From: Mycobacteroides chelonae CCUG 47445
GTDB taxonomy: Bacteria > Actinomycetota > Actinomycetes > Mycobacteriales > Mycobacteriaceae
Reading direction: 5' to 3'
DNA: 64,000 nt
Assembly: GCF_001632805.1 (NCBI RefSeq)
Contig: NZ_CP007220.1
Span: 3,844,001 to 3,908,000 of the forward strand
Each line of letters begins with the position of its first letter. The first letter of the stretch is position 1. Positions 1 to 64,000 of this stretch are shown one piece after another. The position numbers and the translations under genes are program-made. Below the pieces are notes generated by a model. That model was not told the DNA's origin. It saw only the letters and a list, made by a program, of their open reading frames with translations, and made no database searches.

Positions 1-967
1 CATCGACCAGTACCGGCAGACCGCCCGAAAGTACCCGCCGCAGGGTTCGCGTCTGGCGCTCACCGGTTCCATATCCTGGACCGATCACCCAGGCCTGTAC
101 CCGGCCGGCCGCCTCTTCCGTCTGAGTGGCAATCACTTCCGGCCAATGCGAAACCACCTCGGCGGCAGCCGATCCGGCGTATCGAACCATCCCCGCCGTC
201 GCGGCCACGGCCGCACCCGCACACAAGATGGCGGCGCCGGGATAGGTGTGCGATCCCGCCAGCACACCCGTCACGCCTTGCGTGTACTTGTCATCGGCCG
301 GTCCGGGAATGGGCCACGCGAGGGCCACATCATGGGCGTCGAGTTCCCGGATCGTCGTGGCGGGCAAGTCAAGCCCGATGTCGACCAACCGGACCTCACC
401 GCAATCACCAAGAGCATGAACGGGTTTGTAGCCACCGAACGTCACCGTGACCGCGGCCCTGAAGGCCGCTCCTTCCATTGTGCCGGTGTGCACGTCCACT
501 CCACTGGGGATGTCCACGGCGATCACCGGAATACCCTCGACATTGATCTGTTCGGCGATCTCGGCGGCTCCCGGCCGCAGCGGGCCGGTCCCGGAAATTC
601 CTACGACGCCGTCCAGCACGAGATCGGTGTCGCCGGGCACCGCAGACACCACCCGACCGCCAGCTTTCCGGAAGGCGGCAAGGCCCGCGCGGTGGGCCCG
701 CGCGGGATTCAGCAGCACCGCACTGGCCGATACGCCACGTCGGCGCAGGAAGGTCAACGCCCACAAGGCGTCTCCCCCGTTGTCTCCGGAACCGACAATC
801 GCGCACACACGCCGCCCGACTACCACGCCGGCCCGCCGCGACAACTCGTCAGCAACGATGGTGGCCAATCCGTATGCCGCACGCCGCATCAAGGCCCCCT
901 CGGGCAGGGCGGCCAGCAGCGGTGCCTCGGCTTCCCGAATCTGCCCGGCGCTGTAGTAGTACTTCAT
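1..967 (-). CDS. nnr: Bifunctional NAD(P)H-hydrate repair enzyme (epimerase/dehydratase), 3' end missing
   Basis: Reading leftward from an ATG at 967, an open frame of 322 codons runs off the window. The protein begins MKYYYSAGQIREAEAPLL, and the GSGDNGGDAL motif about 60 residues in is typical of the N-terminal YjeF_N epimerase domain. From about residue 225 the C-terminal ribokinase-like ADP/ATP-dependent dehydratase domain starts (LAGSHTYPGAAIL), and it is cut by the window edge. The family repairs hydrated NADH and NADPH: the epimerase interconverts R and S hydrates and the dehydratase restores NAD(P)H. It lies upstream of nothing visible here and downstream of glmS on the same strand, with 117 bases between them. 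The same nnr-glmS neighbourhood is known in M. tuberculosis. Confidence 0.9.
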   Translation of the reverse strand, partial: MKYYYSAGQIREAEAPLLAALPEGALMRRAAYGLATIVADELSRRAGVVVGRRVCAIVGSGDNGGDALWALTFLRRRGVSASAVLLNPARAHRAGLAAFRKAGGRVVSAVPGDTDLVLDGVVGISGTGPLRPGAAEIAEQINVEGIPVIAVDIPSGVDVHTGTMEGAAFRAAVTVTFGGYKPVHALGDCGEVRLVDIGLDLPATTIRELDAHDVALAWPIPGPADDKYTQGVTGVLAGSHTYPGAAILCAGAAVAATAGMVRYAGSAAAEVVSHWPEVIATQTEEAAGRVQAWVIGPGYGTGERQTRTLRRVLSGGLPVLVD

Positions 968-1084
968 GAATCGTGGACTCCCCTCGCTCCCTCTTCGCCG
1001 TCGAGGAACTGGTGGGTGTGCGATGCAGACGGTACGCCGCAGGGTCGGCGACGCCGCGTTGGCGCGCCACAGGAGTAGACGCCG

Positions 1085-2950
1085 CTATTCGACGGTTACC
1101 GACTTGGCCAGGTTCCGCGGTTTATCCACGTCGTATCCCCGGGCCTGCGCCACCGCCGCAGCGAACACCTGCATCGGAATCGTGGAGAGCAACGGCTGGT
1201 ACAACGTCGACACCGCCGGAATCTCGATGAGGTGGTCCGCGTACGGCCGGATCGTCTCGTCGCCCTCTTCGGCGATCACGATCGTGCGCGCCCCGCGCGC
1301 CTGAATCTCACGAATGTTGCTGAGCAGCTTCGAATGCAGCAACCCCATGCCCTTGGGCGACGGCATCACCACGATGACCGGCAGCCCCTCTTCGATCAGC
1401 GCGATCGGCCCGTGTTTGAGCTCTCCGGCCGCGAATCCCTCGGCGTGCATGTACGCCAGCTCCTTGAGCTTGAGCGCACCCTCCAGCGCCACCGGGTATC
1501 CGACATGGCGCCCCAGGAACAGGATGCTGGAGGACTGCGCGTACTGCCGCGCGAGCTCGGCGACCGGATCCATGGCGGCGATGACACGCTCGATCAACTC
1601 CGGCATGGCCTCCAGCTCGTGGTACTCACGAGCCACCTCGTCGGGGTATTTGGTCCCGCGAGCCTGCGCCAAGGCCAGGCCCACAATGTAATTGGCGGTC
1701 ACCTGGGCCAGGAATGTCTTCGTCGCGGCGACACCGATCTCCGGTCCGGCCCGCGTGTAGAGCACCGCATCGCATTCACGGGGAATCTGCGAACCGTTGG
1801 TATTGCAGACGGCCAGCACCTTGGCCTTCTGCTCCTTGGCGTGCCGCACCGCTTCCAGAGTGTCCGCGGTCTCACCCGATTGCGAAATGGCGACGACGAG
1901 CGTGCTGCGATCCAAAACCGGGTCGCGGTAGCGGAATTCGCTCGCGAGCTCGATCTCCACGGGCAGCCGCGTCCAATGCTCGATGGCGTACTTGGCCAGC
2001 AGGCCCGAATGGAATGCCGTACCGCAGGCCACGACGAACACCTTGTCGATATCGCGCAGTTCCTGATCGGAGAGCCGCTGCTCATCGAGAATTATCCGGC
2101 CAAGATCGAAGTGCCCCAACAAGGTGTCGGACACCGCAGCCGGCTGTTCGGCGATCTCCTTGAGCATGAAGTACTCATAGCCGCCCTTTTCCGCGGCCGA
2201 CAGGTCCCAGTCGATGGTGAAGACCCGCGCATTATCGGCGTCGTCGTTACCCGCGAAATCGGTGATGCGGTAGCCGTCCGCGGTGATGACGACAACCTGG
2301 TCCTGTCCCAGTTCGACAGCTTCCCTGGTGTATTCGATGAATGCGGCGACGTCGGACCCGAGGAACATCTCGCCGTCGCCGATACCCACGACCAGCGGGG
2401 TGGACCGGCGCGCGGCCACGATCGTGCCCGGGTCGTCGGCGTGGGAGAAGACGAGGGTGAAGTGACCCTCCAGCCGCCGCACCACGGACTGCACCGAGGC
2501 CACGAAGTCGCCGGCGGTGTCTCCGGATTCGTACTGGCGCGCCACCAGATGCACGGCCACCTCGGAGTCGGTGTCGCTGGCGAATTCGACTCCGGCGGCC
2601 TCCAGCTCGGCGCGCAATGCGGGGAAGTTCTCGATGATCCCGTTATGGACCACCGCGACCTTGCCGGTCGCATCCCGATGCGGGTGAGCGTTGCGGTCGG
2701 TAGGGGCGCCGTGGGTGGCCCAGCGGGTGTGCCCCATGCCGGTGGTCGCGCCGAAGGATTCGTCCGATTCCGCGATCGCGGATTCCAGGTTGGCCAGCCG
2801 CCCCGCCTTGCGCTGCACCAGCAGCCCGCCGCTGCCGTCGGCCAGCGCAACCCCCGCCGAGTCATAGCCCCGGTACTCGAGCCGCCGCAGCGCCTCGAGG
2901 ACGACACCAAGGGCGTCCCGGTGGCCGACGTACCCGACGATTCCGCACAT
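1085..2950 (-). CDS. glmS: Glutamine-fructose-6-phosphate aminotransferase (isomerizing)
   Basis: This 621-residue protein makes glucosamine-6-phosphate from fructose-6-phosphate and glutamine, the first step towards UDP-GlcNAc for peptidoglycan and arabinogalactan linkage. I place the start at the ATG at 2950 rather than the upstream in-frame GTG/ATG positions, because it gives MCGIVGYVGHRDALG, in which Cys2 becomes the N-terminal nucleophile of the Ntn glutaminase after Met removal. The glutaminase domain fills roughly residues 2-230. Two SIS sugar-isomerase domains follow (the SQSGETADT motif is in the first), and the protein ends with the conserved KSVTVE tail. A TACCCT hexamer (2959-2964 on this strand) eight bases before the ATG suggests a short or absent leader. 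glmM lies 6 kb away in the same pathway. Confidence 0.97.
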   Translation of the reverse strand: MCGIVGYVGHRDALGVVLEALRRLEYRGYDSAGVALADGSGGLLVQRKAGRLANLESAIAESDESFGATTGMGHTRWATHGAPTDRNAHPHRDATGKVAVVHNGIIENFPALRAELEAAGVEFASDTDSEVAVHLVARQYESGDTAGDFVASVQSVVRRLEGHFTLVFSHADDPGTIVAARRSTPLVVGIGDGEMFLGSDVAAFIEYTREAVELGQDQVVVITADGYRITDFAGNDDADNARVFTIDWDLSAAEKGGYEYFMLKEIAEQPAAVSDTLLGHFDLGRIILDEQRLSDQELRDIDKVFVVACGTAFHSGLLAKYAIEHWTRLPVEIELASEFRYRDPVLDRSTLVVAISQSGETADTLEAVRHAKEQKAKVLAVCNTNGSQIPRECDAVLYTRAGPEIGVAATKTFLAQVTANYIVGLALAQARGTKYPDEVAREYHELEAMPELIERVIAAMDPVAELARQYAQSSSILFLGRHVGYPVALEGALKLKELAYMHAEGFAAGELKHGPIALIEEGLPVIVVMPSPKGMGLLHSKLLSNIREIQARGARTIVIAEEGDETIRPYADHLIEIPAVSTLYQPLLSTIPMQVFAAAVAQARGYDVDKPRNLAKSVTVE

Positions 2951-3015
2951 AGCCCACCAGGGTAGTTCAGTTCCCGCTGCGGTCCGTAACGACAACGATC
3001 AGCTACGGTCATGCC

Positions 3016-3882
3016 ATGGCGAGTACCCGCACGCTATTCAAAGCCCTGACCCGTCGTGGTCCGCACAAGGTTCTGCGTGGCGACCTGGCCTTCGCCGGGG
3101 TGAGCGGCGTCGTCTACACACCGGATTCCGGCTTCAATCTGCCTGCGGTGGCGTTTGGACACGACTGGCTGACCGGTACGAACAAGTACCGAGCGACCCT
3201 GGAGCATCTCGCCTCCTGGGGAATCGTCGCGGCCGCCCCGGACACCGAGAAGGGGTTGATCCCGTCACACCTGAATCTCGCCGCCGACTTGGCCACGACA
3301 CTCGAGATCGTGACCCGGGTGCGCCTCGGCGACGGCAAGATCAGCGTGCATCCGACCAAGCTCGCGCTGGCCGGTCATGGGTTGGGGGCCTCGGCGGCGG
3401 TGTTCGCGGCCACGCGGTCCTCAGCGCTGGTGGACAAGAAGAACCGGCCGGGGGGCGCCAAGGCCGTCGTCGCACTGTTTCCCAGCGCGACGCAGCCGCC
3501 CGTGGAGAACAGTGCCGCCGCGTTGACCATCCCCGGCCTTGTTGTGACGAGCACAGACGACGCTCAATCGCTGCGATCGAATGCCCTGGCGCTCTCGCAG
3601 GCGTGGTCGGGTGCCGAGCTGCGGAATATCGCGAAGGCGAAGTCCAGCGGACTACCAGAACACAGCTGGCTGCGTAGGTTTGTCGGACTCGGCGGATCGA
3701 GCCGGGCGACCCAACGCAACACACGTGCCCTGTTGACCGGATATCTGCTGTTCCAACTTGCCGGCGACAAGCGCTACCGCGACTTCGCGGACCCGGCCGC
3801 TGAACTACCGAACACCTCGCTGCCTGACGCCGCTGCGCTGGAGATCAGCCACATCGATCGCGTGCAATCGCTGCTGAGGTAG
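3016..3882 (+). CDS. Dienelactone-hydrolase-like alpha/beta fold protein lacking the serine nucleophile (Rv3438-like)
   Basis: The 288-residue protein has an alpha/beta-hydrolase layout: a strand with an HDW oxyanion-type segment (about 49-51), a helix, and a nucleophile elbow at about 120-124. The elbow reads GHGLG, so the central position that should be Ser or Cys is Gly122. By sequence it may therefore be catalytically silent or may use another residue. It resembles the conserved mycobacterial protein found next to glmS (Rv3438 in M. tuberculosis). It is transcribed divergently from glmS. TACGGT at 3004-3009 lies six bases before the ATG, which predicts a leaderless transcript. No signal peptide or membrane segment is visible. 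The substrate is unknown. Confidence 0.75.
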   Translation: MASTRTLFKALTRRGPHKVLRGDLAFAGVSGVVYTPDSGFNLPAVAFGHDWLTGTNKYRATLEHLASWGIVAAAPDTEKGLIPSHLNLAADLATTLEIVTRVRLGDGKISVHPTKLALAGHGLGASAAVFAATRSSALVDKKNRPGGAKAVVALFPSATQPPVENSAAALTIPGLVVTSTDDAQSLRSNALALSQAWSGAELRNIAKAKSSGLPEHSWLRRFVGLGGSSRATQRNTRALLTGYLLFQLAGDKRYRDFADPAAELPNTSLPDAAALEISHIDRVQSLLR

Positions 3883-4095
3883 TCAGCGCCTCCACCGCTG
3901 CCAGCGGTAGATGTCGTCCTCATCGAAGTCGGATTCGGTCATATGGATCTGCATGGGCATCTGAAGTTCCGTGGCCTTTGCGGGCTCATCGAGCATTACG
4001 TCGCTGCGTGCTGCGTCGGCGTCATCCCGCAGCTGATCTAGGGTGCTCTCGAAATCCGAGACGATGCCCGCGAGGGCGTCGGTGATGTCGATCAT
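3883..4095 (-). CDS. Small acidic hypothetical protein, third gene of the EspC/WXG cassette
   Basis: A 70-residue acidic protein starts at the ATG at 4095 and overlaps the end of the preceding WXG-type gene by four bases (ATGA), so it is probably translationally coupled to it. It contains an N-terminal helix-like stretch, a methionine-rich middle (LQMPMQIHMTESDF) and a basic, tryptophan-containing tail (RWQRWRR). It abuts the stop of the Rv3438-like gene without a gap. I recognise no family. Its position after a probable type VII substrate would suit a chaperone or partner, but that is only a guess from context. Confidence 0.6.
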   Translation of the reverse strand: MIDITDALAGIVSDFESTLDQLRDDADAARSDVMLDEPAKATELQMPMQIHMTESDFDEDDIYRWQRWRR

Positions 4096-5720
4096 CGCCC
4101 AGCCTTAGGCAGTTCATCGGCGGCGATTTCACACGGCGTCTCCCCGGCATCCGTCCCTGCGGCCTGAGGCTGAGCCTGCCGGTTGCTGGGCCCTACCGAG
4201 GGCACTGGTGAGGGCTGTTGCGCGGGCTCGGGATGCTGGGCCGCGTTCGGCTGCTGTGTGTGGACCGGCGGTGGGTTTACCGGCGACATCGATCCGGCGG
4301 GCTGCGCGGCGGACAGGCCACCGGTGGACGGCGGAACCGCACCTCCCGGCGGCGTCGTGGTCCCGAGCGGTGCGCCCGGGGTGGTCTGACCCGCCGGGGC
4401 CGGAGCGGCTTCCACACCACCTGCTCCCGCCAGCTGAACTCCCGGGCCCTGCATCGGCTTGCCATCTGTGGCGAACGTCGCGCCCGCGTCCGAGCGGGCT
4501 TCCTGGATCGCCGCATCCTTGGCCGCCGCCATCTTGGCGTCCGGGTCCTTCTTGTCGGCGGCCTCGTCGGCCTTCCCGTCGATCTTGTCCTCGAGTTTCT
4601 CGTCGCCCGTATCGGGCTCACCACCATGCCCCAACTGGTCGAACGGGATGCTGGAGAGGCCCTCGGTAATGGCGCTGACAATGCCGCTGGCCGCCTGGCC
4701 GATGGATCCGAGCGCGCCAGTCATGGCCCCGGTCAACCCGCTGACAATCTGGCTCGGGTCCATGCCCTGCTGCCCTTGCCCCTGGCCGGCACCCTGTTGC
4801 CCACCGCCAGCCATCTGCCCGCCCTGACTACCCATCGCGGAGGCCGGAGTCGCCGTGCCCTGCATCCCACCGCCCGCGCCGCCGCTGGCGGACCCGCTGT
4901 CACCGCTGCTCTGGCCGCCCCCGGCAGCACCTGGCTCCTGCTTGCCGCCTTTGTTCTTGTCCTTGTCCGTGGAGTTCTGCGGGGACTCGGTGTCCGAGTC
5001 GTACTCCGGTCCGAGCTGGCCGGGCGGGTTCTTGAACTCCGCGGGCAGCTCCTGCTTCAGCGCGCTGGTGAAGGTGTCGTACGCCTCGCCGCCCTTGCCC
5101 CATGCCGCCTTCATGGCGGGAAGCCACTTGCCCTCGATGTTCTGCTGGACGTGCGGGCCGATCTTCGTGGCGTTGGTCTCGTCGGCCACCGACCTGTCGC
5201 CGGTACCCGTCTTGTAGGTGGCGACGGCACTGTCAAAGGACGCACGATCGGTCACCAACCCATCGACCATGGTCGATGCCTGCTTCTTGAGATCGACGAT
5301 GGTCCACAGCGTTTCGCGCAGCCCGTCCAGACCCGTGGATACCTGCCCGAATTCCTTGGTCACCGCGTCAGCGGTGGAGTTGTGCGTCCGCAAGAACTGA
5401 TTCGCAGCCTCCGAGCCTTTGCCTTCCCACATTCCCATGAGCTGCTGCAGTTGTCCGTGCTGACGCTCGGCGGCGGACTTCATGGTGGTCACCGCGCTCT
5501 TGAACAGCTCAAGATCCGCACCGAGCTTGTTCAGATCCATGCCGGCGTCCATGTCGTACCAATCGAACAGCTGACGCTCGTTGGCGGTGAGGTCCGGGTT
5601 GGTGATCGTGACCGGCGACTTACCGTTTCCCCGGATCGCGGTGGTCGTGTAGTTCTGCGAGTTCGCGATCGCCTGGATGCCCTCGCTGCGCAGCGACTCG
5701 ATGTCGTACTTACCGGCCAT
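4092..5720 (-). CDS. WXG-domain Ala/Pro/Gln-rich protein, probable type VII secretion substrate (Rv3439c-like)
   Basis: The 542-residue protein begins at the ATG at 5720 (MAGKYDIESLRSEG). A longer in-frame reading to 5990 would only be a shadow of the upstream EspC-like gene. Residues about 55-200 look like the long helical hairpins of WXG100/PPE-like domains, with a WEG turn at about 98-100. After residue 250 it becomes low complexity: Gly/Gln-rich, a Gly-rich hydrophobic stretch near 325-360, a highly charged Lys/Asp segment, then Pro/Ala/Gln repeats. There is no Sec signal peptide. It corresponds to the Ala/Pro-rich Rv3439c of M. tuberculosis (467 aa). It overlaps the EspC-like gene by 11 bases and the 70-residue gene by four. 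No toxin domain is visible. Confidence 0.75.
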   Translation of the reverse strand: MAGKYDIESLRSEGIQAIANSQNYTTTAIRGNGKSPVTITNPDLTANERQLFDWYDMDAGMDLNKLGADLELFKSAVTTMKSAAERQHGQLQQLMGMWEGKGSEAANQFLRTHNSTADAVTKEFGQVSTGLDGLRETLWTIVDLKKQASTMVDGLVTDRASFDSAVATYKTGTGDRSVADETNATKIGPHVQQNIEGKWLPAMKAAWGKGGEAYDTFTSALKQELPAEFKNPPGQLGPEYDSDTESPQNSTDKDKNKGGKQEPGAAGGGQSSGDSGSASGGAGGGMQGTATPASAMGSQGGQMAGGGQQGAGQGQGQQGMDPSQIVSGLTGAMTGALGSIGQAASGIVSAITEGLSSIPFDQLGHGGEPDTGDEKLEDKIDGKADEAADKKDPDAKMAAAKDAAIQEARSDAGATFATDGKPMQGPGVQLAGAGGVEAAPAPAGQTTPGAPLGTTTPPGGAVPPSTGGLSAAQPAGSMSPVNPPPVHTQQPNAAQHPEPAQQPSPVPSVGPSNRQAQPQAAGTDAGETPCEIAADELPKAGR

Positions 5721-6018
5721 TGGCTGCAGCCACCCTTGCCTTGTTCTTGGCATCCCGATCGGCATAACGTTGCGCGGTCGCGCGGAGCTGTTCGGCGATC
5801 GCGGTGTTGGTGCGCTGCCAGTTCTCGAGGTGAGTAACCACCTCGCGCAGTCCATCCCTGACCGCGTCGCCCTTGGCCGTGTGCCACCGACCGGCCGATG
5901 CCCCACCGAAAGACAACCCACGCAGCTGCTGAATGGCTTTTTGCAGCTCTTCTGCCACGCTGTCGAACTCTCCAGCGACCCCCCGGACACCAGCGACGTT
6001 GATCGAGGTTTCTCCCAT
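5710..6018 (-). CDS. EspC-like type VII secretion target protein (Rv3440c-like)
   Basis: The protein is 102 residues long and starts at the ATG at 6018 (MGETSINVAGVRGVAGEF). Size, predicted two-helix shape and sequence match the EspC/DUF2580 family of type VII exported proteins. Near the C-terminus RYADRD supplies a YxxxD motif (Tyr85-Asp89), the general mycobacterial ESX export signal. It is the first gene of a three-gene unit with the WXG-type protein and the 70-residue protein, so it may be the partner that carries the signal for export of the larger protein. A SigM-like promoter ends only ten bases before the ATG, so the transcript should be nearly leaderless. Confidence 0.75.
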   Translation of the reverse strand: MGETSINVAGVRGVAGEFDSVAEELQKAIQQLRGLSFGGASAGRWHTAKGDAVRDGLREVVTHLENWQRTNTAIAEQLRATAQRYADRDAKNKARVAAANGR

Positions 6019-6027
6019 ATTGACTAC

Positions 6028-6053
6028 GACGGGTACATGCCACTTCCGGTTCC
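6028..6053 (-). promoter_or_regulatory. Predicted SigM-type ECF promoter of the EspC-like operon
   Basis: On the minus strand GGAAC (6053-6049) is followed after exactly 17 bases by CGTC (6031-6028), the -35/-10 layout reported for the M. tuberculosis SigM regulon. The surrounding 15-base block (plus-strand cggttccatcttttt) recurs upstream of esxU at 12136-12150. The start codon of the EspC-like gene is ten bases past the -10 element. Confidence 0.65.
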
Positions 6054-6109
6054 ATCTTTTTTCACTGATCTGTGGATCATGCGTCTTCCCGTTCAACCGC
6101 TTGGTCGGG

Positions 6110-6115
6110 TAGGGT
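6110..6115 (+). promoter_or_regulatory. Predicted -10 element giving a leaderless transcript
   Basis: TAGGGT ends six bases before the ATG at 6122, the spacing expected when transcription begins at the start codon. No Shine-Dalgarno sequence is visible. No clear -35 was found. Confidence 0.45.
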
Positions 6116-6121
6116 CGCCGC

Positions 6122-7159
6122 ATGCGCATTGGAACCACGCTGAGCTATGCCGGCGGATTCACCGAAGTCGTTGACGAGCTCGCTGAGCTGGAGAAAGTCG
6201 GGTTGGACATCGCGTTCGTCGCCGAGGCCTACTCGTATGACGCCGCGAGCCAGCTCGGGTTTCTCGCTGCCAAGACGTCCACCGTAAAGCTCGCGTCGGG
6301 GATCTTCCAGCTGTACACCCGAACCCCCACCTTGCTGGCCATGACGGCGGCCGGCCTGGACTACGTCTCCAACGGTCGGTTCGTCCTGGGCATCGGCGCC
6401 TCGGGTCCGCAGGTCATCGAGGGATTCCACGGCGTGAAGTACGACGCTCCCCTGGGCCGTACTCGTGAAACCGTCGAGATCTGCCGCAAGGTGTGGCGTC
6501 GGGAACGCCTGGAGTTCGAAGGCAAGTACTTCACCGTGCCACTGCCTCCCGAACAGGGCACCGGCTTGGGCAAGGCGCTGAAGCTGATCAATCACCCAGT
6601 GCGCGACCGCGTTCCGGTACTCATCGCCGCTCTTGGCCCCAAGAACGTGGCACTGACCGCCGAGATCGCCGAGGGCTGGCAGCCCATCTTCTTCCTTCCC
6701 GAGAAGGCCAATGACGTGTGGGGTGCCGCCCTGGCCGAAGGCAAGGCCAAGCGCGACCCCTCACTCGGCGATCTCGAGGTCTACGCCGGGCCCGCACTCG
6801 CGATCGGCGACGACGTCGAAGCGCTGTACGGATTCGTCAAGCCGAGCCTGGCGCTCTACATCGGCGGCATGGGCGCCAAGGGCAAGAACTTCTACCACAA
6901 CCTCGCGACCGCATACGGTTTCGGCAAGGAAGCCGACACCATCCAGGAGCTTTACCTGGCGGGCAAGAAGGCCGAGGCGACCGACGCGGTGCCTGACGAG
7001 CTGGTCAGGAACATCTCGCTCATCGGGCCCAAGAGTTTTGTCGCCGAACGGGTTGCGGCCTTCAAGGAGGCAGGTGTGACGACTCTCAATGTCGCCCCGC
7101 TCGCCGCCGATGCGGCAGGCCGGATCAAGCATGTCGAGGCTCTGCGCGAGCTGCTGTGA
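6122..7159 (+). CDS. LLM-class F420-dependent oxidoreductase (Rv3520c-like)
   Basis: A 345-residue luciferase-like monooxygenase-fold (TIM barrel) protein. The start MRIGTTLSYAG, the strand VKLASGIFQLYTRTP and the GRFVLGIGASGPQVIEG loop are typical of mycobacterial F420-dependent enzymes that bind reduced deazaflavin at the C-terminal face of the barrel. The length fits the family (about 340). It is divergent from the EspC-like cassette and followed 60 bases later by the PhoD-like gene on the same strand. The substrate is unknown; related proteins reduce or oxidise alcohols, sugars or lipids. Confidence 0.85.
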   Translation: MRIGTTLSYAGGFTEVVDELAELEKVGLDIAFVAEAYSYDAASQLGFLAAKTSTVKLASGIFQLYTRTPTLLAMTAAGLDYVSNGRFVLGIGASGPQVIEGFHGVKYDAPLGRTRETVEICRKVWRRERLEFEGKYFTVPLPPEQGTGLGKALKLINHPVRDRVPVLIAALGPKNVALTAEIAEGWQPIFFLPEKANDVWGAALAEGKAKRDPSLGDLEVYAGPALAIGDDVEALYGFVKPSLALYIGGMGAKGKNFYHNLATAYGFGKEADTIQELYLAGKKAEATDAVPDELVRNISLIGPKSFVAERVAAFKEAGVTTLNVAPLAADAAGRIKHVEALRELL

Positions 7160-7219
7160 TTCGTACGCCGTTCGCGTAGCGTTCGGCGTACGTTCGCCTG
7201 CCACCCCGAAGGTGGTGGG

Positions 7220-8734
7220 ATGACAGCCATTCCGCGCCGCACGGTCCTGCGTGCCGCCCTACTTGGGCTCGCTGTTGCTCCGGCGGCGGCATGCGGGCCC
7301 GCGTTGGTGACGACTCGCCCGAGACTGACGCATGGAGTGGCAAGCGGATTCCCTCGCTCTGACGGGGCGTTGATCTGGGCGCGGTCGGATCGTCCGGCCA
7401 CCATGCTCGTCGAAACAGCTGCCACCGAAAGCTTCTCGGAGGTGCGGCGTTTCACCGGCCCGGTGCTCACGCCAGAGTCTGACGGGACCGGCCGGTTGCG
7501 CCTCACCGGCCTGCCCGCGGACACCGAGGTGCACTACCGGGTGACACTGGACTCCGATGGAGCCTTGAGTGAGCCTGTTACCGGCGTCTTCCGGACAGCG
7601 CCGACCGACGCACGAAATGTGCGACTGATCTGGTCCGGCGATGTGGCGGGACAAGGGTTCGGCATCAATCCAGACATCGGCGGGATGAGGATCTTCCGCA
7701 CCATGGCGGACCGTAATCCGCAGTTCTTCCTGCACAGCGGGGACACGGTGTACGCGGATGTTCCGATCCAGGAAACACTGACCTTGCCCGACGGGCGGAT
7801 ATGGCGCAACGAGGTATCCGAGGCGAAAAGCGCTGTGGCACAGACACTCGACCAGTACCGAGGACAACACGCGTACAACCTCACCGACGCCAACTACCGA
7901 TACTTCAACGCGCACGTTCCGCAACTCGTGCAGTGGGATGACCACGAAGTGCTCAACAACTGGTATCCCGGCGAGGTTCTGGAGAACGACAAGTACACCG
8001 AAAAGCGAGTCGATGTGCTCGCACAACACGGGCACCGGGCATTCCATGAATGGCAACCGACCGAACGCCGCGAGGCCGTTGATGGCCTTGTGTACCAACG
8101 AGTCTCATACGGTCCGCTATTGGACGTATTCATTCTCGACATGCGCAGCTACAAGGATCCCAACTCCACCAACCGGCAGCAGCGTGGCGCCATCTTCGGC
8201 GCCCGCCAAACCGAATGGCTGATCAACGCCATGGCTTCATCCAAGGCCGTATGGAAGATAGTCGCCAATGACCTGCCGCTTGCGCTGGTGGTACCCGACG
8301 GCAAGACGAACTTCGAGGCCGTCGCCAACGGCGATAACGGCCCACCTCTTGGGCGAGAAACCGAACTGGCACACATCCTCTCGCAACTGAAAGCGCGACA
8401 GGTCCGCAATGTGGTGTGGCTGACCGCCGACGTGCACTACACCGCAGCGCATGAATACTCGCCTGCGCGTGCCGCCTTCACAGACTTCGACCCGTTCTGG
8501 GAGTTTGTGTCAGGTCCACTACATGCCGGCGCCGGCCAGGAGAAGCCACTCGACGGAACCTTCGGACCGCGTGCGGATTACGTCCACGCGGCACCGCCGG
8601 ATCAGCAGTCACCGCTGGACGGTTACCAGCATTTCGGGCAGATCGATATAGACGGCGCAAGCGGCGATCTCACCGTCACACTGTGCGACGCCGCGGGTTC
8701 CGCGCTATACACCCGCGGCCTGGCGCGCACCTAG
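7220..8734 (+). CDS. PhoD-like alkaline phosphatase/phosphodiesterase, Tat-exported
   Basis: The 504-residue protein opens with a twin-arginine signal ([21 protein letters not shown]). The Cys about 25 residues in could be a lipid attachment site, though Ala at -3 is not ideal. The mature part has the PhoD N-terminal beta domain, then the metallophosphatase core: [32 protein letters not shown] (metal-binding Asp and His) and [15 protein letters not shown]. These are the Asp/His ligands used by PhoD enzymes for Fe3+/Ca2+. A role in phosphate release from phosphodiesters or teichoic-like polymers outside the membrane is inferred. Its stop overlaps the stop of convergent glmM by four bases. Confidence 0.88.
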
Positions 8735-10050
8735 ATCGCGCCGACCACCTCGGCCACCCGTTCGGCGAGGCGCTGTGCGGTCGACTGCTCGTCGGCCTCC
8801 ACCATGACACGAACGAGTTGCTCGGTTCCGGAAGGACGCAACAGGATTCGGCCATTGCCCGCAAGCTCAGACTCCACAGCGGCGACGGCCGCAAGCACCT
8901 CGGGCGCCTTCGCCACCGTGTGCTTGTCCGAGACCGGCACGTTGATCAGCGTTTGCGGCAGGCTGCGCATCGCGGACGCAAGATCGGCCAACGACTTACC
9001 TGTTTGAGCCATCCGGGACATGAGACGCAGGCCGGTGACGATGCCGTCTCCGGTGGTGGCCAGTGAGGGCAACACGATATGACCGGATTGCTCACCGCCC
9101 AGGGCGAATTGGCCCGCGCGCAACTCCTCCAGCACATAGCGGTCGCCGACGCCGGTCACCTTGACGTCGATGCCCGCCGAACGCATGGCGATATGCAATC
9201 CCTGATTGCTCATCACCGTGGTGACCAGCGTGTTGTCGGTCAGCTCACCGGCTTCCGCCATCGCCGCGGCGAGCACGACCATGATGGCGTCGCCATCGAT
9301 GACGTTCCCGTCCGCATCTACCGCAAGACATCTGTCGGCGTCGCCGTCATGCGCAAGCCCGAGGTGGGCGTCGTGGGCCTTCACGGCGGCCTGCAGTGGA
9401 CCGAGATGCGTTGACCCACAACCGTCGTTGATATTGAGCCCGTCGGGGTCGGCATTGATGTCTATCACGTGGGCGCCGGCGGCGCGGTAGGCCAAGGGCG
9501 CCGCGTCGGAGGCCGCGCCGTGCGCACAGTCGACCACCACGGTGACTCCGCTCAGCGGATGAGTGGCGGCATTGTGAACATGATGCAGATACCGGTCGAG
9601 GGCGTCCACGGCGTCGCGCACACGACCGATGCCCGCCCCGGTCGGACGTGCCGCAGGAGTATCCAGCTGCGCCTCGATGGCATCCTCGGCGGAGTCATCA
9701 AGCTTGTGTCCACCGGCGCCGAAGATCTTGATGCCGTTGTCGGGCATGGGGTTATGGGAGGCCGAGATCATGACGCCGAAGGCCGCTCCGTAGGCACCCG
9801 TCAGGTATGCCACCGCCGGGGTGGGCAGCACACCGACGCGCAGTACGTCGACGCCTTCAGCCGCGATGCCCGCAACAACCGCAGCCTCCAACATCTCACC
9901 ACTGGCGCGCGGATCTCGGCCCACGACCGCGATGGCGTGACCACTGGCCAACGACCGCGCCGCGGCCGAGCCCAGCGCGACCGCAAGCTCGGCTGTCAGC
10001 TCGGCATTCGCGACACCACGCACACCGTCAGTGCCGAATAGTGAGCCCAT
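8731..10050 (-). CDS. glmM: Phosphoglucosamine mutase
   Basis: A 439-residue alpha-D-phosphohexomutase that converts GlcN-6-P, the GlmS product, to GlcN-1-P. The start at the ATG at 10050 ([15 protein letters not shown]) has GGAAGG eight bases upstream. The catalytic phosphoserine loop [11 protein letters not shown] places the phosphorylated Ser at about residue 98. The metal loop DGDADRC follows, and the phosphate-binding [15 protein letters not shown] is near the C-terminus. It lies just downstream of rpsI (104 bases) on the same strand, separated by a hairpin, an arrangement (rplM-rpsI-glmM) common in actinobacteria. It converges on the PhoD-like gene with overlapping stop codons. Confidence 0.96.
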
Positions 10051-10098
10051 GCAGTAAACCTTCCATAACCAGTCATACCAAACTGGCCCAATAACGCG

Positions 10099-10133
10099 AT
10101 TGCGCCGACACACAGGTTGTGTGCCGGCGCAAT
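10099..10133 (-). terminator. Hairpin after rpsI
   Basis: attgcgccgacacac and gtgtgccggcgcaat form a 15-base stem with one mismatch around a five-base loop, 20 bases beyond the rpsI stop. There is little U-tract (TTATTGG follows on the minus strand), so termination may be partial, with read-through into glmM. Confidence 0.55.
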
Positions 10134-10153
10134 ACGCGGACGAACAGGGTCGA

Positions 10154-10687
10154 TCAGCGCTTCGAGTACTGAGGCGCCTTACGGGCCTTCTTGAGACCGT
10201 ACTTCTTACGCTCGATCGCACGCGGGTCACGAGTGAGGAAGCCGGCCTTCTTCAGCACCGGACGGTCCTCGGGCTCCACGATGATGAGCGCACGGGCGAT
10301 GGCGAGACGCAGCGCGCCCGCCTGACCCGAAGGGCCGCCACCGGACAGGTGAGCGTAGATGTCCACGCTGTCCACACGGTTGACGGAGACCAGCGGCGCC
10401 TTGATGAGCTGCTGGTGCACCTTGTTCGGGAAGTACTCCTCCAGAGTGCGGCCATCCAGGTGGAACTTGCCGGTACCGGGGACGAGGCGCACGCGGACGA
10501 CGGCCTCCTTACGGCGGCCAACGGTCTGGATGGGCTTGTCGATGACGACGGGCCCGCGAGGAGCGGCCTTGACGGCAGTCTCTTCGGCGGAATCCTCAAC
10601 AACGACCTCGACGACCGCCTGGTCGCCGCCGTCCACTGCGATGTCCGCGTTCTCTTCGGGGGTCTGCTCTTCGGCGATATCGGTCAC
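10154..10687 (-). CDS. rpsI: 30S ribosomal protein S9
   Basis: A 177-residue protein. The C-terminal 130 residues are a standard S9: [26 protein letters not shown], the [19 protein letters not shown] segment and the basic tail ending QYSKR, which reaches the P-site tRNA. The first 45 residues are an acidic extension (repeated Glu/Asp/Val) typical of actinobacterial S9. The ATG overlaps the rplM stop by four bases, so the two genes form one translationally coupled operon. Confidence 0.98.
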
Positions 10688-11127
10688 TGAGCCACCTGCT
10701 TAATCTCGAACGGGATCGGCTGCTGCGCGGCGTGCGGGTGCTCGGGACCTGCGTACACCTTCAGCTTGCGCTCGATCTGGCGGCCAAGCTTGTTCTTAGG
10801 CAGCATGCCGATGATTGCCTTCTCCACCGTGCGAGTGGGGAACTTCTCCAGCTGCTCGCCGATGCTGCGCTTGCGCAGACCGCCCGGGAAGCCCGAGTGA
10901 CGGTAGGCGAACTTGTCGGTGAGCTTCTTGCCGCTGAGGGCAATCTTCTCTGCGTTGATGATGACGACGAAATCGCCACCATCAGCATGCGGGGCGTAGG
11001 TCGGCTTGTGCTTGCCGCGCAGCAGGGTGGCTGCTTGAACGGCAAGACGGCCGAGCACTACATCCGTGGCGTCGATGACATACCAGCTCGTGGTGATGTC
11101 ACCCGCCTTCGGCGTGTAGGTAGGCAC
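10684..11127 (-). CDS. rplM: 50S ribosomal protein L13
   Basis: A 147-residue L13. The start is the GTG at 11127, giving (V/M)[16 protein letters not shown], which matches the mycobacterial L13 start; the frame stays open upstream, but that extension is not part of the family. [29 protein letters not shown] and the C-terminal [11 protein letters not shown] segment are diagnostic. An AAGGAAAGAC Shine-Dalgarno sequence precedes the start. Confidence 0.97.
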
Positions 11128-11343
11128 AGTCTTTCCTTGTCTACTCGGGTGGATCCCCGGACGGCTGTTGCCGTTCGGAGCGCTGGTCATGGCGGACGGT
11201 GGAGGTTGATCTCGGCGACCAGTGGTGACCCGAGCCTCGTGTGCGAAGACATACCGCACGCCAACGGAGCAGCTTACCGGGCCACGTCACCGCAGGTCAA
11301 AACGCGGCCGAGCCCGCCTTGTGGGCAGCCCCGACACCCCCAA
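11128..11343 (-). promoter_or_regulatory. Leader/promoter region of rplM-rpsI
   Basis: About 216 bases lie between the esxUT terminator and the rplM start. No gene is visible. A promoter and 5' leader for the L13/S9 operon must lie here, but I could not pick a convincing -35/-10 pair. Confidence 0.4.
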
Positions 11344-11391
11344 GAAAAAACTGTGGGGCCTTGGTGGCTCTCCCCCACCAAGGCCCCACAG
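11344..11391 (-). terminator. Strong intrinsic terminator of esxU-esxT
   Basis: ctgtggggccttggtgg (11351-11367) and its exact reverse complement (11375-11391) form a perfect 17-base stem with a 7-base loop. On the minus strand the stem is followed by TTTTTTCTTG. This is a canonical U-tract terminator, rare in mycobacteria, placed 25 bases after the esxT stop and before the rplM leader. Confidence 0.9.
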
Positions 11392-11415
11392 GGTCTTGAA
11401 CAAACCGTCGGCGAT

Positions 11416-11703
11416 TTAGCCGTGCCAGGCGCCCGCAGCGCTCTGGTCGGTGTGCTGCGCATCCTGGTTACCCTGGTCAACCTTGGAGTTGAGCTGAGTC
11501 AGGATCTGGTTGAGGTCCTCAGCGGACTGGTGCCAAGCCTTCTGGTACTCCTGGTAAGCAGTCGCTTCCTGGCCCTCAGCTTGCTGGACCAGGGGCTGGA
11601 TGTCGTGCTGCAGTTCCTCCAGGCCGGCCTGGAACTTGTTGATGATGCCCTTGACATCGGCAACCAGCGCATCGATCTCGCCGTGGTTGTAAGTAATCTG
11701 CAT
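11416..11703 (-). CDS. esxT: WXG100-family protein EsxT
   Basis: A 95-residue helical-hairpin protein of the ESAT-6/CFP-10 superfamily. The ATG at 11703 gives MQITYNHGEIDALVAD; an in-frame TTG two codons earlier is possible. The turn carries AWHQ, so Trp is kept but the Gly of WXG is not, as in other EsxT proteins. The C-terminus ends AAGAWHG, like M. tuberculosis EsxT (AAGAWAR), and has no YxxxD/E motif. It is expected to dimerise with EsxU, encoded 49 bases upstream on the same transcript, and to be exported by ESX-4. Confidence 0.9.
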   Translation of the reverse strand: MQITYNHGEIDALVADVKGIINKFQAGLEELQHDIQPLVQQAEGQEATAYQEYQKAWHQSAEDLNQILTQLNSKVDQGNQDAQHTDQSAAGAWHG

Positions 11704-11752
11704 GGTCAATCCCCTTTGCTATGTGATGTCTTTGATGACTATTACGAGACGC

Positions 11753-12031
11753 TTAGAAGGTCTGGCCCTCGTCCATCTCCTGGATGCGACGCTTGTTCGA
11801 CTCCATGGTGTCGTGGATCCCGACGAGCACCTTCTGGATGTCGCCCATCTCCTGATCGAAACGAGCCATCGCCTCGTCGAAGGCATGCCGCGCCTGCCCC
11901 TGCCAGGTGCTGGTACCCACCGCTACGCGGTCCCGCAGCTGGGACTGCATCGCGGTGAACTCCTGGTACTTGCCGTCAATCTTCTTGGCAGTGGAATCGA
12001 GCAACGCCAGGTCATTCTGAAAAACAGCCAC
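11753..12031 (-). CDS. esxU: WXG100-family protein EsxU
   Basis: A 92-residue WXG100 protein with a canonical WQG turn between two helices (SQLRDRVAVGTSTWQGQA). The start is the GTG at 12031, with a strong GGGAGGAA ribosome binding site six bases upstream. It pairs with EsxT as the probable heterodimeric substrate of the adjacent ESX-4 apparatus. The C-terminus (SNKRRIQEMDEGQTF) lacks a YxxxD/E signal. The SigM-like promoter sits about 80 bases upstream. Confidence 0.9.
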   Translation of the reverse strand: MAVFQNDLALLDSTAKKIDGKYQEFTAMQSQLRDRVAVGTSTWQGQARHAFDEAMARFDQEMGDIQKVLVGIHDTMESNKRRIQEMDEGQTF

Positions 12032-12116
12032 TTCAGTTCCTCCCTTGTCCCCAGGCCCGGCCAGTCACGGGTGTGACTTCCGGTTTCTGGCCGGTTTTGT
12101 CCTTACAACTACATAC

Positions 12117-12142
12117 GATGGCCTGACCGCCAGATCGGTTCC
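12117..12142 (-). promoter_or_regulatory. Predicted SigM-type ECF promoter of esxU-esxT
   Basis: On the minus strand GGAAC (12142-12138), 17 bases, then CATC (12120-12117), one base away from CGTC. It lies in the same 15-base block found before the EspC-like gene at 6047. esxU and esxT are reported SigM targets in M. tuberculosis, as I recall the published regulon. Confidence 0.6.
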
Positions 12143-12173
12143 ATCTTTTTCAAAGTTTTTTTCAGCAATCTTG

Positions 12174-13553
12174 CTAGTTACCCGACTTTACCGCATGTGC
12201 GGTTCGGATCGCCAGATCACAAGCCTGTTCGACATCAATGTAGCTATTCTTCTTGAACTGGCAGCCAACTCCCATTCTCAGGTCATCATCCAGAAGCACT
12301 GTCCACGCGATGTCATGGCCCTCGCGAACCTCGGTGTAGGTGACCGCCGGCCGGTCCGCCTTGCGGTCGTCGGCCTTGAAATCGGTGAACACCCCCGGCG
12401 GCTCCTTCGTCATGGCAACTCGCAGCGTCTCCGCTGTTGAGGCCAAGGTTTCTGTCGACTTCACCCGCACCTGGGTCACATGCACGACCGCCTCAGGGTC
12501 CTCGGGTGAGATCACCTCGACCCGCGCTGAACCGGAACCGCCCGCAGGGATGCGCCGTACCGCCCACTCGGCGGGCACCATGAACTGCACATGCCCCTCT
12601 ACCAGCAGCGATGTCGCCGCGACGGGTGCCGTGGGCGACGGGTGCCGCTCGCGCGCGGAGGCCACAGTCAAGACAACACCGGTGACAACCACGGCCGCGG
12701 CCAGGCCAATCGCGGCAAGCGGCCACCACGCGGGAAGCCGCGGCGTGGATCTTGCGGGCGACGCGGGTGTCCATTCGGGCCTTCTGGCCACAATGGGCTC
12801 CTCTGCCGGCTCATCGATGAACGCCAGCGCCCGTGGAGCCTGACCGACATCGCGGAACACCGAATCCCCGGCGACCTGCGATACCCCGGGAGTCAAGCCG
12901 ATCCGATCGACCGCGTCGACGATCGCCTCACCCATGTCGCTATCGGCCGAGTCGACGAGGATCGCGGCGACTCCTGTCGGTTCGCCGCGGGCCACCTCCT
13001 CGACGGCACGCGCCACGGCGCGTGCAACATCTGCGGCGTTCTTGGTCTCCCAGGACCGTTCTTCGAGATGCCGAACCGTCGCCTCCGGCTCACCGGCAGA
13101 GCCGTGCGCCACGACGGTGACGGCGACCTCACCGGGTGACACCTCGACCACCACCAGGGAGCGCCCCGACAGATCGGCGCGCACACCGCGCTCGGCCAGA
13201 GCGATGGCGCGCGACCGCACGGTCAGTGTCGCGGCCATCATCCGCGCGGCATTCGACAGCACGGTGCGCCGTCCAGGACTCCACGCCGTCGGATGGATCA
13301 GCTGCATCGAATCGAGGCGAACCGGAGCATTCTGATCAGTGAGCAACGACTCGAACAGGGCTGCCCAGAGCGCACGGGACGGAACCACGCGACCTGGCAA
13401 CAGGGCCATCTCGTCGTCGAGTGCTGCGACCGCCGACCGAACATCGGAATGCCCGGCCTCGCGGATGCCGGCGTCGGTTCGCGCCCGGACTGCGGTCTCG
13501 GTCACTTCGATCGCTACCCGCGTCCCTATCTGCGGGTCGCGATCCAGAATCAC
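12174..13553 (-). CDS. Type VII secretion-associated membrane protein (Rv3446c-like)
   Basis: A 459-residue protein with a cytoplasmic N-terminal part (about 1-270), one membrane helix (about 276-299, WWPLAAIGLAAAVVVTGVVL) and an extracytoplasmic C-terminal domain. This layout matches the Rv3446c family that accompanies ESX-4. The start is the GTG at 13553, which overlaps the eccC4 stop (GTGA), so it is translationally coupled to the ATPase gene. The N-terminal half has an actin/ASKHA-like feel (IAVEVTETAVRAR, VVVEVSPGEVAVTVVAHG), but that is only an impression. It probably links the EccC motor or EsxUT to the membrane complex. Confidence 0.8.
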   Translation of the reverse strand: MILDRDPQIGTRVAIEVTETAVRARTDAGIREAGHSDVRSAVAALDDEMALLPGRVVPSRALWAALFESLLTDQNAPVRLDSMQLIHPTAWSPGRRTVLSNAARMMAATLTVRSRAIALAERGVRADLSGRSLVVVEVSPGEVAVTVVAHGSAGEPEATVRHLEERSWETKNAADVARAVARAVEEVARGEPTGVAAILVDSADSDMGEAIVDAVDRIGLTPGVSQVAGDSVFRDVGQAPRALAFIDEPAEEPIVARRPEWTPASPARSTPRLPAWWPLAAIGLAAAVVVTGVVLTVASARERHPSPTAPVAATSLLVEGHVQFMVPAEWAVRRIPAGGSGSARVEVISPEDPEAVVHVTQVRVKSTETLASTAETLRVAMTKEPPGVFTDFKADDRKADRPAVTYTEVREGHDIAWTVLLDDDLRMGVGCQFKKNSYIDVEQACDLAIRTAHAVKSGN

Positions 13554-16500
13554 TGCGGATCGCTCCAGGCCACTTGGATCAGTTGTTGGCCGCCCGAGCG
13601 CATGACCAGAGTGCCGCGGCCCGCAGGCTGCTCACTCGGTCTGACCGTCCCCAACAACACACCCTCGTCTCTGTTGCCACTCATCTGTAAACCGATGCAG
13701 GACAAGTCCTTCATGCGCGCCATCATCGGCTCGAACATCGCCCGCGAGGCACCGCTGGTGCGGCGTGCGATCACAACGTGCAGGCCGATGTCCTTCGAGT
13801 GCGGTAGGTACTCCGCCAGCGGCAGCAGCGGGTTTCCGCTTGCCAGCGCCACCAGGTCATAGTCGTCGACCAGGATGTAGATCTCCGGGCCGGACCACCA
13901 TGACCTGTCCCGCAATTCCTGTTGAGTCACATCGGGTCCCGGCATGCGCGACTTGAGGAGCTCGATCAACGCGGGCACCTCATCGACCAGGGTATTGCTC
14001 GACATCGCGTACTTGGCTAGATGCTCAGTCTCGACGACACCGAGCAAGGTGCGCCGATAGTCCACGATGAACAGCTGCACCTGCTCCGGAGTGGTGGTAC
14101 GGACGATCTCGCGGCACATGGTGCGCAACAAGCCGGTCTTGCCGCACTCGCTGTCGCCGAAGATCATCATGTGCGGCTGCTCGCCGAACTCCAGGAACGT
14201 CGGAGCCAGCTCGGTTTCGTTGATACCGACGAGGATGCGCAGGTTCGGCTGATCGTTTTGAGGTGCCTGCGGAACCAGCGCGGCGTAATCGATCTTGTGC
14301 GGCAGCATGCGAACCTTCGGCGCTTCTGCCGAACTGCGTTGGCGCATGCTCGCCGCGGCCGCACTGATCGCCTCACCAAGGTCCTGATTCGACGAGACGC
14401 TGTCGACGCGTGGCAATCCGATGAGCATGTGCCGACGGTCGCGGGTGATACCCCGGCCCGGCCTGCCATCAGGCACGAGCTGTGCCAGCTTGCGGTCGAA
14501 GTCCGAGTCGAGCGGATCACCGAGACGAAGCTCGACGCGCGTGCCGATTTGGTCCTTCAGGGCCGGGCGGATCTCGGCCCAGCGCGACGCCGTGACCACC
14601 GTGTGCACACCGAAACCGAGCCCCTGCGCCGCAAGCGCGGTGACCTGTGGCTCGAGGGCCTCGAACTCCTGACGCACGGTGGACCAGCCATCGATGATGA
14701 AGAACACGTCGCCGAAAGGATCATTCGCAAGCTGTGGGTCACCGGCACCCTTGCGCCGCCGGTACTCGGCCATCGAGTCAATTCCATAGGCGCGGAAGGC
14801 ATTCTCACGCGATCTGACGATCGTCAGCATTTCGGCGAAAGTCCGCCGGATCAGATCTGATTCCAGGCGGCTGGCCACCGAACCGACATGCGGCAGCTGC
14901 GCCAACGACGTGAGCGTGCCACCACCGAAGTCCAGGCAGTAGAACTGCACCTGCGCGGGACTGTGTGTCACCGCGAGCGAGGTCACCAGGGTGCGGATAG
15001 CCATCGACTTCCCGGACTGGGGTGCACCGACAATAGCGACGTTGCCCGCCGCGGCGGACAGGTCGACGATGTACGGGTCGCGGCGCTGCTCGTACGGCCG
15101 GTCCACGATTCCGATCGGAACGGTCAGGCTGCCCACCGCGTCGAAACCGGCGCGACCGTGACGAGGAATCAGGTCGCCCAGCGTGGGCGAATCATCCAAT
15201 GGCGGAAGCCACACCTCGTGAGCCGGATTGCCATGCCCCTCAACGCGATCGAGGATCGTGTCGATGACCGACCTTCCTGGTGCCCCTTCGGACGCGGCCG
15301 GAGTGTCATCTTCGACCACTTCCACCGGACGCATCTGCAGCGCCACCGGCGCAGCGGTAAAGAGGCGCGGCGCCGCACCTCCGCCTCCCGAGGAGACGGC
15401 CCGACGCGCCGGTCCGTACGGCACATATGCGCCCGAGACGTAGGAGGTCTGGAATCGCGTCAACTCGCCCGAATCGTCCTTGAGGTAGCAGGAACCAGGG
15501 GTGTTGGGCAGATGATAGGCGTCCGGCACGCCGATGGCGGCACGCGATTCGTTGGCAGAGAACGTCTTCAAGCAGAGTCGATAAGACAGGTGCGATTCCA
15601 GCCCGCGCAGACGACCCTCGTCCAGACGCTGCGAAGCGAGCAACAGATGCACATGTAGCGACCGGCCCAGACGGCCGATTGCGACGAACAACTCCGCGAA
15701 ATCCGGGTGCTGACTCAGCAACTCGGAGAACTCGTCGACGATGATGAACAGTGCCGGCAATGGGGCGAGGGACGCACCGGCGGCGCGGGCACGCTCGTAC
15801 TCGGTGACATTGGCGAAGTTGCCCGCGGCGCGCAACAGCTCCTGGCGCCGGTTCATCTCGCCTGCGAGAGCGTCCTTCATGCGGGACACCAGGTTCGCCT
15901 CTTCGGCAAGGTTGGTGATGATCGCCGCGACGTGCTGCGCTCGATCCAGACCGAGGAATGTCGCTCCACCCTTGAAGTCGACGAGCACGAGGTTGAGCGC
16001 ATCCGGCGAATGGGTCGCGATCATGCCGAGTGTCAACGTGCGCAGGAACTCCGACTTACCCGAACCGGTCGCACCGATGCAGAGCCCGTGTGGACCCATG
16101 CCGTTCTCGGCGGCTTCCTTGATATCCAGCTCCATCGGAGTGCCGTCGACCGCGATACCGATCGGAACCCGCAGCCTGTCTCGGCCAACCCTGTTGCGCC
16201 ACACTACTTCCGGGTTAAGCAGCCCGGGATCACCGATGCCCACGATGTCGGACCAGCGCGTGCTGACCTCGGTCTGGATCTGAACCTCGTCGCCGCTGCC
16301 CGTCAGCACCCGATAGGGCGCCAGGCGGCGCGCACACGCCATCGCCTCGGTAACGGTGAGGTGATCCGGGTGGGCGAAGACCTCGGACCCGACGTTGCCT
16401 TTGGCACCCAACCCGCGTTCGGTCAGCTCCAGTTGCATACCGCGACGGGCCGCGAGCGGATCCACCCTGGTGCCGATCTCGACCAGGGTCACCGAATCGA

Positions 16501-17536
16501 TGCCGTGGTCGACAATGAGGCGTTCGGACCCGATCAGCGTGCCGCTGTCGACGATGATGAGGATCTGCGGCCGGTCGGGGGAAGGCTGCGCGGTCCGCGA
16601 GAACCGTTCCCGCTCGGTGATCAGCGACGCCAACGATTCCTCGACCTCACCCAGTGAGTGGTAGACGAGCCGAGATGAGCCGACGCCGTCGAAGGCGCTC
16701 GGATGCTGAGAGTGCGGAAGCCATTTGAGCCAGTCCCAGTGTGGGGCGGCATGCCGATTGACCACCGCCGCCACCAAGAACTGGTCGGGCCCGTGGAACA
16801 TCGCGAGCTGGCAGATCATGGCGCGCAACATGCCTCGCGCCACCTCCGGCGAACCGTCGATGGTGACGGCCGCAAAACCTCTCAGGTTCAACGCGATAGG
16901 CAGCTCGGGCACCAGCGAGTGCGTCCGCACGAATCGCCGCAGCGCCACTGACGCGACCGGCTCCAGCTCCTCGACCGGGCCGATCTCCGGCGCCACCAAC
17001 TGGGCCGCCAGACGCTGATCCCCTACTCCGACACGCACATGGCAGTAGTCGCTGTCTCCGGGACGCCGCTCCCACATGCGGCGGCCACCGGCCAATGTCC
17101 ACAACGCGGCGGGGTCCGGGTTGTTCCAGAGCAGGGCCTTGCGCTGGGCCGCACCGGTATCGGTGACGTTCTTGCGCACCACTTCGAGGTACCGCAGGTA
17201 ATCCTTGCGATCCTCGTTGATCTCACTGGTCTTGGCTCCCTTGCCGCCGCTGTTGGACACCATGCTGACCATCGAAACCATCATCATGATCGGGAACAGC
17301 ATGAACATCGGGCTGCGCATCATCCCGCCGCCTGCCCCACCACCGAAGCTTCCCGAGGTGACGAAGAAGGCGATCATGCCCACCATTGCCACGACCATGA
17401 CCAGCGGCATGATCTTCGCGATGATCGGCGACGGGACCGGCCGCGGAATCTCCGGCGGCGGCTGCACATTGACCTCGCCGCCCGGGACACGAGGCACCGC
17501 AAGCCGAGGCCGACGAATGAATATTGTGGTGTTCAC
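13550..17536 (-). CDS. eccC4: ESX-4 secretion ATPase EccC4
   Basis: A 1328-residue FtsK/SpoIIIE-type motor of the type VII system. The GTG at 17536 (VNTTIFIRRPRLAVPRVPGG) gives the usual EccC start; the longer frame to 17617 is not family-like. Two membrane helices lie near residues 39-61 and 76-93. Three ATPase modules carry Walker A loops at about 487 (GATGSGKS), 836 (GAPQSGKS) and 1126 (GDSECGKT). The first has a clear Walker B (LFIIVDEFSEL). EccC binds the C-termini of WXG100 substrates and drives export. It is somewhat longer than M. tuberculosis EccC4 (1236) and heads the operon eccC4-Rv3446c-like. Confidence 0.95.
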   Translation of the reverse strand: MNTTIFIRRPRLAVPRVPGGEVNVQPPPEIPRPVPSPIIAKIMPLVMVVAMVGMIAFFVTSGSFGGGAGGGMMRSPMFMLFPIMMMVSMVSMVSNSGGKGAKTSEINEDRKDYLRYLEVVRKNVTDTGAAQRKALLWNNPDPAALWTLAGGRRMWERRPGDSDYCHVRVGVGDQRLAAQLVAPEIGPVEELEPVASVALRRFVRTHSLVPELPIALNLRGFAAVTIDGSPEVARGMLRAMICQLAMFHGPDQFLVAAVVNRHAAPHWDWLKWLPHSQHPSAFDGVGSSRLVYHSLGEVEESLASLITERERFSRTAQPSPDRPQILIIVDSGTLIGSERLIVDHGIDSVTLVEIGTRVDPLAARRGMQLELTERGLGAKGNVGSEVFAHPDHLTVTEAMACARRLAPYRVLTGSGDEVQIQTEVSTRWSDIVGIGDPGLLNPEVVWRNRVGRDRLRVPIGIAVDGTPMELDIKEAAENGMGPHGLCIGATGSGKSEFLRTLTLGMIATHSPDALNLVLVDFKGGATFLGLDRAQHVAAIITNLAEEANLVSRMKDALAGEMNRRQELLRAAGNFANVTEYERARAAGASLAPLPALFIIVDEFSELLSQHPDFAELFVAIGRLGRSLHVHLLLASQRLDEGRLRGLESHLSYRLCLKTFSANESRAAIGVPDAYHLPNTPGSCYLKDDSGELTRFQTSYVSGAYVPYGPARRAVSSGGGGAAPRLFTAAPVALQMRPVEVVEDDTPAASEGAPGRSVIDTILDRVEGHGNPAHEVWLPPLDDSPTLGDLIPRHGRAGFDAVGSLTVPIGIVDRPYEQRRDPYIVDLSAAAGNVAIVGAPQSGKSMAIRTLVTSLAVTHSPAQVQFYCLDFGGGTLTSLAQLPHVGSVASRLESDLIRRTFAEMLTIVRSRENAFRAYGIDSMAEYRRRKGAGDPQLANDPFGDVFFIIDGWSTVRQEFEALEPQVTALAAQGLGFGVHTVVTASRWAEIRPALKDQIGTRVELRLGDPLDSDFDRKLAQLVPDGRPGRGITRDRRHMLIGLPRVDSVSSNQDLGEAISAAAASMRQRSSAEAPKVRMLPHKIDYAALVPQAPQNDQPNLRILVGINETELAPTFLEFGEQPHMMIFGDSECGKTGLLRTMCREIVRTTTPEQVQLFIVDYRRTLLGVVETEHLAKYAMSSNTLVDEVPALIELLKSRMPGPDVTQQELRDRSWWSGPEIYILVDDYDLVALASGNPLLPLAEYLPHSKDIGLHVVIARRTSGASRAMFEPMMARMKDLSCIGLQMSGNRDEGVLLGTVRPSEQPAGRGTLVMRSGGQQLIQVAWSDPQ

Positions 17537-17803
17537 CCCGTGCTCACCCTGGCCCTCCGGTTCCCCCGCGTCACATCTCGTGGCAATCTGTGGCACCCAC
17601 GCTACCGCCCAGCCCACGGCGGGCTACAGGATAGGGCCGTTATATCCGGCGCCGCAACGAATTCGCTCACAAGATCGCTGCAGCCGCTGGTCGCGTGGTT
17701 GGCGTTCGCCCGGATGCATCGAACCGCTGGCGGCGCTCAGCAGCGTTCGGCTAGTGTGCATGCGCAAAGATCAATGACCGTGGGGGCAGGTAGGGGGCAC
17801 AGC
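17537..17803. promoter_or_regulatory. Divergent eccC4/eccD4 intergenic region
   Basis: This 267-base spacer must hold promoters for both ESX-4 core units. The GGAAC block seen at esxU and at the EspC-like gene is absent, so the core and the substrates are probably under different control. TAGTGT at 17752-17757 is a possible -10 for eccD4, without a matching -35. Confidence 0.35.
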
Positions 17804-19339
17804 ATGACACATGCGCAGTCGGGCGCCGAGCAACGTTCGGCGGTACTCGAACTGTGCCGCGTTTCCATCCAGGCTGAGCGCACCCAGGTCGACCTGGCGC
17901 TGCCGACGAGTGTTCCGCTGGCCCTTTTGGTCGGCTCGATCGTCGACATCATCAACCAACATGTAGGCGTCCCCGAGCTGACCAGCCCGGAGGACGCCGT
18001 GGAAACGCACTGGCGTTTGTCCCGGCCCGGTCAGCCACCGCTGCAGATGTCCAGCACCCTTGGGGAGCTGGAGGTCCGCGATGGTGATCAACTGATTCTC
18101 ACCGCGTCCGATGTGGCCGCACCGGATCCGCTGTTCGACGACGTCTTCCTTGCTGTCTCTACCTTCCGGACCGTGTCGGCGCATCCGTGGAGCCGGACCG
18201 CTGCCCGGATACTCGGCGCGTCCGCGTGCGGCCTGGCCGCGGTGCTCGGTGCGACGGCGCTGTTACGCGCCGGAGCCACAAATCCCGGCCTGCTTCTTCC
18301 CATCATCGCCGTGGCGATCGCATTGGTGGCCATCACCGCCGCGGTGTTCGCGAATCGGGTCTATGACGATTCCCTGGCCTCGGTGATGCTGAGCCATTGC
18401 GCCGTCGGCTTCTCGGCGGTGGCCGGAGCGCTGTTCGTACCGGGAAAGTATGGCGCCCCACACGTGATGCTGGCACTCATGGTGGCGATGGTCGTATCCG
18501 TCCTCGCCATGCGTGCGACCGGCACCGGGACGATGTCCCTTGTCGCGGTCGCTTCGGCATCTCTACTCGGGTTCGGTGCGGCCCTGGGTTACGTGCTTTT
18601 CGAGCCTCCGATCTACAGCCTCGGCGCTGCGCTCGGCTCGGTCGGCATCTGCGCGGTGGCACTGTCGCCGCGTGTGGCCATGGCGCTCGCCCGACTACCG
18701 CTTCCCCCGGTGCCCACGCAGGGCGCACCCTCACGTCCCGAACATTCGACGGCGCCGATCGAAGCCATCGAAGGTCTCGACGGACTCGATACCGAGGGTG
18801 ATGACGTCGAGGACGCCACGGCACTGCCGCCGCTGCCCGATCTTCGTGAGAAGGCGCTGCGGGCGCACGCCGTACTGACCGGATTGGTGTGCGGCACATC
18901 CGCCGTCACCGCGGTGGGCGCCATGCTGGCGGCGCTGACCTTCCCCGGAGCCGGTGATCATCACCCCACCGGTGCGCACCGATTCAGTGGTGTGGTGCTC
19001 GCCGGATTGATCGCGCTGGCGATGATGCTTCGGGCACGCTCGCACGCCGACCTCGCACAGACGGTCGCGATCAACCTGGGCGGCTTGGCCATTCCGGCAG
19101 CGGCCTTCGCATTCATCGCGGTCGCGTACCCGACGGCGGCGGTGTTCACCACCGTGTTTGCGGCGATCGCGGCCGGTTCGGCCATCGCCCTCGGCTTCCT
19201 GGTGTCCGCTCGCAAGTACTCACCGGTCGCCCGCCGCACGGTGGAGATCATCGAATACATCGCGCTATCGCTGATCGTTCCGATCGCGGTCTGGGTGTGT
19301 GGCGTGTACAGCGCCGTGCGGGGATTGAACCTGCCATGA
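17804..19339 (+). CDS. eccD4: ESX-4 integral membrane protein EccD4
   Basis: A 511-residue protein. The start is the ATG at 17804, with TAGGGGG seven bases upstream; an earlier in-frame ATG at 17774 has no such site. Residues about 17-100 form the ubiquitin-like EccD domain (LCRVSIQAERTQVDLALP, then LGELEVRDGDQLILT). From about 140 there are roughly eleven hydrophobic helices, broken by a charged loop (about 305-350), as expected for the EccD channel-vestibule subunit. mycP4 begins inside its stop codon (ATGA). Confidence 0.93.
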   Translation: MTHAQSGAEQRSAVLELCRVSIQAERTQVDLALPTSVPLALLVGSIVDIINQHVGVPELTSPEDAVETHWRLSRPGQPPLQMSSTLGELEVRDGDQLILTASDVAAPDPLFDDVFLAVSTFRTVSAHPWSRTAARILGASACGLAAVLGATALLRAGATNPGLLLPIIAVAIALVAITAAVFANRVYDDSLASVMLSHCAVGFSAVAGALFVPGKYGAPHVMLALMVAMVVSVLAMRATGTGTMSLVAVASASLLGFGAALGYVLFEPPIYSLGAALGSVGICAVALSPRVAMALARLPLPPVPTQGAPSRPEHSTAPIEAIEGLDGLDTEGDDVEDATALPPLPDLREKALRAHAVLTGLVCGTSAVTAVGAMLAALTFPGAGDHHPTGAHRFSGVVLAGLIALAMMLRARSHADLAQTVAINLGGLAIPAAAFAFIAVAYPTAAVFTTVFAAIAAGSAIALGFLVSARKYSPVARRTVEIIEYIALSLIVPIAVWVCGVYSAVRGLNLP

Positions 19340-20778
19340 ACCTGGGCGTGGCCCGCCGCGTCGCCACCGCTGCAGCCGTTGTGATGTTGGCGATGGCATC
19401 GCAGCTGGCGACCGGTTCGATGCACATGCTGGCGACCGCACGTGCCTTCGCTCCACTTCCCGTCGATCCGAGCATGCTTCCCGGCCCGCGTCCCGCCGCT
19501 CCCATCGAGCCCACGGAGCAGAAGGAACTGTGCCGATTCCCCGGCATTGACCCCAAGCGCGACCTCAACAAGGTGCCCACCCAGCAGCGCGGGCTGGATC
19601 TGCCGTTGGTGTGGCAGCTGTCGCGCGGCGCCGGCCAGACGGTCGCGGTGATCGACACCGGTGTGGCGCGCAGCCCGCGGCTGCCACCACTGATCCCGGG
19701 CGGCGACTACGTCTTCGAGGGCGGCAACGGCACCCAGGACTGCGATGCGCACGGCACCATCGTGGCCGGAATCATCGCCGCTGCACCGGATCCCACGGGG
19801 GCGAGCGCGTTTAGCGGTATCGCACCCGACGTCAGTCTCATCACCATTCGCCAGTCCAGCGCCAAGTTCGCGGTGAAGAACAAGGGCGGCGGGGGCGACA
19901 GGGACGATCCCTCGAAGATCAGCGGCGTCGGAAACGTCGACACCCTGGCCATGGCGGTGCGCACCGCGGCCGACCTCGGCGCCACCGTCATCAACATCTC
20001 CGAGGTGGCGTGCGCCTCCGCCAAACAATTCCTGGATGACCGACCGCTGGGCGCTGCCCTGCAATACGCCGTGGACGTCAAGAACGTCGTAGTGGTCGTC
20101 GCCGCGGGAAATGTCGGCGACGGCCAGTGCAAGAACCAGAACCCGCCACCGGATCCGGCGCGGCCCAACACCCCGGACTGGGATGCCGTCCTGGAAACGG
20201 TGAGTCCGGCTTGGTACAACGACCTCGTCCTGACAGTGGGCTCGATCGGCCCGGACGGGCAGCCCTCGAAGTTCAGTCTCGGCGGCCCCTGGGTCGATGT
20301 CTCGGCGCCCGGTGAAGACATCGTTTCGCTGGACCCCAACCGTGACGCGCTGACCAACGCCTACATGGGCGAGCAGGGTCCGGTACCCATTCAGGGCACC
20401 AGCTTCTCCGCGCCGGTGGTTAGTGGCGTTGTCGCGCTGGTGCGTTCACGCTTCCCTCAGCTCAGCGCGCGCGAGGTGATGGACCGCATCAAGAACACGG
20501 CACACCGCCCGCCCGGCGGCTGGGACCCTTATCTGGGCTACGGCGTGGTGGACGCGCTGGCCGCGGTCAGCGACGACCTGGGCACCACCAGCGATCTGGC
20601 CCGGGCCAACGCGGCCAAGAAGCTGCAGCTGCCGCCCGCACCCGCGCCGCCCGACCCACGGCCACGCCGTGTCGCTCTGATCGGAATAGCGGTCTGCGCG
20701 GCATTTCTCGCCGCGGCGCTGGCGATGCTCGCGCCGGTTCGCAAGTTGCGGCAGGGCCGGGACAACTCCACCGAATAG
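19336..20778 (+). CDS. mycP4: Mycosin protease MycP4 of ESX-4
   Basis: A 480-residue subtilisin-like serine protease. The N-terminal hydrophobic segment (about 7-33) is a signal peptide. The catalytic triad is visible as Asp107 (VAVIDTGVA), His139 (DAHGTIVAG) and Ser356 (GTSFSAPVVSG), and an oxyanion Asn lies in AAGNVGDG. A C-terminal membrane anchor (about 450-470, IGIAVCAAFLAAALAML) is followed by a short basic tail. Mycosins stabilise the ESX membrane complex and process substrates in the periplasm. It overlaps eccD4 by four bases and converges on eccB4 with an 18-base gap. Confidence 0.95.
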   Translation: MNLGVARRVATAAAVVMLAMASQLATGSMHMLATARAFAPLPVDPSMLPGPRPAAPIEPTEQKELCRFPGIDPKRDLNKVPTQQRGLDLPLVWQLSRGAGQTVAVIDTGVARSPRLPPLIPGGDYVFEGGNGTQDCDAHGTIVAGIIAAAPDPTGASAFSGIAPDVSLITIRQSSAKFAVKNKGGGGDRDDPSKISGVGNVDTLAMAVRTAADLGATVINISEVACASAKQFLDDRPLGAALQYAVDVKNVVVVVAAGNVGDGQCKNQNPPPDPARPNTPDWDAVLETVSPAWYNDLVLTVGSIGPDGQPSKFSLGGPWVDVSAPGEDIVSLDPNRDALTNAYMGEQGPVPIQGTSFSAPVVSGVVALVRSRFPQLSAREVMDRIKNTAHRPPGGWDPYLGYGVVDALAAVSDDLGTTSDLARANAAKKLQLPPAPAPPDPRPRRVALIGIAVCAAFLAAALAMLAPVRKLRQGRDNSTE

Positions 20779-20796
20779 CGGCGGTGGCACGCTCCT

Positions 20797-22275
20797 TTAA
20801 GCAGGCGGTGTGCTCGATGTCGACGGATTGATCGCCAAACCTGTCTTGTCCGGCGGCATTCCGTCGTGCACGACGAGTGCGTCTTCCTTGCTCAGTCGAG
20901 GCCCCGGTGGCAGCAGCCCGACGACCGGCCACGGGGCCGGAACGGGCTCAACCGTGAGCCCCAAAGATTTGGCGGCCTCCAGATTCCCGATGCCGAAACG
21001 CACGCCGGTATCGAGGATGAGATAGAGAGACTCGGCACGCCCGGTATCGCCACCCAGGCCGGTGGACCGCACGAATGCGCTACGCGCGGGCGGAATGTAG
21101 GCGGTGTCGAGGTTGGGGCCCTCCTTGTCGGCCTGCGCCAGGACCACCGGTGCCTGATCGGTCTTCAACGGCAGCGAGTTACCCATCAAAAGCTTGGTCG
21201 AGGCGTGTTCCTGCGTCTTCTCCTGACCGGGCTTCCAGCTGCTGCACAGCACCGACTTCTCCGGGACATCCACAATCTTTCCGGCACGGTCCGGAAATGT
21301 CTGTACCGCAAGCACATTGAGGCTCTGGTGTCCCGAAATCACATCCGGGGCGACGGAGACGATGTCTTGCGCGCCCTGAGAGTCGGAGAACCGGATCAGA
21401 TCGGCGGTGACCTCGTTGACGCGTTGCACCCCACCCGAGAGCACCACGTAGTACTCGGCAGAGTCCGCCCGGCTCATCTTGATGACCGACCCCACGCGAA
21501 CACCACCGGTGGTGATGGGCGAAGGCCCTCCGGCATCGGGGATGGGCGGCGGAGCGATGGCCGGAACCTCGGGAATGGCGTTGAGCACGTTCATCGATAT
21601 CGGCCGGGGTGTCACACCTTCCAGACGCAGTGCGCGGGTCACCGCGGGGTTGGTCAGGTCCACCGCCGCGCGCTTGCCGTCATAGAGCAGGTACATCTGG
21701 CTGTTCACGGTCACCAGGGCGTACCTGTCCTTGGGCATCTCCTCGTTGCCGTTCTCGAGGGTCACCTTGCCCGCGATCACCGTGGAGGTGACGGTGGAGC
21801 TAGGCGGGGGCGTCGCGACATCGCACACCGTCCAGATGGTGTCGTCGCCGGTCAGCGGCCCCGGAATGGAGGCCGGCGCACCGGGAATCCCGACAAGCGG
21901 GCCGCGACGCGCCTTGGCTAGCTCCGAGTCCTTGACCGGCTTGGGATTCTCGTTGTTCCCGGAGATCAACCGGGCCGACGCCAAATTGAGCGCGGGGTGA
22001 AGTGTGTCCTGGATACGGACGTAGACGGCACCGGTGTCCTTGGCCATGACGATGGGCTGGTCGCCCAGCGGCATGTTGGGCCGAAAGAACGCCAAGATCG
22101 CACAACCGGCAACGACAACGGTGGCCAGCACGATGCCGACCATGAGCGAACTGGACTGCGACCGCATTGGGTCGTGGATCATCCGGACGTCACGGCGAAC
22201 CAGTGCGTGCTCCATACGCCGCACCAGGAACCGGTACCCGCTGACCTGCAGCCGGGTTGTCGGTTGTCGCGCCAT
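20797..22275 (-). CDS. eccB4: ESX-4 core membrane protein EccB4
   Basis: A 492-residue EccB. The start MARQPTTRLQVSGYRFLVRRMEHAL is the hallmark of the family: a cytoplasmic amphipathic segment, then one transmembrane helix at about 43-64. A large periplasmic domain follows with repeated beta-rich units and paired Cys (VLCSSW, WTVCDV). GGAGGGGGG lies a few bases before the ATG. EccB forms the periplasmic part of the secretion channel. It is convergent with mycP4 and divergent from eccE4 (207 bases between the starts). Confidence 0.95.
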   Translation of the reverse strand: MARQPTTRLQVSGYRFLVRRMEHALVRRDVRMIHDPMRSQSSSLMVGIVLATVVVAGCAILAFFRPNMPLGDQPIVMAKDTGAVYVRIQDTLHPALNLASARLISGNNENPKPVKDSELAKARRGPLVGIPGAPASIPGPLTGDDTIWTVCDVATPPPSSTVTSTVIAGKVTLENGNEEMPKDRYALVTVNSQMYLLYDGKRAAVDLTNPAVTRALRLEGVTPRPISMNVLNAIPEVPAIAPPPIPDAGGPSPITTGGVRVGSVIKMSRADSAEYYVVLSGGVQRVNEVTADLIRFSDSQGAQDIVSVAPDVISGHQSLNVLAVQTFPDRAGKIVDVPEKSVLCSSWKPGQEKTQEHASTKLLMGNSLPLKTDQAPVVLAQADKEGPNLDTAYIPPARSAFVRSTGLGGDTGRAESLYLILDTGVRFGIGNLEAAKSLGLTVEPVPAPWPVVGLLPPGPRLSKEDALVVHDGMPPDKTGLAINPSTSSTPPA

Positions 22276-22482
22276 CGTCCCCCCTCCAGGAAGTCTGCGA
22301 AACTCGGATCTACGACCTAGCGATGCCTCTAGGCCTGCCCCCGGATCTTGTCAGATCCTACGTACCGGCCACACGGCCATGCAGCCTATTGCAATACTGG
22401 GCAACCACGATAGGTTGCGGGTGGCAACCGCGATGCCCGAGTCGGGTCGGCGCGGCATGACGGTGGGACAGAAGGGGGAACG

Positions 22483-24117
22483 GTGACCTCGAGCGGGGCG
22501 GCTCCGGAACAGGTGCGTCGGGCCACGATGCCCATCCAGATCATGGTGATCTCGCAGCTGCTGATCCTCGCCGCGGTCCTGGTCTCGTTGCTGTTCGGCT
22601 GGCCGTGGTGGGCCGCGTTGTTGATCGCGATCGTGTCCTTGGCACTCGTCCTCGGCCGTTGGGGCGGTCAGACGGTCAGGCATTGGGCAGTTACCGGATT
22701 CAAGTATCTGACGGGCCGCACCTACCGAAGCTCGGGCAGCATCGCCGACACCCCCAGCAGCCAGGACAGCTGGACCGGAACTCGTTGGGAGAACGGCAAA
22801 CTCATCACGGTGCTGGAAGTCAGCGCAACCCAACGCCACCCCTCCGTCATCACCCCGGACCACTGCGCCACCGACTCACTGGTGCCCCTGCGCGTGCTGC
22901 GGGAGTGCATGCACCAGAACGACATCGAGCTGGAGAGCATCGACGTCATCAGCAACGGCCAACGCACCGCACAGGGCACGGTCCTGCGCGGCGGGTACGA
23001 CCGGCTGGTGGGCCCGCTACCTGCCGTCGCCATCCGCACCGTCTGGGTCGTACTGAGATTCGACCCCGGCGCGAACGTCGACGCGGTCTTCCGCCGGGGA
23101 GGCAGCCGGCGCGGCGCGGAACGATGTGCCGTCATCGCCACCGCACGGGTCCGCCGGGCATTGGCGGCGGCCCATTGCGCCAGCACCATCCTGCAGGCGG
23201 GCCAGATTCACCGGATCAGCGCCGAAATGCTCCGGCAGTACGCGGGCGCACCCATGCACGAGGAGTGGGGTGGGCTCATGCTCATCGACTCCTACAACGT
23301 CGCCATGGGAATTGACCCGTGGTACATCACCGATGCCACTCTCACGGGACTGTGGGCTCGGCCCACGCTGGAGACCACCGTGACGGTTCGGTTGCGCCCG
23401 GCCGCGAAGGGCCGCACATCGGTTGGCGCACTGGTGCGGTGGGCAACCGACGAACAACTTCCGATACGCCATTCCACGGGAATGACCTCACTGAACGGGA
23501 GCCAGCGCGACGCGTTCTTCGCCGGACTTCCCGTGGGGGCCATCGGGTTGGAGTACCTGACCCGCAGCATCGAGATGAGCAACGAGGAGCTCGACGGCAT
23601 TCATCTGCCGACGTCGGGCTGCGGACAATTGATCGGCTCGGATATGTCCGGCCGCGCGATCGCCGCACGGTTGTCCGGACAGGGCGTCCATACCGTGGTG
23701 GTCCGCGCCGAACTCTACGTATGCCAGCAGGTGGTGCTCAGAGCGGTGGCGATCGGAGCGCTTGTGGTCGTCTACACCGACCGTCCCCATATGTGGGATG
23801 TCATGGTGACCTCGATCGGCGACGCCAACCGCATCCAATTCGCGAGTGGCCCAGGCTTTATCGACCCCCGATGCACCCTGGCCGTGGTGGATGGCATGCA
23901 GCCGACCGCACTACCCAGCAACTGCACGGCACTGCACATCATCAGCAGCGAATACGACGCGCTTCCAGCCCGGCCGGATGTCATCATCGACCAGCCCAAC
24001 GGCTACGGCGACCACATCCTCTTGACCGCCGGTGGCGAGACCATTCAGGTCCGCCTCGTGACGGTCAGCGATGAGTTGGCCTACCTGGGCCGACCGATAC
24101 AGGCTTTCGCACAGTAG
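22483..24117 (+). CDS. eccE4: ESX-4 membrane complex protein EccE4
   Basis: A 544-residue EccE. The start is the GTG at 22483 after AGAAGGGGGA. Two adjacent membrane helices (about 17-37 and 40-59, with the GWPWWAALL turn between them) are followed by a long cytosolic domain (FKYLTGRTYRSS onward), as in other EccE proteins at the rim of the ESX complex. ESX-4 of M. tuberculosis lacks this subunit, whereas it is reported in M. abscessus, so its presence here implies a full EccBCDE machine. It ends 13 bases before the convergent CGNR gene. Confidence 0.88.
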   Translation: MTSSGAAPEQVRRATMPIQIMVISQLLILAAVLVSLLFGWPWWAALLIAIVSLALVLGRWGGQTVRHWAVTGFKYLTGRTYRSSGSIADTPSSQDSWTGTRWENGKLITVLEVSATQRHPSVITPDHCATDSLVPLRVLRECMHQNDIELESIDVISNGQRTAQGTVLRGGYDRLVGPLPAVAIRTVWVVLRFDPGANVDAVFRRGGSRRGAERCAVIATARVRRALAAAHCASTILQAGQIHRISAEMLRQYAGAPMHEEWGGLMLIDSYNVAMGIDPWYITDATLTGLWARPTLETTVTVRLRPAAKGRTSVGALVRWATDEQLPIRHSTGMTSLNGSQRDAFFAGLPVGAIGLEYLTRSIEMSNEELDGIHLPTSGCGQLIGSDMSGRAIAARLSGQGVHTVVVRAELYVCQQVVLRAVAIGALVVVYTDRPHMWDVMVTSIGDANRIQFASGPGFIDPRCTLAVVDGMQPTALPSNCTALHIISSEYDALPARPDVIIDQPNGYGDHILLTAGGETIQVRLVTVSDELAYLGRPIQAFAQ

Positions 24118-24130
24118 AAGTTTCGCGGCT

Positions 24131-24685
24131 TCAAAGCTCGTCCCGCATACGTTCCCGGTAGGCGGCCACATGCTGCCGGTTACCGCAGTTTCCGGTGTCA
24201 CAGAACATCCTGGATCTGTTGCGTGACAAGTCGATCAGGACGGCATCACAGTCCGGGGCGGCACAGGTCTTCAAACGCCGCTGTTCGCCGGTGCGCACCA
24301 GATCCGCGAACACCATGGCGGTCTCGGCACCCAGGCGGTCCGCGAGCGGCGCGTCACTGGCCGCCATGTGCAGGTGCCAATCGGGTTCCTCGACATGCCG
24401 GGTGAGCCACGGCGAGGCGTGGGTATCGGCCAGCAAGGCGTTGACCTGCCGGACCACGTACTCCTCGTCGTTGATATGCGCCCAGATATCACCCAACCGG
24501 GTCCGTAGCGTCTTCACGGCCTGCAGCTCGGCCTCATCACCGTCACGTCTGCCGGTCCAGCCGTACCGATCCAACAGCGGCGGCAATGCGTCCGGATCAG
24601 GGAGCAGTTCCCGATCGTTGCGGGCGGTGTTGATCAGCTCAGCCGCCGATTTCAGCCCCTGCTCCGTGTCATGAGTGAAAAGCAT
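24131..24685 (-). CDS. CGNR zinc-finger transcriptional regulator (ABATE domain)
   Basis: The 184-residue protein has an N-terminal helical ABATE-type stress-response domain and a C-terminal zinc finger in which CAAPDC is followed by CDTGNCGNRQH, giving the diagnostic CGNR. I use the ATG at 24685 (MLFTHDTEQG), the usual family start; an in-frame GTG seven codons upstream is possible. It is divergent from an EamA exporter and separated from it by 72 bases holding inverted repeats, so it probably regulates that exporter and itself. Confidence 0.85.
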   Translation of the reverse strand: MLFTHDTEQGLKSAAELINTARNDRELLPDPDALPPLLDRYGWTGRRDGDEAELQAVKTLRTRLGDIWAHINDEEYVVRQVNALLADTHASPWLTRHVEEPDWHLHMAASDAPLADRLGAETAMVFADLVRTGEQRRLKTCAAPDCDAVLIDLSRNRSRMFCDTGNCGNRQHVAAYRERMRDEL

Positions 24686-24745
24686 TTGACACCTGACATC
24701 CTTCACTTATACCGTCATGACCGTATTCGATTTTACTCATGACAC
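24666..24745. promoter_or_regulatory. Divergent operator region with paired inverted repeats
   Basis: gtgtcatgagtgaaaa (24666-24681, inside the first codons of the regulator) and ttttactcatgacac (24731-24745) are reverse complements apart from one extra base. Between them ataccGTCATGACcgtat (24709-24726) is a near-perfect palindrome with a GTCATGAC core. The same TCATGAC core recurs in all of them, which suits cooperative binding by one dimeric regulator, most simply the adjacent CGNR protein. Confidence 0.55.
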
Positions 24746-24757
24746 GCGGGAGGTGCG

Positions 24758-25810
24758 GTGAACGACAGGGCCACTTTCCGGGCGGGCGTGATCCTCGCCC
24801 TCGCCTCGGCCGCCACCTTCGGGTTTTCCGGTCCCTTCGCCAAGTCACTCATGGCGGCAGGCTGGTCCCTGACCGCCGTCGTCACCGCGCGCCTGGCCAC
24901 CGGTGCCGCAGTCATGGTCGTGGCCGCTTGCATCGCAGCGCCCGGATGGTTCTCCGAGGCCAGGCGCCACACTAAAGTCGTTGTGCTGTATGGGATCATT
25001 CCCGTGGCCGGGGCCCAGTTCTGCTACTTCGGCGCCGTCAGGCACATGTCGGTCGGCGTGGCGATGCTCCTGGAGTTCCTGAGCCCCATCCTGGTTATCG
25101 CCTGGACCTGGCTGTCCACCCGACACCGTCCGCACACCCGGGTGCTTGCCGGCGCTGCCCTCGCATTGGCGGGGATGCTGTTGGTACTCAACATCTTCAG
25201 CGGATCCCGCGTAGAGCCGGTGGGGGTGCTGTGGGGATTGGGAGCCGCGGTCTGCGCCGCGTACTACTTCATCTCGTCACACCGGGCGGGCGGCAAGGCG
25301 CAAGGGCTGCAACCGATCACGCTGACCACCAGCGGCCTACTCGTCGGCACCATCGCGGTCGGCGGCTTCGGGCTGACCGGGATCATGCCGATGACCTTTT
25401 CCACCCAGGACGTACAGGTCGCCGGTTGGCATGCACCGGTCTACGTGCCCATCCTCATTCTCGGAGTGGTCACCACCGCGATCGCCTATCTCACTGGCAT
25501 CGCCGCCATTGCCCGACTCAAGCCGAGCTATGCGTCGTTGATCGCGCTCACCGAAGTACTGTGCGCGGTGATTGCGGGATGGGTGCTGCTCGGGGAAACC
25601 ATCGCACCCATCCAATACGTGGGCGCCGCGGTCATTCTCGCAGGACTGGTTCTGGCACATCAGGGCGCGGATACCTCGGCGGATGCCGAATCCAGCGCAG
25701 CCGGGCTCTCAGCTTCTTTACCTGCGGGATTGAAATCACATGGCAGTGACAGCGAATTATCCGTAACCTCAGTGTGTGACGCTACAGCCGAATCCACGCC
25801 CAGCCAGTAA
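24758..25810 (+). CDS. EamA/DMT-family exporter
   Basis: A 350-residue protein with ten hydrophobic segments in two homologous EamA halves (FGFSGPFAKSLM in the first, ALTEVLCAVIAGWVLLGE in the second), the usual drug/metabolite transporter layout. The start is the GTG at 24758 after GGGAGGT. The last 45 residues are a Ser/Ala-rich soluble tail, unusual for the family, and the promoter and start codon of the following cutinase lie inside its coding sequence. The substrate is unknown. It is probably controlled by the divergent CGNR regulator. Confidence 0.85.
   Translation: MNDRATFRAGVILALASAATFGFSGPFAKSLMAAGWSLTAVVTARLATGAAVMVVAACIAAPGWFSEARRHTKVVVLYGIIPVAGAQFCYFGAVRHMSVGVAMLLEFLSPILVIAWTWLSTRHRPHTRVLAGAALALAGMLLVLNIFSGSRVEPVGVLWGLGAAVCAAYYFISSHRAGGKAQGLQPITLTTSGLLVGTIAVGGFGLTGIMPMTFSTQDVQVAGWHAPVYVPILILGVVTTAIAYLTGIAAIARLKPSYASLIALTEVLCAVIAGWVLLGETIAPIQYVGAAVILAGLVLAHQGADTSADAESSAAGLSASLPAGLKSHGSDSELSVTSVCDATAESTPSQ
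25764..25769 (+). promoter_or_regulatory. Predicted -10 of the first cutinase, inside the exporter gene
   Basis: TAACCT ends six bases before the GTG at 25776. The block CCGTAACCT matches CCGTAGCAT before the two other cutinases. Confidence 0.5.
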
Positions 25811-26462
25811 GTTGTTCGCCGCCGCCGCACGCGCGGCGGTTGTTTCGGTTGCGGCAATCATGATGACCACGGGTCTCGCGGTCATCCTCCCCGCCACCGC
25901 TTCGGCGGCCTGTCCCAACGTCGAGGTTTCCTTCGCCCGCGGGCGTTCCCAGCCGCCAGGCGTCGGAAACATCGGCGACGGATTCATCAGCGCGCTGCGC
26001 AACCGCGTCAAAGACGTTGGCGTGTACGCGGTCCGGTACGACGCCAACACCGACGTCAGCGGCGGAGCGAACGACCTGAGCGCCCACCTGCAATCGGTGG
26101 CCAACTCATGCCCCAACACCAAGCTGGTGGTGGGCGGTTACTCCCTCGGCGCCGGCGTCGTCGACACCGCGTTGGGATTCCAGGGTCCCGTCTCGATCGG
26201 GGACTTCTTCAACTTCACCAATCCGGTTCCCCCAGAGGTCGGTGACCGCATTCGGGCGATCGTCACCTTCGGCAACATCGTCAACCGCTTCGCCCCGATC
26301 CAGAACCTCGCGGGCGCCTACTCCGATCGCGTCCTTGACCTGTGCAATGACGGCGACCCGGTCTGCATGGCGGGCGACAACGAGAGCTGGAAGTCCCACA
26401 CCACATACCCACCGGCACTCTTTGCGCAGGCTGCGGACTTCGCTGCCGCCCGGGTGAACTAG
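25776..26462 (+). CDS. Secreted cutinase-family esterase 1 (Cut3/Cut4-type)
   Basis: A 228-residue protein with a Sec signal peptide cleaved near ATASA-A (about 44). The mature domain is a cutinase: CPNVEVSFARGR start, nucleophile elbow GGYSLG (Ser about 123), paired Cys, and the C-terminal DPVCMAG...SHTTYP segment supplying Asp and His. These enzymes hydrolyse lipid esters or act as phospholipases outside the cell. The start codon lies 35 bases before the end of the exporter gene. cut3 and cut4 sit at the same place beside ESX-4 in M. tuberculosis. Confidence 0.9.
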   Translation: MTLQPNPRPASKLFAAAARAAVVSVAAIMMTTGLAVILPATASAACPNVEVSFARGRSQPPGVGNIGDGFISALRNRVKDVGVYAVRYDANTDVSGGANDLSAHLQSVANSCPNTKLVVGGYSLGAGVVDTALGFQGPVSIGDFFNFTNPVPPEVGDRIRAIVTFGNIVNRFAPIQNLAGAYSDRVLDLCNDGDPVCMAGDNESWKSHTTYPPALFAQAADFAAARVN

Positions 26463-26472
26463 CCTCGCCTGG

Positions 26473-27462
26473 GTGACTGTTTCCCAGATCACCCACCGCC
26501 AGCTGTCGGTCAATGGAATCGACATGCACGTGGCCGAACAGGGCGAAGGACCGCCGGTTGTTCTGTGCCATGGTTTTCCCGGGCTTTGGTACACCTGGCG
26601 CCACCAGCTGGCCGCGCTGTCTGCGGCCGGATATCGGGCCATCGCGCCGGATATGCGCGGATATGGACGCACCACGGCACCGCGGGACGTAACCGCCTAT
26701 GACCGCAACACCACGGTCAACGACCTCGTCGGCCTGTTGGACGCGCTGGATCTGCACGATGCGGTGTTCTCCGGACACGATTTCGGGGCACATCTGGTGT
26801 GGGACATGCCCGCCTGGGCGGGGGATCGAGTTCGCGCACTGATCCAGCTGTCGGTACCGCGCACCCGGCGACTCCCGGTAACACCGAGCGTTGGATTCAA
26901 TTACCTTGCCTCTCAGCACTTCACACATCTGGAGTACTTCCAGGAGCCGGGCGTGGCAGAGTCCGAGCTGGATGCGCAGCCAAAGACATTCCTGGCCACG
27001 CTGTTCCACGCTCTCAGCGGGGCAAATCGCTATCTGGATTGTTGGGACCACCCGGCACGCGTGGGCGACAAACGTAACGGCTACCTAGATGTCCTTCCGA
27101 GTCCCCCTCCCCTGCCATGGAATTGGCTTTCCGAGCAAGATCTCGACTACTACGCAGCCGAATTCACGCGCACGGGATTCACTGGTGGCCTCAACTGGTA
27201 CCGGGCCGAGGATCTGGTGTGGTCCCAGAATGAGCACCTGCACGACAGACCCATCGGCGTACCGGTGACCTTCATCGCCGGATCGGCTGATCCGGTCCTG
27301 GAAATGCTCGGCCGCGACCCCATGACGGCCATGGCCGATCTCGTTCCCGGTTTGCGGTCGGTGCTGATCGTCGAGGGGGCCGGACACTTCGTGCAGATGG
27401 AGCGGCCTGACGCGGTCAACACCGCGATGATTGAGTTCCTGGGGTCGCTTCCGCCCAGGTGA
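26473..27462 (+). CDS. Epoxide-hydrolase-like alpha/beta hydrolase
   Basis: A 329-residue enzyme whose HGFPGLWYTWRHQ (oxyanion HGxP) and GHDFGAHLVW (nucleophile Asp) motifs mark the epoxide hydrolase/haloalkane dehalogenase branch. The C-terminal GAGHFVQMERP gives the catalytic His. A lid region runs from about 135 to 225. It is inserted between cutinase genes on the same strand, ten bases after the first. There is no Shine-Dalgarno sequence before the GTG, and TAGCCT seven bases upstream could again drive a leaderless message. It is probably involved in lipid epoxide turnover; the substrate is not known. Confidence 0.85.
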   Translation: MTVSQITHRQLSVNGIDMHVAEQGEGPPVVLCHGFPGLWYTWRHQLAALSAAGYRAIAPDMRGYGRTTAPRDVTAYDRNTTVNDLVGLLDALDLHDAVFSGHDFGAHLVWDMPAWAGDRVRALIQLSVPRTRRLPVTPSVGFNYLASQHFTHLEYFQEPGVAESELDAQPKTFLATLFHALSGANRYLDCWDHPARVGDKRNGYLDVLPSPPPLPWNWLSEQDLDYYAAEFTRTGFTGGLNWYRAEDLVWSQNEHLHDRPIGVPVTFIAGSADPVLEMLGRDPMTAMADLVPGLRSVLIVEGAGHFVQMERPDAVNTAMIEFLGSLPPR

Positions 27463-27507
27463 CATGGCCCATACCGCACCGATATGACAACTAGATTGAC
27501 TTACCCG

Positions 27508-27513
27508 TAGCAT
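27508..27513 (+). promoter_or_regulatory. Predicted -10 of the second cutinase
   Basis: TAGCAT, six bases before the GTG at 27520. ATGACA at 27484-27489 is a possible -35 at 18 bases spacing. Confidence 0.55.
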
Positions 27514-27519
27514 TCCCGT

Positions 27520-28146
27520 GTGACGACGTACAGTGCTGTTTCACCTGCAATCGCGCACGTCCGCCGGTGGGGATTTCCGCTCGCCGCTCTGCTCATGTTC
27601 ATCAGCCTGGTGACCATCTCGCAGCCGGTGACCGCGACCGCCGACCCGTGCGCCGCCGTGGATGTCTCCTTCGCTCGCGGCCGTGATGAGCCGCCCGGCC
27701 TCGGCCGGGTGGGTCAGGCGTTCGTTGACGCCCTCGGCCCCAAGGTCGGCAGCATGAACGTCTACCCCGTCAACTACAGCGCCGGACTGCTCTCCACCGG
27801 AGAAGGTGCCGATGACCTGCGCGCACACCTCAGCGACGTCGCATCATCCTGCCCGAACACCAAGCTGGTGATCGGCGGATACTCGATGGGCGCGACCGTC
27901 GTGGACGACGTCGCCAACAACCCGCCGCCGGACGTCGCCGGCCGGATCAGGGGAATCGCGACCTTCGGAAACATCGACCGGCGCGGCGGTGGCATGACCG
28001 GTCCCCTCGCCGGGCGGTGGATCGATCAGTGCAATCCCGGCGACCCGGTCTGCCAGGAGGGCGGCCGCTCGTGGACCGCGCACCAGACCTACGAGCAGAC
28101 AAATCTGCCCGCTCAGGCTGCGTCTTTCGTGGCGGGCAAGCTCTAG
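27520..28146 (+). CDS. Secreted cutinase-family esterase 2
   Basis: A 208-residue cutinase with a signal peptide (hydrophobic core about 18-35, cleavage near TATA-DPC). The mature start CAAVDVSFARGRDEPPG and the elbow GGYSMG (Ser about 122) are intact, and the C-terminal DPVCQEGG...HQTY segment carries Asp and His. It is closely similar to the third cutinase, including the upstream ACCCGTAGCAT block, so the two look like a tandem duplication. It lacks the loop found after the elbow in the other two and is therefore shorter. Confidence 0.9.
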   Translation: MTTYSAVSPAIAHVRRWGFPLAALLMFISLVTISQPVTATADPCAAVDVSFARGRDEPPGLGRVGQAFVDALGPKVGSMNVYPVNYSAGLLSTGEGADDLRAHLSDVASSCPNTKLVIGGYSMGATVVDDVANNPPPDVAGRIRGIATFGNIDRRGGGMTGPLAGRWIDQCNPGDPVCQEGGRSWTAHQTYEQTNLPAQAASFVAGKL

Positions 28147-28176
28147 AGAAAGGGCACACAAGACCTCGCTGACCCG

Positions 28177-28182
28177 TAGCAT
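28177..28182 (+). promoter_or_regulatory. Predicted -10 of the third cutinase
   Basis: TAGCAT, six bases before the GTG at 28189, in an ACCCGTAGCAT block identical to that of the second cutinase. Confidence 0.55.
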
Positions 28183-28188
28183 CGTGGT

Positions 28189-28905
28189 GTGACCACGCAT
28201 CAGCGGGGCACGAGGGTCGGCGTTGTCCTGAGTTATCTTGTCGCCCTGACGGTGTTCGCGCTGTCGGCGGTGAATGTTGTCGGGCTTGTCTATGCGGTGC
28301 CTCACGCGTCGGCAGATCCGTGTTCAGACGTAGACGTCTCATTTGCACGGGGTCGCAAGGAGCCAGTCGGGTTGGGCCGCGTAGGCGGTGAGTTCGTGGA
28401 CTCCCTGACCCCGCGCATCGAGGCGACCGGGGCCAGCATGAACGTCTACCCCGTCAACTACGACGCCGGCATCTTTTCGGCCGGCGGCGGGGCCAATGAT
28501 CTGAGCAATCACCTGCAAGCTGTGGCAGCCAGTTGCCCCCGGACCAAGCTCGTCATCGGCGGGTACTCGATGGGTGCGGAGGTAATCGACACGATCATCG
28601 GTGTTCCGAACGTGGGCATCGGGTTCAACCGTCCCCTACCTCCCGCAGTAGGCGACCGCATCGCGGCTATCGCGACGTTCGGCAACGCCACCCACCGTAC
28701 GGGCGGCCCGCTGAGCGGTATCGCCGGCGTATTCGGCTCGCGGGCAATCGATCTCTGCAATCAAGGAGACCCGATCTGCATGGCCGGTCCCAACAACAGC
28801 TGGGACGCCCACACCTCGTATGAACGCACCGGACTTCCCGCTGAGGCCGCGGCTTTCGTTGCCTCGAAACTCAACCGCCACGGCGAAGCCGAGCCCAGCG
28901 AGTAG
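28189..28905 (+). CDS. Secreted cutinase-family esterase 3
   Basis: A 238-residue cutinase with a signal peptide (about 11-42, cleavage near ASA-DPC), the family start CSDVDVSFARGRKEPVG, the elbow GGYSMG (Ser about 127) and the terminal DPICMAG...HTSY motif. The MNVYPVNYDAG strand is shared almost exactly with cutinase 2. Its stop codon directly abuts the stop of convergent truA. It is likely an extracellular lipid esterase, perhaps with a partly different acyl preference from its neighbours. Confidence 0.9.
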   Translation: MTTHQRGTRVGVVLSYLVALTVFALSAVNVVGLVYAVPHASADPCSDVDVSFARGRKEPVGLGRVGGEFVDSLTPRIEATGASMNVYPVNYDAGIFSAGGGANDLSNHLQAVAASCPRTKLVIGGYSMGAEVIDTIIGVPNVGIGFNRPLPPAVGDRIAAIATFGNATHRTGGPLSGIAGVFGSRAIDLCNQGDPICMAGPNNSWDAHTSYERTGLPAEAAAFVASKLNRHGEAEPSE

Positions 28906-29790
28906 TCAGTCCTTCCGGACTCGAACATCACGCGTGATCAACACGCGAGCCGCCATCTCGTCATCGGGCGGATAGTCCACACCGACCAGTGTCAGACCAC
29001 GCGCCGGCGCAGCCGCGAAATCGCTTGAACGCCTTTCCTTCTTGAGCAGGTCCGCGCACCACTGCACCGGCCGTCTGCCCTCCCCCACTACCAGCACCGC
29101 ACCCACCAACGACCGCACCATCGACCAGCAGAACGCGTCGGCACTCACGTGCGCGGACACCTGATGTCCATCGACCGTCCAGTCGAACCGCTGCAATTCA
29201 CGGATCGTTGTGGCGCCGTCACGATGGCGGCAGAAGGCCGCGAAATCATTCAGCCCCAATAGTTTCTGCGAAGCCTCGGCCATGGCCCCGACGTCCAGCG
29301 GGCGGTGCCATCCGACGACATCGTGCCGCTCTAGAGGCAGCACTCCGAACGGCGCCGTGGAGAACCGATATTCGTAGTGCCGCCGCAGGGCCGAGAACCG
29401 CGCGTCGAAATGCTCGGGGGCACGCCGTATATCGAGCACGCGCACGTCTTTGGGCAGGAAACGCGACAGCCGCCGGATCAGCCTGCCGAACTCAGGCGCA
29501 TCCGCGGAGCGGGATCTACCGAGGATTTCTGGGAGCCGAGCATGCGGGATGTCGAGATGCGCTACCTGGCCCGTGGCATGTACGCCCGCGTCGGTGCGCC
29601 CGGCGGCGTACAGCGAGACCGGCTCCCCCACGATGGTCGTGAATGCCTCACCCAGCACCCCGGCGACCGTACGTTGGTTGACTTGAGTGGCCCATCCCGC
29701 GAAATCGGTTCCGTCATAGGCAATATCGAGCCGTAAACGAACCAGCCCGCCACCGTCTCCGGTAGCGGGCTGGTTCTCAGGTGTGACCAA
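28906..29790 (-). CDS. truA: tRNA pseudouridine(38-40) synthase
   Basis: A 294-residue TruA, which isomerises U38-U40 in the anticodon arm. The catalytic Asp lies in [14 protein letters not shown], and [30 protein letters not shown] and [14 protein letters not shown] are family marks. The only workable start is the TTG at 29790, three bases downstream of the rplQ stop codon. A hairpin with a weak U-tract spans codons 6-17, so truA expression may be reduced by termination after rplQ. It is the last gene of the alpha operon. Confidence 0.93.
29740..29775 (-). terminator. Hairpin after rplQ, inside the 5' end of truA
   Basis: aaccagcccgc and gcgggctggtt form a perfect 11-base stem that extends with ACC/GGT past one mismatch, with a six-base loop; TTCGTTTA follows on the minus strand. 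It lies 19 bases beyond the rplQ stop but within truA codons, so it could act as an attenuator. Confidence 0.55.
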
Positions 29791-29793
29791 AGG

Positions 29794-30360
29794 TCATTCC
29801 TTCTTGTCTGCGTCCTCGGCCTCGGGAGCCTCAGCCGTGTCGGCTGCGGCATCCGCCGCGCCTTCCGCCTCGGCAGCCGCATCGTCTGCAGTGTCGGTCT
29901 CGACCTCGGCGACATCCTCAGCAGGAGTCTCCTCGACCTTGGCCTCTTCGGCCTTCTTGGTCGAAGCGACCCGGCGAGCGCGGTCGGCCTCAGAGGTGAC
30001 CGTCTTCTCCTTCACCAGCTCGATGACCGCCATGGGCGCGTTGTCGCCCTTACGGTTCTCGACCTTGATGATGCGGGTGTAGCCACCATTGCGATCGGCG
30101 TAGAACGGACCGATCTCCTCGAAAAGGGCGTGGATGACGTCCTTGTCGCGGATCTTCTTGAGCACCTCGCGCCGGTTGTGCAGACCACCCTTCTTGGCGT
30201 GGGTGATCAGCTTCTCGGCGTAGGGCCGCAGCACGCGGGCCTTGGTCTCGGTGGTCTTGATCCGGCCGTGCTCGAACAGCGCGGTGGCCAGGTTGGCCAG
30301 CAGCGCCTTCTGGTGCGAAGACGACCCGCCGAGACGGGCACCCTTGGTGGGCTTTGGCAT
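29794..30360 (-). CDS. rplQ: 50S ribosomal protein L17
   Basis: A 188-residue protein. Residues 1-120 are a normal L17 ([26 protein letters not shown]-like segment [13 protein letters not shown]). The last 60 residues are an acidic Ala/Glu/Asp-rich tail ending in DKKE, a feature of mycobacterial L17 (about 180 aa in M. tuberculosis). It follows rpoA by about 60 bases in the alpha operon. Confidence 0.97.
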
Positions 30361-30420
30361 TGCGACTATCTCCTATTCGGGGCCGGCCCCCGTATCAGGT
30401 AGGACCGGGACGGATTGTGT

Positions 30421-31479
<1,059 letters not shown>

Positions 31480-31549
31480 CTATCTCCTTCTCGGCACCCG
31501 CTATTTGATGCCGGTCAGTGGAGGCAGCCCGGTTGGGCGGCCCGACTTC

Positions 31550-32155
31550 TTACTTCGAGTAGAACTCGACGATCAGCTGCTCGGTGAGCGGCACATCGAT
31601 CTGCGCACGCTCGGGGAGCTGGTGCACCAGAATGCGCTGACGCTCGCCGACAACCTGCAGCCAGCCCGGGATGGGCCGCTCGCCGGCGGTCTCGCGTGCG
31701 ACCTCGAACGGCAAGGTGTTCAGCGACTTTTCCTTGACGTCGATGATGTCGTACTGCGACACCCGGTAGCTGGGCACATCGACCTTCACGTTGTTGACCG
31801 TGAAGTGACCGTGCGACACCAGCTGGCGGGCCATCCGGCGGGTACGGGCCAGGCCGGCCCGGTACACGACGTTGTCCAGACGGGTCTCCAGGATCTGCAG
31901 CAGCTGCTCACCGGTCTTGCCGGAGGACCGCACGGCCTCGGCGTAGTAGCGGCGGAACTGCTTCTCCATGACGCCGTAGGTGAAGCGGGCCTTCTGCTTC
32001 TCCTGCAGCTGCTGACGGTATTCGCTCTCCTTGATCCGCGCGCGGCCGTGCTGGCCGGGAGGGTAAGGACGCTTCTCGTACGCGCTGGAGCCACCGACGA
32101 GGTCGACACCTAGACGACGGGACTTGCGAGTGACGGGTCCGGTATAACGAGCCAT
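31550..32155 (-). CDS. rpsD: 30S ribosomal protein S4
   Basis: A 201-residue S4, a primary 16S rRNA binder in assembly. Marks are MARYTGPVTRKSRRLGVDL, the S4 RNA-binding domain (LDNVVYRAGLARTRRMARQ, VSHGHFTVNNVKVDVPSY) and the end LIVEFYSK. No zinc-binding N-terminal Cys cluster is present, so this is the C-minus form. It lies between rpsK and rpoA. Confidence 0.98.
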   Translation of the reverse strand: MARYTGPVTRKSRRLGVDLVGGSSAYEKRPYPPGQHGRARIKESEYRQQLQEKQKARFTYGVMEKQFRRYYAEAVRSSGKTGEQLLQILETRLDNVVYRAGLARTRRMARQLVSHGHFTVNNVKVDVPSYRVSQYDIIDVKEKSLNTLPFEVARETAGERPIPGWLQVVGERQRILVHQLPERAQIDVPLTEQLIVEFYSK

Positions 32156-32170
32156 TAGTTCAAGCCTCCC

Positions 32171-32590
32171 TTAGACCCGGCGCCGCTTGGGCGGACGGCA
32201 ACCGTTGTGCGGCTGCGGAGTGACATCGGAAATCGCGCCCACTTCGAGGCCGGCGGCCTGCAGCGAGCGGATGGCGGTCTCACGGCCGGAGCCGGGACCC
32301 TTGACGAACACGTCGACCTTCTTGACGCCGTGCTCCTGCGCCTTGCGGGCTGCGTTCTCGGCGGCAAGCTGTGCGGCGAACGGGGTCGACTTACGCGAGC
32401 CCTTGAAGCCGACGTGGCCGGAGGACGCCCACGCGATCACGTTGCCCTGCGGGTCGGTGATCGAGACGATGGTGTTGTTGAACGTGCTCTTGATGTGCGC
32501 TGCGCCGAGCGGGATGTTCTTCTTTTCCCGGCGACGGGTCTTCTGCGCCTTCTTGGGCCCGGAACCGGCGCCCTTCTTCGGTGGTGCCAC
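32171..32590 (-). CDS. rpsK: 30S ribosomal protein S11
   Basis: A 139-residue S11, identical in length to the M. tuberculosis protein. The start is the GTG at 32590 ([14 protein letters not shown]). The segments [18 protein letters not shown] and [16 protein letters not shown] and the end RPPKRRRV are diagnostic. The open frame upstream is a shadow of rpsM. Confidence 0.98.
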
Positions 32591-32594
32591 GGGG

Positions 32595-32969
32595 TTACCT
32601 AGCCTTCTTCTTGCCGGCGATGGTGCGCTTCGGGCCCTTGCGGGTACGCGCGTTGGTCTTGGTCCGCTGACCGCGCACCGGCAGGCCGCGACGGTGGCGC
32701 AGGCCCTGGTAGCAGCCGATCTCGATCTTGCGGCGGATGTCGGCCTGAACCTCGCGGCGCAGGTCACCCTCCACCTTGAGAGAGGCTTCGATGTATTCAC
32801 GCAGCTGTGTCACCTGATCATCGGTCAGGTCCTTGCTGCGCTGTTCGGGGCTGATGCCCGTGGCGGCCAGGATCTCCTTGGAGCGGGTCCGGCCGATGCC
32901 ATAGATATAAGTGAGCGCGATTTCCATACGCTTATCGCGCGGTAGGTCGACGCCTACGAGACGTGCCAT
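32595..32969 (-). CDS. rpsM: 30S ribosomal protein S13
   Basis: A 124-residue S13 from [14 protein letters not shown] to the basic tail [11 protein letters not shown] that reaches the P site. It starts a tight block with rpsK (four bases between them) and follows rpmJ after a 169-base spacer. Confidence 0.98.
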
Positions 32970-33138
32970 GCGGCAGTTCCTCTTTCATTCAACGAAGGTC
33001 TGATCCCAGTCCGTCCCCTCTAGGTTGGGGCCCCGGCCTTCGTTCCGGGGGTGTCTGTCCGGCGTACCCGGTCAGTGGTTCTGGGAGGTCATCATTCAGT
33101 TATGTAGTTGGTCAGCCAGGTCCTTGCGGACGTTCTGA
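32970..33138 (-). promoter_or_regulatory. Structured spacer between rpmJ and rpsM
   Basis: No gene. It contains ccccgg (33031-33036) pairing with ccgggg (33045-33050) around an eight-base loop, and an adjacent competing cccc/gggg pair (33015-33018 with 33027-33030). It could be an attenuator or a leader for ribosomal-protein feedback; unproven. Confidence 0.35.
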
Positions 33139-33252
33139 CTAGCCCTGCCTCTGCTTGTGGCGAGGGTCCTGGCAGATCACCATGACCCGCCCGTGCCGGC
33201 GAATGACGCGGCACTTGTCGCAGATCGGCTTGACGCTCGGGTTGACCTTCAC
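33139..33252 (-). CDS. rpmJ: 50S ribosomal protein L36
   Basis: A 37-residue L36 starting at the GTG at 33252. The zinc ligands of the C-plus form are visible (CDKC, then C and H near [10 protein letters not shown]). It lies 22 bases after infA in the same direction. Confidence 0.96.
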
Positions 33253-33274
33253 GTTCCCAATCCTGTTCTTGTCG

Positions 33275-33496
33275 TTACTTGTACCGGTAAACGATCCGAC
33301 CGCGGGACAGGTCATAGGGAGATAACTCCACTACCACTCTGTCCTCAGGCAGGATGCGGATGTAGTGCTGCCGCATCTTGCCGCTGATGTGGGCAAGCAC
33401 CTTGTGTCCGTTCTCCAGCTCAATGCGAAACATCGCATTGGGCAGGGGTTCGACCACCCGGCCCTCGACCTCGATGGCTCCGTCTTTCTTAGCCAT
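33275..33496 (-). CDS. infA: Translation initiation factor IF-1
   Basis: A 73-residue OB-fold protein ([20 protein letters not shown] ... GRIVYRYK) that binds the 30S A site during initiation. It is the first gene of the alpha operon. A candidate promoter with TTGGTT/TATCCT lies 142 bases upstream. Confidence 0.98.
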
Positions 33497-33637
33497 ATCC
33501 TCCGCGATTCTTATTGCCTGCTCCGGCTATCGCCGGCATGACACGGCAACACTCACCGACCTCGAACGTGAGCCGGTGACAGGAAAATCCAGGACAGGGC
33601 ACGCAGACAGTCGGCACGTAAGCCGCACCGTTGGTCA

Positions 33638-33666
33638 AGGATACCCGCGTAACGCCCCCAAACCAA
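33638..33666 (-). promoter_or_regulatory. Predicted housekeeping promoter of infA operon
   Basis: On the minus strand TTGGTT (33666-33661), 17 bases, TATCCT (33643-33638). It is the best SigA-like pair in the 205-base gap and has the same shape as the candidate before rpsH. Confidence 0.45.
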
Positions 33667-33701
33667 ACCGGCGAACGGGCCGTCAGAACCGTCCGGAGGT
33701 C

Positions 33702-34967
33702 TTACGACCAGGTGACTCCCGACCTGCTGATATGTGGAATCGCCGTGGGTCGCACCAGACCCGCTGTCAGCCAGGCGCCGGCGATCCAGATATGGGGTGC
33801 GGATTTGGCAGCCATTGTCCGCCTGGCCCGCATCGATACGTCCGAACCATCCAGGACTCGCTGTGCCCGGACGGACAGTATCCGGTTACGCACACCCGAG
33901 CGGCGCCGCTCGCGAGCGCTGCGATTGATCGCCAGCCAGGCGGCGGCGAGATCGCTGGGCTCCCCCAGCGCCTCGGCGATGGCCTCGGCGGCCGCGGCGG
34001 CGTCGGCCACGCCCGAGTTGAGGCTGCGGCCCCCCAGCGGGGCGAACTGATGGGCGGCCTCACCCGCGAGCAGCACTCGACGATTCACGTCGGTGTAGCT
34101 GCTCGCCACGCCCTGCACGGTGTGATGCACCTCGACCGACCTGATGTGGTCGGCGTACCAGATATCACCGGTGAGCGCCGTGACCCAGGAACGCACCAGT
34201 TCAGTTGATGGTGTGGCCTCATCGTGGGGCAGGAACTGAACATCAAGGCGCAGACCGTCCGGGTAGGGCAGCCGGATGGCGTGACGTCCGCCCAGATCGG
34301 GATGGTGGTACTGGATCTGCACCGGCAGATCGAGCGTGACACCGTCAGGATGCGGTTCGACGTCGATCACCGCAGAAGGGGGCGACGGCGGGCGCTCGGA
34401 CATGCCGATGCCCAGCGCCTGCCGAACGGCCGACCTGGAACCGTCGGCGGCAATGACATAGCTCGCGCGTAGCCGATCGCCGCTAGAAAGCGTCAACCGA
34501 GCGCCGGTGTGGTCGGTGCTGATGTCGGTGACGGCAATCCCGGAGTGATACTCCACTCCCAAATTCAGCGCCTCGGCCAGGCTCTCGTCTTCAATGGTGC
34601 GCTGCGACAAGCTCATTCCCCATGCCGCGGGGTTCCACGGACCCGGTATCCGCGAGGGTGCATACGAGGACATGACGAACACTGGGCGGCCCTGGTAGAA
34701 GGTCTGTACGCCATGGACCGCGAGCGCGGACTGGCGCAGACGGGCACCCAATTCGGGTGCTACCCGGTCGTATCGCCGCAATGTCGAGTGTCCGACGAAT
34801 GTCGCACAGTTCCGGTGGCGCTGGCGATCTTTCGAGCCCGCCGCCTCCAGCACAACAACGCGAATTCCCCGGCGCGCCAATAACGTGGCAGCCAGCAACC
34901 CCACTGGGCCGCCGCCGACGATCACGACGGCGTCATCGGTAATGTCCCGATGCGCGTCCGCCGACAC
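33702..34967 (-). CDS. FAD-dependent monooxygenase (PHBH/PheA-TfdB type)
   Basis: A 421-residue flavoprotein. The Rossmann motif VIVGGGPVGLLAATLL lies at about 15-30, and the second FAD motif VLLAGEAAHQFAPLGGRSLNSGVADA is in the C-terminal third, as in aromatic-ring hydroxylases. I choose the GTG at 34967 (VSADAHRDITDD); the frame is open for another 226 codons upstream, but that part runs antisense through the NfeD gene and is not family-like. The ribosome binding site is weak. The substrate is unknown. It is divergent from nfeD-floT and lies upstream of infA on the same strand. Confidence 0.8.
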   Translation of the reverse strand: MSADAHRDITDDAVVIVGGGPVGLLAATLLARRGIRVVVLEAAGSKDRQRHRNCATFVGHSTLRRYDRVAPELGARLRQSALAVHGVQTFYQGRPVFVMSSYAPSRIPGPWNPAAWGMSLSQRTIEDESLAEALNLGVEYHSGIAVTDISTDHTGARLTLSSGDRLRASYVIAADGSRSAVRQALGIGMSERPPSPPSAVIDVEPHPDGVTLDLPVQIQYHHPDLGGRHAIRLPYPDGLRLDVQFLPHDEATPSTELVRSWVTALTGDIWYADHIRSVEVHHTVQGVASSYTDVNRRVLLAGEAAHQFAPLGGRSLNSGVADAAAAAEAIAEALGEPSDLAAAWLAINRSARERRRSGVRNRILSVRAQRVLDGSDVSMRARRTMAAKSAPHIWIAGAWLTAGLVRPTAIPHISRSGVTWS

Positions 34968-35114
34968 TGCCGCTAGGTGAGGCACCCAATGACGGTACCG
35001 CGCCGGGGCACGCGAGCGCCTGTTCAGCCCGGCAACACATAGCCAGCGGGGCGGATACGTGGTACCTATGTCGGTAGTGGCGAACATCGGCGTCGGCAAC
35101 GGGGAGGGGGTCGA

Positions 35115-35639
35115 GTGGACGGTCTGACAGTTGGATATCTGGCGGCCTTCACGGTCGGTGGAATCGCAGTGCTCTCGGCGCTGCTGCTCACCGACATCGG
35201 CCATGGCGACGGGATGCCGTTTCTGAGCCTGACCTCGATTTCCGCCGCCCTGACGGGTGCGGGTGCCGGCGGATTCATCGGCTCGGCCCTGGGCATCGCA
35301 ACACTGCCGACAGCAATCATCGCAGCCGTGTGCGCGGTTGCGCTGGTGTCGATCCTGCAACTTTTCCTGACGTATCTGCGACGCCAGCAGGCGAACTCGC
35401 ATTCGGGGCGCGCGTCCTACATCGGAAGGCTCGGCACCATCACCCTGGAGGTGCCTTCCGGCGGCGGCTGGGGCGAAGTCGCGTTCACCGACGCCGACGG
35501 CAATCGGGTGCGCTCGCGCGCGATCACCGACGAACCCAACGGGCTGGCCAAGAACGCCGCGGTCTACATCGCTGACGTGGACCACGAATACCTGCATGTA
35601 GTCGGCATTCCACATCAAACCTCTAAGGACCCCGCATGA
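35115..35639 (+). CDS. NfeD-like membrane protein
   Basis: A 174-residue protein with three to four hydrophobic helices in the first 90 residues and a small C-terminal beta-barrel (IGRLGTITLEVPSGGGWGEVAF), the layout of YuaF/NfeD proteins that partner flotillins. Its stop overlaps the flotillin start (ATGA), so the two are translationally coupled. A GGGGAGGGGG stretch lies just before the start. Confidence 0.8.
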   Translation: MDGLTVGYLAAFTVGGIAVLSALLLTDIGHGDGMPFLSLTSISAALTGAGAGGFIGSALGIATLPTAIIAAVCAVALVSILQLFLTYLRRQQANSHSGRASYIGRLGTITLEVPSGGGWGEVAFTDADGNRVRSRAITDEPNGLAKNAAVYIADVDHEYLHVVGIPHQTSKDPA

Positions 35640-37168
35640 GCTCACTTCTGATCATCGTCGCCATCGCCATTGCGGCGCTGGTGCTTTTCGTGGCGCTGCC
35701 GCTGGTCTACGTACGCAACTACATCAAGGTGCCGCCGAACGAGGTCGCGGTGTTCACGGGCCGTGGTCAGCCCAAGGTGGTGCGCGGTGGCGCCCGTTTC
35801 AAGATGCCCGGCATCGAACGGGTGGACATCATGTCGCTCGAACCGTTCAACGTGAACATCAACCTGCAGAATGCGTTGTCCAACAACGGTGTTCCGGTCA
35901 ACGTCGAGGCCGTAGGGCTGGTGCGCATCGGCTCGAACGACGAGGCGGTGCAGACCGCCGTCCAGCGCTTCCTCACCGCCGATCTCAGCGAGTTGCAGCG
36001 GCAGATCAACGAGATCCTGGCCGGTAGCCTGCGTGGCATCACCGCCACGATGACCGTCGAGGACCTGAACTCCAATCGCGACTCGCTGGCGCGCAGCGTC
36101 GTCGAGGAGGCCGGCGGCGATCTAGCCCGCATCGGCATGGAGGTCGATGTCCTGAAGATCGCGGGCATCTCCGACCGCAATGGGTACCTGGAGTCGCTCG
36201 GCCAGCGCCGTATCGCCGAGGTGCGTCGCGATGCGACGGTCGGCACTGCCCAGGCCGAGCGGGACGCGCAGATTCAATCGGCTCAAGCCCGGCAGGCCGG
36301 CTCCATCGCGCAGGCTGAGGCCGATACCGCGATCGCCTCAGCCAACCAGAAGCGCGATGTGGAACTGGCCCGTCTGCGCGCGCAGACGGAGGCGGAGAAC
36401 GCCCAGGCAGATCAGGCGGGCCCGTTGGCCCAGGCCCGGGCCGAAAAGGACGTGGGTATCGCCCGCGAGCAGGCGGAAGCCGCGCGCATGCAGGCCCGCA
36501 CCGAGGTGGAGCAGCGTCGTACCGAGCAGGCCCAGGCCGCGTTGCAGGCCGACGTCATAGCCCCGGCCGAGGCGCGCCGGCAGGCCGACATCGCGATCGC
36601 GGAAGGCAGTCGGCAGGCCGCGATCCTGAAGGCGCAGGCTGATGCCGAAGCCGAGCGGCAGAAGGGTTCCGCGGAAGCTGACGCCCGCAAGGCAGCCGCG
36701 GACGCCTTCCGTATCGAGCAGCAGGCTGCCGCCGACGGCACCAAGGCCAAGCTGATCGCCGAAGCGGACGGCATCAAGGCCAAGCTGCTGGCCGAGGCCG
36801 ACGGTAAGAAGGAGGTCGCCGCGGCACTCAATGCCTACACGCCGGAGGCCGCGCGACTGCTCACACTGCCGGACATCCTCGCGTCGGTGGTGCAGGCAAC
36901 CGAGGCCGCGTCAAAACCGATCGGCGAGATTGAAAGGCTGTCCATCATCGGCGGCTCCGGTGATGCCCAGGACGCGCTAGGCACCCTTCTAGGAGTGAGT
37001 CCGCAGGCAGTAGCGAAAGTGATTGAGAGCCTCAAGGTTTCAGGCATCGATGTGGCCGACCTACTGAACCGCACCCAGCAGGTCAAAGAATCCACGCCCC
37101 CTGCCCCCGCGCCCGCGGCGCATCCGGAAGGACCCGCGGCGCATCCGGAAGGATCAGTGGAGGAATAG
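35636..37168 (+). CDS. Flotillin/SPFH-domain protein (FloT-like)
   Basis: A 510-residue protein with an N-terminal membrane helix (about 3-22), an SPFH domain (about 25-190, GRGQPKVVRGGARFKMPGIERV) and a long Ala/Glu/Gln-rich coiled coil (about 195-400) with the flotillin repeat TKAKLIAEADGIKAKLLAEA. It presumably organises membrane microdomains with its NfeD partner. The C-terminal tail ends in Pro/Ala-rich sequence containing a duplicated seven-residue unit. Confidence 0.88.
   Translation: MSSLLIIVAIAIAALVLFVALPLVYVRNYIKVPPNEVAVFTGRGQPKVVRGGARFKMPGIERVDIMSLEPFNVNINLQNALSNNGVPVNVEAVGLVRIGSNDEAVQTAVQRFLTADLSELQRQINEILAGSLRGITATMTVEDLNSNRDSLARSVVEEAGGDLARIGMEVDVLKIAGISDRNGYLESLGQRRIAEVRRDATVGTAQAERDAQIQSAQARQAGSIAQAEADTAIASANQKRDVELARLRAQTEAENAQADQAGPLAQARAEKDVGIAREQAEAARMQARTEVEQRRTEQAQAALQADVIAPAEARRQADIAIAEGSRQAAILKAQADAEAERQKGSAEADARKAAADAFRIEQQAAADGTKAKLIAEADGIKAKLLAEADGKKEVAAALNAYTPEAARLLTLPDILASVVQATEAASKPIGEIERLSIIGGSGDAQDALGTLLGVSPQAVAKVIESLKVSGIDVADLLNRTQQVKESTPPAPAPAAHPEGPAAHPEGSVEE
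37112..37153 (+). repeat. 21-base perfect tandem duplication in the flotillin tail
   Basis: The 21-base unit at 37112-37132 is repeated exactly at 37133-37153. In protein it duplicates AAHPEGP-type sequence just before the stop. It keeps the frame, so copy-number change by slippage would only lengthen or shorten the tail. Confidence 0.9.
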
Positions 37169-37197
37169 CGACACCTCCTGCGAAGTTGGGACGCGAC

Positions 37198-38022
37198 ATG
37201 GGCGAATCGAACCTCAACCGGTATGGAATATGGAACGGCGGTCCGGTCACACCGGAGCAGGCCAAGGCCATCGAGGATCTCGGCTACGGATCGGTGTGGA
37301 TCGGGGGTGTGTTCACCTCGGATCTCGCGTACGTAGAGCCGCTGTTGGAGGCGACCGAGAATCTCACGGTCGCCAGCGGCATCGTGAACATCTGGACCTC
37401 CCCGGTCGAGGAGATAGCGGCCTCGTTCCACCGGATCGAGGCCGCCTATCCGGGGCGGTTCCTCCTGGGCGTGGGTGCCGGGCATCCGGAGGCCTCGGCC
37501 GAGTACCGCAAGCCGTACGACGCCCTTGTCGAGTACCTCGACGGGCTGGATGCCGCGGGCGTACCCAAGCAGCGCCGGGCATTGGCCGCGCTCGGCCCCA
37601 AGGTGCTCAAGCTCTCGGCGGATCGCACCGCGGGCGCACACCCCTATCTGACGACGCCCGAGCACACCCGGGAAGCCCGGGAGATCATCGGCCCGGACGC
37701 GCTGCTCATCCCCGAGCACAAGGTGGTGCTCAGCACCGACGCACAGAGCGCACGCGAGATCGGCCGCCGCACCGTCGATTTCTATCTTCAGTTGAGCAAC
37801 TACGTAAATAACTGGAAGAGACTTGGTTTCAGCGACGAGGACGTCACCTCGCCGGGAAGTGACGCCTTCATCGACGCCGTGGTGGCGCACGGAACGGCCG
37901 AGGAAATCGCCGCACGATTGCACGAACACCTCGACGCCGGCGCAGACCAGGTACTCATTCAGGTCCTGGGCGATAAGGGGTTGGTCGACACATTGACCTC
38001 GTTGGCGGACACGCTTCGGTAA
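37198..38022 (+). CDS. LLM-class F420-dependent oxidoreductase (Rv3463-like)
   Basis: A 274-residue luciferase-like TIM-barrel protein starting at the ATG at 37198 (MGESNLNRYGIWNGG); an in-frame TTG four codons earlier is less likely. Residues such as SGIVNIWTSPVEEIAASF and PGRFLLGVGAGHPEA match the mycobacterial subfamily. In M. tuberculosis its counterpart is also immediately upstream of rmlB. The substrate is unknown. Confidence 0.83.
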   Translation: MGESNLNRYGIWNGGPVTPEQAKAIEDLGYGSVWIGGVFTSDLAYVEPLLEATENLTVASGIVNIWTSPVEEIAASFHRIEAAYPGRFLLGVGAGHPEASAEYRKPYDALVEYLDGLDAAGVPKQRRALAALGPKVLKLSADRTAGAHPYLTTPEHTREAREIIGPDALLIPEHKVVLSTDAQSAREIGRRTVDFYLQLSNYVNNWKRLGFSDEDVTSPGSDAFIDAVVAHGTAEEIAARLHEHLDAGADQVLIQVLGDKGLVDTLTSLADTLR

Positions 38023-38030
38023 TCCCCCAC

Positions 38031-38036
38031 TAGGGT
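38031..38036 (+). promoter_or_regulatory. Predicted -10 of rmlB, leaderless
   Basis: TAGGGT six bases before the ATG at 38043; no Shine-Dalgarno sequence is visible. Confidence 0.45.
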
Positions 38037-38039
38037 TAG

Positions 38040-39038
<999 letters not shown>

Positions 39039-39039
39039 A

Positions 39040-39657
39040 GTGCAGATTCGCGAGTTATCGGTGCCCGGTGCCTTCGAGATCACTCCGGTGCAGCATCATG
39101 ACAGCCGTGGAGTGTTCCTCGAATTATTCAAGGGCGCAGCACTTGCCGAGGCCATCGGCCACCCGTTCGATCTACAGCAGGCCAACTGCTCGGTATCGGC
39201 GGCCGGTTCGCTGCGCGGGATCCACTTCGCCGACGTGCCACCCGGGCAAGCCAAATACGTCACCTGTCTGACCGGTTCCGTATATGACGTGGTGGTCGAT
39301 ATCCGTGTTGGTTCACCGACATTCGGCGCGTGGGACGCTGTGCTGCTGGACCCCCGAGACCGCCGCGCGGTCTACGTGCCGGAGGGTGTCGGCCACGGGT
39401 TCCTCGCGCTTGAGGATGCCTCCACGGTCGTTTACCTGTGCTCCGCCGGGTATGCCCCGGGCCGCGAACATGGCATCAATCCGCTGGATCCCACGATCGC
39501 GATCCAGTGGCCTACCAGCCGACCCGATGGCACCGAGCTTTCTCTAGTTGTCTCCGAAAAGGACAGTGCTGCACCATCATTAATCGATGCTCAGGAGTCA
39601 GGTCTGCTACCTATCGCATCCGAGGTGCAGGCCTTCCTGGCAGATCTCTCCGACTGA
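39040..39657 (+). CDS. rmlC: dTDP-4-dehydrorhamnose 3,5-epimerase
   Basis: A 205-residue cupin epimerase, third step of dTDP-rhamnose synthesis. The start is the GTG at 39040, directly after the rmlB stop. The catalytic His is in SLRGIHFADVPPGQAKYV and the Tyr/Asp partners lie near VYDVVVDIRVGSPTFG. GVGHGFLALEDAS is family-typical. The larger open frame to 38668 is a shadow of rmlB. Confidence 0.96.
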   Translation: MQIRELSVPGAFEITPVQHHDSRGVFLELFKGAALAEAIGHPFDLQQANCSVSAAGSLRGIHFADVPPGQAKYVTCLTGSVYDVVVDIRVGSPTFGAWDAVLLDPRDRRAVYVPEGVGHGFLALEDASTVVYLCSAGYAPGREHGINPLDPTIAIQWPTSRPDGTELSLVVSEKDSAAPSLIDAQESGLLPIASEVQAFLADLSD

Positions 39658-39667
39658 TCAGCGAATC

Positions 39668-39696
39668 TTCCCACGCCACCGCGTGTTTGCTAAAGT
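39668..39696 (+). promoter_or_regulatory. Predicted promoter of the Pro-rich membrane protein gene
   Basis: TTCCCA (39668-39673), 17 bases, TAAAGT (39691-39696), then six bases to the ATG at 39703: a good SigA-like promoter predicting a leaderless message. Confidence 0.55.
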
Positions 39697-39702
39697 CCGT
39701 AC

Positions 39703-40581
39703 ATGACGCAACCGCCTTCGGGTCCGCCGCCCTCGGATCCCGGACCACCGGAGTTTCCGCCGTATCCGACTCCGACAGGCCCCGGGTACCCGCCGGTCGG
39801 ACCACCACCAATGGGTGGATATCCACCCGTTCCCCCGGCCGGGCCCGCGGGTGTCGAGCCTTATCCGCCCTATCCCCAGGCGAACCCGGCTGGTGGGTAC
39901 CCACCGCCACCGCCGGGATACCCGTCGGCACCCTATGGCTATCCCGCGGCGGGCGCCTATCCCCCCGTGGAAAGTGCACGGAGCACCAATGGATTTGCCA
40001 TCACGGCACTGATCTTCGGCATCATCCCCTGCCTCGGCGGAATCCTGGGCATCATCTTCGGCATCCTGGGCCTGAACCAGATCAAACGAACCGGCCAGAA
40101 CGGCCGCGGGTTGGCCATCGCGGGCATCGCGCTCGGCTCTCTGTGGGTGATCGCGTCGATTGTCGTCATCGCGGCGGGCATCAACGACAAGCCCAAGCGT
40201 GACGATTCCGGACACGTCACCCAGTCCGGCGATATGGACGTCACCCAATTGCGCGTAGGTGACTGCGTGGCCGATCTGGGCGACAAAGACTTCTACACGA
40301 CAACCAAGGCGATTCCGTGTGCGCAGCCGCACAAGGCAGAGGTGTACGCACTGCTGCCGCTGTCCGGGACCTCCGTGCCCCCACAGTCCGTGCTGGACGA
40401 GAAGGGTAACGAGGGCTGCAGCACCGCGCTGGAAAGCTACTCCCCCAGCGCATTCGAGGACGACGGGGTCGAGATCACCTACCTGTACCCCACCAAACGT
40501 TCGTGGGCGCAGGGTGACCACTCGATCGCCTGCGTGGCCGTCTTCACCACGGAGCGCACGGCGTCCATCAAGGGCAAGTAG
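39703..40581 (+). CDS. Pro/Tyr/Gly-rich DUF4190 membrane protein with septum-formation-like domain
   Basis: The 292-residue protein has an N-terminal low-complexity region (1-90) of PP, GYP and PPP units, then two membrane helices with the DUF4190 signature (FGIIPCLGGILGIIFGILGLNQIKR), then an extracytoplasmic domain (about 180-285) with two or three Cys (VGDCVAD, AIPCAQPHKAEVY, SIACVAVF) resembling the Septum_form family. A role at the envelope or septum is inferred. It ends without any gap against convergent mapA. Confidence 0.75.
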   Translation: MTQPPSGPPPSDPGPPEFPPYPTPTGPGYPPVGPPPMGGYPPVPPAGPAGVEPYPPYPQANPAGGYPPPPPGYPSAPYGYPAAGAYPPVESARSTNGFAITALIFGIIPCLGGILGIIFGILGLNQIKRTGQNGRGLAIAGIALGSLWVIASIVVIAAGINDKPKRDDSGHVTQSGDMDVTQLRVGDCVADLGDKDFYTTTKAIPCAQPHKAEVYALLPLSGTSVPPQSVLDEKGNEGCSTALESYSPSAFEDDGVEITYLYPTKRSWAQGDHSIACVAVFTTERTASIKGK

Positions 40582-41376
40582 CTACGGGCGCGGCGTCAGG
40601 ATGCGGGGGCCGTCCTCGGTGACGGCCACCGTGTGCTCCCAGTGCGCGGCCCGCGATCCGTCGGTGGTGACGACGGTCCAATCGTCGGCCAGCACCCGGG
40701 TCTGAGTGGTGCCCAGCGTGAGCATCGGTTCAATGGCGAGCACCGACCCCACGGCGAGGAGTGGCCCCTTGCCGGGGGCTCCCTCATTGGGCAGGAACGG
40801 GTCAAGATGCATCGAGCGACCGATACCGTGGCCGCCGTAGCCATCCACGATTCCGAATGCCCGGTCAAACTGCTTCTCGGCCGCCCGGGTGCCCAGCTCG
40901 ATAGCGTGGGACACGTCGGTGAGCCGATTTCCCGGAATCATCGCCGCGATACCGGCCTCCATGGACAGGCGGGTGGCTTCCGACAGCGCCTCGTCGACGG
41001 GGATGACCGTGCCCACCGCAAAGGTCCACGCAGAATCCCCGTGCCATCCGTCCAGGATCGCGCCACAGTCGATGGAGACCAGGTCACCGTCCGCCAAGAC
41101 CGCTGTCGCCGAGGGTATTCCGTGGACCACTTGATCATTGACCGAGGAGCAGATCGAAGCCGGGAATCCGTGATACCCCAGGAACGACGGCACCGCGCCG
41201 GCATCCCGGATCACCGATTCGGCGACCCGGTCCAGCTCCAGCGTCGAAACGCCCGGCTTCGCGGCATCACGCACGGCGACCAATGCGGCGCCCACGATGG
41301 CGCCCGCGGCGGCCATGGCATCGAGTTCTCCGGCGGTGCGCTGCTCCACCGTCTTCTTGCGGCCGAAGAGACCCAC
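40582..41376 (-). CDS. mapA: Methionine aminopeptidase type I
   Basis: A 264-residue enzyme removing N-terminal Met. Metal ligands are present: Asp in [16 protein letters not shown], the second Asp there, His in [12 protein letters not shown], Glu in AIEPMLTLG and a late Glu in AHWEHTVAV. The start is the GTG at 41376 ([18 protein letters not shown]), which gives the same length as the M. tuberculosis homologue. It lies 25 bases after adk, in the order secY-adk-mapA. Confidence 0.95.
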
Positions 41377-41401
41377 TAACGTCCCACTACTGACTCGCCT
41401 G

Positions 41402-41947
41402 CTACCGGCCCAGAGCCTGCGATGTCCGCGCGAACACTTCGTCCACGGTGCCCACGGCATCGATGGTCTGCAGCACGCTCTGGTAGTACTCCAGCAGTGG
41501 TGCGGTCTCGGCGCGGTACACGTTGAGCCGGTTGCGGATGATGTCCTCGGTGTCGTCGGCGCGGCCGCGGCCCAGCAGCCGCTGCACCAGCTCTTCCACC
41601 GGCACCCGGAACTCCAGCACGGCGTCGATCTTGACCCCGCGGGCCTCTTCCATCGCGGCCAGTGCATCAGCCTGGTCCACGGTGCGCGGGAACCCGTCGA
41701 GGATGAAGCCGTCGGCGGCGTCGGCCTCGTCGAGGCGCGCTTCGACCATCTTGTTGGTGACCTCGCTGGGCACCAGGTCGCCGGCGTCCAGGTACTGCTT
41801 GGCCTGGATTCCCAGCTCGGTGCCTTCGCTGATATTCGACCGGAACAGGTCGCCGGTGGAGATCTGCGGAATGCCGAACTTCTCCGAAATCAGTTGCGCC
41901 TGCGTGCCTTTGCCTGCCCCGGGCGGGCCGAGTAACACCACTCTCAC
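41402..41947 (-). CDS. adk: Adenylate kinase
   Basis: A 181-residue short-form adenylate kinase. The P-loop [10 protein letters not shown] lies at about 7-16, and [12 protein letters not shown] and the short LID around [15 protein letters not shown] are clear. It catalyses ATP + AMP = 2 ADP. It overlaps secY by four bases. Confidence 0.98.
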
Positions 41948-43272
41948 TTCAGGAACCCTTCGTAGTTACGCTGCATCAACTGGCTTTCGATCTGCTTCAC
42001 GGTATCGAGGCCGACGCCGATCATGATCAGTACCGCAGTTCCACCAAATGGCAGGTTCTGCATACCACCGGAGTTCCCGATCTGCAGGAATAGGTTCGGC
42101 AAGATCGCAATGACACCCAGGTAGATCGAGCCCGGCCACGTGATGCGGTTGAGCACATAGCGCAGGTAGTCAGCGGTCGCACGGCCGGGGCGGATACCGG
42201 GGATGAAGCCACCGAACTTGTTCATCTCGTCGGCACGCTCGTCGGGGTTGAAGGTGATCGACACGTAGAAGAACGTGAAGAACACGATCAGCGTGAAGTA
42301 AATCGCGATGTACCAGTAGTTGCTGGGATCGGTCAGGTAGGTGCTGACGAATCGATCCCACCAGCCGGTCTTGTCCTTCCCGCCGCTGCGCACGAGCTGA
42401 GTGATCAGGCCCGGGATGTACAACAGTGAGGAGGCGAAGATGACCGGGATAACGCCGGCCTGGTTGACCTTCAGCGGCAAGTAGGTGGAGGTACCGCCGT
42501 ACATACGCCGACCGACCATGCGCTTGGCGTACTGGACGGGAATGCGGCGCTGGCCCTGTTCGACGAACACGACACCGACCACGATGAGGAGCGCCGCCAC
42601 GCATACGGCGGCGAAGGTGACACCGCCGCGGCTGTCGAGGATGGTCTTGCCCTCGGCGGGAATCCGGGCAGCGATGCCGGCGAAGATCAGCAGCGACATA
42701 CCGTTGCCGACTCCGCGTTCGGTGACCATCTCACCGAGCCACATCACCAAGGTGGATCCGGCGGTCATGACCAGAACCATCACGCTCAGCGAGAAGATCG
42801 ACTGGTCCGAAACGATCTCGTCCTTGCGGTCACAGCCCTGCAGCAGGTTTCCGCTGGCACCCAGCGCGACGATCGAGGTGGACTGCAGCAGCGCCAGCGC
42901 GACCGACAGGTAGCGGGTGTACTGCGTCATCTTGGCCTGGCCGGACTGGCCTTCCTTGCGCAGCTGCTCGAACCGGGGAATGACCACGGTGAGCAGCTGA
43001 ACGATGATGCTGGCGGTGATGTACGGCATGACGCCGACCGCGAAAACCGACAGCTGCAGCAGCGCGCCACCCGAGAAAAGGTTGATCAGCGAGTAGATCT
43101 GCGCCGAGTCGCCACTGCTGACCTGTTCGACGCAGTACTTGACGTTGGCGTAGTTCACGCCGGGAGACGGCAGGGTCGCACCCAGCCGGTAAATGATCAC
43201 GATCCCGATCGTGAAGAGGATCTTCCGCCTCAGGTCAGCTGTCCTGAGAGCAGAGACAAAAGCGGAAAGCAC
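41944..43272 (-). CDS. secY: Sec translocon channel subunit SecY
   Basis: A 442-residue protein with ten membrane helices. [31 protein letters not shown] (plug-side motif), [16 protein letters not shown] and [25 protein letters not shown] are diagnostic. The start is the GTG at 43272, with GGAGG nearby. It heads secY-adk-mapA; here it is detached from rplO by 10 kb of accessory genes. Confidence 0.98.
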
Positions 43273-43401
43273 ACATCCTCCTGCGCATCCTGCAGCTCGC
43301 CATGTGATCTGCTAGATGAATCAGCTGGTGATCCCAGCGTTGGGTAACCGTTTCGGCGGCCGTCAGGGCACGCCCGGGCCGGATACGAGACTAACAGTTC
43401 G

Positions 43402-44667
43402 CTACATACCGGTGGAGAAGACGGTGTCCTTCTGGTCGGGGATGACGGTGCCATCGGTACGCAGCAGCGGCCCCGTACTGCCATCCGGGTTGGTCCGGCC
43501 GTCTGTCGCGCACAGGTACGGCTCCATACGCTGCGGATAGGGGTCGATAAACATCGGATTGATCAACCATTTGCCGTCGGCGTTGTCATAGGCCCGGCAC
43601 ATGAGTTCGGTCTTGTTCCGGTTGATGACGAGGTGAGCGGCGGTGGCGTCGTCGACGAAGGTGACGTCGGTGGTCGAGTCCCCGGCGGCAAGAATCTGCC
43701 GTTTGTCGACGTCGTAGGGCTCGAAGGCGGCGGGTCCCTGCACACCGAAGACCACCTGGTTGGCCCAGCAGCGTTTGCCATCGACGTAAGTGATCACCGT
43801 GTCGGCACCATCGGGTTGTCCGCCACAGCCCTTGACGTGCGGTGTCTGCCTTCCGCTGGCGTCATAGACGCTGCGCACTCCGATCACCTGGTTTGTCGGA
43901 ATCCCGATTTCCGGTGACCACACCTTGGCGACCACCTCCGAGGACGCCGAGATCACCCAGGTGCTGACGCCGTGGGCCTGCAGGGTGGCAATGAGGTCCT
44001 TGATCTGCGGATAGACCCGCACATACCCCGGCACGGTGGTGGTGCCGATGGTCTGAGTGGCTCCGATCGGCGCATCCAGGTTCTCGCGCTTGGCCGCCTG
44101 CGCGAATTGGGCGACCTCGTCGGCGGTGTAGCCGGCGGTCAGTGCGACTGTCCACACGTAGGCACCATTGCTCCAGCGCTGGTTGTATCCGGTGAAGGCT
44201 TCCTGTTCGTCATGGGTCTTGCCTTCGCGGATCGCCAGGATCTCGTCGGCGCATGCCGCGTTGGTCGAGGTGGGCAGCGGCCGGCCGGTGGGGGTTGTGG
44301 TGCCACATGCCTCACGCAGTGCGGTGGTCGCGACCTCGGTGATGTGGCGGCTGGTGGAGTGCCAGTCCTCGGGTTGGCGGATCTTGTCGTGCCGCAGCAT
44401 CCAGGCGAGGGTCGCGTCGGAGATGTCGTTCTTGACTTCGGTGTTGTCCCAGTCGAAAAGCGCGACCGCCTTGGTGGGACGTTTCCAGGTCCCGGTGCAG
44501 GTGCTGTTGGCGTCGATCGCGGCCTGTAGCCGTTCCCTGACCTCGCCGTACCAGGGCAAGGTGGGGTCCAGCTGGCGACATCCCGGTGCCGCGGACGCGG
44601 CGGGAGTGCCCACATTGCATGCCGCAATAGACAATACGACGGCAGCAATCCACCTCATGGCATTCAC
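43402..44667 (-). CDS. Exported HAD-family phosphatase, phosphorylcholine-phosphatase-like
   Basis: A 421-residue exported protein with the haloacid dehalogenase motif I FDWDNTEVKND (nucleophile Asp72, acid Asp74) and motif III/IV GDSTTDVTFVDD. The overall layout resembles Pseudomonas phosphorylcholine phosphatase PchP. The N-terminus has a signal peptide; IAAC at about 16-20 is also a possible lipobox, so it could be a lipoprotein or be cleaved near ASAAPG. It overlaps the upstream unknown gene by four bases (ATGA), forming a two-gene operon. Confidence 0.75.
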   Translation of the reverse strand: MNAMRWIAAVVLSIAACNVGTPAASAAPGCRQLDPTLPWYGEVRERLQAAIDANSTCTGTWKRPTKAVALFDWDNTEVKNDISDATLAWMLRHDKIRQPEDWHSTSRHITEVATTALREACGTTTPTGRPLPTSTNAACADEILAIREGKTHDEQEAFTGYNQRWSNGAYVWTVALTAGYTADEVAQFAQAAKRENLDAPIGATQTIGTTTVPGYVRVYPQIKDLIATLQAHGVSTWVISASSEVVAKVWSPEIGIPTNQVIGVRSVYDASGRQTPHVKGCGGQPDGADTVITYVDGKRCWANQVVFGVQGPAAFEPYDVDKRQILAAGDSTTDVTFVDDATAAHLVINRNKTELMCRAYDNADGKWLINPMFIDPYPQRMEPYLCATDGRTNPDGSTGPLLRTDGTVIPDQKDTVFSTGM

Positions 44668-45530
44668 CGGCCGAAATTACCACCGCGCGTCCGTGATTCG
44701 GGGCTGGTCACCGAACGTTCACCGGTATTTCCCGCGTGGTGAGACCGAATCTGCGCGGCCCGCTGCCAAATGCGTTCTCGCAGTTGCTCGATGTCGGCCG
44801 GATACGGCGCCGACAGAACGTCGGCTCGCGCCTGTTTCGCGATGGCGACCTCGCGGCGATAGTTCAGGAAGATCTGTATCTCGCCGTCCCGGTCGGCCAG
44901 ATACTCATAGTCCGTGTGCCACGGCTCCGTAATGCGCATCAGTTCGGCGTAGGTGGCCCACTGTCGCAATGTCTGCGGCCCGCCCGCCAACACCAGTACT
45001 CCGCCGATTCGTTCGGCGCTCTCCCACCCGGTGGGTGCCGGCGTGTAGGGGTACTCCCGTTGCCCGGCGGGCATCTGCCGCCACGCCCGGAATTCGGCGG
45101 CCCGGCTGTCGAGTCCATGGGTGCGCCAGCGCACGGTTCCGTCGGGCGTGGTCGGCGGCCGCCGACGCAATGCCCTGGCCGCCTGCCGGGTGAGCACGGT
45201 CAGATGCGACGGCAGCAGCACAATCGGGTCCGCGGGCTCAGCATCGAACGGATTCGGATCGAGATGCGCGCGGTCGATGAGCACCAGCGTGCCGGGTTGC
45301 CGCTGATAGGCCAGACCCCACAGCAGCCGTGCCAGCATCTTGGCGCCGGGCTCATCGGATAACACGTGCCAAGTTTCATGAAACCGGTTGGTGGAGAAGC
45401 GCACATCGACGTCGGCGCGCAGCGTGATAATCGTGTAGGACTTTCCGTCGAGCATCACGGAGTGCCGGTGCAGCTTCGTCACGCTGTCCGGTGTCGCGGC
45501 CGCGTGTGGCCGCACCGCTGTATCGGCCAC
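44664..45530 (-). CDS. Hypothetical protein encoded with the HAD phosphatase
   Basis: A 288-residue soluble protein with no family that I recognise. I choose the GTG at 45530, because AGGAGG lies five bases upstream; the in-frame GTG at 45536 overlaps that site. The N-terminal part is beta-rich (KSYTIITLRADVDVRFSTNRFHE), the middle is Arg/Pro-rich, and there is no signal peptide or membrane helix. Translational coupling to the exported phosphatase suggests a common task, but nothing shows which. Confidence 0.65.
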   Translation of the reverse strand: MADTAVRPHAAATPDSVTKLHRHSVMLDGKSYTIITLRADVDVRFSTNRFHETWHVLSDEPGAKMLARLLWGLAYQRQPGTLVLIDRAHLDPNPFDAEPADPIVLLPSHLTVLTRQAARALRRRPPTTPDGTVRWRTHGLDSRAAEFRAWRQMPAGQREYPYTPAPTGWESAERIGGVLVLAGGPQTLRQWATYAELMRITEPWHTDYEYLADRDGEIQIFLNYRREVAIAKQARADVLSAPYPADIEQLRERIWQRAAQIRSHHAGNTGERSVTSPESRTRGGNFGR

Positions 45531-45693
45531 ATTCACCTCCTGATGTCTCGGCCAGCCACTGTGCCGGAACAGCAAACACCTCGCCCCGGGTCGCATGCAA
45601 CCGAATTTGCGCAGGCCACGGACCCAGGGGTGCGCAATCCCGGACTGCGGCGCACTATGGTCGGGGCACCCCGACAACCTCTAAGGAGCCTCG

Positions 45694-46611
45694 ATGACGC
45701 GGACCGATGACGACAGCTGGGACTTGGCCTCAAGTGTCGGGGCGACGGCGACGATGGTCGCAGCGCAGCGTGCGCTGGCCAGTCGCGTACCCGATGCGCT
45801 GATCAACGATCCCTACGCGGAGCCGCTGGTGCGCGCCGTCGGCATCGAGTATTTCGCCAAGCTGGCCTCGGGTGATTTCGACCCCGAGCAGATGGCCGGT
45901 CTGGTGCAGCTGGGCATCACCGTGGACGGCATGGCCAACGGAATGGCAAGTCGCACCTGGTACTACGACACCGCCTTCGAGTCCGCCACAGCGGCGGGAG
46001 TGCGCCAGGCCGTCATCCTGGCGTCCGGACTCGACACCCGGGCCTACCGCCTGAATTGGCCGGCGGGCACCACGGTGTACGAGCTCGATCAGCCGGATGT
46101 GATCGCGTTCAAGACCGACAACCTGGCAGCACTGGGAGCCTCGCCCAGCGCCGAGCGCCGGACTGTGGCGATCGACCTGCGTGACGATTGGCCGTCGGCC
46201 TTGAAGGCGGCGGGCTTTGACCCCGGGCAGCCGACGGTGTGGTCTGCCGAGGGACTGCTGATCTATCTGCCGCCGGAGGCGCAGGATCGGTTGTTCGCGT
46301 CGATCACCGAGCTCAGCGCGCCGGGCAGCCGCCTCGTGTGTGAGCAGGTGCCTGGCCTGGAGACCGCCGACTTTTCCAAGGCACGCGAGCTGACTCGTCA
46401 ATTCGCGGGAGACACACTGGATTTGGATATGGAGTCGCTCGTCTACGCCGAAGAGCGTCAAATGGCGGCGGACTGGCTGGCCGAGCACGGATGGTCAGTG
46501 GTCACCGAGGAGAACGAGGCACTGTACGCACGGCTCAACCTGGAGCCGCCGAACCCCTTACTGCGCACCATATTCCCGAACATCGTGTACGTCGACGCGA
46601 CCCTGGGCTAG
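45694..46611 (+). CDS. SAM-dependent methyltransferase of the mycobacterial TIGR00027 family
   Basis: A 305-residue protein typical of the multicopy mycobacterial O-methyltransferase-like family (Rv0725c/Rv0731c group, which also sits near secY). Marks are WDLASSVGATATMVAAQRA, the SAM loop ILASGLDTRAYRL and VWSAEGLLIYLP. AAGGAG lies just before the ATG. The substrate is unknown; some relatives act on cell-wall lipids. Its stop codon overlaps the stop of the convergent permease gene. Confidence 0.88.
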   Translation: MTRTDDDSWDLASSVGATATMVAAQRALASRVPDALINDPYAEPLVRAVGIEYFAKLASGDFDPEQMAGLVQLGITVDGMANGMASRTWYYDTAFESATAAGVRQAVILASGLDTRAYRLNWPAGTTVYELDQPDVIAFKTDNLAALGASPSAERRTVAIDLRDDWPSALKAAGFDPGQPTVWSAEGLLIYLPPEAQDRLFASITELSAPGSRLVCEQVPGLETADFSKARELTRQFAGDTLDLDMESLVYAEERQMAADWLAEHGWSVVTEENEALYARLNLEPPNPLLRTIFPNIVYVDATLG

Positions 46612-47747
46612 CTCGCCACGCGCGAACGCAGCCATTTCCACCAGGTCCGCCTCGGCTCCGCGGGCTCGTCGGTATCGGAGTTCTCGAACGGAACCCCTTT
46701 ATAGACAGCCAGATACACATCGATCGTGGTCACGATGACGATCATCAGGACCGGGCCCAGCACGATTCCCCAGAAGCCGAAGGCCGCGATACCCGAGAAG
46801 ACCGCCAGGAGCATCAGGGCGGGATCCAGACGTGCTCCGCGCGGTACCAGGAACGGGCGCAGCACATTGTCGATGTTCGAGACCACCAACAGGTGCCAGG
46901 CGATGACGAACAGTCCGCCGACCGGATGGCCGAAGAGAATCATGCCGATACCGAACGGAATCGTCACGATGCCGCCCCCGAGCGGGATGATCGACAACGC
47001 GGTCAGCAGTATCGCGAAGAAGAAGAAACCCTGCCGGAACCCGGCGACATAGATCGACGCGGCACCCGCGACACCCTGCGCCATCGCAATCACAAACTGA
47101 CCCTTGACCGTTCCGCGCACCATGGCGCCGATCTTGTCGAGGTACAGATCGGTGATCTCCTCCCCCAGCGGATTGAGCTGCCGCAGCAGGGTAAGCACCT
47201 TGTCCTGCTTGACCAGGAGTGAGACGAACACGTACAGGAAGATGATGCACGCCGCGACCGCCGATGCGACGCTGCCGACCGCGCTCTGCAGCACCTGCAG
47301 TACGCCTTGCCCGACGTTCTCCGCCAAAGATGCGATCGACTGCCGCAGGCTGTCCGGGGTCAACTGCACGTGCACGAATGGGATCCGGGCCAAGACGTCG
47401 TTGACCACCGCGAACGCCCGTTGCCCGAGTGCGGTCATATCGGTGTCGTCCACCCAGTTGGAGACACTGTCGACCATGCGGGTGATCTGTACGGTCGCAA
47501 CGTAAACCAGCGCACCGACCGGGACCACCACCGATCCCAGCGCGCACAGCAGCGTGAGGGTCGCGGCCGCACCCGCGCCGAATCGCCGGCCCAGGCGTCG
47601 GTACACCGGCGTGAACAAATATGCCGCTACCGCAGCGACGACGATCAGGATGAAATAGCCGCGCAGAAAATAGATACCCACCGCAATACCCACCGCGGTG
47701 AGGACGGCGAGCACACGTCTCTGAAATACGGTCAGTTCGGTGTTCAC
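46608..47747 (-). CDS. AI-2E-family (PerM) transporter
   Basis: A 379-residue membrane protein with about eight helices and the family C-terminal block FGFWGIVLGPVLMIVIVTTIDV. The start is the GTG at 47747 (VNTELTVFQRRVL), with GGAAGG seven bases upstream. Family members export signals, ions or osmolytes; no specific substrate can be read. sppA ends 84 bases upstream on the same strand. Confidence 0.85.
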   Translation of the reverse strand: MNTELTVFQRRVLAVLTAVGIAVGIYFLRGYFILIVVAAVAAYLFTPVYRRLGRRFGAGAAATLTLLCALGSVVVPVGALVYVATVQITRMVDSVSNWVDDTDMTALGQRAFAVVNDVLARIPFVHVQLTPDSLRQSIASLAENVGQGVLQVLQSAVGSVASAVAACIIFLYVFVSLLVKQDKVLTLLRQLNPLGEEITDLYLDKIGAMVRGTVKGQFVIAMAQGVAGAASIYVAGFRQGFFFFAILLTALSIIPLGGGIVTIPFGIGMILFGHPVGGLFVIAWHLLVVSNIDNVLRPFLVPRGARLDPALMLLAVFSGIAAFGFWGIVLGPVLMIVIVTTIDVYLAVYKGVPFENSDTDEPAEPRRTWWKWLRSRVAS

Positions 47748-47830
47748 ACCACGCCCTTCCGCCGGCAGCTGCACTCGACACGTTAGCCGGTGTCAGCCCC
47801 GTCCCGGCGAAACATGCTGGTGCGGTGCGA

Positions 47831-49582
47831 CTAGAAGCGGTAGTCGCCCAACATCATGGTCTGGGCGCCGCCAATGGATCGCTGGGCGCGCTGCACCGTC
47901 TCCAGGGCCAGTTGCGCCACCCGGCCGAACACCGCATCGGTGACGGCGGCGGCCGCGGGCTGCGAGGACGCCCGCTGCCGCAGCATCGCCGTCAGCGGTG
48001 AACTCGGGAAGCTCGCGATCCGCACGTCGTCGTCGGCAGCTATGCCCGCGAGCTTCTTGGCCTTGTCCACCGCGTCGCGGAACCCGCCGAGCTCATCGAC
48101 CAGGCCGTGCGCCAGCGCATCCCTACCTGACCAGATCCTGCCCTGCGCAACCGCCTTCACGGCGTCGACACTGAGGTTGCGCCCGTCGGCGACCCGCTGC
48201 ACGAAATCGTCATAATGCATGTCGATCTCGGCCTCGACGAGATCACGCTGCTCATCGGTGAACGGTTCGTTACTCGACCACGCATCAGCGTTGGCGTTGG
48301 TGCGCAAGGTGTCCGAGGCGACTCCGAGCTTCTCCTTGAGCCCCCGGGTGATGAACTTTCCGGTGATCACTCCGATGGATCCGGTGATGGTGCCCGGGTT
48401 GGCGAGTATCGCGTCGGCACCCATGGCCACGTAGTAACCGCCGGATCCGGCGACCGCACCCATGGACGCCACCACCGGCTTGCCCGCCTCACGGGCCCGG
48501 ATCACTTCTCGCCAAATGGTTTCCGAGCCGTTGACCGAGCCGCCGGGGCTATCCACACGCAACACGATGGCGGCCACCGAATCGTCGGCCACCGCGTCGC
48601 GCAGCGCCTCGGCGATCACATCACCCCCGCTGGCCGGGCCCGGCGGGAAGAGCCGGGGCCCGCTGCGGCCACTCACGATCGGTCCCGCCAGGGTGACCAC
48701 GCCAATAGTCCGGCGCGACGGGCGCCCGGGCAGGGCGGGCAGGCTCGGCACCTGTGGCCGGGTGGCGCGGGCATAGCGCGCCAGATACAGCAGCGGGGGT
48801 TCCTTATCGGCGTGCACACCGGTCAATTCACCGATGCGCGCGTACGCCTCATCGCGATATCCGATGCGGTCGACCAGGCCCGCGGTCACCGCATCGGTGC
48901 GCCGCAGCGGCGCCCGGTCTGCCAAGGCGTCCACCTCGGACGGGTCGAGCTTGCGCGATGCCGCGACACCGTCGCGAACCTGTTCGGACAGACTTTCCAG
49001 CAGCCGCCCATCGGCTTCCCGCTGCGCCTCGGTGTAGCCATCCTCGGTGAACAGGTTGGCCGCCGATTTGTACTGACCGCGCGTGAGGAACTGCGCCTCA
49101 ACCCCGGCCTTGTCGAGAGCACCGCGCAGGAAGGTTCCGCTGGCCGCGAATCCGATGAGTCCCACGGTGCCGGAAGGTTGCATCCACACCTCCCCGAAGG
49201 CCGACGCCAAGTAGTAGGCCAGGGTGCCCGGGTAGGTTTCGGACCACGCCACGCTCGGCTTGACCGCGCTGAAGGCCTCGATGGCGGCCCGGAGCTCTTG
49301 GACGGCTCCGGCGGCGGCGGGCGGAATCTGCACCCGGGCGATGAGACCGGCCACCCGCGGATCGTCGATTGCACGGTGGATGGCGGCAATGGTGTGTCGC
49401 AGCGACAGCGGCCTGCTCGCCCCGGAGAAGACCAGGCCGAGTGGATCGAAGTTGGCGGTTTCCGGCGGCACCTCGAGTAGATCGAGTTCCAGGATGCAGT
49501 CCCGGGGTACTCCCCGGTGACGTGCGGTGTCGACCTTGGCCAGCAGGTCGTTGACGTCCGTGGGCGTGGTAAACGCGAACAT
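47831..49582 (-). CDS. sppA: Signal peptide peptidase SppA (protease IV)
   Basis: A 583-residue S49 peptidase with two tandem SppA domains. The catalytic Ser lies in GAVAGSGGYYVAMGAD in the C-terminal half, and the catalytic Lys in RGQYKSAANLFTE in the N-terminal half, the Ser/Lys dyad of the long form. No N-terminal membrane helix is visible, unlike the enterobacterial enzyme. It degrades cleaved signal peptides at the membrane. The neighbourhood sppA-rplO is ancestral, but here four plus-strand genes separate them. Confidence 0.93.
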   Translation of the reverse strand: MFAFTTPTDVNDLLAKVDTARHRGVPRDCILELDLLEVPPETANFDPLGLVFSGASRPLSLRHTIAAIHRAIDDPRVAGLIARVQIPPAAAGAVQELRAAIEAFSAVKPSVAWSETYPGTLAYYLASAFGEVWMQPSGTVGLIGFAASGTFLRGALDKAGVEAQFLTRGQYKSAANLFTEDGYTEAQREADGRLLESLSEQVRDGVAASRKLDPSEVDALADRAPLRRTDAVTAGLVDRIGYRDEAYARIGELTGVHADKEPPLLYLARYARATRPQVPSLPALPGRPSRRTIGVVTLAGPIVSGRSGPRLFPPGPASGGDVIAEALRDAVADDSVAAIVLRVDSPGGSVNGSETIWREVIRAREAGKPVVASMGAVAGSGGYYVAMGADAILANPGTITGSIGVITGKFITRGLKEKLGVASDTLRTNANADAWSSNEPFTDEQRDLVEAEIDMHYDDFVQRVADGRNLSVDAVKAVAQGRIWSGRDALAHGLVDELGGFRDAVDKAKKLAGIAADDDVRIASFPSSPLTAMLRQRASSQPAAAAVTDAVFGRVAQLALETVQRAQRSIGGAQTMMLGDYRF

Positions 49583-49687
49583 GCCTTGAGCGTACCGACG
49601 AATGCGGCAACGCTCCCGGCTACAAATCCGTGCTGCCGTTCTGCTCGGCGCGTAGGGTCTGAACCATTCGCTGGCGGAGGGGCAACG

Positions 49688-51268
49688 ATGACACGTGCAC
49701 AGAAGACAACGGCCAAGAAACTGTTGGCTCAGGTCGCTGCGGTACTCGCGGTCACCACGGTATCCGGGTGTATCGATACGTCCGGGTCACGCGAACTCAC
49801 CCCATCGCAATCGACGTCATCGACGACAGCCGCCCCCGCCCGCAGCTATCCGGGTTTGTTTCCCGAGTATCGCGGCAAGTTTCACCCCAACCACACCGAT
49901 CTGGGTGGGCGGAACAATGCCGAGCTTGCCGGTCTACTGCCCGTGGCCGCGGACTTCCCCGGACAAGGGGACACTCGCGCACCGGACATCGCCGCCGATG
50001 ACGGCTCCGGGCTGGGCATGCATGGCCAGACGGACGGTGAAACCCGGCCGCCCGAATGCCTCTACACACCGTTCGGTAAATCCTTCTCGAGGACCCCGGA
50101 CGGCTCGGACTGGAACCTCTACTACGCGGCATCGACGCTGCACGAAACAGATCCAGCCGGTGGCCGCATCGTCGTCACGGTGAATCGTGAACGTGAAAAC
50201 GCCGACGTATTCGCACTGACCACCGACTGGATCAAGAAATGCGGCCAGTACGACAGGGCGTTTCCGACATTCGCCAAGCCGGAGGTGCGTAATCGGCACG
50301 TCACCGACACCTTCGCGCCCGGACCGATCGTCGACGGAGTGCAGACCTACGTCTACACCAGCGCCAGCACCGACCTTGATGACGTCTCCGCCGATAAACA
50401 GTCGTCGGGGGTGCGCGGACAACGCGTCCTGCTCGCCAGGGTGCGCTCGGTCGTGTTCGAGGTGGAAGGCACCGATCCGGTCGACGCGGGCCTGCTGGAT
50501 CAGCTGATGGCTACCACCATCGCCACCGCCAAGCATGCGCCGCCGCCCGCCGATCAGAACGCTGGACGATTGGCCGGATTGCCGGCCTGCGACACCGTCG
50601 CGGCCCAACCCGGAAATCCACAACCGGATCCGGCGCTGGACTGCACAATTCGCACCTCGGACGGCAGCGGGGTGATCTTCGAGGTGTTGGGCACTCCCAC
50701 GGGAACCATCCGGGTGTTCAACGGCAGTGGTGCACAGCTGCAATCCATTCGCGTCCCCAATTCGATCTTCCAGCAGCGCATGCCGTTCCTGCAGGACCTG
50801 GATCAGGACAAGCGCGAGGAGCTGCTGGTGGTCAGGGCAACCGGCGACCCGGCGGGCGATCTTATGGATGTGTGGCGGTCGCGGCCCAACTCCGATCAAT
50901 TCGACATGACCGGAACGATTTTCGGCGTCCCGAGATTCTGGATGACATCCGATCGATTCATCGGAATCTTCTCGCGCAACGGCAATGACGCCGGGGTTGC
51001 CGCGCTCTTCCGGTTCGTGGACAGCAAGCTGGCGGTATTGGCGCTACTGGACACCGAAAGACGCGTCGACAACAAGCCGCTCGACGATCCGAAATGGCGC
51101 CTGAACGCCAACGTCAAATGTGCGATGAACGTGTCCGATGACCCCCCGGGAGCGCTTGGGGCGCGGATGGATGCGTTGCGCGCCGCCGGTGTCGACCCGG
51201 CCAGTGCCGCAGAACATTTCTGCCTGCAGCCGTGGGTACCCACGCTGTACCGGCAGGGCACACGATGA
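49688..51268 (+). CDS. Lipoprotein with C-terminal FG-GAP/VCBS-like domain, larger paralogue
   Basis: The 526-residue lipoprotein starts at the ATG at 49688 after GGAGGGG. The signal ends at lipobox VSGC (Cys about 28). Residues 60-300 are an Rv-type sensor-like domain with several Cys (PPECLYTP, KKCGQYDR). The C-terminal 220 residues (from about 310: PACDTVAAQPGNPQPDPALDC) match the whole mature part of the next lipoprotein, including the Asp-rich DLDQDKREELLVV loop that resembles a calcium-binding FG-GAP repeat. The function is unknown. Confidence 0.8.
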   Translation: MTRAQKTTAKKLLAQVAAVLAVTTVSGCIDTSGSRELTPSQSTSSTTAAPARSYPGLFPEYRGKFHPNHTDLGGRNNAELAGLLPVAADFPGQGDTRAPDIAADDGSGLGMHGQTDGETRPPECLYTPFGKSFSRTPDGSDWNLYYAASTLHETDPAGGRIVVTVNRERENADVFALTTDWIKKCGQYDRAFPTFAKPEVRNRHVTDTFAPGPIVDGVQTYVYTSASTDLDDVSADKQSSGVRGQRVLLARVRSVVFEVEGTDPVDAGLLDQLMATTIATAKHAPPPADQNAGRLAGLPACDTVAAQPGNPQPDPALDCTIRTSDGSGVIFEVLGTPTGTIRVFNGSGAQLQSIRVPNSIFQQRMPFLQDLDQDKREELLVVRATGDPAGDLMDVWRSRPNSDQFDMTGTIFGVPRFWMTSDRFIGIFSRNGNDAGVAALFRFVDSKLAVLALLDTERRVDNKPLDDPKWRLNANVKCAMNVSDDPPGALGARMDALRAAGVDPASAAEHFCLQPWVPTLYRQGTR

Positions 51269-51275
51269 GGTCCGC

Positions 51276-52079
51276 ATGACAAAGTGGCACGCCACCGCAC
51301 TTCTCGCCGCAGGGCTAACCCTCGCCGCGTGTACACATGGCGGCATCCATCGCTCCGGAACACCAACGAGCCCGGCACCGAGCCGGCTCGACTCTCTACC
51401 GCTGTGCTCGTCGATCAAGCCACAGGCGGTCGAACCCGACCCAGACCCGGCGCTGGACTGCGTGCTGCGGTCCAGGGATTCGGCGAAGCTGACATTCGAG
51501 GTGCTGGGCACGCCGCCCATTACCGTCAAGGTGTACGAACCCAACGGAACTGAGCGGCAGACCTTTACGGTTCCCGTCAACAAACCGGAACGAACTCCCC
51601 CGCTTCTCGCCGACCTGGATCGCGACGGCCGCGATGAGCTGATCGTGGTGGACACCGTCGGCTCCGATGGCGATGTCCTGAATGTGTGGCGGGCCAACAA
51701 AGATTCGGGGAAGTTCGCTCACGCAGGACAGGTGATCGGCTATCCGGATTTCCGGACTACCGATGAACATTTCACCGCGTTCTACGCCAGTACCGGGGCC
51801 GGATCGGGCAGGGTTTCCCTCTACCGGTTCGTCGACGACAAAGTCGTGGGACTCGGCTCGCTCTTCGTACAGGCAGCGGACTGGCCGGATCCCGCCGATC
51901 CCGCCCGCACCTGGTACACCAACGGAAACACACTGTGTTCCTTCAACTACGACGACGTCCCCCCGGGGCAAGCCGAGAAGACCAACCAGTCCCTGACAGA
52001 CGCGGGCGTGGACCCGCCCTCCGCGCAGGAGCGATTCTGCAAACAGGCCTGGGTGGCCGACATCTACCGGAAGCGCTAA
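51276..52079 (+). CDS. Lipoprotein with FG-GAP/VCBS-like domain, smaller paralogue
   Basis: The 267-residue lipoprotein has lipobox LAAC (Cys about 19), starts at the ATG at 51276 seven bases after the previous stop, and has GAGG before it. The mature part, from PLCSSIKPQAVEPDPDPALDC to the end, is the duplicate of the C-terminal part of the preceding gene. The DLDRDGRDELIVVDT loop is shared. The pair probably arose by tandem partial duplication and is co-transcribed. Confidence 0.8.
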   Translation: MTKWHATALLAAGLTLAACTHGGIHRSGTPTSPAPSRLDSLPLCSSIKPQAVEPDPDPALDCVLRSRDSAKLTFEVLGTPPITVKVYEPNGTERQTFTVPVNKPERTPPLLADLDRDGRDELIVVDTVGSDGDVLNVWRANKDSGKFAHAGQVIGYPDFRTTDEHFTAFYASTGAGSGRVSLYRFVDDKVVGLGSLFVQAADWPDPADPARTWYTNGNTLCSFNYDDVPPGQAEKTNQSLTDAGVDPPSAQERFCKQAWVADIYRKR

Positions 52080-52169
52080 CCGGACGTAACCAACGCGGGT
52101 TCGGAGATGATCCTGACCTAGACGGCTGAATCAGCGTCCGGCCTGCATGCCCGATGGTATGACTATCGG

Positions 52170-53399
52170 ATGACGCTCAAGATGACGGTGTCACCTGCTC
52201 TGATCGGCGGCGATGTCGATGAAGGGTACGGCAAGATCGCCGACGCATTCCGCGCCAATTTCGCGCGCGGAGACGAGATCGGTGCCGCATTCTCGGTCTA
52301 CCGCGACGGCGTGAAGGTCGTCGACCTCTGGGGTGGCTACCGCAACGGCCTCACCACGGACCCGTGGCGCGAAGACACCATAGTCAACATGTTTTCCACT
52401 ACCAAAGGCGTTGCATCCCTTGCTGTTTCCGTCGCCGCATCACGCGGGATGATCGACTACGACGCAAAAGTCGCGGACTACTGGCCGGAGTTCGCGCAGG
52501 CCGGCAAGGCCGATGTCACGGTGCGTCAACTGCTGTCTCACCAGGCAGGATTGCCCGCACTCGACGCGCCGCTGAAGCTGGCAGACCTGACCGACCCGAT
52601 CAAGGTCTCCGCAGTGCTTGCCGCCCAAAGACCAGCGTGGCCACCGGGCACCCGTCATGGCTACCACGCACTCACCCTGGGGTGGTACGAATCCGAGCTC
52701 ATCCGTCGCACCGACCCTGCTGGCCGCACCATTGGACGGTTCTTCGCCGACGAGGTCGCCGCTCCTCTCGGCCTGGATCTGCACATCGGATTACCCGCCT
52801 CGGTGGACCGCGGCCGGGTGGCCGAACTACATGGCTGGAAGCGGCAGGAAGCACTGCTGCACCTCAACACCATGCCGCCACGATTCGTACTGGGCCTTCT
52901 GAACCCCCGCGGCCTGACCGGCCGAAGTGCCAACCTGCCCAACGATATCGACGCGATGACCGACTTCAACCAAGAGAAGGTGCGCACCGTCGAGATGCCC
53001 GCCGCCAATGGGATCGGCTCGGCCCGCTCGGTGGCGCGCGCATACGGTTGCGCGGCAACCGGCGGGGCCGAACTCGGTCTGACACCGGCCACTCTCGAAA
53101 CGGTGACAGAGCCCGCCGTACCTCCCAGCAGAGGTATCCGCGACAAGGTGCTGCATGTCGACTCGGTGTTCTCGCTGGGGTACTGCAAACCGTTCCGGGA
53201 CTGCATCTTTGGGTCGTCCAGGAAGGCGTTCGGAACCCCCGGACTCGGTGGATCGTTCGGCTTTGCCGACCCCGACACCGGTGTCGGATTCGCCTACGTG
53301 ATGAATCGACTGGGCTTTCACCTGTTCAGCGACCCCCGCGAACTCGCGCTACGCCAAGCACTGTTTCGGGATGTGCTGGGCACACGTCCGCAGACATGA
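52170..53399 (+). CDS. Beta-lactamase-fold serine hydrolase (EstB/LipL type)
   Basis: A 409-residue protein of the class C beta-lactamase/esterase group. The SxxK motif is STTK (Ser76, Lys79). The Tyr motif appears as GYHALTLGW rather than YxN, and the C-terminal GGSFGFADPDTGVGFAYVMNR replaces the KTG box, as in esterases of this fold. No signal peptide is visible. Likely substrates are short esters. It is followed by tandem hairpins before convergent rplO. Confidence 0.85.
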   Translation: MTLKMTVSPALIGGDVDEGYGKIADAFRANFARGDEIGAAFSVYRDGVKVVDLWGGYRNGLTTDPWREDTIVNMFSTTKGVASLAVSVAASRGMIDYDAKVADYWPEFAQAGKADVTVRQLLSHQAGLPALDAPLKLADLTDPIKVSAVLAAQRPAWPPGTRHGYHALTLGWYESELIRRTDPAGRTIGRFFADEVAAPLGLDLHIGLPASVDRGRVAELHGWKRQEALLHLNTMPPRFVLGLLNPRGLTGRSANLPNDIDAMTDFNQEKVRTVEMPAANGIGSARSVARAYGCAATGGAELGLTPATLETVTEPAVPPSRGIRDKVLHVDSVFSLGYCKPFRDCIFGSSRKAFGTPGLGGSFGFADPDTGVGFAYVMNRLGFHLFSDPRELALRQALFRDVLGTRPQT

Positions 53400-53406
53400 G
53401 CCCTCC

Positions 53407-53512
53407 GCTTCGCCGAGTGCATACCGCACGCAGGCAGTTCACGCGATAGCTCTGCTCCTGGTATGCGCTCGGCGAAGCAGAAAGGGCGCCCACCCGAAGG
53501 TGGACGCCCTTT
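53407..53512. terminator. Two hairpins between the serine hydrolase gene and rplO
   Basis: Outer: gcttcgccgagtgcatacc (53407-53425) pairs with 53460-53478 in 18 of 19 positions around a 34-base loop. Inner to rplO: 53481-53494 pairs with 53499-53512 (13 of 14) with a CGAA tetraloop. The second is a good bidirectional terminator for the convergent genes. Confidence 0.65.
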
Positions 53513-53526
53513 CCGGAAAGCGGTTA

Positions 53527-53967
53527 CTAGGCCTCGTTGACCGATCCGCCTGCGGCGGTGATCTTCTCGCGAGCCGAGTCGCTGAACTTGTTGGCAGTCA
53601 CCGACACCTTGACCTTGAGGTCTCCGTTGCCGAGCACCTTCACCAGCTCGTTCTTGCGCACCGCACCCTTGGCAACCAGGGCCTCGATGGTGACGTCGCC
53701 ACCCTCGGGGAACAGCCGCTCGATGTCGGCCACGTTCACCACCTGGTATTCGGTGCGGAAGCGGTTCTTGAAGCCCTTGAGCTTCGGGAGCCGCATGTGG
53801 ATGGGCATCTGCCCACCCTCGAAAGTCACCGGCACGTTCTTACGTGCCTTGGTGCCCTTGGTACCGCGACCCGCGGTCTTACCCTTGGACCCTTCACCAC
53901 GGCCGACGCGGGTGCGCTCGGTCTTGGAGCCCGGGGCCGGGCGTAGGTGATGCAGTTTGATGGTCAT
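53527..53967 (-). CDS. rplO: 50S ribosomal protein L15
   Basis: A 146-residue L15 ([51 protein letters not shown]). It is the last gene of the rpsH-rplF-rplR-rpsE-rpmD-rplO block, three bases after rpmD, and is followed by the hairpin terminator. Confidence 0.98.
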
Positions 53968-53970
53968 TGC

Positions 53971-54153
53971 TTACTTCACATCCTCGACGGTGACCAGGTG
54001 GCGAACCACCTGGAGCAGGCCGCGGGTCTGCGCGTTGTCCTCGCGGACAACGGTCTGACGAATCTTGCGCAGACCCAGTGTCTTCAGACTTTCGCGCTGC
54101 TTCCATCGGGCTCCGATGGTGCTGCGCACCTGGGTGATCTTCACGTCAGCCAT
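53971..54153 (-). CDS. rpmD: 50S ribosomal protein L30
   Basis: A 60-residue L30 ([20 protein letters not shown] ... HLVTVEDVK) from the ATG at 54153. Its start overlaps the rpsE stop by eight bases, so it is translationally coupled. Confidence 0.96.
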
Positions 54154-54808
54154 GGCTGCCTCCCTGTGCTGCCGCAGCTGCGAACTCGGCGCGGGCCCGG
54201 AGCATGCCGGCCGGCGCCACGTCCTCGATGGGCAGACCACGCCGGGCCGCAACCTCTTCGGGGCGCTGCAGCTGCTTGAGCGCCGCGACGGTTGCGTGCA
54301 CCACGTTGATGGCGTTGTCGCTACCCAGCGACTTGGCCAGGATGTCGTGCACGCCGGCGCATTCCAGCACCGCGCGGGCAGCGCCACCGGCGATCACACC
54401 GGTACCGGCCGAGGCCGGACGCAGCATGACGACACCGGCGGAATCCTCGCCCTGAACCGGGTGGACGATGGTGCCACCGATGAGCGGAACGCGGAAGAAG
54501 TTCTTGCGAGCCTCGTCCACACCCTTGGCGATGGCGGCCGGAACTTCCTTGGCCTTGCCGTAGCCAACGCCCACCAGACCGTTGCCGTCTCCGACAATCA
54601 CCAGTGCGGTGAAGCTGAACCGGCGACCACCCTTGACGACCTTGGAGACGCGGTTGATGGTGACCACGCGCTCCAGGTAGTTGCTCTTCTCGGCGTTGTC
54701 ACGCCCACCACGACGGTCGTCGCGGTTGTCACGGCGTCCACGGCCGCCGTCGCGACCCTCGTTGGCGCCGCCCGCATTGTCGGGAGCGCCCGAATTGCGC
54801 TGCGCCAT
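54146..54808 (-). CDS. rpsE: 30S ribosomal protein S5
   Basis: A 220-residue S5. The ATG at 54808 ([14 protein letters not shown]) has GGAAGGA about eight bases upstream and gives the same length as the M. tuberculosis protein. An Arg/Asp/Gly-rich N-terminal extension precedes the S5 core ([39 protein letters not shown]). Confidence 0.97.
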
Positions 54809-54839
54809 CATGCATTCCTTCCGTTGAAAGTCACGAACA

Positions 54840-55247
54840 TCAGAACACCAGCCCGTTCTCGCGGGCGGCGTCTGCGAGTGCGGCGATCCGGCCACCGTAG
54901 GTGTAGCCACCGCGGTCGAACACCACGGTGTCCACGCCAGCAGCCTTCGCACGCTCGGCGATCAGCTGACCGACCCGAGCACTGCGCGCCTTCTTGTCGC
55001 CGTCCACTGCCTGCACATCGGGCTCGATGGACGAGGCCGCCGCCAGGGTGGTGCCGGTGAGATCGTTGACCAGCTGCACGTGGATGTGGCGGGCCGAACG
55101 GTTGACGACCAGACGTGGCCGTGCGTCCGTGCCGGACACCTTCTTGCGCAGACGTGCGTGGCGGCGCAGACGCGAGGTGCGGCGCACCTCCGAGACACTC
55201 TTGCCGACGGGCTCGTGCTGCTTCGCTTCTGTCTTCGTTTGAGCCAT
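54840..55247 (-). CDS. rplR: 50S ribosomal protein L18
   Basis: A 135-residue L18, which binds 5S rRNA. The core [15 protein letters not shown] ... [11 protein letters not shown] is standard. The N-terminus is about 13 residues longer than in M. tuberculosis ([14 protein letters not shown]). An alternative GTG at 55253 overlaps the rplF stop. Confidence 0.96.
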
Positions 55248-55249
55248 GG

Positions 55250-55789
55250 TCACTTACCTGTCTTTCCGACCTTGCGGCGGATCTGCTCACCCTCGTAGCG
55301 AATGCCCTTGCCCTTGTAGGGGTCGGGGCGACGCAGGCGGCGGATGTTGGCCGAGATCTGGCCAACCTTCTGCTTGTCGATTCCGCTGACCGAGAACTTG
55401 GTGGGGGTCTCGACCGCGAACGTGATGCCCTCAGGCGCCTCGATCAGCACCGGGTGGCTGTAACCGAGCGCGAACTCCAGGTTCGATCCCTTGGCGACGA
55501 CGCGGTAACCCACGCCGAAGATCTCCATCTTGGTGGTGTAACCCTGCGTCACACCGGTCACCAGGTTGGCGATCAGGGTGCGGGACAACCCGTGCAGCGA
55601 GCGGTTGCGCCGCTCGTCATCGGGACGGGTCACCACGATGGCGCCATCGTCGTTGCGCGAAACCGCAATCGGCTCGCTCACTGTCAGTTCCAGAGTGCCC
55701 TTGGAACCCTTGACGGAGATGTTCTGGCCGTCGATGTTGACGTCCACTCCGGCGGGAACCAGCACTGGCTGCTTTCCAATACGCGACAT
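55250..55789 (-). CDS. rplF: 50S ribosomal protein L6
   Basis: A 179-residue L6 ([20 protein letters not shown] ... [19 protein letters not shown]), lying between rpsH and rplR in the usual order. Confidence 0.98.
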
Positions 55790-55804
55790 GTTTCTAGTCC
55801 TCCC

Positions 55805-56203
55805 CTACCAGACGTACGCGAGGACTTCGCCGCCCACGCCCTGTCGGGCCGCCTGGCGGTCGGTGAGCAGGCCAGTGGACGTGGAGATGATCGCCACGCC
55901 GAGGCCACCGAGAACCTTGGGCAGATTGGTGGATTTTGCGTATACACGCAGACCGGGCTTCGACACGCGGCGCAGTCCGGCGATGCTTCGCTCACGGCTA
56001 GGGCCGTACTTGAGCGAGACAACCAGGCTCTTGCCCACGCGGGCATCCTCGGTGCGGTAATCGGTGATGTAGCCCTCGCGCTTGAGGATCTCGGCGATGT
56101 TGGCCTTGATCTTCGAGTGCGGCAGGGTCACCTCATCGTGGTATGCCGAGTTGGCATTGCGCAGACGTGTCAGAAAGTCTGCGATCGGATCAGTCATAGT
56201 CAT
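55805..56203 (-). CDS. rpsH: 30S ribosomal protein S8
   Basis: A 132-residue S8 from the ATG at 56203 ([18 protein letters not shown]), matching M. tuberculosis in length. [13 protein letters not shown] and GGEVLAYVW are conserved. In most bacteria rpsN directly precedes it; here it is the first ribosomal gene after a 6.9 kb interruption and needs its own promoter. Confidence 0.98.
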
Positions 56204-56421
56204 GACAGAGTCCATCAACCTTTCTCGCCGCGGTTCCCATACAGCACGCTCGTACCGGTTCCCGTAAAGGGCCTGGTACATCCCGTGGTGGGCCTACTGC
56301 GAAGTAATCTTCCGTATCTGACCGGGTTCGGTCAGGGGTCGTGCATCGCTAGTGCGATCCATGGAGTCTGAAAGCACATACCGACCGGCCATGGGCGAAA
56401 CACAGCCCAGGCAACCGGTCA

Positions 56422-56450
56422 AGTGTAGGTGACCTGGACGTTCCGACCAA
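56422..56450 (-). promoter_or_regulatory. Predicted promoter of the rpsH-rplO block
   Basis: On the minus strand TTGGTC (56450-56445), 17 bases, TACACT (56427-56422). It resembles the infA candidate. It would give a leader of about 210 bases, which includes a CTGACC/GGTCAG hairpin. Confidence 0.45.
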
Positions 56451-56468
56451 ATCGGTGACGGCGGCAGG

Positions 56469-56960
56469 TCAGCCGGTCGGCGTCAGCGTGAACGGCAGCC
56501 AGTAGGTGCCCGGTCCGTCGTCGGGGCATCCCGGCGCACCCACGGTGAACGTGCGCTCGCCGGAAAAGCTGCCATCGCCGTTCGGCACCAGGAAGTCGGA
56601 CCGGGCCGCGATCACCGCGCGGCCGTCACTGCAGTGGAACGGATAGTCCGAGGCCGATTCCCATCGATCGCCGTCCCATCGGTAGTCGAACAGTGCGGGC
56701 GCATGGGGATTGTCGGCGAGCTCGGCCAGCCGCAACCAATGCGCTACGCAACCCTGCGCGCCGCAGGTGGTGGTGAAGCTCGCCGCCTGGGTCGAGGGCT
56801 CTGAGGCGTCGGGCCTGCCCTCGAACGTCTGCCGCGAATGGTCCAGGTAGGTGTCGTACGTGCCGTACAGCGGCACCGGTTCGGGCCGGTCGGCGCGCGC
56901 CACCGCAGCACCGGAGAATGCCGTGACGACCACGAGCGCAAACGCGCCCCAGCTGCGCAT
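56469..56960 (-). CDS. Small secreted hypothetical protein
   Basis: The 163-residue protein has a signal peptide (MRSWGAFALVVVTAFSGAAVARA, cleavage near ARA-D). The mature part has four Cys in two pairs (TTCGAQGCVAHW, then FHCSDG and APGCPDDG) and resembles the short secreted mycobacterial Rv2253-like proteins. The start is the ATG at 56960. Function unknown. It is the left-most gene of the block that splits the spc operon. Confidence 0.7.
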   Translation of the reverse strand: MRSWGAFALVVVTAFSGAAVARADRPEPVPLYGTYDTYLDHSRQTFEGRPDASEPSTQAASFTTTCGAQGCVAHWLRLAELADNPHAPALFDYRWDGDRWESASDYPFHCSDGRAVIAARSDFLVPNGDGSFSGERTFTVGAPGCPDDGPGTYWLPFTLTPTG

Positions 56961-57016
56961 ATGTCACTGATAACACAGCGGATGCGCATCCGAAGCCGAA
57001 CGATCGAACAAGATCC

Positions 57017-58399
<1,383 letters not shown>

Positions 58400-58426
58400 C
58401 TAACCACGCGGCATAAGACCGCGACG

Positions 58427-58978
58427 CTAGGCCGCGGGTGCGGGTGCGGGTGCGGGTGCGACCGCCAGGGCATTGCCCTTGATGACATAGAAGAGCGTGC
58501 CCTGTTCGGTCTGCGCCCTGATCAGGCCCGGTCCGGCAGACTCAGGATGCCCGTCGACCACGCCGACACGCGACAACTTGGGGTTGGTGCCCACCGCGTG
58601 CCAGATCGCCCATTTTCCGTCTTTGACGCGCGCATCCACCTGAACCAGCAGATCGTCACGCCCGTCCTGGCCGATGTCGAGCAGCTCGACATCGGCGTTG
58701 CCGAGAAAGCCCTTGAAGGGCTCGGAGATCGTCTGCACGACCTTCCCGTCCGCAGCACGCACCGTGACGGTGGTTGTTGCCCCTTCGGGCTGGGGTGTGC
58801 TGCTCGTCTCGAACCGCAGACCCAGCTGATCAGTGGACTGCAGCACCCCGGGATCCGCGCTTGCCACACCGGGAAGCGCCACAAGCGCCAGCGCTGTGAG
58901 CGCCGCGACGCCGGTGGTGCGCAACCGCGCCTTGCTGATTTCTCGTCGACCCTGCGAGACCTGCATCGGTGTGTCCAT
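58427..58978 (-). CDS. Secreted protein with FG-GAP-like loop and Ala-Pro tail
   Basis: The 183-residue protein has a signal peptide (about 20-42, cleavage near ASA-DPG). The mature domain contains LLDIGQDGRDDLLVQVDA, an Asp-rich loop like those of the two lipoproteins at 49.7-52.1 kb, so it may belong to the same structural group. The tail is a repeated Ala-Pro string encoded by a hexamer repeat. An ATG four codons later is an alternative start. Function unknown. Confidence 0.7.
   Translation of the reverse strand: MDTPMQVSQGRREISKARLRTTGVAALTALALVALPGVASADPGVLQSTDQLGLRFETSSTPQPEGATTTVTVRAADGKVVQTISEPFKGFLGNADVELLDIGQDGRDDLLVQVDARVKDGKWAIWHAVGTNPKLSRVGVVDGHPESAGPGLIRAQTEQGTLFYVIKGNALAVAPAPAPAPAA
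58434..58457 (-). repeat. Four tandem gcgggt hexamers in the coding tail
   Basis: Four exact copies encode an alternating Ala-Pro tail just before the stop. The unit is in frame, so slippage would change tail length without breaking the gene. Confidence 0.9.
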
Positions 58979-59378
58979 TCGTCAAAATTTGCTCAGACAT
59001 GATTTCTTCGACCCCTCTCGCTAACCAACCCTCCAGATCAGCGAGTTTGTCGAGCCACTGCCGGACTATCAGCAATGTGGCCTCACAAAGGTATACCAGC
59101 CGGACCGCCGCCGCTAACTCAGTCATTCGTTGCGAGATGCGCAACACTGCGCAGAGAACTCCAGCACAGGCCACAGCCCTGGAACGTTCCCGGCCTGCTG
59201 GCACACCCCAGGCGCTGAATCGATAGCAAAGTGTCCGACTGCCCGCTCCGGAATCGGCAGGGACGCGCGCGCCGACTCACCGGAACCCGCTGGCACAGCA
59301 GCCAAGGTTGCTGAGCCAGAATCTGATGAGCCGCCGAGGGTGTGCCGGGACACCACCGGTAACGGCGCGCGTGTCGAC
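58979..59378. other. 400-base spacer without a convincing gene
   Basis: A 124-codon minus-strand frame overlaps its right part (58830-59204), but it runs into the secreted-protein gene out of frame and has no recognisable domain. The region presumably carries the promoter of the downstream secreted-protein gene and the end of the acyltransferase transcript. No clear hairpin was found. Confidence 0.5.
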
Positions 59379-61394
59379 TCACGGGCGGGCGCGCTCAGCG
59401 ATGAGACGCGCGAATTCCGGCTGCAGCCGCTGAGCTTCGCCCACGGTGATGTGTCCGCCGTCGCGCGCCACCCATCGAGAATCGATATTCGTGCGACATA
59501 CGCCATCCGGACAGACCACCGGCCCCAGGTCGATGGTGGACACCCCGACGAGCCCTTCGGCGGCACGCTGCTCGGCGGCTGCGGCCGTGTTCTGCTGGCG
59601 CTGAACCTCTGCCAACGCCTCCGAACGACCGCACCGGGAGGGCGACAGCCAGACCTCGTACCCCGGGCACTTGTACAGGTCCCAGTTCACGAAGTGCGGC
59701 AAGGTATGCACCACCACGACGGGGACACGCGCCGCCGACAGTTTCTGTAACACTGCGGCCATGCCCAGCTGCCACAACCGGCCCTTACCGGCGTCATCAG
59801 TGATCCATTGCTGCGTATCCGGAAGCCGGAACCGCACATGTTGATCAGCGAGGAAGTAGTCACTGGAGGCGGAGGCGATCACCACCAGGCCCGGCTGGAC
59901 GTCTGCCAACGCACTCGTCCAACGCTGTACGAAGTCGGTGCAGCCGGGCGGCGAAGGATCCAGCACGAGCTCGACGAAAGGGCAGGCGGCGTTTGTCGCG
60001 AGAAGCATCGTCCGGTTTTGCTGTGTCGCCGCCGGGACGAGCGCCTCGGCGAACTGTCCGGCATTGGAATCGCCGACGAGGACGACCGACCGCGAATCGA
60101 CATCCGCGCCTTGGGGCCACAGGCAATCCAGACGGGTCTTTTCGGCATCCGGCATGTTGCCGACGCACCCTCTGCCGACATCCAGATGGGCTGCCCGCTG
60201 CGCACGCGCGTCACGAATCGCAGGCGTGGCTATCTGCGCGGCACCGAATGTCACGGCCGAAACGAAGACCGCCACGCCGACCGACGCCGCCGCGAGTCGC
60301 GGTGCGCGAAGATCGGCCAGTTTCCGTCCCGTCCGGATCGGGTCTTCGACATACCGTTTGGACAACCAGGCCGGAAGCAACGAGAGCACGCCCACGCAGG
60401 GCACCAGCCAGCGATGCTCGGCGCCGAGCAGATTGTTGGCGAAAACGATCAGCGGCCAGTGCCACAGGTACCAGCTGTAGGACAGATCCCCGATCCACTG
60501 CATCGGCGCCGACGACAGCAGCCAGCCGACGGGCTGGCGCGACGGTACGGTCCCAGCGATGATCAGCAGGCCCGAGCCCAGCACCGGGACCAGCGCATTG
60601 ATTCCCGGAAAGGGATCTGCCGCGGATATCGCAACGGCACCCCAGGTGACGCCGGCCGCGCCGAGCGCCGCTATCGGTAGCGCCGCTCGAGCATCCCATC
60701 GGCGTATCCGGCTCTCCCCCAATGCGATCAGCGCACCGACGCCGAATTCCCATGCGCGCGTGGGCGAGCTGTAGAACGAGAAGGCCGCATTGTGCGCGTG
60801 GAACGGGAAACCATCGCTGGCGGTCAGGTAGATCGCGAGCAGCAGCGATGCCACCGACAGCGCCAGAAGCAGCGAGAATGTGACAGCCAACCGACTTGCC
60901 CGCCGACGTGTCGCCACGTAGGCGGCCAACGCCATCATGGCCGGGAAGATGAGATAGAACTGCTCCTCGACCGCAAGCGACCAGGTGTGCAGGAACGGAT
61001 TCATCGCCGCCGGCGCCGCGAAGTATCCGGAGGGCTCCAGGAAAAGCACCGCGTTCGAGACGAACAAGGCTGCGGCGGCGGCCGTTCGTGCCGCGACCTG
61101 CATTGACCCCAGCGGACTTTGGATGACTGCGGCGATCGGCAGCACCACGACAATCAACAGGGCAAGCGCGGGTAGCAGACGGCGTACCCGGCGCGCATAG
61201 AAGCGACGCAGATCGATGCGGCCTGCCCGGTCGGTCTCGCGCAGCAGCAGCCGGGTGATCACAAATCCGGAGATGACGAAGAAGACATCGACGCCGATGA
61301 ATCCACCGGGAATCGGCAGGCCGCTGTGATAGACGACCACGAGCAGAACGGCTACCGCCCGCAAACCTTGAATATCTCGCCGGCGGTCAACCAC
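59379..61394 (-). CDS. OafA-type membrane acyltransferase with SGNH domain
   Basis: A 671-residue fusion. Residues 1-370 are an acyltransferase-3 domain with ten hydrophobic helices, the catalytic His in VVVYHSGLPIPGGFIGVDVFF and the conserved RRVRRLLPAL. Residues about 420-671 are a periplasmic SGNH hydrolase-like domain with GDSNAGQ (about 438) and a terminal DGGH giving the Asp-His pair. Such proteins O-acetylate or O-acylate cell-surface glycans or glycolipids. The start is the GTG at 61394. In this genus, surface glycolipids are plausible targets; that is inference. Confidence 0.88.
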   Translation of the reverse strand: MVDRRRDIQGLRAVAVLLVVVYHSGLPIPGGFIGVDVFFVISGFVITRLLLRETDRAGRIDLRRFYARRVRRLLPALALLIVVVLPIAAVIQSPLGSMQVAARTAAAAALFVSNAVLFLEPSGYFAAPAAMNPFLHTWSLAVEEQFYLIFPAMMALAAYVATRRRASRLAVTFSLLLALSVASLLLAIYLTASDGFPFHAHNAAFSFYSSPTRAWEFGVGALIALGESRIRRWDARAALPIAALGAAGVTWGAVAISAADPFPGINALVPVLGSGLLIIAGTVPSRQPVGWLLSSAPMQWIGDLSYSWYLWHWPLIVFANNLLGAEHRWLVPCVGVLSLLPAWLSKRYVEDPIRTGRKLADLRAPRLAAASVGVAVFVSAVTFGAAQIATPAIRDARAQRAAHLDVGRGCVGNMPDAEKTRLDCLWPQGADVDSRSVVLVGDSNAGQFAEALVPAATQQNRTMLLATNAACPFVELVLDPSPPGCTDFVQRWTSALADVQPGLVVIASASSDYFLADQHVRFRLPDTQQWITDDAGKGRLWQLGMAAVLQKLSAARVPVVVVHTLPHFVNWDLYKCPGYEVWLSPSRCGRSEALAEVQRQQNTAAAAEQRAAEGLVGVSTIDLGPVVCPDGVCRTNIDSRWVARDGGHITVGEAQRLQPEFARLIAERARP

Positions 61395-61442
61395 CGGCTG
61401 AGTCTAGATGACGACCGTTCCCAGATCGGCCTACAGCGACGG

Positions 61443-62957
61443 CTACCGCCAGTAACCGCACTGATGGTTGTCGGCGAAGCCCGCCATCGGCGTGGGCGCC
61501 GGTGGCGCCAGACGCAGGAACGCACCTCCGGGCGCATATTTGGGCCATTCCGGCTGACCGCTGCCGTTCGGATTCCCGGTCTTCACGAACTGTGCCCAGT
61601 AGGTGATCATTTGCGTGGACAGGGCCGCCGATTCCTGACTCAGCGGTCTGGACAGGTCGAACAGGTAACCCAATTCCGAACCGTGCGAGGCTCCCAACGG
61701 CAACGGTGCGCCTTGATACTGCTGCTCTACCGGTGCGGCGGGGTCAGCGAATTCGTAGGCGTATACCGGCGCCTTCCTGACCAGCGCCTCGGCCATATCG
61801 AGGGTCGGGCACGCGTAGCTGTTGTCGGTGTCGATCGCCGCGAGCGCGGCGAGCACGTTCCCGCCGTACGCAGACAAGGGGTATCGCCGTCCGAGTTCGG
61901 TGGCGCGGTCGGCGTACTTGCTTTCCAGCGCACGTTGATACTCGTCGGTGCCGGGCACGGGCTTGTGCTGATACTGCTGGGCCTCGAACACCGTAGCTTC
62001 GTTGGCATTACTGCCGATGAGGACGGGGACGGGAGACGACAGGCCGCTGGTGAATGCGTCCAGTGGCGGCGCCGGAAGCTCCGGTGTCCCGGTCACCGGG
62101 CTCACCGGCAGTCCGATCCCGGTGAACTGCGGCGAATCCCGCAGCGCGTCAACCGATAATGCGCGCAAGCAGCTGGCGGCACCGGGCCCGGCCGGGCAAC
62201 CCACGTCGGCCGCATAGGCGGTGCTGTCACGGACGGCGGACGAGACGGGGGCCTGCGCCTGGCACGGGGCGCTCTCCATGATGGCCGACCGGAACAGCCC
62301 GGAGGCCTTCGGCGCCACCATCAGATCGCATACCGATACGCCGCCCGCCGATTGACCGCCGATGGTTACCTGACCGGGATCACCACCGAACGCGGCGATG
62401 TTGTCACGCACCCAGCGCAGCGCCGCCTCCTGATCCAGCAACCCGTAGTTGCCGATTACATCGGACAGGCCCGGTGCGGCCAAGAACCCCAGCGTCCCCA
62501 GCCGGTAATTGATGGTGACGACGGCTATCCCGCCCTGGGCGGCCAGTTTTCGCGCGTTGTAGCCGACACCGTTGCCGGCAATGAAGGCGCCGCCGTGAAT
62601 CCACACCAGCACCGGCACCTTCCCCTCGGTGTGCCGCGGCATCGTGACGTTGAGAACCAGGCAGTCCTCGCTCTGGGTGAGATCGCTCTCGGCCCCCGGC
62701 TGCGGGCATTCGACGCCCGGGCCGGTCGCATCGCGGGTGTCCGACCACGGTTCGACGGGTTCTGGCTCGGTGAACCGGCGCGGGCCGACCGGCGGCGCCG
62801 CGTACGGAATAGCGGTGAAGACACGCACCTCGTCGTCGATGTGTCCGCGCACCGCGCCCGCACGGATGTTGACGATCGTCGGGTCCGCGGCTGTGGTGGG
62901 ACTGCATGCCACGACGGCTGCCAAGAGCACCAGCACAGCCAATAGCAACCGCGTCAT
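61443..62957 (-). CDS. Type B carboxylesterase, exported lipoprotein
   Basis: A 504-residue esterase. The start is the ATG at 62957, giving a lipoprotein signal with VVAC (Cys about 18). The nucleophile elbow is GGQSAGGVS (Ser about 202) and the oxyanion WIHGGAF. EDCLVLNV is the family signature, and ASHGSELGYLF supplies the His. It probably hydrolyses lipid or xenobiotic esters outside the membrane. It lies between the rpsN terminator and the acyltransferase gene on the same strand. Confidence 0.9.
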   Translation of the reverse strand: MTRLLLAVLVLLAAVVACSPTTAADPTIVNIRAGAVRGHIDDEVRVFTAIPYAAPPVGPRRFTEPEPVEPWSDTRDATGPGVECPQPGAESDLTQSEDCLVLNVTMPRHTEGKVPVLVWIHGGAFIAGNGVGYNARKLAAQGGIAVVTINYRLGTLGFLAAPGLSDVIGNYGLLDQEAALRWVRDNIAAFGGDPGQVTIGGQSAGGVSVCDLMVAPKASGLFRSAIMESAPCQAQAPVSSAVRDSTAYAADVGCPAGPGAASCLRALSVDALRDSPQFTGIGLPVSPVTGTPELPAPPLDAFTSGLSSPVPVLIGSNANEATVFEAQQYQHKPVPGTDEYQRALESKYADRATELGRRYPLSAYGGNVLAALAAIDTDNSYACPTLDMAEALVRKAPVYAYEFADPAAPVEQQYQGAPLPLGASHGSELGYLFDLSRPLSQESAALSTQMITYWAQFVKTGNPNGSGQPEWPKYAPGGAFLRLAPPAPTPMAGFADNHQCGYWR

Positions 62958-63021
62958 GTCTCGCTTCTCGGGCACGGGCGCAAGCGTAATGGCCTGAAGG
63001 CCCAGACCGCTGGAGAGACGA

Positions 63022-63056
63022 CAATAGGCCGGGACTCGTCGAGTCCCGGCCTATTG
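63022..63056 (-). terminator. Terminator after rpsN
   Basis: A perfect 17-base inverted repeat (caataggccgggactcg, one base, then its complement) sits 10 bases beyond the rpsN stop. No U-tract follows, as in many mycobacterial intrinsic terminators. It closes the rplX-rplE-rpsN transcript. Confidence 0.8.
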
Positions 63057-63065
63057 ATCAGAGAT

Positions 63066-63251
63066 TTACCAGCTGCTCTTGCGGATGCCTGGCAGCTCGC
63101 CGGCATGCGCCATCTCCCGCAGGCAGATTCGGCACAGGCCGAACTTGCGGAACACGGCGTGCGGGCGTCCACACCGGTTGCACCGGGTGTATGCACGTAC
63201 CGCGAACTTCGGCTTCTTGTTGGCCTTATTGACCAGCGCAGTCTTCGCCAT
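63066..63251 (-). CDS. rpsN: 30S ribosomal protein S14 type Z
   Basis: A 61-residue zinc-binding S14 (C-plus form) with two CxxC pairs (CNRC and CRIC). The ATG overlaps the rplE stop by one base. Confidence 0.97.
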
Positions 63252-63832
63252 TACTTCTTCGCTCCCTGCTCAAGTTCTTTGAAGGGGAAACCGAGTTGCC
63301 GCAGCAGCGCCCGCCCCTCGTCGTCGTTGGTCGCCGAGGTGACGACGGTGATGTCCATGCCCCGCGGGCGGTCGATGGAGTCCACGTCGATCTCGTGGAA
63401 CATCGACTGCTCGGTGAGACCGAAGGTGTAGTTGCCCTTGCCGTCGAACTGCTTGGGCGACAGGCCGCGGAAATCGCGGATACGCGGCAGTGCGATGGAC
63501 ACGAGGCGGTCCAGGAACTCCCACATGCGGTCGCCGCGCAGCGTGACGCGGGCACCGATCGGCATGCCTTCACGCAGCTTGAACTGTGCGATGGACTTGC
63601 GCGCCTTGCGGATCTCCGGCTTCTGGCCGGTGATCGCGGCCAGGTCGGTGACGGCGCCGTTGATGAGCTTGGCGTCACGCGCAGCGTCGCCGACACCCAT
63701 GTTGACGACAACCTTCACGACGCCCGGGATCTGCATCACGTTGGCGTACTTGAACTCGTCGTTCAGCGCGGTCTTGATCTCTTCGCGGTAGCGAGTCTTC
63801 AGACGGGGCTGAGCGTTTTCGGTAGTGGTCAT
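63251..63832 (-). CDS. rplE: 50S ribosomal protein L5
   Basis: A 193-residue L5 that binds 5S r[43 protein letters not shown] and [12 protein letters not shown] are diagnostic. The ATG shares a base with the rplX stop (TGATG), so the two are coupled. Confidence 0.98.
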
Positions 63833-64000
63833 CAGATGTCCTTCCCGTTGCGGCGGGAGATGCGGACCTTCTTGCCGGTCTCTTCGTCGATGCGGTAGCC
63901 GATACGAGTGGGCTTGCCGTCGGAGTCGATCACCATCACGTTCGACACGTGGATGGCGGCCTCCTGGGTGACAATCCCACCGGACTGCGCGCCACGCTCA
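63832..64000 (-). CDS. rplX: 50S ribosomal protein L24, 5' part outside the window
   Basis: The last 55 codons are present: [20 protein letters not shown], then [18 protein letters not shown], ending RNGKDI. It is cut by the right edge. The order rplX-rplE-rpsN is that of a normal spc operon. Confidence 0.95.

Follow-up and report, generated by a model that had tools for sequence, protein, structure and literature searches.

The question raised by this locus is why two gene cassettes should be preceded by nearly the same promoter when the DNA around those promoters is otherwise unrelated. The window considered here (that is, the whole stretch of DNA that was analysed) comprises 64,000 nucleotides of the Mycobacteroides chelonae CCUG 47445 genome and contains both promoters, each on the minus strand and each resembling the SigM consensus, which consists of a GGAAC -35 element and a CGTC -10 element separated by 16-18 bases. 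They had been proposed in a sequence-only reading, and a pattern scan recovers both: one in front of a cassette that begins with an EspC-like gene (6028..6053; GGAAC at 6053-6049, a 17-base spacer and CGTC at 6031-6028) and one in front of esxU-esxT (12117..12142; GGAAC at 12142-12138, a 17-base spacer and, at 12120-12117, CATC rather than CGTC). The two were said to share an identical 15-base block, and an exact-match search indeed finds CGGTTCCATCTTTTT at 6047..6061 and at 12136..12150; on the minus strand the first copy reads AAAAAGATGGAACCG, which spans an A-run and the extended -35. As had also been claimed, CA follows a run of T, six in the first copy and five in the second. Nowhere else in the window does CGGTTCCATCTTTTT occur with two or fewer mismatches (0.05 expected by chance), and exact copies of AAAAAGATGGAACC number two in the entire genome, both inside the window. 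The surrounding DNA is unrelated, as was asserted, because the intergenic regions, when aligned locally with each other, share the block and, beyond it, two short matches of 10 and 8 bases. By contrast, the bare pattern GGAAC-N16-18-CRTC is not significant in the window (9 found versus 5.2 expected, with 9 of 100 shuffles reaching 9); that scan therefore provides no evidence, whereas the block is significant and the genome-wide case is strong.

Both window units, according to Pfam, include a small WXG100 or EspC-like partner. Behind the first promoter lie, all on the minus strand, a gene for an EspC-like/WXG100 protein of 102 residues (5710..6018; PF10824, 6.9e-10; PF06013, 1.5e-6), a large cassette partner of 542 residues (4092..5720) and an ORF of 70 residues without a Pfam family (3883..4095). 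The large partner matches no Pfam family at 0.001 and has a weak resemblance to WXG100 (20.1 bits, below the family cut-off; genome positions 3849319-3849504). Because the ATG of the EspC-like gene lies only 9 nt downstream of the -10 element, its mRNA is predicted to be leaderless. Behind the second promoter, likewise on the minus strand, are the WXG100 genes esxU (11753..12031; 92 residues; PF06013, 2e-13), whose start lies 85 nt after the -10, and esxT (11416..11709; up to 97 residues; PF06013, 1.1e-11).

A genome-wide scan, which the earlier reading had suggested, reveals about sixteen sites of the GGAAC/CGTC element with a spacing within 16-18 bases. The -35 region of the element is long, approximately AAAAA-G/C-ATGGAACCGAAT, and is flanked upstream by more A-rich sequence; from GGAAC the element continues through 17 bases to a CGTC -10. 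When ATGGAACC is paired with CGTC at any distance from 6 to 30 bases (ATGGAACC-N6-30-CGTC), 15 of the 31 pairs fall at N16 and the remaining 16 are scattered over 24 other spacers, an excess with a Poisson probability of about 1e-15; a reversed control pattern gives 5 matches. The -35 region by itself picks 14 sites, 10 of which have CGTC or CATC at 17. A profile was built from 15 sites, among them the extended elements of the EspC-like cassette (6013-6075, minus strand; E 8.6e-8) and of esxU-esxT (12102-12164, minus strand; E 9.1e-10), and it finds a sixteenth, non-training site (E 1.9e-5), which precedes a 131-residue gene and a DUF3558 lipoprotein gene. The spacers and the downstream genes of the sixteen sites are varied. 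One further exact pattern match, at 3324043, was counted as chance, since it is not among the profile matches and has no type VII secretion system (T7SS) gene.

What the sites have in common is the kind of gene that they precede: 12 of the 16 operons hold a gene resembling WXG100, EspC, PE or PPE, provided that sub-cut-off matches are counted. Five exceed a T7SS family cut-off (esxU, the EspC-like gene, 144958 with PE-PPE-EspG, 1249494 and 3573358), one (1937665) lies at the cut-off, and six (13299, 359086, 1245731, 1597502, 2998432 and 3756230) are sub-cut-off matches with E no higher than 0.02. At the other four sites (12829, 1938710, 16864 and 734937) the operon either lacks a T7SS family match or has one no better than E 0.04; of these, 12829 and 1938710 cluster with sites that have T7SS matches, 16864 precedes a 488-residue protein with a sub-threshold GH19 match, and 734937 points at a 92-residue ORF outside the set searched with Pfam. 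Typically a cassette encodes a small WXG100, EspC-like or PE-like protein followed by a large one, which in some cases carries an enzyme at its C-terminus, and is often adjoined by a DUF3558 or other lipoprotein gene; some element-bearing operons encode NlpC/P60, GH19 or Tle1-like enzymes. Among ten small proteins scanned, four lack a family match at 0.05. The adjoining lipoproteins are candidate immunity proteins.

The association can also be counted in reverse, by taking the 30 WXG100 matches with E up to 1 and seeking the element within about 1.5 kb upstream. It precedes 14 of them, behind 11 promoters, of which three (8375, 243409 and 2749651) have only a weaker form, and is absent from all 8 matches in esx pairs away from ESX-4 (Fisher 0.003 for this contrast, the matches not being independent). 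Five other matches outside esx pairs lack it, one of which (2158301) has a weak variant; two have it on the opposite strand only; and one belongs to the 3573358 cluster, more than 1.5 kb from the element there. Such an association suggests that a dispersed set of exported proteins is switched on jointly by a single sigma factor.

The earlier supposition that one functionally conserved element underlies both window promoters is borne out by other mycobacteria, where the element again precedes both units. Profile matches are concentrated in few of 396 genomes: 10 have 10-13 (13 being the scoring maximum), 53 have 1-3 and 333 have none. Outside the window's lineage the element accompanies three units, as 25 of the 28 out-of-group profile loci that were fetched illustrate: 15 lie before esxU-esxT, 8 before an NlpC/P60 pair and 2 before the EspC-like pair. 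In named records, the strict element precedes the EspC-like gene at 18 of 18 loci and esxT at 7 of 10. (The strict pattern occurs 32 times in the 839,936 strand-bases of 25 loci of named records, and upstream of rplM in 2 of 23 regions, which is the background level.) At the 52 listed sites of other mycobacteria the A-run seems weaker, while GGAACC and CGTC stay, partly by selection. The abscessus-chelonae group, described in the literature as the mycobacteria with a complete ESX-4 including eccE4, is on our reading also where the regulon is expanded. Both window promoters probably belong to a single ECF-sigma regulon, and SigM is the most likely factor behind it.

The element distinguishes cargo from machine within this lineage, though not throughout the genus. 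In the window the ESX-4 core genes, which we name from locus order as presumably eccC4 (the machine ATPase; 13550..17617, minus strand), eccD4 (17804..19339, plus strand) and mycP4 (the machine protease; 19297..20778, plus strand), have, as had been stated, no element upstream: the best scores upstream of these three and of the Rv3446c-like gene are negative. The two window promoters have core scores of 38.1 and 37.3, and no other window position exceeds 6.4 in a scan that covered the eccB4 region as part of the window. The broader formulation that the substrates, not the machine, are switched on holds, by sequence, for the window's lineage, where eccC4 has the element in 0 of 10 genomes, but fails genus-wide, since some eccC4 genes do have it. 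In named records the element stands directly before the eccC4 start codon at 2 of 4 loci (N-terminal part as query), and it is found at eccC4 in 10 of 20 other mycobacterial genomes (0 of 20 on the opposite strand). These 20 were hand-picked, before their upstream DNA was viewed, from 117 with an eccC4 match (40-48% identity), and the figure of 10 overstates the genus rate because the sample is enriched for genomes with profile matches: the element occurs in 8 of the 9 with such matches (G004, G020, G021, G034, G064, G073, G087, G089 and G119) versus 2 of the 11 without. Besides 3 loci from the window's group, a best-match sample of eccC4 contains 27 others, of which 14 (L293-L306, a class about 50-55% identical) have no element and 5 have a loose match; one of these five, 165 bases away, is probably due to chance. 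In M. tuberculosis, expression of esx-4 genes reportedly drops when SigM is deleted. Given machine genes that lack the element, cargo and machine appear, to judge from promoter sequence, to be under separate switches in this lineage.

Which factor reads the element is a separate matter. The earlier reading placed the Rv3439c/Rv3440c pair, taken as the counterpart of the EspC-like pair, in the published SigM regulon of M. tuberculosis. The genome encodes a protein that matches the SigM equivalog model at 288 bits against a cut-off of 190, and sigM is present once per genome in 10 of 10 close genomes. That esxU and esxT belong to the SigM regulon, as had been proposed, agrees with a report in which SigM overexpression raised them 1800- and 70-fold in M. 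tuberculosis; the same source lists esxU, esxT, esxE and esxF as SigM-induced (PMC8593097). In M. smegmatis, cell contact is reported to induce esxUT via SigM. In M. abscessus treated with PQS, esxU, esxT, sigM and MAB_3747c (which would correspond to the window's EspC-like gene) are reported to rise; the response is not specific, because the ESX-3 genes esxH and esxG rise too. From the published esxUT work, SigM is plausibly the best candidate reader; its link to esxUT is known, and the genome-wide map appears to be new.

The reading that we consider likely is that T7SS effector cassettes make up an enlarged SigM regulon; three others were weighed against it. The same regulon could be read by another ECF factor, such as SigL or one of the lineage's extra ECF factors: the SigM model has 15 matches in the genome (E up to 0.001), of which one exceeds the cut-off, and sigM lacks the element, there being no GGAA[CT]-N15-19-C[AG]T in the 800 bases around its start, even though SigM reportedly increases its own expression in M. 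tuberculosis. Absence of SigL, had it occurred, could have discriminated between the two factors, but every one of the 10 close genomes has SigL. Such a reader is nevertheless improbable, in that SigM is reported to induce the esxU-esxT orthologues in both M. tuberculosis and M. smegmatis, and in other mycobacteria these genes again follow the element.

The block might instead be the site of a separate regulator overlapping the -35, either an activator or a nucleoid protein drawn to the A-run. The A-rich stretch does extend well upstream of the -35 here and looks weaker at sites of other mycobacteria, yet a -10 with a preferred spacing is part of the element, and it is the A-run that weakens outside the lineage while GGAACC and CGTC stay (a retention due in part to selection, these sites having been found by those motifs). 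This, too, is unlikely, and such a site may in any case coexist with sigma. Finally, the block might be shared merely through copying of one promoter region, with no regulon. Exchange at a promoter boundary does seem to occur, since the 734937 region and the 1597502 locus match at 79% along 2 kb, beginning inside the promoter; against this stand sixteen sites with varied spacers and genes and the fact that both window units are conserved in other mycobacteria. As a full account, promoter duplication is ruled out by the genome-wide set, the conservation and the spacing preference, and copying without a regulon has very little probability.

If the element is read by SigM, a signal would release the factor from a membrane anti-sigma, for which the candidate, presumably, is the product of the gene after sigM, as gene order implies; SigM-RNA polymerase would then fire the dispersed cassettes together, and most of their products would exit through ESX-4. 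Secretion of EsxU/T is reported to be lost without eccC4, with a partial ESX-3 share. Because ESX-3 is reported to export PE/PPE proteins and, partly, EsxU/T in M. abscessus, ESX-4 need not be the route of every cassette. A bolder proposal, which we regard as possible but rather doubtful, is that in the abscessus-chelonae group SigM has become the master switch for a T7SS arsenal triggered by cell contact: at least a dozen dispersed, exchangeable cassettes with lipoprotein guards would be fired at once through a full-core ESX-4 that has left direct SigM control, and the supply of cargo rather than that of the machine would decide when a cell attacks its neighbours or signals to them. The arsenal so conceived would include cell wall hydrolases, a phospholipase and toxin domains.

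Because the promoter marks candidates, a short list of ESX-4 substrate candidates can be drawn up from sequence alone, and the element promoter could serve as a reporter for the inducing signal. With this set one could also test whether mycobacteria have a coordinated type VII arsenal of the kind that other bacteria possess in their contact-dependent weapons. It further indicates that machine and cargo are regulated apart to an extent that varies from lineage to lineage.

Among the closest known systems is the SigM regulon of M. tuberculosis and M. smegmatis (Raman 2006, Agarwal 2007 and Clark 2018, as described in citing papers), in which esxU-esxT, preceded here by the element, is under SigM. 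In M. tuberculosis that regulon also includes esxE/esxF; in M. smegmatis it takes in a nuclease and a cell wall hydrolase along with the ESX-4 apparatus. Here, in contrast, there are about 16 sites, 12 with T7SS resemblance, the element is longer in its -35 and A-run, and neither the ESX-4 machine genes nor sigM carry it. The window carries the same locus as the ESX-4 of M. abscessus, of which EsxU/T are reported substrates. Further substrates are described there as yet to be identified (PMC11791044), and for these the promoter map nominates about a dozen candidate cassettes. With the LXG and other polymorphic T7SS effectors of Firmicutes the cassettes share a small partner next to a large protein, a kept N-terminus and an exchanged C-terminal enzyme. 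The proteins scanned have no match to the LXG family itself. Exchange is seen in one clear pair at corresponding cassettes, with GH19 in the window's genome and NlpC/P60 in another (G074, locus L259) behind a related N-terminal part, identities per 60 columns being 26/59, 23/50, 17/58, 9/46, 14/53 and 9/52; a second cassette of the latter genome (L257) has an Ntox37 C-terminus. Relative to the Firmicutes effectors, the feature added here is common control by one ECF-type promoter.

Two minus-strand promoters in the window (bases 3844001-3908000 of a genome of 5,029,817 bases) share the element analyzed here. In a pattern scan of the window, the promoter before the EspC-like cassette, at 6028-6053, has GGAAC followed by 17 bases and CGTC; the one before esxU-esxT, at 12117-12142, has GGAAC and, at the same distance, CATC. 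At both sits an exact copy of the 15-base block CGGTTCCATCTTTTT (6047-6061 and 12136-12150), and no other position of the 64-kb window matches it, even with up to two mismatches allowed. Outside of this block, local comparison of the two intergenic regions yields common matches of 10 and 8 bases only. Thus the sequence-only reading, which had claimed both promoters, an identical block in each and otherwise unrelated intergenic regions, is borne out in these respects. Within the window the bare GGAAC/CRTC consensus shows no enrichment (9 seen versus 5.2 expected), and therefore the case there rests on the block.

Genome-wide, AAAAAGATGGAACC with at most two mismatches occurs 14 times, versus 4 times for a reversed control; these sites had been picked by the -35 region alone, and at 10 of them CGTC or CATC lies exactly 17 bases after GGAAC. 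A scan for ATGGAACC-N16-CGTC returns 15 exact matches and, with at most one mismatch, 37 (versus 12 for the reversed control, likewise with at most one mismatch). This spacing is strongly preferred: when the spacer is left free between 6 and 30, there are 31 ATGGAACC/CGTC sites (versus 5 for the control), 15 of which have a spacer of 16 (that is, 17 from GGAAC), while the other 16 are scattered over 24 spacers (Poisson, about 1e-15). Fourteen of the 15 spacer-16 sites were aligned without gaps together with the esxU site, which has CATC; 3324043 (sites are named by genome coordinate), an exact pattern match with no adjoining T7SS gene, was left out. Read roughly, the consensus runs from A-rich DNA through GAAAAA-G/C-ATGGAACCGAATC and variable bases to CGTC, G, T and A. 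A profile built from sequence alone on the 15 aligned sites recovers all of them and one new site, 3573322-3573376 (E 1.9e-5), followed by the weaker 2749621 (E 0.008), 8376 (E 0.012; retained in relatives at L256, L261 and L281), 1928633 (E 0.056) and 243400 (E 0.67).

The genes next to these 16 sites were assigned by Pfam searches and by WXG100 and EspC scans. T7SS family matches above cut-off are found for esxU-esxT; for the EspC-like gene with its 542 aa partner; for PE, PPE and EspG at 144958; for a WXG100 gene at 1249494, which is accompanied by a 799 aa protein with an EspA-like region (PF23275, 2e-51); and in the 3573358 cluster, where the element directly precedes a 131 aa gene without a match and a DUF3558 lipoprotein, and where a WXG100/EspC-like 106 aa gene and a GH19 protein (2.7e-11) lie 2.3 kb further down. 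The match is at cut-off for a 455 aa PPE/WXG-like protein at 1937665. Below cut-off (E up to 0.02) are 13299 (EspC 3.6e-4), 359086 (382 aa, WXG100 2.7e-4), 1245731 (429 aa, WXG100 0.011), 1597502 (404 aa, WXG100 8.1e-5, with a DUF3558 lipoprotein), 2998432 (98 aa, WXG100 0.004) and 3756230 (108 aa, EspC 0.018, with a 448 aa NlpC/P60 protein, 1.5e-17). By these searches four sites have no T7SS match, or one at 0.04 only: 12829, within the 13299 cluster; 1938710, before a 122 aa gene and a DUF3558 lipoprotein that lie ahead of the 1937665 cassette; 16864, before a 97 aa gene, a 488 aa protein (GH19 0.0015, below cut-off) and a lipoprotein; and 734937, which faces a 92 aa ORF. The opposite flank of this last site carries a 102 aa gene and a 638 aa, weakly WXG100-like protein with Abhydrolase_8 (2.9e-48). 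This region matches the 1597502 locus (79% over 2 kb), starting within the promoter, and is interpreted here as the site of a cassette exchange at the promoter. Separately, the gene 3' of the PPE/WXG-like gene in the 1937665 operon (1935154-1936212 of contig C1; L053:10155-11213) encodes a catalytic domain like that of the T6SS phospholipase Tle1 (PF09994, 1.4e-66), seemingly an unusual neighbor for a T7SS cassette.

In the reverse direction, a WXG100-family scan of the genome gives 30 hits at E up to 1, an element being counted when its core score is at least 12 and it lies no more than about 1.5 kb upstream, in the right orientation. Fourteen hits, behind 11 promoters (3 of them weaker forms), have the element; at two it is only divergent, one lies within the 3573358 cluster beyond about 1.5 kb, and five others lack it. 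It is likewise absent at all 8 hits that belong to esx pairs outside the ESX-4 locus (near 47.5, 624, 2221 and 4588 kb), which we take to be ESX-3-like or orphan. By exclusion rather than proof, most element-marked cassettes probably leave through ESX-4. PE/PPE proteins are reported to be exported through ESX-3 in M. abscessus. Moreover, the PE-PPE-EspG cassette with its SigM-type promoter (142707-144883 of contig C1) may, judging by gene numbers, correspond to a cluster that a passage of PMC4974804 calls part of ESX-3 and describes as raised in synthetic sputum; if so, this would speak against ESX-4 as that cassette's route.

Behind these promoters the cassettes themselves turn over, as is seen by comparing 40 stretches at such promoters from four other genomes with the window's genome. 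Many are orthologous; some retain the N-terminus while the rest is altered. The clearest exchange involves the GH19 protein of the 3573358 cluster (L056:4643-5689), whose counterpart in the close genome G074 (L259:2890-4251) has a related N-terminal part followed by NlpC/P60. Another G074 cassette (L257:272-2219), behind the same promoter, has two WXG100 genes and then a 437 aa protein with Ntox37 at its C-terminus (5.1e-17); it has no match among the window genome's cassettes compared, and a cassette in genome G112 (L285) has similar-looking starts. In two close relatives (L263, L271) the promoter is almost unchanged, yet EsxU (31% or no match) and EsxT (56% and 37%) have diverged strongly or been replaced.

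Across the genus, a profile search with filters that lose weak matches finds the element in 63 of 396 genomes at E up to 0.001: ten, the window's included, have from 10 to at least 13 matches, and 53 have 1-3. From their gene content, we take the ten to be the abscessus-chelonae group. Among the 28 matched loci outside the ten that were retrieved (L089-L097 and L107-L125; nine in-group loci were set aside), 15 precede esxU-esxT, 2 an EspC-like pair and 8 relatives of the 3756230 NlpC/P60 pair, and 3 have no assignment. In a sample of 25 named records (L126-L150) out of at least 80 matched, 23 are titled mycobacteria and 2 uncultured actinobacteria. Here the strict pattern GGAACC-N16-CGTC lies upstream of the EspC-like gene in 18/18 loci and within 850 bases before esxT in 7/10, with one more locus incomplete; two of the three misses have GGAACC with GGTC in place of CGTC. 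It is absent at the Rv3446c-like gene (0/9), eccD4 (0/4) and mycP4 (0/3), and the counts are 0/24 for glmM and 2/23 for rplM. The estimated EspC-like gene start is 9-22 bases after CGTC in 16/18 loci, and 9 bases after the -10 in the window, which predicts an mRNA with little or no leader.

The sequence-only reading had also suggested that the substrates, not the machine, are switched on. By sequence this stands for the window's lineage: the element is not found at the Rv3446c-like gene, eccC4, eccD4 or mycP4 in the window, nor in the eccC4-eccD4 region of 10/10 genomes of its group (3 and 7 in two samples). As a general rule it is not supported, since the element directly precedes eccC4 at 2 of the 4 named-record loci and in 10 of 20 other mycobacterial genomes; in this latter sample, genomes with profile matches are overrepresented, and the element is at eccC4 in 8 of 9 of them versus 2 of 11 others. 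A best-match sample of other mycobacteria gives a loose eccC4 match in 5/27 loci. In keeping with this, expression of esx-4 genes in M. tuberculosis is reported to drop 2-4-fold when SigM is deleted. It is telling that, in the sample of 20, genomes with a strong element at other loci mostly have it at eccC4 as well, the exception being the window's group, in which it is strongest yet absent there. Substrate-only control thus seems particular to this lineage rather than general. Some other link between machine and cargo may nevertheless exist, given that in M. abscessus deletion of the small RNA B11 is reported to raise eccB4, esxU, esxT and sigM together. The abscessus-chelonae group has also been described as the mycobacteria with a complete ESX-4 including eccE4, a correlation worth testing. 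In twelve loci from other mycobacteria (L141, L150, L320-L324, L330, L332, L333, L338 and L339) the eccC4 element is very near the start codon, and in most of these a leaderless eccC4 mRNA is likely. Some mycobacteria also have an EccC4-like class about 50-55% identical to the window's EccC4 (L293-L306); the element is found in 0/14 of these.

The best candidate for the factor reading the element is SigM, because orthologous esxU-esxT respond to it in two species, as passages of PMC8593097, PMC9514802 and PMC10906988 report. One clear SigM is encoded in the genome (288 bits, cut-off 190). After its gene come a 299 aa gene that matches no family and then genes interpreted as encoding thioredoxin reductase and thioredoxin, the family match having been checked for thioredoxin alone. 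That another sigma factor, such as SigL, does the reading would accord with the lack of an element before sigM itself and with the presence of SigL, too, in 10/10 genomes of the group, but not readily with the reported SigM response of esxU-esxT. SigM remains the preferred candidate. A partial literature search, with the main SigM papers outside it, found no description of a SigM regulon or of this element in M. abscessus, a silence that is weak evidence of novelty. That SigM drives esxU-esxT is, by contrast, already published, and in M. smegmatis, on cell contact, SigM drives the ESX-4 apparatus together with a cell wall hydrolase and a nuclease (passages of PMC8593097, PMC9514802, PMC10906988 and PMC10117145, for both statements).
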